Shown: piece after piece, positions 1 to 32,170 of the stretch
Position numbering within the stretch: position 1 is the first letter of the stretch
Layout: every line of letters starts with the position of its first letter
NCBI GenBank assembly: GCA_025350665.1
Contig: JANXXJ010000020.1
Location: forward strand, 1-32,170
Length of the DNA: 32,170 bases
Direction of reading: 5' to 3'
Origin: Gemmatimonadota bacterium
GTDB taxonomy: Bacteria; Gemmatimonadota; Gemmatimonadetes; Gemmatimonadales; GWC2-71-9
The notes under the pieces: model-generated
What the model saw: the letters and a program-made list of their open reading frames with translations, nothing else
Databases searched by the model: none
Told to the model about the DNA's origin: nothing
Made by a program: the position numbers and the translations under genes

Positions 1-213
1 AAGGCCCTGGGTGCCAAACGGCGGGACATCCTGGCCCAGTTCATCATCGAGTCCGCCACGATCTCCACGGTCGGCGCCCTGTTCGGCATCGCGCTTGGTA
101 TCGGCCTGGCATATCTCGTCAAGGCCCTGACCCCCCTCCCCGCCTCAGTGGCGCCCTGGTCGATTGGTGTTGGGGTGTTCCTCGGCGTGGCGGTCGGCAT
201 GATCGCGGGCGTC
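1..213 (+). repeat. Inverted, diverged copy of the 3' region of the adjacent ABC permease gene (partner 737..949)
   Basis: Plus-strand translation KALGAKRRDILAQFIIESATISTVGALFGIALGIGLAYLVKALTPLPASVAPWSIGVGVFLGVAVGMIAGV is identical to the permease encoded on the minus strand at 949..737. By-eye alignment gives 10 nt differences in 213, all at third codon positions and all synonymous. Homology stops abruptly after GGCGTC at 213. Confidence 0.9.
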
Positions 214-679
214 ACACCGACCACCCAGACGGAACTCAGGTTGACACTGCCGGCGCTGACCGGCCCGCTACTCTCCTCGCGCCAGGCCACTTCGGCGATG
301 CCAGGAACCTTGCGGAGCATCTGGGCTTCGACGGGACTGATGTGAGGACGGCGGTCCCAGGGACGTTCGGTCCCGTCGTCCACATTGATTCCGCCCCCGA
401 AGTGCCGGACCAGCGTGAAGGTGGTCGGGCCGGCTCTCTCGATCATGCCACTGACGGCCCGGTTGATTCCGGTGATGGTGGAGGCCATGGCGATCACCAC
501 CATCACGCCGATCGCGACGCCCAGGATGGTCAGGGCGGCGCGTGCCTTGCTGACCCGGATCGACTCGATGGCGATGCCGACACCCTCGGCGATCCGGGAC
601 GGATCGAACAGGGTGACCCGGGCGAGACCCCGGGGGCGGGGCATGGGGGGGACGCCCCAACGCGGAGCCGTGCTGTCGG

Positions 680-683
<4 letters not shown>
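214..683 (-). CDS. ABC transporter permease, MacB-like N-terminal part; interrupted at ~213 by inverted sequence (not in the ORF track because the frame stays open to the window edge)
   Basis: Minus-strand frame from ATG at 683: MTDSTAPRWGVPPMPRPRGLARVTLFDPSRIAEGVGIAIESIRVSKARAALTILGVAIGVMVV.AMASTITGINRAVSGMIERAGPTTFTLVRHFGGGINVDD...SVNLSSVWVVGVTP, typical of the MacB periplasmic core N-terminus. ATGA overlap with the upstream permease stop. Confidence 0.8.
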
Positions 684-1921
<1,238 letters not shown>

Positions 1922-1923
1922 GG

Positions 1924-2628
1924 TCAGGCCGCCTGAATCCGTTCCTGCCGGGCGTCGCTCGCCACTAGGCCGTCCTTCAAAGTGACGACCCGGGCCGCGT
2001 GGGCCGCGATGTCGGCCTCGTGGGTGACCACCACAATGGTCTGTCCCTGAGCCTGGAGCCGGTCGAACACCCGCATGACGTCGGCGCTGGTGGCGCTGTC
2101 GAGGTTGCCGGTCGGCTCGTCGGCAAGCAGGATCGACGGTTCGTTGACGAGCGCGCGAGCGATGGCCACCCGCTGGCGCTGGCCGCCGGAGAGTTCGTTC
2201 GGCTTGTGATCCATCCGGTTGCCCAGCCCGACCCGCTCAAGGGCCGCGCGAGCACGATCGCGCCGGGCCCGGGAACTCACGCCGGCGTAGACCAGCGGCA
2301 GTTCCACGTTCTGGAGCGCGCTGGCCCGGGGCAGGAGGTTGAACGTCTGGAACACGAACCCGATCTCGCGGTTCCGGACCCGGGCCAGGGCGTCATCGGG
2401 CATCCGGGATACTTCCTGCCCGTTCAGCCAGTACTCGCCGCTGGTCGGGGTGTCGAGGCATCCGAGCATGTTCATCATCGTCGACTTGCCCGATCCCGAC
2501 GGTCCCATGATCGCCACGTACTCGTTCCGGGCGATCTCCAGGGACACGCCCTTGAGGGCCTGGACCCGATCCTCGCCCATCTGGTATTCGCGGGTGAGGT
2601 CGACGATCTGGATGACGAGGTCGCTCAC
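1924..2628 (-). CDS. ABC transporter ATP-binding protein (MacB/LolD type)
   Basis: Walker [10 protein letters not shown], signature [15 protein letters not shown], Walker [13 protein letters not shown]. Confidence 0.97.
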
Positions 2629-3890
2629 GGCTTCTTGCCACCCTTCTCGTCCTTGGCCGACTTGACCCGCGTCGAGTCCTTCATGTCGCGGACGGCCTGG
2701 TACGGTCCGGCTACGATCGAATCGCCGGTCTTGACGCCGTCGATCACCTCGAAGAATTCGTCGCCGGCGATGCCGACCTTGACCGGGCGGAAGGTCGCGA
2801 CGCCGTTCCGGATCACGAAGACACCCTCGCGGTCCTTCTGTTTGCCGGTCGCCTTGGCCGTCTGATTCTTGAGTTCGTTTGGCAGGTCCTCGTGCTGACG
2901 GACCGTGAGGGCGATGATCGGAATCGCCACGGACCTGGTCCGGGTGTCGGTCACGATACGGGCGGTGGCCGAGAGGTCGGGGCGGACGCCGGCCGGGGGA
3001 TTGTCGAGGGTGACCTCGACGTCGAAGTCGACCGCGCGGTCGGAGGAACTTCCGCTGGACTGCGACGCGGTGGTCGCAGCCGCGTTGGAGATCTTGGTGA
3101 CGCGCCCGGCGAAGGAACTGTCGTTGAAGGCGTCGATGGTGACCTGGACCGAGTCGCCGAGATGGACCCGGACCACGTCGGTTTCATCGACCTTCACCTT
3201 GGCCAGGATCGTGCCCAGGTCGGCGATGGTCATGAGACGGCCGGTCTCGCGGGAGAACGTGCCGGGGACCGCCACCTCGCCGACCTCGACCGGGAGGCGA
3301 ACCACCCGGCCGTTGATCGGGGACATGATCCGGGTCTTGGAGAGCTGGTCCCGGGATTCCGACAGCGAGCCCCGGGCCTGCTCGACATTGGCCGCGGCCG
3401 CGTTGGTCGACGCGACGGCCACGTCGTACTGCTGCTGGGCCTGCTCCACCTGCTCCTGGGCCACGAGGGCGGCGTTGATCTTCCGCATCTCGTTCCAGCG
3501 GTCGAGTTGGCGCTTGAGCTGATCGCGGTTGGTCTGCGCCTGGATCATCTGGGCCTGGCTCGATGCCAGCAAGCCCTCGAGCCGCTTGACCGCCGACTGG
3601 TACTGGGCCGGGTCGATCTGGACGAGGAACTGGCCCTTCTTGACCAGGTCGCCCTCCTTGACGCCGAGCTGAACGATCCGGCCGGTGATGTCGGCCGAGA
3701 TGTCGACTTGAGCGTCAGCCTCGATCTTCCCGCTGGCCGTGACCGCCGCGACGAGATCGCGCTGGCTGACGGTTTCGATCTTGACGTCGACGGGCTTGCC
3801 GCCCTTGTTGGCCGCGGTGAGCGAGAAGATCGCGACACCGACGCCGACCAGGATGACAACCGCGAGACTCCACTTGGTTTTCTTGGACAT
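2625..3890 (-). CDS. Efflux periplasmic adaptor subunit (MacA/HlyD family)
   Basis: N-terminal [43 protein letters not shown] biotinyl-lipoyl-like motif, coiled coil; 4-nt overlap with the ATPase gene. Confidence 0.95.
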
Positions 3891-3907
3891 GGCTCTGATC
3901 CCCGCGG

Positions 3908-5443
3908 CTAGCGGAGTGGGCGGCCCACGGCGAGTTCGAGCGCCGCGATAGCCTTGTGATAGTCGTATACCGAGTTCACGTAATCGCCTTCGGCCCGCTG
4001 GACGTTGTTCTGGGCGTCGGCGACTTCGAGGGCGCTGCCACTGCCAAGCCGATACCGGTCCTGCGCCAACCGAAGCTGGTCCCGGGCGGCCTCACGGTTG
4101 GCCGCCTGGACGCTGATGGCCTTGAACGAGGTCTGGACCGCGAGGTGGCGGGACTGGACGTCGGTCCGGGTCTGCAGCTGCCGGGCTCTGACCGCCTCGC
4201 GGGCGTCATCCCGCTGGGCCTGGGCCTGGGCCACCGACAAGCTCCGCTGGAACCCGTCGAAGATCGGCAACGAGATCTGGACCGAGGCCCGAAACGGCTG
4301 CGAGGTAAAGTGGAACGGGAACACGCTGTTTCGGGACAGGATTCCGTTCGACACGCCGGGGAGCAGCGATTCGCCGGTGGCGTCGAGACCGGAGAAGCCC
4401 TTGCAGTCGGCGATCGTGCCGTTGCCGTTCTGGCCGCCAATGCCGCCGCCCGGCAGACTCCGGATCAGGCCGTTCTGGAATTCGCAGTTGGCCAGGTTGC
4501 CCTTGGCGCTGCCGAGGGCCGACCCCAGCAGGACGCCCTCATTGGTGAACTGCTGGGTGAAGCCGTTCCAGCCGGCCGAGAAGTTGAGCGACGGGAGGTA
4601 TCGGGATTTTTGCGCCGAGACCGCGTAGCCCGCGGAGGACTCCCGGGCCCGAGCCGCTCGGACGGTGGGGTTCTGCTCGGTGGCAACGGTCATGAGCTGT
4701 TCGAGCACCCAGGTCGGTTCGGCCACGGCGAATGAATCGCTCAGGGCCACGGCAGCGATCGCGACCGGGGCGTTGATGCCCATCCGACGGAACAACTCGA
4801 GCCGGGCATCGTTCTCGCTCTGCTCGGCTCGAAGCAACTGGACGTCGGCCTGACCTTTTAGCACCTGGGCCTGCTTGACGTCGAGGATCGTGGCCTGGCC
4901 GACCTGGTAGCGAGCCTGCGCCAGATTGAGGAACTCGGCGTTCCGCACCACCTGCTGGCGGGCGACGTCGGCCTGGGCGATGGACTGGAGGGTGGCGAGG
5001 TACTGGAACGTCACGTCGTAGCGGAGCGACACCGAGGCGAAGTTAATGTCCTCGTTGATCGCGTTCTGGTTGGCCTTCTGTTGGCCCGGCGCCGAGAGCG
5101 TCGACCCAGACAAGTTCCAGTCCAGGTTGATCCCGTAGCCCGAGGAAATCGCCGGCGACGACTGATTGAAGAATGAGCCGCCGAAGGTGGCTGAACCGGA
5201 GCCGGTGTAGGACAGACTCCCTCCGGTGGTGAGGCTGGGCAGGAACGCCGCAGCGTAGGCGTTCCGAACACCCCAGCGGGCCACGCCGGCGTCGTTCAGG
5301 GTCTGGCGGTAGGCCGGGCTGTTGCGCAGGGCCTGCTCGAGCGCTTGGCTGAGCGACAGTGTGGCGGTCGGAGTCGGCCGCTGGGCCGCCACGAACGGTG
5401 TTGTGCCAGCCAGGATAACGGCGGCAAGGGCCCACGGCCTCAT
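3908..5443 (-). CDS. TolC family outer membrane efflux protein
   Basis: Signal peptide MRPWALAAVILAGTTPFVAAQ; LSLSQALEQALRNSPAYRQ; repeat features LRLAQDRYRLGSGSALEVADAQNNVQRAEGDYVNSVYDY. Start placed at 5443 (AAGGA upstream) rather than the ORF-track 5731. Confidence 0.92.
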   Translation of the reverse strand: MRPWALAAVILAGTTPFVAAQRPTPTATLSLSQALEQALRNSPAYRQTLNDAGVARWGVRNAYAAAFLPSLTTGGSLSYTGSGSATFGGSFFNQSSPAISSGYGINLDWNLSGSTLSAPGQQKANQNAINEDINFASVSLRYDVTFQYLATLQSIAQADVARQQVVRNAEFLNLAQARYQVGQATILDVKQAQVLKGQADVQLLRAEQSENDARLELFRRMGINAPVAIAAVALSDSFAVAEPTWVLEQLMTVATEQNPTVRAARARESSAGYAVSAQKSRYLPSLNFSAGWNGFTQQFTNEGVLLGSALGSAKGNLANCEFQNGLIRSLPGGGIGGQNGNGTIADCKGFSGLDATGESLLPGVSNGILSRNSVFPFHFTSQPFRASVQISLPIFDGFQRSLSVAQAQAQRDDAREAVRARQLQTRTDVQSRHLAVQTSFKAISVQAANREAARDQLRLAQDRYRLGSGSALEVADAQNNVQRAEGDYVNSVYDYHKAIAALELAVGRPLR

Positions 5444-5731
5444 CGGGTCTGATCCTTTCATCGTAATGCTTCTGGAACGATCGCCCGTACGGGGGCGGTG
5501 AAACGTTGGTTTCAAGTTGCGACAAAGCGTCGCCAAGCGATTCGATCGCAAACAGTTGTGCGCCATGGTGCTCCTCCGGTTATGAGGGACACCAATGGAG
5601 GCTTCGTGCCGCCCGGGGGCGAAATGTAACCCATTGCCCCGGCGTTGCTTATGGGCTGGGTTCGTCGCCATGATTCGGGGGTCGTGGTCGTTTCCGGGAC
5701 GAAACGTCCCACGGGCGAACAGTGCGATCAT

Positions 5732-6370
5732 TCAGACCGGGAAAAAGCGGCGGACTTCCTTGGTAGCGTGCTCGGCGATCCGATCATAGATCCGGGCGCC
5801 CAACTCCGGGTCGCGGGGCGTGCCGGGCGGAATCTCGGCGACGTCGACGAGGGAGGGTGCCAACCACATGAGGATCGCGGTGTCGGGGGGCGCTCCTCCG
5901 GTGAGGTCATTCATGGGAGCCGCGTAGATGTCGAGCAGACTGACGCGGCCTTCGGATCGGATGGTACTCAGAGCTTCGAGGTGGGCTTCGGCTCCGTGGG
6001 CGGTGAGGATCAGGACGTCGGTCACCTTTGCCTCGTTCTCCCAGCCGGCAATAAGTTCGTTCATCAGACGATGCAGGGTTTTCCGGGTCAGGGCGGCGCT
6101 GCCGGGTGTTTCGGGATCGTGCCGGGAGTGGACGCCGAAGGGGATCGCGGGCGTACGGGCGACGCCGAACAGGGCGGACAGGTCATCCGCCAGCCGTTCG
6201 ACGATCAGGGTGTCGGTCCCGAGCGGGAGATGGCCGCCGCGGGCCACCATAGTGCCGACCGGCACGAGGAGTCGTGGCGTGGAGCTGAGAATCTGACGGG
6301 CCTCGACGGGCGTGAGGTGATCGAGGCGGAGCGGTCCGCGGGAGGGGTGCGGCACTGGCTCGTTCGGCAT
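5732..6370 (-). CDS. Creatininase family protein (possibly with altered metal site)
   Basis: VPVGTMVARGGHLPLGTDTLIVERLADDLS resembles the family VPVGSTEQHGPHLPLGTD motif; also ILTAHGAEAHLEAL. Confidence 0.8.
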   Translation of the reverse strand: MPNEPVPHPSRGPLRLDHLTPVEARQILSSTPRLLVPVGTMVARGGHLPLGTDTLIVERLADDLSALFGVARTPAIPFGVHSRHDPETPGSAALTRKTLHRLMNELIAGWENEAKVTDVLILTAHGAEAHLEALSTIRSEGRVSLLDIYAAPMNDLTGGAPPDTAILMWLAPSLVDVAEIPPGTPRDPELGARIYDRIAEHATKEVRRFFPV

Positions 6371-9300
6371 GGCTGGCTGCTGCTCCTGGTGGCGGGCGAG
6401 TCGCTCCTGGCGGAGTGGATCCGGCTCCCTCGGGCGGCGATCGCGGTCGGGGCCGTGCTCTGCTGGGGGCTGGGCGCGTTGCCGTTGGTGCGGCGCGGCG
6501 GTGCCGGTACCCTACTCGCGGGAATCCTCCTTGCCAAGGCGTTGCTGCTGGGCTGGTCGCACGTCCGGATCGACCGGATCGAACGCGACTGGCCCGGGGT
6601 GCGCGAGCAGCTGGTGACCGATGCCGCAGACCAATGGCTACGGGATCTCCGCTCATCCCGGGCGCTGGTCGAGCGGGTGGCGACCAGCGCCGTCGGGCTC
6701 GACCGGCAGGGGCGCGAGATTGTCTTCGACCGGCTGGGCCGTCAGGTGGCGCGGGAGGGCCTCGAAGTCGGCGTGGCTGTACTCGACGCCGACGGGACGC
6801 CGTACGCCTGGGCGGGCCGGCACCGGCTGGCGCCGGACGCCGCCGGTGACTCGATCGACTTCAGGGCTTCGCCGTACTACGCCGTGCTCGAGGCCCGACG
6901 GCACCTGGGACAGGGCCGGACGGCCATCGCGACGCTGCTGCTGGCCGCCGACTCGACGGTGCCGGACCAGGCGCGGAGCCTGGCCCGGCGATTCGAACGG
7001 CGGACCGGGGTGGCGGTCGACGTGTTGCCGCGAGGTGTTGCGCCGGACAGCTCCGACGTTTTCGATTATCTCGAGCCGTCGGCCGACGGCTCGTCGCGGC
7101 TGTTGTTCAGCGTCCGGCTGGAGCCGCCGACCCAGAGTGCGGCTCACGAGCGGGCCTACCGGGCGGCTGTGCTGCGACTCGTTGTCCTTGGCGTGGCGGC
7201 GCTGGTGTTGACGCTGGGTCTCGCGCCCGCCGGCGGGCTCCGGTTCGTGATCGCGGCGGTTCCGGTGTGGGTCTCGGTGCGGGCGCCGTTAGGCGACGCC
7301 TTGTCCCTTCCGGCCCTGTTTTCGCCGCGGACGTTCAACCATCCGCTGCTGGGTCCGGTGTCGGAAACGGCGGGGCCTCTGATGCTGGCCGCCGCGTTTC
7401 TGGTGATGGTGGCGGCGGCGGCGCTGCGGCGGCGACGGGGGGCCGGCCGTTGGGGCATTCCCTTCGCGCTGGTCCTCCTCTTCGCCGCGCCGTACCTGGT
7501 GAGCCAGCTGGGCCGGGGCATTCAGGTGCCGCCCGGGGGCGCCCCGGCGGGGCTCTGGTTCACCTGGCAGGCGACCGTCTTCCTGGTCGCGGCCTCGATC
7601 GTTCTGGTGGCGGCCGCGCTGGTGCCGAACAGTTCGAACCGGATCTGGCCCGCGGCGGCGGGAGCCACCGGCGCCGTCGGCGTCGCGGTGGTCGGCCTGG
7701 TGGTGTGGAATGCCCGGTCCGGCTGGCCGGACTGGTATCCATTTCTCTGGGCGGCAGCGATCGGACTGGTGATCTGGCCGGGGCGGCGGGCCGCCCGGCT
7801 GGCCGGGATCGGGGTTGCCGTCGGCGCCGCGGCGGCACTGATGGTCTGGGGGGCGGAGGTCGAGGGCCGGATCACCGCCGCCCGGGCCGACTTGAGCTCG
7901 TTAGGCATTCGGGCCGATCCGATCGCGATCCCGCTGCTCGAAGCCTTCGCCGAGCGGGTCGGGGCGGGCGCGCCGCCCCGAAGCGCCTCGGAGCTCTTTG
8001 CCGTCTGGCGTTCCTCACCGCTCTCGCGCCAGGCGTTTCCAGCCGCCCTCGGGCTGTGGTCGGCGGAAGGCGACAGCCGGGCCCAGTTGCGACTCGATGA
8101 AGTGGATCTGCCGGATTCGCTGGTCGCACGGGCCGTGCGTGAACTCCGGCCGGACCTCGCGCGAGCCATCCTGCCGTTCCAGCGGAACCCGGCCGTTCAC
8201 TACCTCGCTCTGATCCGGGTCGATGCCTCGACAGTGCTGTCCGTCGGCCTCGGACCGAGGACCAGTCTGGTGCGGCAAGCCCGGCTCGGCCGCTTGCTCG
8301 ATCCTGAGCCCTCCATTGCGCCGTTGTATCTCCTGACGCTCGCCCCGACCGGGTCGCTCGACCAGCCGGATCCGGATGTCCCGCTCTGGTCCCGGGAGGG
8401 GTGGACGGCGCGGGGACGCCGAACGGTGGCGATGGGCGACGGCGCCCGGGACGTGAATGGTGTCGTCGACCTGGGGTTGCCCCAGAGTCTGCTGGTGCGC
8501 GGCAGCCTTCTGGTGGTCCTCGACCTGCTGCTTCTCTTTACGCTGGCCGGGCTGGCCAGTTGGCTCGCGACCGCCCGGGTCGAGCGGCCGTTGTGGTGGC
8601 CGGAATGGCGGGCCTTCCGGACCAGGATCACGATGGCGCTCGGCGGCTTCTTCCTGGTTCCGGCGGCCGCATTCGCGCTGATCAACATCGTGGAACTCGC
8701 CAACGAAGGCCGGAGCCGGCGCGATCTGATGATTGCCCAGACACTGCGCGACGCGTCGCCGGGCGCCACGCTACCCGTCGGCAGCGGGTTCGAGCTCGAC
8801 CGGGCTCTCGAGACGCTGAGCGAGCGGGTCGACGCCAATCTGGTGCTGTTCAAGGATGGCCGACTGATCGGCTCGAATGGCGGCGGCGTGTTCGAGGATT
8901 TCGGTGTCGTCGACCCACTGGTTGACCCCGCCGTGTTTCATCAGGTTGAGCTCGAGGGCGAGCCGACCGCGATGACCGATGGTCCGAGTTCGAGTCTGCC
9001 GGCCCGGCTCGGAGTGCGGTCGGTCCGGCTCCCGACCGGGGACGGGGCCATGCTCGGCTCGCCCCAGGCCGTGAGTGATCCCGGGATCGGAGCTCAGCAG
9101 CGGGATCTGGCCTACGGGCTCGCGTTGGCCGTGGTGATGGGCCTGGTGGCTGCGGTCGTGGCGGCGCGGGTGTCGGCCCGGGCGCTCTCCCGGCCGGCCG
9201 CAGATCTCCGCGACGCGGCTCTGGCCTTCGGCCGAGGGGAACCGCTCCCGTCGCAGGCCGGGGCCGCGCCCACGGAGTTTGAGCCGGTGTTCCAGGCACT

Positions 9301-10000
9301 CGAAAAAATGGCGGCGGACGTCCAGGCCACGCGGGCCGCCGAGGAGCGGGCGGCGCGGGTGTTGGCATGGGGCGAGATGGCGAACCAGATCGCCCACGAG
9401 ATCAAGAACCCGCTGACACCGATGCGACTCGGCGTCCAGCATCTGCTTCGGGTCTACCGCGATGGCCGACCGATTGGTGCGACGCTGGAGGAAACGTCCA
9501 AGCGGATCCTGGGGGAGATCGATCGCCTCGACACGATCGCGCGGGCATTCAGCCGGTTCGCGGCGCCGGCCGAGGGGCGGCCCGCGCCCGAGCCGACGCC
9601 GCTGGCCGAGGTTTGCCGGGAGGTCGTCGCCCTCTACGGAATCGCCCCGGGTGCGGCGCCGGTACGGCTGGAGGTGCTTCGCGATCCGGTGGTGCTGGCG
9701 CAGCGGGACGAGGTCAAAGAGGCCCTGATCAATCTGCTCGAGAATGCCCGGAACGCGGAGGCGAAGGGCATTACGGTGCGGGTCGACGGTCCGCGGCTCT
9801 CGGTGCAGGACGACGGCGTCGGCATTCCGGCGGACCGGCTGCCCCGGATCTTCGAGCCGAGGTTCTCGACCACGACGAGCGGGTCCGGGCTTGGGCTCGC
9901 GATCGTGAAGCGTCTGGTCGAGGGCTGGGGTGCGGGGATCGAGGTGGTCAGCGAACCGAAAATCGGAACGACCGTGACGATCGGGTTCCGCGAGCCTTGA
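6347..10000 (+). CDS. Very large multi-TM sensor histidine kinase, NtrY-like C-terminus (start uncertain; GTG 6347 or later)
   Basis: C-terminus: HisKA MANQIAHEIKNPLTPMRLGVQHLLR, N-box ALINLLENARNAEA, G-boxes DDGVGIP and GSGLGLAIVKRLVEGWG. N-terminal ~900 aa contain many hydrophobic segments. ORF-track extension to 5645 is antisense to the creatininase gene. Confidence 0.9.
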   Translation: MRHWLVRHGWLLLLVAGESLLAEWIRLPRAAIAVGAVLCWGLGALPLVRRGGAGTLLAGILLAKALLLGWSHVRIDRIERDWPGVREQLVTDAADQWLRDLRSSRALVERVATSAVGLDRQGREIVFDRLGRQVAREGLEVGVAVLDADGTPYAWAGRHRLAPDAAGDSIDFRASPYYAVLEARRHLGQGRTAIATLLLAADSTVPDQARSLARRFERRTGVAVDVLPRGVAPDSSDVFDYLEPSADGSSRLLFSVRLEPPTQSAAHERAYRAAVLRLVVLGVAALVLTLGLAPAGGLRFVIAAVPVWVSVRAPLGDALSLPALFSPRTFNHPLLGPVSETAGPLMLAAAFLVMVAAAALRRRRGAGRWGIPFALVLLFAAPYLVSQLGRGIQVPPGGAPAGLWFTWQATVFLVAASIVLVAAALVPNSSNRIWPAAAGATGAVGVAVVGLVVWNARSGWPDWYPFLWAAAIGLVIWPGRRAARLAGIGVAVGAAAALMVWGAEVEGRITAARADLSSLGIRADPIAIPLLEAFAERVGAGAPPRSASELFAVWRSSPLSRQAFPAALGLWSAEGDSRAQLRLDEVDLPDSLVARAVRELRPDLARAILPFQRNPAVHYLALIRVDASTVLSVGLGPRTSLVRQARLGRLLDPEPSIAPLYLLTLAPTGSLDQPDPDVPLWSREGWTARGRRTVAMGDGARDVNGVVDLGLPQSLLVRGSLLVVLDLLLLFTLAGLASWLATARVERPLWWPEWRAFRTRITMALGGFFLVPAAAFALINIVELANEGRSRRDLMIAQTLRDASPGATLPVGSGFELDRALETLSERVDANLVLFKDGRLIGSNGGGVFEDFGVVDPLVDPAVFHQVELEGEPTAMTDGPSSSLPARLGVRSVRLPTGDGAMLGSPQAVSDPGIGAQQRDLAYGLALAVVMGLVAAVVAARVSARALSRPAADLRDAALAFGRGEPLPSQAGAAPTEFEPVFQALEKMAADVQATRAAEERAARVLAWGEMANQIAHEIKNPLTPMRLGVQHLLRVYRDGRPIGATLEETSKRILGEIDRLDTIARAFSRFAAPAEGRPAPEPTPLAEVCREVVALYGIAPGAAPVRLEVLRDPVVLAQRDEVKEALINLLENARNAEAKGITVRVDGPRLSVQDDGVGIPADRLPRIFEPRFSTTTSGSGLGLAIVKRLVEGWGAGIEVVSEPKIGTTVTIGFREP

Positions 10001-10003
10001 ACG

Positions 10004-11767
10004 TCAGGCGGCGGGGACCCGCGGAAGCCAGCGGGCCAGTACGACCGCCAGGTCTTCTTTCTGGACCGGTTTGCTGATGTAGTCGTTCATGCCGACCGCG
10101 AAGCAGCGATCGCGGTCGGTGGCGAGCGCGGCCGCGGTCATCGCCACGATCGGAATGGCTGCGAAGGCTGCTCCGCTGGCCCGGATGGTCCGCGTCGCAT
10201 CATATCCGTCCATCTCCGGCATCTGACAGTCCATCAGCACCAGGTCGAATCGCTCGGCCGCGAGCCGCTCAAGAGCCTCGCGACCGTGTTCGGCCAGGAT
10301 CACCTCGCATCCGAGTCCTTCCAGCATCCACCGCGCGATGCGCTGATTGGCGGGGTAGTCCTCAGCCAGCAGGACCCGGCCGTGGAGGCGGATCGAACCG
10401 GCCGGAGCCGGAATGACGGGGGACTCCGCCGTCGCGGCGGTGCGGAAGGGGATCAGCACGGTGAAAGTGCTTCCGGCGCCGGGGGCGCTGGTGGCGGTGA
10501 TCGAGCCGCCCATGAGTTCGGTGAGCTGGCGACAAATCGTGAGGCCCAGCCCGGTGCCACCATATTTTCGGGTGGTCGAGGTGTCGGCCTGGGTGAACTT
10601 CTCGAAGATGCTGGCCACCTTCTCGGGCGGGATGCCGATGCCGGAGTCGCGGATCGTGAAGATGATTGGCTGAATGTCGGGTGGCCCGCTTTCGCCAGTC
10701 ACGTGCACGATCACGAAGCCCTGGGGGGTGAATTTGATCGCGTTGTCGATCAGGTTGGTGAGAACCTGGCGGAGGCGGCTCGGGTCGCCCACGACCTGAC
10801 TCGGAATCCCGTCGCCGAACCCGGTGCGGAGCTTGATGCCCTTGGCCTCCGCCTTGGCCGCGAGCAGGGCCGTCACGGCGTTGACCGTCTCCCGGGGATC
10901 GAACGGAATGGCCTCGACCCGGAGTTTACCGGCCTCGAGTTTCGAGAAGTCGAGGATGTCATTGATGATCTTCAGGAGGTCGCGACCCGAACTGCCGATG
11001 GTTTCGGCCAGGCCCCGTTGCTCAGGGCCGAGGTCGGAGTCCATCAACATGGCGACGGTGCCGAGGACTGCATTCATCGGGGTCCGGATCTCGTGGCTCA
11101 TGTTGGCCAGGAACTCCGATTTGGCCTGGGCGGCCAGGAAGGCCGCGTCCCGGGCTTGCCGGAGCTCCATGGTCCGCTGCTCGATCGCCGCCTCGAGTCC
11201 CTTGTTGATGCTCTTCAACTCGGCCCGGAGTTCCTCGGACCGGAGGTTGGTGGCGCAGCTGGTCATCACGATGGAGATCAGCTTCTGGCACCCGTCCGGG
11301 ATGAACGGCGACCGCTCGGCGAGGGTGCCCAGGAACATGCCGAGCGGGCCGTTCCGGGTCGCCAGGGCGTGGAGCATCGCGCCGCCGGCGTGCGTGGCAC
11401 CGGGGACAACGACCGGGTGAGTGTTCTGCAGCGCCCAGGCGAAGACGCCATCGCGGATCTGGGCTTCGACTTCCAGTTTGAACTCATCCTGACGCTCGAC
11501 CGGATGGCACCACGCCATCGGGAAATCGGCCGCCGCGGGGTCGAGGAGGAAGAAGGCTCCGCCGGTGATCGGGGAGATCCGGAAGAGGGCCGCTCCGGCC
11601 TGGGCGAGGAGGTCGGTGGCGGTGGCGACTTCCTGGGCTCCGGGCTGGGCAATGCCAACGGACGCGACGTGGTCCAGTGCGTCGAGCAGCCAGCGATTCA
11701 TCGACCGAGCCGCCTGCGCGGCCTGATCGAGGTTCGCGCGTTCGAGGTCCCCGGCGGCCGCGGTCAC
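10004..11767 (-). CDS. Hybrid sensor histidine kinase with C-terminal receiver domain
   Basis: GAF-like N-terminus, coiled coil, His[20 protein letters not shown], HATPase [21 protein letters not shown], receiver [18 protein letters not shown]...[26 protein letters not shown] start. Confidence 0.95.
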
Positions 11768-12622
11768 TCAGTGCACCGGGCCGAGGATGGCGGCGACGGC
11801 GTGGACGAACTGGGTCTCGACCTGCTTGATGAGACCGGGGAGAATCGAGGGCGAGAGGTCGAGGAGGTCCCATGCGGCGGGCTCGAACGCCGGGACCTGG
11901 TGTTCGCCGCTCGAGCCGAGCTCGAGGGCGTTGGCGATCACGTCGGCGACGTGCACGACGGCGGTTTCGGCCGGAAATCTCGTGGCCAGGCGGGGAGCGT
12001 GATGCCAGGCGGCGCCGTCGACCAACAGGCCCGGGAGCCGCCAGCGCTCGAGGAGGGCCGATCCGACGGAGCCGTGATGGAAGCCGAGCAGCTTCTGCTC
12101 GACCTGGAACAGCAGGTCGCCGGTGCGGCTCGATTCGAGCAGGGCCGATGCGGCTTCGAGTGGCGCCCGCATGAAGATGATGGGCCGGCCGATGTCGTGC
12201 AGGAGGCCGGCGACGAAGAACCGTTCGACGTTTGCTTCGCGGCGGTGGGCGGCCAGTTGCCGGGCGGTCAGCCCGCACGCGATGCTGTGGCGCCAGAACG
12301 AGTCCATGTCGACGAGGTGGGATGGCACGTTGGAAAACAGGCGCATGAACGAGGTGCCGATCGCGAGGTCCCGGAGCTGGGTCATGCCGACGATGCTGAT
12401 CGCCTGGGTGACGGTATCGATTCGCGACGGAAACCCGTAGATCGGACTGTTCACCAGGCGGAGCAGCCGGGCGGTCAGTCCGGGATCTTCCGAAATCACC
12501 TTGCCGACATCGGCGGCGGAGCTCAGGGGATGGTCGATCACCTGCACCAGGCGCTGGTACATGGTCTGGATGGTGCCGACCTCGATGGCGCCGCGGATGA
12601 GGTCCTCGGGACGACGCGGCAT
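11768..12622 (-). CDS. HDOD domain protein
   Basis: LVQVIDHPLSSAADVGKVISEDPGLTARLLRLVNSPIYGFPSRIDTVTQAISIVGMTQLRDLAIG and FFVAGLLHDIGRPIIF; stop directly abuts the hybrid kinase start. Confidence 0.93.
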   Translation of the reverse strand: MPRRPEDLIRGAIEVGTIQTMYQRLVQVIDHPLSSAADVGKVISEDPGLTARLLRLVNSPIYGFPSRIDTVTQAISIVGMTQLRDLAIGTSFMRLFSNVPSHLVDMDSFWRHSIACGLTARQLAAHRREANVERFFVAGLLHDIGRPIIFMRAPLEAASALLESSRTGDLLFQVEQKLLGFHHGSVGSALLERWRLPGLLVDGAAWHHAPRLATRFPAETAVVHVADVIANALELGSSGEHQVPAFEPAAWDLLDLSPSILPGLIKQVETQFVHAVAAILGPVH

Positions 12623-12624
12623 TC

Positions 12625-12951
12625 TCAGACCGGCTTCTTGGCGAGCTGTTTCTGGACGCAATGCCGGAACAGCGCTTCGATGACTGGATGGCCCCGGGCG
12701 ACGTGGCGGAAGCGCGGCTCGACAGCCTCTTCGGCCTTGGCGATGAGGACCGGGTCGATGATCGGCTCCTCCGATACCTGCGCCTCGGCCGGACCGGCGA
12801 TCTCGAGCTCGACGATGCCCCACATCTGGCAATACCGGATGTGTCGTTCGGTCAGGACCGTGCCCCTGGGAAGCAGCAGGCGGCCGCCCCCGTCTACCAG
12901 GTCGGTACCCAGTTCCATTTCCGGGCGAAGATTGTCGGTGGCTACCTGCAT
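12625..12951 (-). CDS. Small conserved protein resembling the N-terminal region found on some HD-type proteins
   Basis: MQVATDNLRPEMELGTDLVDGGGRLLLPRGTVLTERHIRYCQMWGIVELEI; two nt from the HDOD gene start; ATG at 12951 preferred over the ORF-track start. Confidence 0.75.
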   Translation of the reverse strand: MQVATDNLRPEMELGTDLVDGGGRLLLPRGTVLTERHIRYCQMWGIVELEIAGPAEAQVSEEPIIDPVLIAKAEEAVEPRFRHVARGHPVIEALFRHCVQKQLAKKPV

Positions 12952-13037
12952 AGTGTTGCGCGCTCCTTGCGACATTGGGTATCGGTAGGGGCGGGGCCGA
13001 CTTGAGTGCGGGGCCTGGGTGCCGATGCTAGTACCAG

Positions 13038-13367
13038 ATGGACGACCACTACGACCGGGCCTACTATCGCCTCGTGTATCCGATGGCGTTGCGCCCCCGG
13101 CTCCGGACCGGCCACCAGACCTTCGAGGTGGTGGACCTCTCCGAGCAGGGGGCCCGGTTCATTCATCCCGGCCCGGACTGGCCCAAGGTGGGGGATGAGA
13201 TTGCAGGGATGCTCGACCTCCCGACCGGTGAGGCTCTCGAGGTGGAGGGTTGCGTCGTGCGGGTGGCCGCCCCGAGTGTGGCCCTGATCCTGTCCAAAGG
13301 TGTGCCGTTCGGGATCATGATCGACCAGCAGCGATTCATCAATCAGCGGCACTTCACGACGATCTGA
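13038..13367 (+). CDS. PilZ domain protein
   Basis: RAYYR (RxxxR) followed by VDLSEQGARF (DxSxxG), the c-di-GMP-binding signature of PilZ. Confidence 0.85.
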   Translation: MDDHYDRAYYRLVYPMALRPRLRTGHQTFEVVDLSEQGARFIHPGPDWPKVGDEIAGMLDLPTGEALEVEGCVVRVAAPSVALILSKGVPFGIMIDQQRFINQRHFTTI

Positions 13368-13568
13368 TCCGCCGGTGTCACCCAATCGAACATCGAGTAA
13401 TCGCGGTGCAATACCTTGCCTTCGTGGACCCGCCGACGGGGTCGAAGCCTTGCGCAAGGTCCCGGGCGCGCGGATCATATGACGGCGGCACCGACCCCGG
13501 CCAACCGGCCCGGCTTGTGCCCTTAAGGGTGGTGACCTTCCAACCGTCCCTGGCCGGAGTCTCCATCC

Positions 13569-14033
13569 GTGAACGTAGATCCGATTCCCCAGAACCTCGT
13601 CGCCGTTCATGATCTCCTCACGGAAACCATGACCGTAACCAACGAGCAGAGCGCCCGATTCGTGTGGGGCGTGGCGATCTTTCCGCGGACCGGCCGGTTC
13701 GACGCCCCGGTGTTCGGGGTCGTCACCTGTGGCGGAGAATCCACAACGCTGACCTACCGCCTGCTCCAATCCCTGATGGACCTGCCCGTCTACGTCAGTG
13801 GCCGGGTTCCGGCCACGATTCGGGACGGCATGGCGTTCGGACCGCGCCGATCCGCCCCCCCGCCGGCGCTGATGGATCAGCCGGTTTTACACGTCATGCT
13901 GACCTGCTGCATCGGTTCGACCACCGACGATCTCGACCGGACGATGCCGCTCGAATCGACGGTGTTCGCGGGCGACCTCAAGTCGCCGATCCTTCTGCTG
14001 ACGGAGGGCCGGCCGGACGGCTGGCCCCGATAA
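13569..14033 (+). CDS. Hypothetical protein
   Basis: GTG start with GGAG upstream, high-GC3 coding pattern, followed by a perfect hairpin; no family recognised. Confidence 0.6.
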   Translation: MNVDPIPQNLVAVHDLLTETMTVTNEQSARFVWGVAIFPRTGRFDAPVFGVVTCGGESTTLTYRLLQSLMDLPVYVSGRVPATIRDGMAFGPRRSAPPPALMDQPVLHVMLTCCIGSTTDDLDRTMPLESTVFAGDLKSPILLLTEGRPDGWPR

Positions 14034-14055
14034 ACCGGAGGGGAAGTCAGGGAAC

Positions 14056-14088
14056 GGGGCGGTCGCTGCTGTCGGGAGCGACCGCCCC
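14056..14088 (+). terminator. Perfect 12-bp stem hairpin, candidate terminator
   Basis: GGGGCGGTCGCT-gctgtcggg-AGCGACCGCCCC between the hypothetical gene and the amidohydrolase; no clear T-run. Confidence 0.55.
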
Positions 14089-14122
14089 GCGCCATATTCA
14101 GGCGTCTCTTTCCCGACCTCAT

Positions 14123-15880
14123 ATGATGCGTTCACGTTCAGCCGGCGCCTGGCGCCGATGCCTGGTCGCCGGTTCGTTGCTCGCTGCTTGTCGGGCGGCG
14201 GCGCCGGCGGCCGATCTCATCCTCGTCAACGGCAAGGTCATTACGGTCGACTCGACAGACCGGGTGGCCGAGGCCGTGGCGATCCGGGGCGATCGGATTG
14301 TGGCGGTGGGGACCACGGCTGAGATCGAGAAGCTCGCCGGCGAGAAGACCCGCCGGGTGGACCTGGCGGGGCGGGCGGTCACGCCGGGGCTGATCGATGC
14401 CCACGCCCATTTCGCCTGGGGCAGTACCAACCGGATTCTGTTAATCGATCTGAGCTATCCCGACGTGAAGAACGTGGCCGAGATCCAGGCAAAGGTGGCG
14501 GCGCGGGTGGCGACGACGGCCTCGGGTGGTTGGATCGAGGGGCGGGGCTGGGACGAGGGCAAGCTGGCCGAACGACGACTGCTGACGGCCGCCGATCTGG
14601 ACCGCGTGGCGCCTAACCACCCGGTGTGGCTCACGCAGACGACCGGACACTACGGCGTGGCCAACTCGGCCGCGCTCAAGCTGGCCGGTATCGATCGGGC
14701 GACCAAGGATCCGCCGGCGGGAAGCATCGATCGCGGCCCGGACGGGCAGCCGACGGGCGTGCTCAAGGAATCGGCCCAGGAGCTGGTCGGGCGATTGATT
14801 CCGGCCCCCGATGACAGCGTGGTGGTCCGGGGGATGAAGGAGCTCGCTCAGGCGTTCAACGCCGAAGGGATGACCGGGCTCAAGGACCCGGGGATCGCCG
14901 GTCAGGCCTGGGACAACTACGGGAAGGCGCTGGCGGATAGCGGGCTCACCGTCCGCGTGTTCGTGCTGTGGACCGGCGGCATCAGCAACGCGACGGCCGA
15001 CACGGTCATCCGGCAACGGGCGGCGATGACCCGACCGTATGAGTCGACCGGGAACGATCGGTTGATCGCCGGGGGCGTCAAGCTCTACATCGACGGAAGC
15101 GGCGGCGCCCGCACGGCCTGGCTCTACGACGACTGGAACAAGAACTCGACCGCTGTGGACCGGGGCAACCGAGGCTACCCGACGACGAATCCGGACACGA
15201 TCCGGGCGTTGATCAAGCGATACCATGAAGCGGGGTTTCACGTCAGCGTGCACTCGATCGGCGACCGGGCGATCGACTGGACGGTCGAGAGCTTCGCGCA
15301 GGCGCTGGCGGAGCATCCCGCCCAAGGGCGCCGCCACGGGATCATCCACGCCAACATCCCGACCGACAAAGCCATCGACCTGATGGCTGAATTGCAGAAG
15401 AAGTACGACGCCGCTTATCCCGAGCCGTCGCCCGCATTCACCTGGTGGCTCGGCGACACCTACGCCGGGAACTTCGGTCCGGCGCGGTCCCACCGATTGA
15501 ACCCGTTCCGGACCTTCCAGCGGAAGGGCATCCGCTGGGCGGGCGCTTCCGACTACAACGTGACCCCGTTCCCGGCCCGGTACGGCATCTGGTCGGCAGT
15601 GGCGCGGGAGCCGCTCCTGGGCGTCTGGGGTCCGGACCCGTTCGGGCGGGAGGAGACGATCGACGTGCACGCGGCGCTCCGGGCGTTCACGATCGACGCG
15701 GCACACCAGATGTTCCTCGAGAAGAAGACCGGATCGGTCGAAGTCGGGAAGTATGCCGACCTGGCCGTTTGGGACCGCGATCCCTACACGGTCCCCACGG
15801 CCCAGCTCAAGGAGATGACGTGCCAGCTGACGGTGATGAACGGCCGCGTCGTGTTCGAGGCCCCGGTCGCCGCCCGCTAA
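14123..15880 (+). CDS. Amidohydrolase family protein (YtcJ-like), predicted lipoprotein
   Basis: Lipobox LVAGSLLAAC; ADLILVNGKVITVD; VTPGLIDAHAHF; GGARTAWLYDDW; KYADLAVWDRDPY. Confidence 0.92.
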   Translation: MMRSRSAGAWRRCLVAGSLLAACRAAAPAADLILVNGKVITVDSTDRVAEAVAIRGDRIVAVGTTAEIEKLAGEKTRRVDLAGRAVTPGLIDAHAHFAWGSTNRILLIDLSYPDVKNVAEIQAKVAARVATTASGGWIEGRGWDEGKLAERRLLTAADLDRVAPNHPVWLTQTTGHYGVANSAALKLAGIDRATKDPPAGSIDRGPDGQPTGVLKESAQELVGRLIPAPDDSVVVRGMKELAQAFNAEGMTGLKDPGIAGQAWDNYGKALADSGLTVRVFVLWTGGISNATADTVIRQRAAMTRPYESTGNDRLIAGGVKLYIDGSGGARTAWLYDDWNKNSTAVDRGNRGYPTTNPDTIRALIKRYHEAGFHVSVHSIGDRAIDWTVESFAQALAEHPAQGRRHGIIHANIPTDKAIDLMAELQKKYDAAYPEPSPAFTWWLGDTYAGNFGPARSHRLNPFRTFQRKGIRWAGASDYNVTPFPARYGIWSAVAREPLLGVWGPDPFGREETIDVHAALRAFTIDAAHQMFLEKKTGSVEVGKYADLAVWDRDPYTVPTAQLKEMTCQLTVMNGRVVFEAPVAAR

Positions 15881-17109
15881 CGTCCCGCCGCCGCCAACGA
15901 CACCAGCAGGACCCACTGGGGGCCGAGGAAGCCTCGGTCCCCGTCTTCGTACCATTCGCCTAACGCATGCGCCCCGTCGCCCCGGCCGCCGCCGTCCATG
16001 GCAATGGCCGGGACGCCGAGGCCGATCGGGACGTTAGCGTCGGTACTGCCGGCTGCACCGGGGGGCGGCGGAAATCCGAGGCGCCTGGCGGCGTCCTGGG
16101 CGGCCCGAAGGAGCCAGAGGGTGTCCGGTTGGCTTCCCGCAGGGCGGATCCCGATCGTATCGATGACGGCGGTGAGGCCCGCTGGCGAGCCGGGCCAGCG
16201 GGCCTTTTCGGCTGTGACCGCGTTTGCCACCGCCCGGCGGAAGGCCGAGTCGATACGAGTCAGTTCGGTGGCGGACTCGGAGCGGAGATCCATCTGCAGG
16301 GTGGCCGCCATGGCGATCGAGTTGACCGAGGTGCCGCCGCTGACGAGCCCGACGTTGAATGTGGTCCTGGGTGCGGCCGGAACGGAGATGTCGGCGATCG
16401 CGGCGATGGCGCGACCCATGGCATGCATGGGGTTCGGCATCCCGAAGTCGCCGTAGCTGTGGCCGCCGGGCCCGGCGAACGTGACCCGGTAGCGGTTGCT
16501 GCCGACGGCCCGGTGGACGACGCCGAGTCCCACGCCATCGACCGAGATGAAGGCGTCGATCCGGCCGGCGGCGCCGTGCTGGAAGAGGTGTCGGGTGCCG
16601 CGCAGGTTGCCGGCCCCTTCTTCACCCACGTTGCCCACGAACACGATGTCCCCGGCGCTCTTCACGCCGGCGAGCGAGACGGCCCGGGCCACGGCCAGGA
16701 CCACGGCCAGGCCGCGGCAGTCGTCGCTGATGCCCGGGCCGGCCAGGCGGCGACCCTCGTGTCGGACCCGCACATCGGTCCCTTCGGGGAAGACCGTATC
16801 GAGGTGGGCGGCCAGGACCAGTCGGCGTCCGCCGCCGGTCCCGGGGCGGGTGACGATGACGTTGCCGATCTCATCGGTGACCGGATGGTAGCCTAACGCC
16901 GCGAACCGGCGGGCGTAGTCGGCGCCCCGGGCGGCTTCCTTGAACGGCGGAGCCGCGATCTCGCAAAGGGCGATCTGCTGCTCGAGGGTCCAGGCGTTGT
17001 CGCGCTCGAGGATCATCAAGGCGCGGGTCACCGCGGGGTCGGGGGCCTGGGCCCTCGCGATCGGCGGGGCGGCGAGCACGGCGAGGGCCAGGGGCAGGGC
17101 GCGGGTCAT
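15877..17109 (-). CDS. Secreted M20 family metallopeptidase
   Basis: Signal peptide MTRALPLALAVLAAPPIARAQ; LVLAAHLDTVFPEGT; GPGISDDCRGLA; GNVGEEGAGNLRGTRHLF. Confidence 0.92.
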   Translation of the reverse strand: MTRALPLALAVLAAPPIARAQAPDPAVTRALMILERDNAWTLEQQIALCEIAAPPFKEAARGADYARRFAALGYHPVTDEIGNVIVTRPGTGGGRRLVLAAHLDTVFPEGTDVRVRHEGRRLAGPGISDDCRGLAVVLAVARAVSLAGVKSAGDIVFVGNVGEEGAGNLRGTRHLFQHGAAGRIDAFISVDGVGLGVVHRAVGSNRYRVTFAGPGGHSYGDFGMPNPMHAMGRAIAAIADISVPAAPRTTFNVGLVSGGTSVNSIAMAATLQMDLRSESATELTRIDSAFRRAVANAVTAEKARWPGSPAGLTAVIDTIGIRPAGSQPDTLWLLRAAQDAARRLGFPPPPGAAGSTDANVPIGLGVPAIAMDGGGRGDGAHALGEWYEDGDRGFLGPQWVLLVSLAAAGR

Positions 17110-17507
17110 TTCGACCCCCGGGCGGGCACCACCGCGATGCATTGGATCTCGATGCCGGTGCCGTGATGCAGGGGCAAGACCGGCACGACGGCTCGGGCCG
17201 GTCTGGCCTCTCCCATGATCCGGGAATAGACCGCGTTGACGGCGCTCCAGTCCTCCATGTTCGAGAGGAAGATCGTGATCTGGACGGCGTGGGCGAGGCC
17301 CGAGCCGGCGGCGTCGAGAATCCGGGCCGTGTTCCGGAGAGCGAGCTCGGCCTGCTCGTTGATCGGTCCGGTGAACGGGGTTCCGGTCGCGGGATCAAAG
17401 GGGAGCTGGCCCGAGACGAAGACGAATCCGTTGGCGACGACGGCCTGGGAATAGTGGCCGGCGGGGACCATCGTCCCCGGGGCGTGGATCGGCGTGATGG
17501 CGGACAT
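17106..17507 (-). CDS. RidA family (YjgF/YER057c/UK114) protein
   Basis: YSQAVVANGFVFVSGQLPFDPATG; PARAVVPVLPLHHGTGIEIQCIAVV, retaining the PAR arginine motif. Confidence 0.93.
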   Translation of the reverse strand: MSAITPIHAPGTMVPAGHYSQAVVANGFVFVSGQLPFDPATGTPFTGPINEQAELALRNTARILDAAGSGLAHAVQITIFLSNMEDWSAVNAVYSRIMGEARPARAVVPVLPLHHGTGIEIQCIAVVPARGSK

Positions 17508-17530
17508 GAGACCGGTTGGCTGTGGACCGG

Positions 17531-18361
17531 CTAATTCTCAACCGCCGTCGTCGCCGCGGCAAGAGCGGCGTCGCGCAGTATCGAGACGAAGTCGACCGCC
17601 GCGGCGGCCGCGTCGTCGCCGGCCCGACGGATGGACTCGATTCGATTGATCAAGGCGGATCCGGTGATCACCCCGCGGGCGCCGAGGCGATGGGCGGTGC
17701 GAACGTGGTCGGGTCCCGAAATTCCGAAGCCCAGCACCGGTGGGGGAGCGTGGAGGGCCCGGAGATCGGCAATCGTGGCACCGAGCACGGCGGCATCGGG
17801 GTCGGCGGCGCCCGTGACGCCGGCCCGGCTCGTGACATAGGTGTAGCCGCGGGTTGCCCGGGCGATCTGTTCGAGGCGCGCGCTCGTGGCGTTCGGCGGC
17901 GCAATCATGACCGGGGCGATGCCATGCCGGCCGGCCTCGGCATGGAAGGGTTCCGCTTCGCCGAGCGGAAGGTCGGCGATCAGCACGGAATCGGCGCCGG
18001 CGGCCGCGGCCCGCTGGTAGAAGTGCGGGACGCCTCGGTGGACCACGAGATTGGCGTACACGAGGAGGCCGATCGGGAGGGCGGGGGCTCGTTGCCGGAG
18101 ACGTTCGACCAGATCCCAGCAGTCATCGGCCGTGGTGCCGGCCGCGAGGGCGCGCCAGCCCGCCGCTTGAACTACGGGACCATCGGCAACTGGATCGGAG
18201 AATGGAAACCCGAGTTCGATCGCATCGATCCCGGCGTCGGCGAGCGCGTCGAGGATGCGGGCCGAGGTATCCAGATCGGGATCGCCCAGAACGAGGAATG
18301 GGATGACGGCGACCTGGGACGCCGCCGGGCCGCCGAACAGGGTGGCGTAGCGGGTGCTCAT
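17531..18361 (-). CDS. trpA: Tryptophan synthase alpha subunit
   Basis: [48 protein letters not shown]. Confidence 0.97.
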
Positions 18362-19530
18362 CGGGCCTTCTCCTCAATCCAGCGCCCGACCGTGGCGAGA
18401 TCCTTGTCGCCGCGGCCGGACAGGTTCACGACGATCCGCCGGAATTCGCCGGCGGCCGCGAGCCGGCGGGCGACCGCGAGCGCGTGGGCACTCTCAAGCG
18501 CCGGGAGAATGCCCTCGGTGCTGGCAAGGTCCTGATACGCCTGGACGGCATCGTGATCGTCGCAGGCCAGATAGCGGGCGCGGCCCGTCTCGGCCAGATG
18601 GGCGTGTTCCGGCCCGACGCCTGGATAGTCGAGGCCGGCCGACACCGAATGCGATTCCCGGATCTGTCCATCGTCGTCCTGGAGGACCTGGGTGAAGGCT
18701 CCGTGCAGGACGCCGGGCCGGCCCCGGAGGATCGTGGCGCCATGAGCGTTCGATTCGAGGCCCTGGCCACCGGGCTCGACCCCGATGAGGACGACGGGAT
18801 CATCGAGGAACGCGGTGAAGATCCCGATGGCGTTCGAGCCGCCGCCCACCGCGGCGACGACCGCGTCGGGCTGGCCCCCGGCCTGCTCCGCGAACTGGGC
18901 CCGAGCCTCGTCGCCGATGACCCGCTGGAATTCCCGGACTATGGTGGGGAATGGATGGGGGCCGGCGACGGTCCCGAGCAGATAGTGGGTGTCAGCAAAG
19001 GACGCCGACCAGTCGCGGAGGGCTTCGTTGATCGCGTCCTTGAGGGTGGCCCCACCGGACGTCACCGCCACCACGGTCGCCCCGAAGAGCCGCATCCGGT
19101 CCACGTTCGGGCGCTGGCGGGCCATGTCGGTGGCGCCCATGTAGATCACGGTCTCGATGCCTAACGCCGCTCCGGTGAACGCGGTGGCGACCCCGTGCTG
19201 GCCCGCCCCGGTTTCGGCGATCAGCCGGCGTTTGCCGAGGCGACGGGCCAGGAGCCCCTGGCCCAGTGCCTGGTTGGTCTTGTGGGCGCCGCCGTGCAGG
19301 AGATCTTCGCGCTTGAGCCAGATCTCGGTACCGTCGCCGCCGAACCGGCGGCACCGGTAGAGCGGCGTCGGGCGGCCCGCGAAGTGGCGCAGCCACCCGG
19401 CCAGGTCAGCCTTGAACTCGGGGTCGGCGAGCGCCGCGACGAACGCCGCCTCGAGTTCTTCGAGGGCGGGGGCCAGGATCTCAGGCACGAAGTAGCCGCC
19501 GAAGCGGCCAAATCGGGTCGGGAGTTTCAT
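18358..19530 (-). CDS. trpB: Tryptophan synthase beta subunit
   Basis: [64 protein letters not shown]. Start at 19530. Confidence 0.98.
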
Positions 19531-20888
19531 GCCCGCCGCCGACCTGCCCGGGCCCGACGGGCCGCCAGGAAGCGGTGGATACGGGACCGGTCCTTCAGGC
19601 CGGGCGACGTCTCGACGCCGGAACTCACGTCGAAGAAGTCGATGCCGACCTCGGGGACGGCACCCACGTTGTCCGGATGCAGTCCGCCGCCGACGATGCA
19701 GGCCTCGGGTCGGTCGATCCCGCCAAGAAGCGCCCAGTCGAACGCCCGCCCGTCGCCGCCACGCTGGCCATCCAGCAGCCACCGATCGGCCGGGCCGACC
19801 AGGGGCGGTATCGCTCTGTCGACCGGGACTGCCCGCCACAGCGCCACGCGTTCGGGCAGCCGGCGCCGCGTCTCCTCTAGGTCGTGGTCGGATTCCCCGC
19901 CGTGGAGCTGGACCGTATCGAGCTCGAGATGTTCCGCCAACGTGGCGACTTCATCGGGCCGGTGTCCGGCGAAGACGCCCACCCACTGGAGATCGGCCGC
20001 CTGCCGGATCCGCTTTGCCCGGGCCGGGTCGAGCCGACGGGGTGATGGCGCGAACACGAGGCCGCCATGGGTGGCGCCGGCCGCCGCCGCTGCCTCGGCG
20101 TCCTCGGGCCGGGTGAGGCCGCAGACCTTGGTCAGGCCGTAGATCAGCTCGCGGGCAAACGGGTCGGGGTCGGCCCGGGACATGAGCGCACTCCCGATCA
20201 GGAACCCGTCGACCTGGCCGGCGAGCCGGCGGACGTCGGCCCTGCCGGTGATGCCGGACTCGGCGATCACGAGTGCATCGGGCGGTGCCTGGGCCGCCAG
20301 CACGGCCACGCCCGCGAGATCGACCGTGAACGTGCGGAGGTTCCGGCTGTTGACGCCGATCAATCGGGCGCCGAGGGAGGCGGCCCGCGCCATCTCCCCG
20401 GGGTCGTGCACTTCCGTCAACACGCTCATTCGGAGGGCGCGGGCCTGGTCGGCGCAGGCCCGGTAGGTCTGGTCGTCGACGGCCGCGAGGATGAGGAGGA
20501 CGGCGTCGGCGCCGGCGGCACGGAGATCGCGAACCTGCCCGGGGTCAACGATGAAATCCTTGGCCAAAATCGGCTGGGGACACTCGGAGCGAATCCGGGT
20601 GAGCAGGCCCGGCGATCCGCCGAAGAACGTCGAGTCGGTGAGCACGCTGACCGCATCGGCGCGGCGCCGGTAACAGTCGATCACCGGTCCGAGGTCCGCG
20701 GCGTCACGAATCCGGCCCGCCGATGGCGATCTCGGTTTCACCTCGAGGATGAACGCCGGCCGGGCCGTCCGGAGCGCCGCCTCGAAATCGCGATCCGAAG
20801 GCACGAGGGCCGGTTCCGCCGTTCGGTAACCGGCGGTTCGAAGCCGGACCTCCTCGCGTTTGCGAACCAGGATGGCGCTGAGCGTCAT
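19527..20888 (-). CDS. trpCF: Bifunctional indole-3-glycerol-phosphate synthase / phosphoribosylanthranilate isomerase (TrpC-TrpF fusion)
   Basis: [102 protein letters not shown]. Single frame from ATG 20888. Confidence 0.96.
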
Positions 20889-21892
20889 GCTGCCTCCTTG
20901 AGCAGGAGCTCGAGACGCTCGGCCCCGGCCCCCGCGATGATGATGCCGAAGGCGAGTTGAGCCCCGGCGGCGAGCGAGTCGGCGACGCCGGCAACCCAGA
21001 ACAAGGCTCCGGCGTTGAGCGCGACCGAGTTGGTGTGGGCCGGTGGTGCCCGGCCCTCGAGAACCTGCCGGAGCCACACGGCGCTCTCGCCCGGACCGCC
21101 CCCGGCCAGTTCGGAGACAGGGGCGCGCGGCAGCCGGGCGTCCTCCGGCGTCAGGATCAGGTCGGTGATCCGGCCGTCTCGGACGAGCGCCGCCGTGGTC
21201 GGGCCGTGCAGGGCGATCTCATCGAGCCCGCTGCCATGGACGACGAGCGCCGCGGTCACGCCAAGGCGCTGGAGGGTCTGGGCGATCGGACGAACCAGGT
21301 GGGGGGCATAGACCCCCATCACCTGCCAAGCCGGCCGAACCGGATTGACCAGCGGGCCGAGCAGATTCATGACCGTGCGGGTGCGGAGGGTCCGGCGGAC
21401 GGTGGCGGCCTTCCGGATGCCGGGGTGATAGGCCGGGGCGAAGAGGAAGCAGACCCCGGCCCGGTCCAGGGCCCGGCGGGTCGTGTCGGGAGAGGCCTCG
21501 AGATCGAGCCCCAGGGCCTCGAGTACGTCAGCCGATCCGGTGCGCGACGAGGTGGCCCGGTTGCCGTGCTTGGCGACCGGTACTCCACCCGCGGCGGCCA
21601 CGAACGCGGCCGCCGTCGACACATTGACGGTGCCGAGTCCGTCACCGCCGGTGCCGCAGGTGTCGGCGACGGAGTAGGCCGGCTGAGGGAACGGCCGGGC
21701 CTGGGCCAGGATCGCGAGGGCGGCACCGGTGATTTCGTCGGCCGTTTCACCGCGGGTCTTCATCGCGGCGAGGAGGGCGGCAATTTCGATGTCGGACATC
21801 GCGCCGTCCAGAATGTCGGTAAAGGTGCGGTAGCTCTCCCGCTCGGTCAGGCTCCGGTGCGACAGGGTGTCGAGGAATTCAGTGAGCGGCAT
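20885..21892 (-). CDS. trpD: Anthranilate phosphoribosyltransferase
   Basis: DTCGTGGDGLGTVNVSTAAAFVAAAGGVPVAKHGNRATSSRTGSADVLEALG. Confidence 0.98.
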   Translation of the reverse strand: MPLTEFLDTLSHRSLTERESYRTFTDILDGAMSDIEIAALLAAMKTRGETADEITGAALAILAQARPFPQPAYSVADTCGTGGDGLGTVNVSTAAAFVAAAGGVPVAKHGNRATSSRTGSADVLEALGLDLEASPDTTRRALDRAGVCFLFAPAYHPGIRKAATVRRTLRTRTVMNLLGPLVNPVRPAWQVMGVYAPHLVRPIAQTLQRLGVTAALVVHGSGLDEIALHGPTTAALVRDGRITDLILTPEDARLPRAPVSELAGGGPGESAVWLRQVLEGRAPPAHTNSVALNAGALFWVAGVADSLAAGAQLAFGIIIAGAGAERLELLLKEAA

Positions 21893-22475
21893 GGGAGGCC
21901 CAGAGCATCACATGGTCGATCAGGCGGCCGCCGTGCGGCGTCAGGACGGATTCGGGGTGGAACTGGACGCCGATGGCCGGCTGGTCCCGATGACGGACCG
22001 CCATGACGACGCCCTCCGACTCGGCGATCGCTTCGAGCGGCGCCGGAAGTTCGGCGGCGGCCAGCGAGTGATAGCGACCCACGGGCATGGGGTCGGGCAG
22101 GCCGGCGAAGATGCCCAGGCCGCCGTGGCGGAGCAGCGTGGCCCGGCCGTGGAGCGGGACCGGGCTGCACCGGACCACGCCGCCTAACGCGACGACCAGG
22201 GCCTGATGGCCGAGACACACGCCGAAAATCGGGACTCGGCCGAGCCCGCCGGATATCGCGGCGATGCTGGAACCCGCTGAGGCGGGATCCCCAGGGCCGG
22301 GGGAAATCACCAGGAGCCCGGCGCCCGGCCGGGTGGCATGAGCGAGGATGTCGGCGGCCGGCCGGTCGTTCCGGAAGACCGTGACGTCGGCACCGCGCCG
22401 GGCGAATTCATCGACCAGGTTGAAGGTGAAGGAGTCGATGTTGTCGAGCAGGGTGACGCGGAGCGGCTCAGACAT
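21879..22475 (-). CDS. trpG: Anthranilate synthase component II (glutamine amidotransferase)
   Basis: LLDNIDSFTFNLV; ISPGPGDP; FGVCLGHQALVVALGG; GVQFHPESV. Confidence 0.97.
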   Translation of the reverse strand: MSEPLRVTLLDNIDSFTFNLVDEFARRGADVTVFRNDRPAADILAHATRPGAGLLVISPGPGDPASAGSSIAAISGGLGRVPIFGVCLGHQALVVALGGVVRCSPVPLHGRATLLRHGGLGIFAGLPDPMPVGRYHSLAAAELPAPLEAIAESEGVVMAVRHRDQPAIGVQFHPESVLTPHGGRLIDHVMLWASHAAH

Positions 22476-24048
22476 GGATCAGCGCCTGTTCGGAGGAACG
22501 AATCGCTTCGAGTACCGCCCGGACCTTGGCCCGGGTCTCGGCCGCCTCGGCGTCGGGGTCTGAGTCGAGCACGACACCGGCCCCGGCGCGCACCGTAGCC
22601 ACGCCGTTCCGGACGACGGCCGACCGAATCACGATCGCCGTCTCCAGCGTGCCGTCGTGCCGGAGGTACCCGACCGCCCCGCCGTACCAGCCTCGGCGGC
22701 TCGGCTCATACTCCCGGAGCAGTTCCGCAGCCCGGACCTTGGGCGCGCCGACGAGCGTGCCCATGGGCAGGGTCGCCGCGAGGGCTTCCAGCGCGTCGAT
22801 CCCCGGGGCCAAGGTGCCGCAGACTTCGGACACCAGGTGCATCACGTGGCGATAGCGCTCGACGTCGAGCAGACGGGTCACGGTGCGGGTTCCCGGGGCT
22901 GCCACCCGGGCGACGTCGTTTCGTGCCAGATCGACCAGCATCAGGTGCTCGGCGGATTCCTTGGGATCGTTCCGGAGAGCCACTTCGTGCCGGCGGTCGA
23001 GGTCACTGTCGATCTCGCCTGCGGGGTTCCGGCCCCGGGCCGCCGTTCCCGCGATCGGTACGACCGAGACGCGGCGACTCGGGCCCTCAACTCGGAGACA
23101 GGTTTCGGGCGAGGCGCCGAGGAGCGTGCGCTCTGCCCCCGCGAGGTAGAACAGGTACGGACTGGGGTTCGCCCGGCGGAGCGCGGCGTAGGCGTCGAGC
23201 GGCGAACCGCACGGTGTCCGGAACGTCCGGGACGGTACGATCTGATAGACGTCACCGCTTCGGACGTGGGCCTTGAGACGGCGGACCGTCTCGGCGTACG
23301 CGGCATCGGACTGGTCCGCGGGATCGGGGTCGTCGAGTCGGGGCAGCGCCAGGTCCGGCTGCGGCTCGGTGGAGCCCGTCGCCACGATCGCTGCTTCGAC
23401 GGATGCGAGCAGACGGTGGCCGTCGTGGAACCGGGCGTCGAAGCCGGGGCCGCCCCACGCCGTGGTCACGATCGTCGTGGTTCGGCCGGCGTGATCGATC
23501 ACGACCAGGATGTCGGGCAACCACCATTCGAGCAGCGGCTGGTCAAGGGGGTCGGGCCTCCCGGGGGGAAGGCGCTCGAAGTACTCGATGGCGTCGTAGG
23601 CGATCACGCCGGCCAGCACATGACACCACGGGTTCGGCTCCGCCACGACGCCGGGCTCGAACGCCAGAGCCCGGAGCAGGTCGAGTCCGGATGGCTGGCG
23701 GAACCGGTGCGCCTCGTGGTCGATCGCCCCCCGGCGAATCGGCACGATCGCCCGCCGCGCCACCACCGTGATGGCTCTGGTGGCGGCAAGCCAGGCCAGA
23801 ATGGCATCGCCGTTAGGCGACAGGGCGTCGAGGGTCACGGTTGTCGGTCCGGCCCGGAGCCTGAGGGCCGCGCGGACGCCGAGCAGGCTCCGTTCGCCGC
23901 CGGCTCCCCCGCGATCCGCGGACTCGAGGAGAAACGTGTCGGCCCGGCCCGCGGTCAGGTCCCGATAGAGGGTGAGTGGGTCGGCCGCACCCGCGAGCCG
24001 GCGGACCAGGGGCGTTACGGTCCCGAGAGGGGGCGGCAGCGCGGTCAC
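22468..24048 (-). CDS. trpE: Anthranilate synthase component I
   Basis: VRSGDVYQIVPSRTF; SPETCLRVEG; PIAGTAARGRNP; MLVDLARNDVARV; GTLVGAPKVRAAELL; LLES-X10-S motif. Confidence 0.97.
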   Translation of the reverse strand: MTALPPPLGTVTPLVRRLAGAADPLTLYRDLTAGRADTFLLESADRGGAGGERSLLGVRAALRLRAGPTTVTLDALSPNGDAILAWLAATRAITVVARRAIVPIRRGAIDHEAHRFRQPSGLDLLRALAFEPGVVAEPNPWCHVLAGVIAYDAIEYFERLPPGRPDPLDQPLLEWWLPDILVVIDHAGRTTTIVTTAWGGPGFDARFHDGHRLLASVEAAIVATGSTEPQPDLALPRLDDPDPADQSDAAYAETVRRLKAHVRSGDVYQIVPSRTFRTPCGSPLDAYAALRRANPSPYLFYLAGAERTLLGASPETCLRVEGPSRRVSVVPIAGTAARGRNPAGEIDSDLDRRHEVALRNDPKESAEHLMLVDLARNDVARVAAPGTRTVTRLLDVERYRHVMHLVSEVCGTLAPGIDALEALAATLPMGTLVGAPKVRAAELLREYEPSRRGWYGGAVGYLRHDGTLETAIVIRSAVVRNGVATVRAGAGVVLDSDPDAEAAETRAKVRAVLEAIRSSEQALIHV

Positions 24049-25058
24049 AGGGCCCGCCCCGCCGCGCGGGCGAACGGTTCGAGATCGCGCATTAGCGCCG
24101 CGAACTCGAGATGGTCGAGCGTCTGCTGGCCGTCCGACCAGGCGAGTCTGGGGTCTTGATGGACCTCGATCAACAGGCCGTCGGCGCCGCAGGCCACGGC
24201 GGCCTTCGCCATGGGCGCCACGTAGTCACGGACGCCGGTTCCATGGGACGGATCGACCAGCACCGGCAGGTGACTGCGGGCCTTGATGGCGGGCACGGCG
24301 GTGAGGTCCAGGACGTTGCGGGTCGCGGAATCGAAACCCTGGATTCCCCGTTCGCAGAGAATCACGTTGGGGTTGCCCTCCGCGAGGATGTACTCCGCCG
24401 CCAGCAGGAGATCCTCGATTCTGGCGGCCATGCCTCGTTTCAGCACGACCGGTTTCCGGCTCCGGCCGATCGCCTGCAGGAGCCGGAAGTTCTGCATGTT
24501 GCGGGCGCCGACCTGGAATCCGTCGGCATAGCGATCCACCAGTTCGACATCGGCGGGATCGAGGACTTCGGTCAGGGTCGGCAGGCCGACCTCGTCCGAT
24601 ACCGCCTTGAGGATCTCGAGGCCCTCTCGTCCCAGCCCCTGAAAGGCGTACGGACTGGTCCTGGGCTTGAAGGCCCCGCCGCGGAGGATCCTCCCGCCGG
24701 CTGCCGCCACCGCCCGGGCCGTGGTTGTGAGCTGGCCGGCGCTTTCGACCGAGCAGGGTCCCCCGATCACGACGATACGGTCACCGCCGATCGCGACTCC
24801 GCCCAACGACACGATGGTATCGGCCGGATGGAGCTCGCGGGCCACCAGCTTGTAGGGCGCCAGGATCGGCTTGACGCTTTCGACCAGCGGGTGGCTCTCG
24901 AGGTGAAGGCGCTCGAGAATGCGCTCGTCGCCGAGAGCGCCGAGCACGACGCGTTCGGCGCCAGGCATGTGGAGCGGTTTGAGGCCGACGGCCGCGATGT
25001 CGCGGACGAGTTCTTCCGCGTGCGCCGCGGTGGCGTGCGGTTTGAGGACGATGATCAT
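24045..25058 (-). CDS. aroF: 3-deoxy-7-phosphoheptulonate (DAHP) synthase with N-terminal ferredoxin-like domain
   Basis: MIIVLKPHATAAHAEELVRDIAAVGLKPL; VVIGGPCSVES; LRGGAFKPRTSPYAFQGLG; PVVLKRGMAA; CERGIQGFD; VDPSHGTG. Start at 25058 with AAAAGG upstream; the ORF-track start 25118 lies inside the attenuator terminator. Confidence 0.95.
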   Translation of the reverse strand: MIIVLKPHATAAHAEELVRDIAAVGLKPLHMPGAERVVLGALGDERILERLHLESHPLVESVKPILAPYKLVARELHPADTIVSLGGVAIGGDRIVVIGGPCSVESAGQLTTTARAVAAAGGRILRGGAFKPRTSPYAFQGLGREGLEILKAVSDEVGLPTLTEVLDPADVELVDRYADGFQVGARNMQNFRLLQAIGRSRKPVVLKRGMAARIEDLLLAAEYILAEGNPNVILCERGIQGFDSATRNVLDLTAVPAIKARSHLPVLVDPSHGTGVRDYVAPMAKAAVACGADGLLIEVHQDPRLAWSDGQQTLDHLEFAALMRDLEPFARAAGRAL

Positions 25059-25107
25059 GGCCGTGCCTTTTGCTGTCTGGGGAGACCGCACGGCGGGCCA
25101 CGCAACG

Positions 25108-25135
25108 AAAAAGCCCACCGCTTGCGCGGTGGGCT
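25108..25135 (-). terminator. Intrinsic terminator of the trp attenuator (3:4 hairpin)
   Basis: Minus strand AGCCCACCGC-GCAA-GCGGTGGGCT followed by a run of five T (25112..25108): perfect 10-bp stem, GNRA-type tetraloop. Confidence 0.93.
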
Positions 25136-25155
25136 CCGGGGTCAGGATTCGATGA

Positions 25156-25239
25156 CTATCGACTCAGACGCACGCTTTGCCCCACCGCGAAATCGCGCCA
25201 GGGCCACCACCACTGCGTTGAAACGTTGCGTCCGATCAT
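25156..25239 (-). CDS. trpL: trp operon leader peptide MIGRNVSTQWWWPWRDFAVGQSVRLSR
   Basis: Short ORF with four Trp codons in five (TGG TGG TGG CCC TGG), stop TAG at 25158..25156, located between a good promoter and the terminator upstream of aroF-trp. Confidence 0.9.
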   Translation of the reverse strand: MIGRNVSTQWWWPWRDFAVGQSVRLSR

Positions 25240-25246
25240 GGACATC

Positions 25247-25275
25247 AGGATAGGCGTGCGTGGCTGGACCGTCAA
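25247..25275 (-). promoter_or_regulatory. Predicted housekeeping promoter of the trp leader and operon
   Basis: Minus strand TTGACG (25275..25270), 17-nt spacer, TATCCT (25252..25247). Confidence 0.75.
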
Positions 25276-26441
25276 GGCCGGGCGGCCGCGAACGCCGGTT
25301 CGAGAACCGAGAAGAGCCGGTCCACTTCCCACCACTCGTTGTACACATGCGGGGTGATTCGCAGGGTCCGGCCACCGCGGATGCTGATATGCACGCCCTG
25401 CCGGGTGAGCAACCCGGCCAGTCCGGCGGGCAGCGCTCCGGCGGCCTTGAGGCCGAGGTAGTGGCGGGCGCGAAGTTGGGTGGGGACCGCGGCAAGACCG
25501 AGCGGATCGGCCCGGGTGGCGATGGCGTCGGTGAACGCGCCCGCGGTGGCCGCGATGCGGTCGACCCCCCAGTCCAGAATCTGCTCGAGCGCCGCAGTCA
25601 CGCCGGGAAGCAGCGCGAAGTTGGCCGGTTCGCCGACGTCGAACCGCCGGGCGCCGCGTTGAAAACCGTCCGGGTAGCCGAGGTTGCTGAAATCCTGGGC
25701 ACCGGCGCGGCCAAACCAGTGATGTTCGAGCGGCCGGCCGTTCTGGTGCCGCGGGGCGACGTAGAGGAACCCGGTGGAATAGGGGGACAGCAGCCACTTG
25801 TAGGCGGCCACCACCAGGAAGTCGGGGTCGACCTCGGCAAGCGGGAACGGGCGCGCGCCTAACGATTGGGTCAGGTCGAGCGCCAGGGCGGCCCCAACCT
25901 GGCGGAGCCGGGCGCCGATCCGGACCAGATCGATGGTGGCCCCGTCGATCCAGTGTACCGCCGGCAGGGCGGCCACCGCGGTCCGGTCGTCGATCGCGGC
26001 CAGGATGGCGGCTGTCCAGTCGTGATCGGCGGGGCGGGGTACGGTGACGAGTTCGGCGCCGCCGGCCCGGGCCCGCTCCCGCCAGGTCAGAATGGTCGAT
26101 GGGAACTCCTCGGCCAACACGAGGATCGTCTGCCCAGGCCGGACCGTCAGATTGGCCGACGCCACCGCCATGCCATACGAGGCCGCCGGTACCAGCGCGA
26201 TGTCCTCGGCCGTTGCCGGGGCGCCGAGGAGCGTGGCGAAGGCGGCGCGGGCCTGGTCGGCCAAGCTGAAGAAATCGGCCGGGAACACGGCCCAGGGATG
26301 GCGCTTGCGGTCGACTCCCCCATGGGTCGCTTCTGCGACGGCGTTCGACAGCGGGCCCATGTAGGCGCAGTTCAGGTAGGCGACGTGACCGGGCAGGTCA
26401 AACAGGTGGCGCTGCGAGGGGAGGATGGGCATGCCCACCAT
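25272..26441 (-). CDS. Aminotransferase class V-fold PLP-dependent enzyme
   Basis: HVAYLNCAYMGPLSNAV; ALALDLTQSLGARPFPL; DFLVVAAYKWLLSPYSTGFLYV (PLP-lysine region). Confidence 0.9.
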   Translation of the reverse strand: MVGMPILPSQRHLFDLPGHVAYLNCAYMGPLSNAVAEATHGGVDRKRHPWAVFPADFFSLADQARAAFATLLGAPATAEDIALVPAASYGMAVASANLTVRPGQTILVLAEEFPSTILTWRERARAGGAELVTVPRPADHDWTAAILAAIDDRTAVAALPAVHWIDGATIDLVRIGARLRQVGAALALDLTQSLGARPFPLAEVDPDFLVVAAYKWLLSPYSTGFLYVAPRHQNGRPLEHHWFGRAGAQDFSNLGYPDGFQRGARRFDVGEPANFALLPGVTAALEQILDWGVDRIAATAGAFTDAIATRADPLGLAAVPTQLRARHYLGLKAAGALPAGLAGLLTRQGVHISIRGGRTLRITPHVYNEWWEVDRLFSVLEPAFAAARP

Positions 26442-26501
26442 TCTACCTCAAGCCGCCGATTCGGTGAACTGGTTGCCTGAACCCCGGAACGGCGGCAGTT
26501 T

Positions 26502-26531
26502 TCGTCTCGATTCCTTTCGTTGTTGAGACGA
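26502..26531. promoter_or_regulatory. 7-bp inverted repeat in the 5' region of the S9 peptidase operon
   Basis: TCGTCTC-N16-GAGACGA just upstream of the GGAGG ribosome-binding site and ATG 26549. Confidence 0.4.
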
Positions 26532-26548
26532 TCCCACCGGAGGTCTTC

Positions 26549-28549
26549 ATGTTGTCAAGGCTCAGGGGCGCCGTCCTCTTCGTCGCCCTCCTCGTTCCGG
26601 CGGCCGTTTCCGCCCAGCGACCCATGACCGCCGCCGACGTCATCGGCCTCAAACAGACGTCCGACGCCCAGATTTCTCCGGACGGCCGCTGGATTGCCTA
26701 CGTCGTCTCGGTGGTGGACGAGGCTCAGAACGCCGTCAACAGCGACATCTATCTCGTGGCCGCGGAGTGTCGAGCCCCGTGTGTCCCAATTCGCCTGACC
26801 TCGAGCCCCAAGGCGGATGGCCAGCCTCGCTGGTCGCCGGACGGACGGTGGATCGCGTTCGTCAGCGCGCGCGATGAACGACCGCAGATCTGGCTGATCC
26901 GTCCGACCGGCGGCGAGGCCGAGAAGCTCTCCGATTCGAAGACGGCCGTCCAGTCGATCCAATGGTCGCCGGATGGGAAGCGGATCGCGTTCCTGGCGCC
27001 CCGGCCGGCGACGGCGGACGAGGAGCGGAAGGAGAAGGGGAAGGACGACGCCATCGTCGTGGACCGGGACTTCCGGATGAACCGGCTCTCCGTCATCGAC
27101 GTTCAGAGCCGGAAGGTGACCGATCTGGCCGGCGGCGACCTGCAGATCAACGAGGCGCGGTGGGCGCCCGACGGTACCCGGCTCGCCTATTCGGCCTCGC
27201 CGACGCCGAAGGCGGACGACGGCAGTTCGTCGGACATCTACGTGGTGCCGGCCGAGGGGGGAACAAGCCGGAAGTTGTGGGAGAACCGGGGCCCGGACGC
27301 GGCGCCGCGCTGGTCGCCGGACGGCCGGTGGATCGCGTTCCTGACCCGGGGCGATTCGCTGCGGTCGATCGGGCAGCAGCGACTTGCGGTGATCGCGGCC
27401 GAGGGCGGGGCTCCCCGTTATGTGGCGCCCGGCTTTCTGTACCAGCCAGGGCCGGCGACCTGGGCCCCTGACGGCAATTCGCTCTATTTCACCTCATCGG
27501 TCCGGACCACGTCGCAGTTGTTCTCGGTGCCCGCGGCTGGCGGGGAGCCGGTCCAGATCTCGCGCATCCGAGGCGTGATGGCGGCCCCGACGTTCGCGGA
27601 TGACGGCAGGACGGTCGCCTTCACGTTGGCCACGGTCCAGCAGCCGGGCGAGGTTCACGTCGCCCGCGTCGGGGAGGCCTTCGCGCCGCGGCGCCTGACC
27701 GATCACAATCCCGACCTGGCCGGGATCGCGCTGGGCCGGAGCGACGTGATCCGGTGGAAGAGTAAGGATGGAACCGAAGTCGAAGGGCTGGTGGTCTACC
27801 CGGTCGGGTACGACCCGGCCAAACGGTATCCCACCATGGCGTTCATTCATGGCGGACCGGCCGGCACCTGGACTGAAGGGTTCCCCGGGAACTGGGGCAA
27901 CTTCGCCCACGTGTGGGCCGGCCAGGGCTGGGTCAGCTTCTTCCCGAACATTCGCGGGTCGAGCGGGTACGGCGAGAAATTTCTCTTCGCCAACATCCGG
28001 GACTGGGGCGGCGGGGACTATCAGGACATCCAATCGGGTCTCGACCACCTGATCCGGACCGGCGTCGCCGATTCGACTCGGCTGGGCCAGAGCGGCTGGA
28101 GCTACGGCGGGTACATGACCGCCTGGACCCTCACGCAGACCAACCGTTTCAAAGGCGTGATGGTGGGCGCGGGCCTCACCAACATGTACTCGATGTACTC
28201 GACCAACGATCTTCAGACCCTGCTGGAGCAGTATTTCGGCGGCGAGCCGTGGAACGACGAGCAATCCTTCCGCCGGGCCTCGGCGATGATGAACATCAAG
28301 AAGGCGCGGACGCCGACTTTGATCATGCATGGGCAGCAGGACACCCGGGTTCCGATCGGGCAGGCGCAGGAGCTTTACATGGGACTCAAGAAGAACGGGA
28401 TCCCCGTGACGCTGGTCTTCTTCCCCCGCGAGGGGCACGGTCTGGGCGAACCCCGCCACCAGGTCGACAAGATGAAGCGGGAGTACGCCTTCTTTTCCAA
28501 GACCGTTCTCGGGGTCGACGTGAAAGAGAAACAGGAGCTGGTACCATGA
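26549..28549 (+). CDS. S9 family peptidase (prolyl oligopeptidase/DPP family), secreted
   Basis: Signal peptide, SPDGRWIAF beta-propeller repeats, GQSGWSYGGYMTAW nucleophile, HGQQDTRVPIGQA Asp, REGHGL His; GGAGG RBS. Confidence 0.96.
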   Translation: MLSRLRGAVLFVALLVPAAVSAQRPMTAADVIGLKQTSDAQISPDGRWIAYVVSVVDEAQNAVNSDIYLVAAECRAPCVPIRLTSSPKADGQPRWSPDGRWIAFVSARDERPQIWLIRPTGGEAEKLSDSKTAVQSIQWSPDGKRIAFLAPRPATADEERKEKGKDDAIVVDRDFRMNRLSVIDVQSRKVTDLAGGDLQINEARWAPDGTRLAYSASPTPKADDGSSSDIYVVPAEGGTSRKLWENRGPDAAPRWSPDGRWIAFLTRGDSLRSIGQQRLAVIAAEGGAPRYVAPGFLYQPGPATWAPDGNSLYFTSSVRTTSQLFSVPAAGGEPVQISRIRGVMAAPTFADDGRTVAFTLATVQQPGEVHVARVGEAFAPRRLTDHNPDLAGIALGRSDVIRWKSKDGTEVEGLVVYPVGYDPAKRYPTMAFIHGGPAGTWTEGFPGNWGNFAHVWAGQGWVSFFPNIRGSSGYGEKFLFANIRDWGGGDYQDIQSGLDHLIRTGVADSTRLGQSGWSYGGYMTAWTLTQTNRFKGVMVGAGLTNMYSMYSTNDLQTLLEQYFGGEPWNDEQSFRRASAMMNIKKARTPTLIMHGQQDTRVPIGQAQELYMGLKKNGIPVTLVFFPREGHGLGEPRHQVDKMKREYAFFSKTVLGVDVKEKQELVP

Positions 28550-30561
28550 TGACGACGATGACTTCGCGGGCCGTGGCGTTCACCGCCGGCCTGCTCGTGA
28601 CCGCGCTGCCGCTGGTAGCCCAGAGCGGCATCACACCGGAGCAGGCGGCGGGAATGCACCAGCTCGGCGGAGTCCGGATCTCGCCGGACGGCCGGTGGGT
28701 GGCCTACACCGTCACGGTGCCAGACCTCAAGACGAGTACGATGGAATCGGACATCTGGCTCGTAGCGGTTCAGGGTGGCGACCCGATCCGGCTCACCTCG
28801 GCCAAGGGCATGGATGACCAGGCCCGGTGGTCGGCCGATGGCCGCTGGGTCGGTTTCATTTCGACCCGGGACGGCAAGCCACAGGTCTACCGGATTTCGC
28901 CCTTTGGCGGCGAGGCCGAGAAGCTGACGGACTCGAAGACCGGCGTTCAGAGCTTCGCCTGGTCACCGGATGGGAATCGGATCGCATTCGTCGCTCCGCG
29001 GGATGCCACGCCGGCCGAGGAGAAGAAGCAGAAGGACAAGGACGACGCGATCGTGGTCGATCAGGGCTTCATCCCCGCGCGTCTCGACATCTTCGATCTG
29101 GGGACCCGCAAGACGACCGAGGTGGTCCGTGGCGACTACCAGATCATCGGGTTCGACTGGTCGCCGGACGGCAAGCAGATCGCCTACGTCTCGATGCCGA
29201 CGCCCCGGGCGAATGACTCCCGTTATACCGACGTGTTGATCGTGGACCTCGCCAGCAGCGTCACCCGGAAGCTGCTCGAAAACGACGGGCCGGACGGGGC
29301 GCCGGTATGGTCGCCGGATGGCAGCTGGATCGCGTTCGAGACCAAGGGCCCGAAGGCGATTTCCATCACCCAGTCGAAGCTCGCGGTCATTCCCGTGAGT
29401 GGCGGCACGCCCAAGATGCTGGGCGAGGGGTTCCTGTATCAGCCCGGGTCCGCCGTGTGGTCTCCGGACGGGGACGCGCTCTATTTCTGGGCCCAGACCG
29501 GAACGACGGCAGAGCTCTATCGGGTGGCGGCGTCCGGGGGGCCGGTGAAGCAGATCTCGAACCTTCAGGGGTCGGTCGGTGTGTTCGGCGCGGGGGCGCC
29601 CTCGATCTCATCCGATGGCAAGGTCATCGCGTTTCCGCGGGGTTCGATCTCGACGCCTGAAGAAGTTCACGTGGCGCGGCTCGACGGGACCTGGAGTCAG
29701 ACGGCCCTCACCCATCTGCATCCGGAACTCGCCTCGGTGCCGATGGGCAAGGGCGAGGTGATCCGCTGGAAGAGCAAGGACGGACTCGACGTTGAAGGCA
29801 TCGTGGTCTACCCCGTGGGCTACCAGCCCGGCAAACGGTATCCCACGGTCGCCCTCATCCATGGCGGTCCGTCGGGTACCTGGGACCAATCGTTCCCCGC
29901 CAACTGGTACAATCCGGCCCAGGTGTACGCCGGCCAGGGCTGGGTGGCCTTCCTGCCCAACCCACGGGGGTCGAGTGGATACGGGGAGAAGTTCCTCGCC
30001 GCGAACTACCGCGACTGGGGCCACGGGGATTACCTCGATATCCAGACGGGCCTCGACTACCTGGTGAAGCGCGGCATCGCCGATTCCAGCAGGATGGCGC
30101 AGGGCGGCTGGAGTTACGGTGGCTACATGACCGCGTGGACGCTGACCCAGACCAACCGCTTCAAAGCGGTGATGGTCGGGGCCGGGCTGACCAACATGTA
30201 CTCGATGTACTCAACCAACGACCTCCAGGGGACCCTCGAGGACTACTACGGCGGCCAACCCTGGGATGACGAGCAGGCCTATCGCCGGGCCTCGGCGATG
30301 ATGTTCATCAAGCAGGCGAAAACGCCGACCTTGATCCTGCACGGGCAACAGGACACCAGGGTGCCGATCGGTCAGGCTCAGGAGCTGTACATGGGCCTCA
30401 AGAAGAACACCGTGCCGGTGGAGCTGGTGTTCTTTCCGCGGGAACCCCACGGCCTACTCGAGCCGAGACACATGCTGGACAAGATCAAGCGCGAGTACGC
30501 CTTCTTCTCCAAGCATGTTCTTGGCGTGGAGGTGAAGGACCAGCCGGACCTGGTGCCGTGA
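28546..30561 (+). CDS. S9 family peptidase, tandem paralogue, secreted
   Basis: Starts at the ATGA overlap (MMTTMTSRAVAFTAGLLVTALPLVAQS); GGWSYGGYMTAW, HGQQDTRVPIGQA, REPHGL. ORF-track start 27913 is upstream antecedent frame only. Confidence 0.96.
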   Translation: MMTTMTSRAVAFTAGLLVTALPLVAQSGITPEQAAGMHQLGGVRISPDGRWVAYTVTVPDLKTSTMESDIWLVAVQGGDPIRLTSAKGMDDQARWSADGRWVGFISTRDGKPQVYRISPFGGEAEKLTDSKTGVQSFAWSPDGNRIAFVAPRDATPAEEKKQKDKDDAIVVDQGFIPARLDIFDLGTRKTTEVVRGDYQIIGFDWSPDGKQIAYVSMPTPRANDSRYTDVLIVDLASSVTRKLLENDGPDGAPVWSPDGSWIAFETKGPKAISITQSKLAVIPVSGGTPKMLGEGFLYQPGSAVWSPDGDALYFWAQTGTTAELYRVAASGGPVKQISNLQGSVGVFGAGAPSISSDGKVIAFPRGSISTPEEVHVARLDGTWSQTALTHLHPELASVPMGKGEVIRWKSKDGLDVEGIVVYPVGYQPGKRYPTVALIHGGPSGTWDQSFPANWYNPAQVYAGQGWVAFLPNPRGSSGYGEKFLAANYRDWGHGDYLDIQTGLDYLVKRGIADSSRMAQGGWSYGGYMTAWTLTQTNRFKAVMVGAGLTNMYSMYSTNDLQGTLEDYYGGQPWDDEQAYRRASAMMFIKQAKTPTLILHGQQDTRVPIGQAQELYMGLKKNTVPVELVFFPREPHGLLEPRHMLDKIKREYAFFSKHVLGVEVKDQPDLVP

Positions 30562-32093
30562 GCCTTCGCCTCGTTGCCATTTTGATGCTGGGCCTGGCCT
30601 CCGCGGGCCGGGCGCAGGGGACGCTGGACGTCCTGATCAAGGGCGGAAGCGTGTACGACGGGACCGGCGGCGCTCCCCGGATCGCCGATCTCGGGATCAG
30701 GGGGGACCGGATCGTGTTCGTCGGCACCGCACCGGCCGGCACCGCGGCTCGCCGGACCATTGACGCCAAGGGGCTGATCGTGGCGCCCGGGTTCGTCGAT
30801 CCCCACACCCACATCGATGAGGATCTGGCCGATCCGGTCCGGCGCCGCTTGCCGGGGTTTCTGCTCCAGGGTGTCACGACCCTGGTGACCGGGAACGACG
30901 GCGGCGGGTCGCCCGGCGTCGCGGCGGCACGGGCCAGGCTGGCTCAGGGTGTCGGGGCCAATGTCGCCTTTCTGGTAGGGCACGGCGCGGTGCGGGGGGC
31001 GGTGTTAGGCATGGCGGCGCGGGCACCATCCGGGGCCGAGCTCGATCACATGCGTGCCCTGGTGGCGCAGGCGATGCGGGAGGGCGCGTTCGGTCTGTCG
31101 ACTGGGCTCTACTACGCCCCCGGCAGCTACGCGGCCACCGAGGAAGTGATCGAACTGGCCCGGATCGCTCACGCCGCCGGGGGCTACTACGACTCGCACA
31201 TTCGTGACGAGTCGAGCTACACCATCGGCCTCCTCGGCGCCATCGACGAAGCGATCCGGATCGGCCGAGAGGCCGGCATTCCGGTTCATATCTCCCACAT
31301 CAAGGCGCTGGGCGTGGACGTGTGGGGCAAGAGCGACGACGTGGTGGCGCGGGTTCTGGCCGCGCGGGCCACGGGACTCCGGGTGACCGCGGATCAATAT
31401 CCCTACACGGCATCCGGCACGAGTGTCGGCTCGTCGCTGCTGCCGCGCTGGGCCGAAGCGGGAGGCCGCGACTCGCTCAAGAGCCGGTTCGGGCGTCCCG
31501 ACCTCCGGGCGAAGATCGCGGCCGAGATGGTGGAGAACCTCCGGCGCCGGGGCGGGGCCGAGGCGCTCCTCATCACCGAAGGGAAGTGGCGGGGCCAGCG
31601 CCTGGCGCAGGTCGCCAAGTCAACCGGTGTCACGCCAGTCGCCGCCGCCATCACGATCATTGGCGGCGGCGATGCGGCCGTGGCGTCGTTCAACATGAAC
31701 GACGCCGATATCGACCGGTTCATGGCCCAGAGTTTCGTCGTCACCGGGTCGGACGGGTCGGCGGGGCACCCGCGTAAGTACGGCACTTTCCCGAGGAAGA
31801 TCCGTCGCTATGCGCTCGACCGGGGCGTGATCTCGCTCACCCGGGCCATCGAGGCCAGCAGCGGCCAGACCGCGGCAATCGTGGGACTCGTGGACCGCGG
31901 CCTCCTGGCCGCGGGCAAGTTCGCCGATGTCGTGGTCTTCGACTCGACCGCAATCATCGACAAATCGACCTACGAATCGCCGGCGACGCCGGCGATCGGG
32001 ATGCGGTTCGTGGTGGTGAACGGCCGCCTGGCCATCGACCGGGGCCGGCCGACCGGCGCCCTGGCGGGCCGGGCACTTGCCCGAGGGCAGTGA
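30558..32093 (+). CDS. N-acyl-D-amino-acid deacylase / D-aminoacylase family amidohydrolase
   Basis: GTG start overlapping the upstream stop; LDVLIKGGSVYDGTGG; APGFVDPHTHID; GHGAVRGAVLG; TGSDGSAGHPRKYGTFPRKIRRY. Confidence 0.92.
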   Translation: MSLRLVAILMLGLASAGRAQGTLDVLIKGGSVYDGTGGAPRIADLGIRGDRIVFVGTAPAGTAARRTIDAKGLIVAPGFVDPHTHIDEDLADPVRRRLPGFLLQGVTTLVTGNDGGGSPGVAAARARLAQGVGANVAFLVGHGAVRGAVLGMAARAPSGAELDHMRALVAQAMREGAFGLSTGLYYAPGSYAATEEVIELARIAHAAGGYYDSHIRDESSYTIGLLGAIDEAIRIGREAGIPVHISHIKALGVDVWGKSDDVVARVLAARATGLRVTADQYPYTASGTSVGSSLLPRWAEAGGRDSLKSRFGRPDLRAKIAAEMVENLRRRGGAEALLITEGKWRGQRLAQVAKSTGVTPVAAAITIIGGGDAAVASFNMNDADIDRFMAQSFVVTGSDGSAGHPRKYGTFPRKIRRYALDRGVISLTRAIEASSGQTAAIVGLVDRGLLAAGKFADVVVFDSTAIIDKSTYESPATPAIGMRFVVVNGRLAIDRGRPTGALAGRALARGQ

Positions 32094-32096
32094 AGC

Positions 32097-32170
32097 ATGA
32101 CGTCTTCGATCTATGACGTGGGACTCGAGCGCTGCGCCGCGAACCATGCACCCCTGACGCCGCTCACCTT
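32097..32170 (+). CDS. Partial CDS, possible acyl-CoA synthetase (AMP-binding)
   Basis: MTSSIYDVGLERCAANHAPLTPLT resembles the N-terminus of medium-chain acyl-CoA synthetases; runs off the window end. Confidence 0.55.
   Translation, partial: MTSSIYDVGLERCAANHAPLTPLT

Follow-up and report, generated by a model that had tools for sequence, protein, structure and literature searches.

A candidate leaderless, trpL-type attenuator ahead of the aroF-trp operon of a Gemmatimonadota bacterium, and similar leaders at histidine and phenylalanine genes of its relatives

The minus strand of positions 25108–25275 in a 32,170-nucleotide stretch of Gemmatimonadota DNA (contig JANXXJ010000020.1; the whole stretch is referred to here as the window) very probably carries a trpL-type, ribosome-mediated transcription attenuator with a leaderless leader ORF, as judged from sequence comparison and predicted folds. 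In total, we found 16 Trp attenuators in 14 genomes, 13 of them from one order and one from another order of the same class, and relatives appear to rely on the same kind of leader for histidine and phenylalanine.

The leader region and the operon behind it

Re-reading of the minus strand agreed with the first-pass annotation that a short ORF with four Trp codons in five, at codons 10, 11, 12 and 14, precedes the operon (Table 1), and the Trp motif TGGTGGTGGNNNTGG is present a single time in the window, where shuffled sequences predict 0.01 occurrences. The coordinates and base pairs claimed for region 2, region 3 and the 1:2 hairpin (25204–25179) were likewise borne out, with region 2 (CGCGGTGGG, 25189–25181) complementing region 3 (CCCACCGCG, 25133–25125) and the terminator stem AGCCCACCGC-GCAA-GCGGTGGGCT occupying 25135–25112, all on the minus strand. 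This terminator had been described as ending in five T residues; the stem stands and the run at 25112–25108 does comprise five, but the first of these is paired, which leaves four unpaired. The fold of the 136-nt leader was 3.7 standard deviations more stable than those of dinucleotide shuffles (z −3.7; 0 of 200 equally stable), and the 2:3 duplex of the window was stronger than 99.2% of shuffles.

The upper coordinate given previously, 25275, is the first base of a promoter that the first-pass annotation had left unmentioned and which reads TTGACG-17-TATCCT (25275–25247, minus strand). TTGAC is conserved 35–38 nt ahead of the leader ATG in the nine aroF-linked leaders of the order, and the best sigma-70 match within 180 nt ends 5–10 nt before the ATG in all 13 of the first leaders of the order, compared with 2 of 900 shuffles. 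In the genome from another order (L175) we read TTGCCA-17-TATACT, ending 10 nt ahead of the ATG. As a promoter placed 5–10 nt before the leader ATG implies that translation of the leader should begin at the 5′-terminal base of the RNA, the window leader is most probably leaderless, a prediction made from sequence. Neither of the internal leaders that come second in the tandem pairs described below has such a promoter, and both have GAGG 10 nt before their ATG; the predicted leaderless start of the promoter-linked first leaders and the GAGG-led second leaders thus form an internal contrast. An in-frame ATG at 25245 was also considered as the start of the window leader, but it lies upstream of the expected +1 and was rejected.

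Pfam searches confirmed the gene content of the aroF-trpEGD(CF)BA operon that had been placed behind the attenuator. In addition, a RidA-like gene (window 17106–17507) and an M20 peptidase gene (15877–17142) follow trpA, as they also do in two relatives of the same genus (L147 and L153). On the other side of the leader, a class V aminotransferase gene (window 25272–26441) has its TGA stop codon inside the leader −35 box, and this gene adjoins the operon in several relatives too.

Table 1. Features of the window locus and of related leaders
Feature	Position or locus	Strand	Basis or remark
Leader promoter −35 box TTGACG	25270..25275	−	Promoter-like sequence; TTGAC conserved in relatives
−10 box TATCCT	25247..25252	−	7 nt ahead of leader ATG; +1 expected at or beside A of ATG
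Leader peptide ORF MIGRNVSTQWWWPWRDFAVGQSVRLSR, 27 codons plus stop	25156..25239	−	Sequence; conserved in relatives
Codons W10 W11 W12 P13 W14	25198..25212	−	Sequence
Region 1, 5′ arm of 1:2 hairpin, overlapping codons 12–16	25194..25204	−	
Region 2, 3′ arm of 1:2 hairpin and 5′ arm of antiterminator, within leader ORF	25179..25189	−	
Region 3, 3′ arm of antiterminator and 5′ arm of terminator	25125..25133	−	
Intrinsic terminator (3:4 hairpin and T tract)	25108..25135	−	
aroF, DAHP synthase with N-terminal ferredoxin-like domain	24045..25058	−	Pfam PF00793, PF18152
trpE	22468..24048	−	PF00425, PF04715
trpG	21879..22475	−	PF00117; operon position
trpD	20885..21892	−	PF00591, PF02885
trpC-trpF fusion	19527..20888	−	PF00218, PF00697
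trpB	18358..19530	−	PF00291; operon position
trpA	17531..18361	−	PF00290
Tandem Trp attenuators upstream of trpD, L142	G097:C46	−	
Tandem Trp attenuators upstream of trpD, L143	G181:C68	−	
His leaders, e.g. MLISRRHHHAHHHHGPR	L176–L181, L183, L186–L190, L193–L195		Leaderless (predicted); terminators
Phe/Tyr/Trp leaders before pheA	L196, L199, L209–L213, L215, L226, L230, L232, L236, L238		Leaderless (predicted)

Conservation of the Trp leaders and of their pairing

A comparison of AroF across 201 genomes of the order showed that the eight closest proteins (that of the window and seven orthologues with 69–79% identity) are all encoded behind a Trp-rich leader, a terminator and a matching region 2 (8/8), the Trp motifs being WWWPWR, WWPWR, WWRWR, WYWSWR, WWSWP or WWW. 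Searching with a covariance model built from these eight leaders yielded a ninth aroF-linked leader (L039) and two leaders ahead of trpD in another family (L041 and L042), which have the motif CWRPWRD; of the matches below 30 bits, those inspected resembled isolated terminators, a hairpin associated with a tRNA or coding DNA, and these were set aside. L175 has aroF (67%) with the leader MNALNPPRTVCQPSMSDGWWFWRFAHRSGGLSCT. An intrinsic terminator was found between the leader ORF and the first gene for all 16 Trp leaders. A TrpD search displayed a sharp split between 13 genomes with the attenuator-linked type (at least 52% identity) and the others listed (at most 47%), and a Trp leader was absent upstream of trpD in seven regions of this second type; the majority of the genomes of the order have a different trp gene set. 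Loss of the Trp codons or of the compensatory helix changes in orthologous leaders had been set in advance as grounds for abandoning the attenuator, and what we found is that the orthologous leaders retain both the Trp codons and 2:3 complementarity despite their changed sequence.

The antiterminator was assessed in 15 leaders. In each, we sought the strongest pairing of the terminator 5′ arm with the sequence following the first Trp codon and compared it with those of 500 dinucleotide shuffles. The window and the 14 further leaders gave p values of 0.000–0.058, with a Fisher combined value of about 5×10−18 that overstates the case because the leaders are related and were treated as independent in the shuffle tests. 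More telling is that region 2 appears, from the sequences, to track each of the differing forms of region 3 (CCCACCGC, CCCACGGT, CCCACTGCG, GACCCGCC and GGCCCGCCTG), every one of which is matched by its own region 2. In L006, for example, the terminator arm has gone from CCACCGC to CCACGGT and region 2 is a shifted CCGTGG, and several relatives have a bulged A within region 2 (CGCGGT-A-GGGC). A column count in our first alignment showed 86% of the 2:3 cells to be paired, against 29–56% when the alignment was slid; it contained zero double changes because this alignment cannot place a bulge or a shift. Region 2 begins 20–25 nt past the first Trp codon in 14 of the 15 leaders.

Folding with a masked ribosome, proposed mechanism and alternatives

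Folding of the leader with and without masking had been proposed as a check on the attenuator, and its outcome was favourable. RNA emerged through region 3 was folded with the bases covered by a ribosome with W10 in its A site blocked, and under this stalled ribosome the predicted fold of the window leader was the antiterminator, with 8.9 expected 2:3 pairs and zero 1:2 pairs. The reverse was predicted for free RNA or with the ribosome at the stop codon, where 1:2 forms and 2:3 does not. The earlier caveat that region 2 lies inside the ORF, such that 1:2 would have to reform behind the ribosome, applies to the window and L039, in which the stop codon is 20–22 nt past region 2 and 1:2 does the work, but not to most relatives: in L003–L009, L041 and L042 the stop codon is 3–11 nt past region 2, a ribosome that has reached the stop hides some of region 2 and the 2:3 pairing drops to zero in the predicted folds. 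In L005, L007 and L142a, 2:3 already prevails in unmasked RNA on folding, and therefore the state without a ribosome may not favour termination in these three leaders.

Conservation among orthologues, the following of region 3 by region 2 and the masked folding all support the E. coli trpL logic suggested at the outset. In the mechanism that we propose, in which we infer the start site, ribosome stalling and tryptophan dependence, RNA polymerase would start at or beside the A of the leader ATG and initiation on the bare 5′ end would proceed with no Shine-Dalgarno site. If Trp-tRNA runs short, the ribosome would stall at codons 10–12, partly covering region 1 and leaving region 2, which starts approx. 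10 nt beyond its front edge, free to pair with the emerging region 3, so that no terminator would form and transcription would read through into aroF-trpEGD(CF)BA. When Trp-tRNA is plentiful, the ribosome would reach the stop codon, region 2 would be held by 1:2 (window and L039) or lie partly under the ribosome (most relatives), and with region 2 occupied in this way region 3 would pair with region 4 and transcription would end.

We regard it as unlikely that, on top of attenuation, the leader RNA or the encoded peptide has a further role in trans, like rnTrpL and peTrpL of Sinorhizobium meliloti; the predicted RNA likewise has AUG at its 5′ end and its release would be expected in Trp-rich cells, and PWR at codons 13–15 is retained in several leaders, although these codons fall in region 1 and their retention is accounted for by the 1:2 hairpin. 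It is highly improbable that the hairpin merely terminates the aminotransferase gene upstream and that the Trp-rich ORF arose by chance. A terminator would indeed be expected after a gene that, in the window, stops inside the −35 box, but 14 genomes retain the Trp codons, their spacing to region 2, the 2:3 pairing and the promoter, and these features persist where the upstream gene differs or ends elsewhere (L006 and L007) and where the leader stands before trpD. Sensing of the leader RNA by a T-box, a riboswitch or a TRAP-like protein and not by a translating ribosome, which could in principle use any antiterminator/terminator pair, is hardly credible when no Rfam family, T-box included, reaches threshold in the window and the near-fixed distance from the Trp codons to region 2 is explained by a ribosome-based sensor.

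Related leaders and known attenuators

Similar leaders to this putative ribosome-mediated attenuator were found in other arrangements and at other operons. In genus g27, trpD is preceded in two genomes by a pair of complete Trp attenuators in tandem (L142 and L143), MTMRNPAEAIRSWWRDERHGG... followed by MAVPPLFRAPLRRWWWPTPPPGG..., each unit with its own terminator and region 2. A His pattern, consisting of the same promoter spacing and then four His codons, matched 41 of the 287 genomes of the order searched, the reversed control giving isolated matches only. Inspection of the His loci identified 15 with an in-frame His leader and a terminator, and hisG was downstream in 6/6 tested with Pfam. 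The sequence TANNNT ends 4–10 nt before the ATG in 24 of 32 promoter-linked His-leader sequences and in at most five of their shuffles. The terminators of the His leaders are clear, but antitermination is less well supported because their 2:3 duplexes as a set were no better than shuffles (Fisher 0.09).

Phe/Tyr/Trp leaders of the same build are located ahead of pheA, two of them identified by pattern search and eleven more by a search of pheA upstream regions for short ORFs linked to a promoter. All have a terminator, pheA was confirmed by Pfam in 4/4 and the 2:3 duplexes as a set were stronger than shuffles (7×10−7). Codons for Phe, Tyr and Trp all occur in some of these leaders (e.g. WFFYF). 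The gene behind the leader is, in L196 and L209, a fusion of prephenate dehydratase, an ACT domain and DAHP synthase, and L226, L230 and L236 have GTG 6–7 nt past the −10 box, apparently as leaderless GTG starts. Neither a His leader nor a pheA of the type searched was found in the window's own genome, a 366-contig draft. A Leu-codon pattern gave nothing convincing as a leucine leader, and one of its matches proved to be a Phe leader in another frame.

Taken together, it is reasonably likely that Gemmatimonadota have a general, leaderless form of leader-peptide attenuation for Trp, His and Phe/Tyr/Trp operons, in which the ORF runs through region 2 and, in most members, the trailing side of the ribosome at the stop codon masks region 2, and that one genus has two serial Trp attenuators that share a promoter, of which the upstream one is leaderless and the downstream one has a Shine-Dalgarno sequence.

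In E. coli trpL, the first Trp codon is approx. 20 nt from region 2. The window-type leaders have a similar spacing of about 20 nt and share with the trpL of trpEDCBA its tandem Trp codons, regions 1–4 and mutually exclusive 2:3 and 3:4 pairings; they differ in being predicted to have no Shine-Dalgarno sequence or 5′ untranslated region, in an ORF that spans region 2 and ends past it, and in having aroF first in the operon. The window scores 18.4 bits with the Rfam Trp_leader family (RF00513; gathering threshold 41) and is not a member, although its leader would work like Trp_leader.

The trpL RNA of S. meliloti is leaderless, starting at the AUG of the leader ORF, and is under attenuation control, with a 14-residue peptide, control of trpE(G) only and trans roles reported for rnTrpL and peTrpL (PMC7298713); it shares the leaderless start and attenuation with the window leader and differs in phylum, in its 14-residue peptide and in its trpE(G)-only control. 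In Streptomyces lividans, trpL1, ilvL and leuL are transcribed leaderless and leaderless promoters have TAnnnT −10 boxes; the Trp leaders precede the single genes trpE and trpS, and the list is without His or Phe leaders (PMC8079986). The ilvB leader of Corynebacterium diphtheriae is also leaderless (PMC5784534), and trp attenuators of Actinobacteria have been described (PMC1262725). Leaderless amino-acid leader peptides are thus shared with these two species, which are Actinobacteria and not Gemmatimonadota.

A GTDB scan gave no close relatives of the window and yielded named Gemmatimonadetes, Ferrimonas and other comparators. The gammaproteobacterium Ferrimonas balearica (L066; operon and leader 8001–15550) has the same aroF-trp order (AroF 60%) with a Trp leader, MTHRSAQHIAWWWRSQT, and a terminator, but this leader is unrelated in sequence, stops before the region 2-like stretch in the style of E. 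coli and starts far downstream of its own TTGACA box. The housekeeping AroF proteins of the order share 66–80% identity with the Gemmatimonadetes bacterium AG28 locus, and no other named locus in the comparison exceeds about 62%; on this basis the genome would belong to Gemmatimonadota. As AroF relatives are scattered across distant phyla, sequence comparison suggests transfer of the aroF-trp operon between lineages.

Two short ORFs are also found in series in the leader of the Salmonella mgtCBR operon, which encodes MgtC and a Mg2+ transporter (PMC3641672); g27 shares the serial ORFs and differs in that both of its units would read tryptophan and each is a complete attenuator. A 2010 survey gave Proteobacteria and Actinobacteria as the only phyla with demonstrated leader-peptide systems and extended the list to Firmicutes (PMC2965389), and our literature search, with most subscription papers lying outside it, found no report of attenuators in Gemmatimonadota. 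Given that leaderless trp leaders are already known from Sinorhizobium and Streptomyces, the window attenuator would be a known kind in a new phylum and not a new mechanism; what appear to be new are its occurrence in this phylum, the coverage of three pathways and the two Trp attenuators in series. These results would extend attenuation to Gemmatimonadota for three pathways at once and tie it to leaderless initiation, and the tandem pair may offer a natural comparison between a leaderless and a Shine-Dalgarno-led leader within one transcript.

What the first reader, a model, noticed from the sequence alone, without database searches (positions are those of the whole stretch)
25237..25275. The trp leader peptide is probably translated from a leaderless transcript
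TTGACG-N17-TATCCT places the expected start of transcription about 7-8 nt past the -10, at 25240-25239, which is the A of ATG 25239. The alternative in-frame ATG at 25245 is only 2 nt from the -10, and there is no Shine-Dalgarno upstream. Established parallel: Sinorhizobium meliloti trpL is leaderless and its attenuator RNA also acts in trans. Inference: the released ~130-nt RNA and peptide here could have trans functions.
Basis: partly seen in the sequence, partly recalled or inferred. Interest (0 to 1): 0.7.

Follow-up and report, generated by a model that had tools for sequence, protein, structure and literature searches.

The report
Leaderless tryptophan attenuator in Gemmatimonadales
In a bacterium of the order Gemmatimonadales, the tiny sensor gene that switches the tryptophan operon on and off almost certainly begins at the very first bases of its RNA, with no ribosome-binding site, and the same layout recurs in every related tryptophan and histidine switch that I could read.

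Summary
On the minus strand, TTGACG (25275-25270)-N17-TATCCT (25252-25247) is the only sigma70-like site in 24900-25500. It puts the expected transcription start at 25240/25239, on the A of ATG 25239, which opens a 27-codon peptide with WWWPW. No Shine-Dalgarno lies upstream. A classical Trp attenuator follows, then aroF-trpE-G-D-C(F)-B-A.

I tested the leaderless claim by comparison. The window belongs to Gemmatimonadales. In 9 trp and 27 hisG leaders from its relatives, the -10 box ends 5-10 nt before the leader start codon in 34 of 36 by script; the other two fit by eye (7 and 6 nt) if a non-T last base is allowed. Shuffled upstream sequences give about 0.6 of 9 and 2 of 27. Two same-genus genomes show a TANNNT-N6-ATG peak over coding starts (p 4.5e-13, 1.7e-6); in the window's own genome it is weak (p 0.03).

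So a 5'UTR of zero to a few nucleotides is well supported, although no RNA 5' end has been mapped. The trans-function idea is unsupported: pairing with trp gene starts does not stand out, and there is no second trpE. Leaderless attenuators are a known kind (Sinorhizobium trpL, Corynebacterium ilvB leader); the phylum and the consistency across trp and his appear new.

The parts
25270..25275 (-). -35 hexamer TTGACG; its TGA (25274-25272) is also the stop codon of the upstream class-V aminotransferase-like gene
   Evidence: TTGAC(N) is kept at 35-38 nt before the ATG in 8 of 8 Gemmatimonadales trp leaders
25247..25252 (-). -10 hexamer TATCCT, 17-nt spacer
25239..25240 (-). predicted transcription start (A 25239 preferred, 8th base after the -10; C 25240 is the 7th)
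   Evidence: position rule for sigma70 promoters plus conserved spacing in relatives; not mapped experimentally
25156..25239 (-). trp leader ORF MIGRNVSTQWWWPWRDFAVGQSVRLSR, ATG 25239 to TAG; first Trp at codon 10, as in G002, G003, G022, G033 and G074
25198..25212 (-). Trp codons TGG TGG TGG CCC TGG (region 1, stalling site)
25179..25204 (-). 1:2 hairpin (GCCCUG/CGCG against CGCG/UGGGGC)
   Evidence: 87.5% of cells paired across 8 genomes against 39-53% for slid controls
25181..25189 (-). region 2, CGCGGTGGG, pairs with region 3 (25133-25125) as antiterminator
   Evidence: 86% of cells paired against 29-57% slid
25108..25137 (-). intrinsic terminator (regions 3:4) GGAGCCCACCGC-GCAA-GCGGTGGGCTTTTT; released RNA would be 25239-25108, 132 nt
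   Evidence: 95% of cells paired across 8 genomes, two pairs with changes on both sides
24045..25058 (-). aroF, DAHP synthase (PRK08673-type), first structural gene
17531..24048 (-). trpE, trpG, trpD, trpC(F), trpB, trpA

Best explanation
A ribosome-dependent Trp attenuator of the classical kind whose leader peptide is translated from a leaderless transcript. RNA polymerase starts at or within a few bases of A 25239, so the AUG is at the 5' end. A ribosome begins there (by general knowledge, leaderless mRNAs are started by 70S ribosomes) and follows the polymerase. If charged tRNA-Trp is scarce, it stalls at codons 10-14 (WWWPW), region 2 pairs with region 3, and aroF-trpEGDC(F)BA is transcribed. 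If tryptophan is plentiful, the ribosome moves on, the 3:4 terminator forms, and a ~132-nt RNA is released. Shown: the sequence elements, their conservation, and the near-fixed -10 to AUG distance. Inferred: the actual +1, the mode of initiation, and the regulatory response.
For: Only promoter in the region, with no Shine-Dalgarno. Nine aroF-linked trp leaders: best promoter 5-10 nt before the start codon in 8 of 9; the ninth (G003) is TTGACT-17-TATCTA-7-ATG read by eye; binomial p 3e-9, shuffles 0.6 of 9. Twenty-seven hisG leaders: 26 of 27, p 7e-30, shuffles 2 of 27; the 27th, L295, is TTGACA-17-TAGTTA-6-ATG by eye; two leaders start with GTG at the same spacing. In G007 and G033 an in-frame stop 6 nt upstream forces the start to the predicted ATG. 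First Trp falls at codon 10-11 in the 8 Gemmatimonadales leaders only if ATG 25239 is the start here (12 with 25245). TANNNT-N6-ATG excess over candidate coding starts: G003 29 against 5.3, p 4.5e-13; G002 12 against 2.1, p 1.7e-6; G079 9 against 2.2, p 4e-4; own genome 6 against 2.3, p 0.03. Attenuator helices kept in 8 genomes.
Against: No RNA data. The leaders are related, so they are not 36 independent trials and the p values are too optimistic. In G007, G354 and about a third of the his leaders the spacing is 9-10 nt, which allows a 2-4 nt 5'UTR rather than none. In the window's own fragmented genome the leaderless signal is weak. The antiterminator helix shows no compensatory changes.
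Confidence: 0.87

Rival explanations
1. Leadered attenuator: transcription starts well upstream, inside or before the aminotransferase-like gene, and the leader ORF is reached by read-through or by a ribosome finishing the upstream gene (translation coupling).
For: The upstream gene's stop codon lies inside the -35, and the leader frame is open upstream in the window, so read-through from the neighbour is possible. The Ferrimonas relative of this aroF locus does look leadered: its TTGACA lies about 76 nt before the leader ATG.
Against: The promoter match and its spacing to the ATG are the conserved features; the sequence before it is not. There is no Shine-Dalgarno. The same spacing recurs before hisG, in a different operon.
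Confidence: 0.08
2. The leader starts at ATG 25245 (MSMIGR...), from a start site a few bases further upstream.
For: It is in frame and an ATG.
Against: It is 1 nt from the -10, so it would be upstream of +1. It moves the first Trp to codon 12, against 10-11 in the Gemmatimonadales relatives, and none of them has an in-frame ATG there.
Confidence: 0.04
3. The released 132-nt RNA and/or the peptide act in trans, as rnTrpL/peTrpL do in Sinorhizobium. (Additional to, not exclusive of, the best explanation.)
For: Analogy only (PMC7298713). A short RNA ending at 25108 is expected from the terminator.
Against: The 5' part of the leader is not conserved even within the genus. Pairing with the starts of the trp operon genes does not exceed shuffled leaders, z from -1.1 to +0.7. 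There is no separate trp operon: one trpE match in the genome. Global targets were not searched.
Confidence: 0.08

Closest known systems
Sinorhizobium meliloti trpL/rnTrpL-peTrpL attenuator (upstream of trpE(G); PMC7298713)
   Same: Trp-codon leader, mutually exclusive antiterminator and terminator, 5' end of the RNA at the ATG, small RNA released
   Different: Different phylum; controls aroF plus the whole trp operon rather than trpE(G) alone; 5' end predicted, not mapped; trans activity shown there, not here
Corynebacterium diphtheriae ilvB leader (leaderless by mapped start; PMC5784534)
   Same: Amino-acid leader peptide whose start of transcription is its start codon
   Different: Different amino acid and phylum; the start is mapped there, only predicted here
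Gammaproteobacterial trp leader; here the Ferrimonas balearica aroF-linked leader (L035)
   Same: Trp codon run, terminator, same type of aroF as first structural gene
   Different: Promoter-like TTGACA lies about 76 nt before the leader ATG, giving a 5'UTR
TA-led (leaderless) genes of Actinobacteria and Deinococcus-Thermus (PMC3160421)
   Same: TANNNT about 12 nt before the start codon
   Different: The main text of that survey does not name Gemmatimonas (0 occurrences)

Membership tests
Ribosome-dependent Trp transcription attenuator | Short ORF with consecutive Trp codons upstream of trp genes | tested here: met
   WWWPW at codons 10-14; aroF-trpEGDC(F)BA downstream
Ribosome-dependent Trp transcription attenuator | Mutually exclusive 2:3 and 3:4 helices, the latter an intrinsic terminator | tested here: met
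   Folds and pair counts on 8 genomes; compensatory changes only in the terminator
Ribosome-dependent Trp transcription attenuator | Expression responds to tryptophan supply through leader translation | not testable with these tools
   needs a reporter or transcript measurement
Leaderless mRNA | -10 element about 6-8 nt before the start codon and no Shine-Dalgarno | tested here: met
   7 nt here; 5-10 nt in relatives
Leaderless mRNA | Primary 5' end at the start codon (5'UTR 0 to a few nt) | not testable with these tools
   no RNA data available
Trans-acting attenuator RNA (rnTrpL type) | Base-pairing with and regulation of mRNAs elsewhere | tested here: inconclusive
   No excess pairing with trp operon gene starts; genome-wide targets not tested

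The most novel reading that the evidence does not exclude
In Gemmatimonadota, amino-acid attenuators as a class (trp and his at least) are built on leaderless leader mRNAs, so the 5' AUG start itself is part of the regulatory design, and leaderless initiation is a regular mode in this little-studied phylum.
Probability: 0.6. Interest if true: 0.5.

Novelty: new member of a known kind. Interest (0 to 1): 0.4.

Why it matters
Leaderless leader peptides were known to me from single cases in Alphaproteobacteria and Actinobacteria. Here two different attenuators, across several genera and at least three families of another phylum, keep nearly the same -10 to AUG distance. That makes leaderless initiation in Gemmatimonadota predictable from sequence and testable with one dRNA-seq experiment in a culturable species (the his leader of G079, whose length matches Gemmatimonas aurantiaca). 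It also warns that gene callers will miss such short leaders.

Tried and rejected
Rfam scan of the window gave nothing. A DNA pattern for TGGTGGTGGCCCTGGCG over 395 genomes of the phylum was mostly chance and was dropped in favour of protein-anchored loci. A strict TTGAC + TANNNT scan had too few sites to count. Pairing of the leader with trp gene starts was no better than shuffles. A paper search for Gemmatimonas with 'leaderless' returned none in the held library.

Full report
Where the window lies. It is contig C344 of a 4.59-Mb, 366-contig genome. A genome in the same order but another family, G108, matches the Gemmatirosa kalamazoonensis plasmid NZ_CP007130.1 at 100%; that species is Gemmatimonadota, Gemmatimonadales, Gemmatimonadaceae. 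The window is therefore from a Gemmatimonadales family other than that of Gemmatirosa.

The locus. On the minus strand the genes are aroF (DAHP synthase), trpE, trpG, trpD, fused trpC-F, trpB and trpA. Upstream of aroF lies a leader: promoter, 27-codon ORF with WWWPW, 1:2 hairpin, region 2 complementary to region 3, and a 12-bp terminator with a U run ending at 25108. The folding energy of the 132-nt RNA is -65.4 kcal/mol against -49.5 for shuffles (z -4.1).

Checking the claim. TTGACG-N17-TATCCT is the only sigma70-like site in the 600-bp region. Counting bases after the -10, A 25239 is number 8 and the only purine among numbers 5-9; C 25240 is number 7. From general knowledge of sigma70 promoters, starts fall 6-9 bases after the -10 with a preference for purines. 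ATG 25245 is number 2 and cannot be in the transcript from this promoter.

Comparative test, trp. Close relatives of this aroF (E <= 1e-130) occur in only 9 of 395 genomes of the phylum, and all 9 have a Trp leader upstream. From the first base of TTGAC(N) to the A of the start codon the distance is 36, 36, 36, 35, 38, 36, 36 and 36 nt in G000, G002, G003, G005, G007, G022, G033 and G074 (read). A scoring scan puts the best promoter within 5-10 nt of the start in 8 of 9. G003 was scored elsewhere only because the scan demands T as the last base; TTGACT-17-TATCTA-7-ATG fits by eye. G007 and G033 have in-frame stops 6 nt upstream, so their start codon is not in doubt.

Comparative test, his. A scan of the sampled genomes for leader-like ORFs turned up a His-rich leader before hisG in G000 and in G079. 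HisG loci from relatives gave 27 readable His leaders. In 26 of 27 the best promoter ends 5-10 nt before the start codon (9 at 6, 7 at 7, 7 at 9), against 2 of 27 in shuffles. The 27th (L295) fits as TTGACA-17-TAGTTA-6-ATG by eye. Two start with GTG at the same spacing. The trp and his leaders are different loci with different peptides, so the shared layout is not simply inherited from one leader.

Genome background. Over candidate ATG starts of called ORFs, TANNNT peaks at exactly 6 nt before the start: G003 29 against 5.3 per position (p 4.5e-13), G002 12 against 2.1 (p 1.7e-6), G079 9 against 2.2 (p 4e-4), G000 6 against 2.3 (p 0.03). Shine-Dalgarno-like enrichment is present too, so both modes seem to be in use. 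This is the TA-led pattern described for leaderless genes in other phyla (PMC3160421).

Attenuator helices. On the 8-genome alignment the terminator pairs in 95% of cells, the antiterminator in 86% and the 1:2 hairpin in 87.5%, against at most 57% for slid controls. Compensatory changes occur only in the terminator, and the alignment is small, so this supports but does not prove the switch.

Trans function. The leader before the Trp codons is not conserved. Pairing with the starts of eight minus-strand genes of the window gives z between -1.1 and +0.7. There is one trpE in the genome and the trp genes are together, so the known Sinorhizobium role on a separate trpDC mRNA has no counterpart. 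I leave trans action as untested outside the operon.

Contrast and history. The Ferrimonas aroF-linked leader has its TTGACA about 76 nt before the leader ATG, a leadered design. The patchy occurrence of this aroF-trpE type in the phylum suggests that the operon has moved between lineages; whether the leader became leaderless after arrival is inference.

Verdict. Leaderless, or nearly so (0-4 nt 5'UTR), at 0.87. It is a new member of a known kind, with a phylum-level regularity that I did not find reported in the papers held here.

Noticed in passing
L249, minus strand, leader ATG at 8388; L292-L321: Leaderless-looking His leader peptides (for example MIFRCHHHAHSHHGHG) upstream of hisG across Gemmatimonadales, with a terminator in the two loci read in full; the window's own genome has one on contig C29.
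   Followed up: yes
36 leaders: The -10 to start distance is 6, 7, 9 or 10 nt but never 8 in this set; the genome-wide scan of G003 and G002 also has a bump at 9. Unexplained.
   Followed up: no
25272-25275: The stop codon of the upstream class-V aminotransferase-like gene (25272-26441, SufS/kynureninase-related) lies inside the -35 hexamer; a similar arrangement seems readable in some relatives.
   Followed up: partly
window 17531-25058; aroF-trpE of this type is present in only 9 of 395 phylum genomes, while most relatives have a different trpE (about 45% identity), which suggests horizontal movement of the operon.
   Followed up: partly
L314, L315: Two His leaders begin with GTG placed 6 nt after the -10, that is, leaderless GTG starts.
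   Followed up: no
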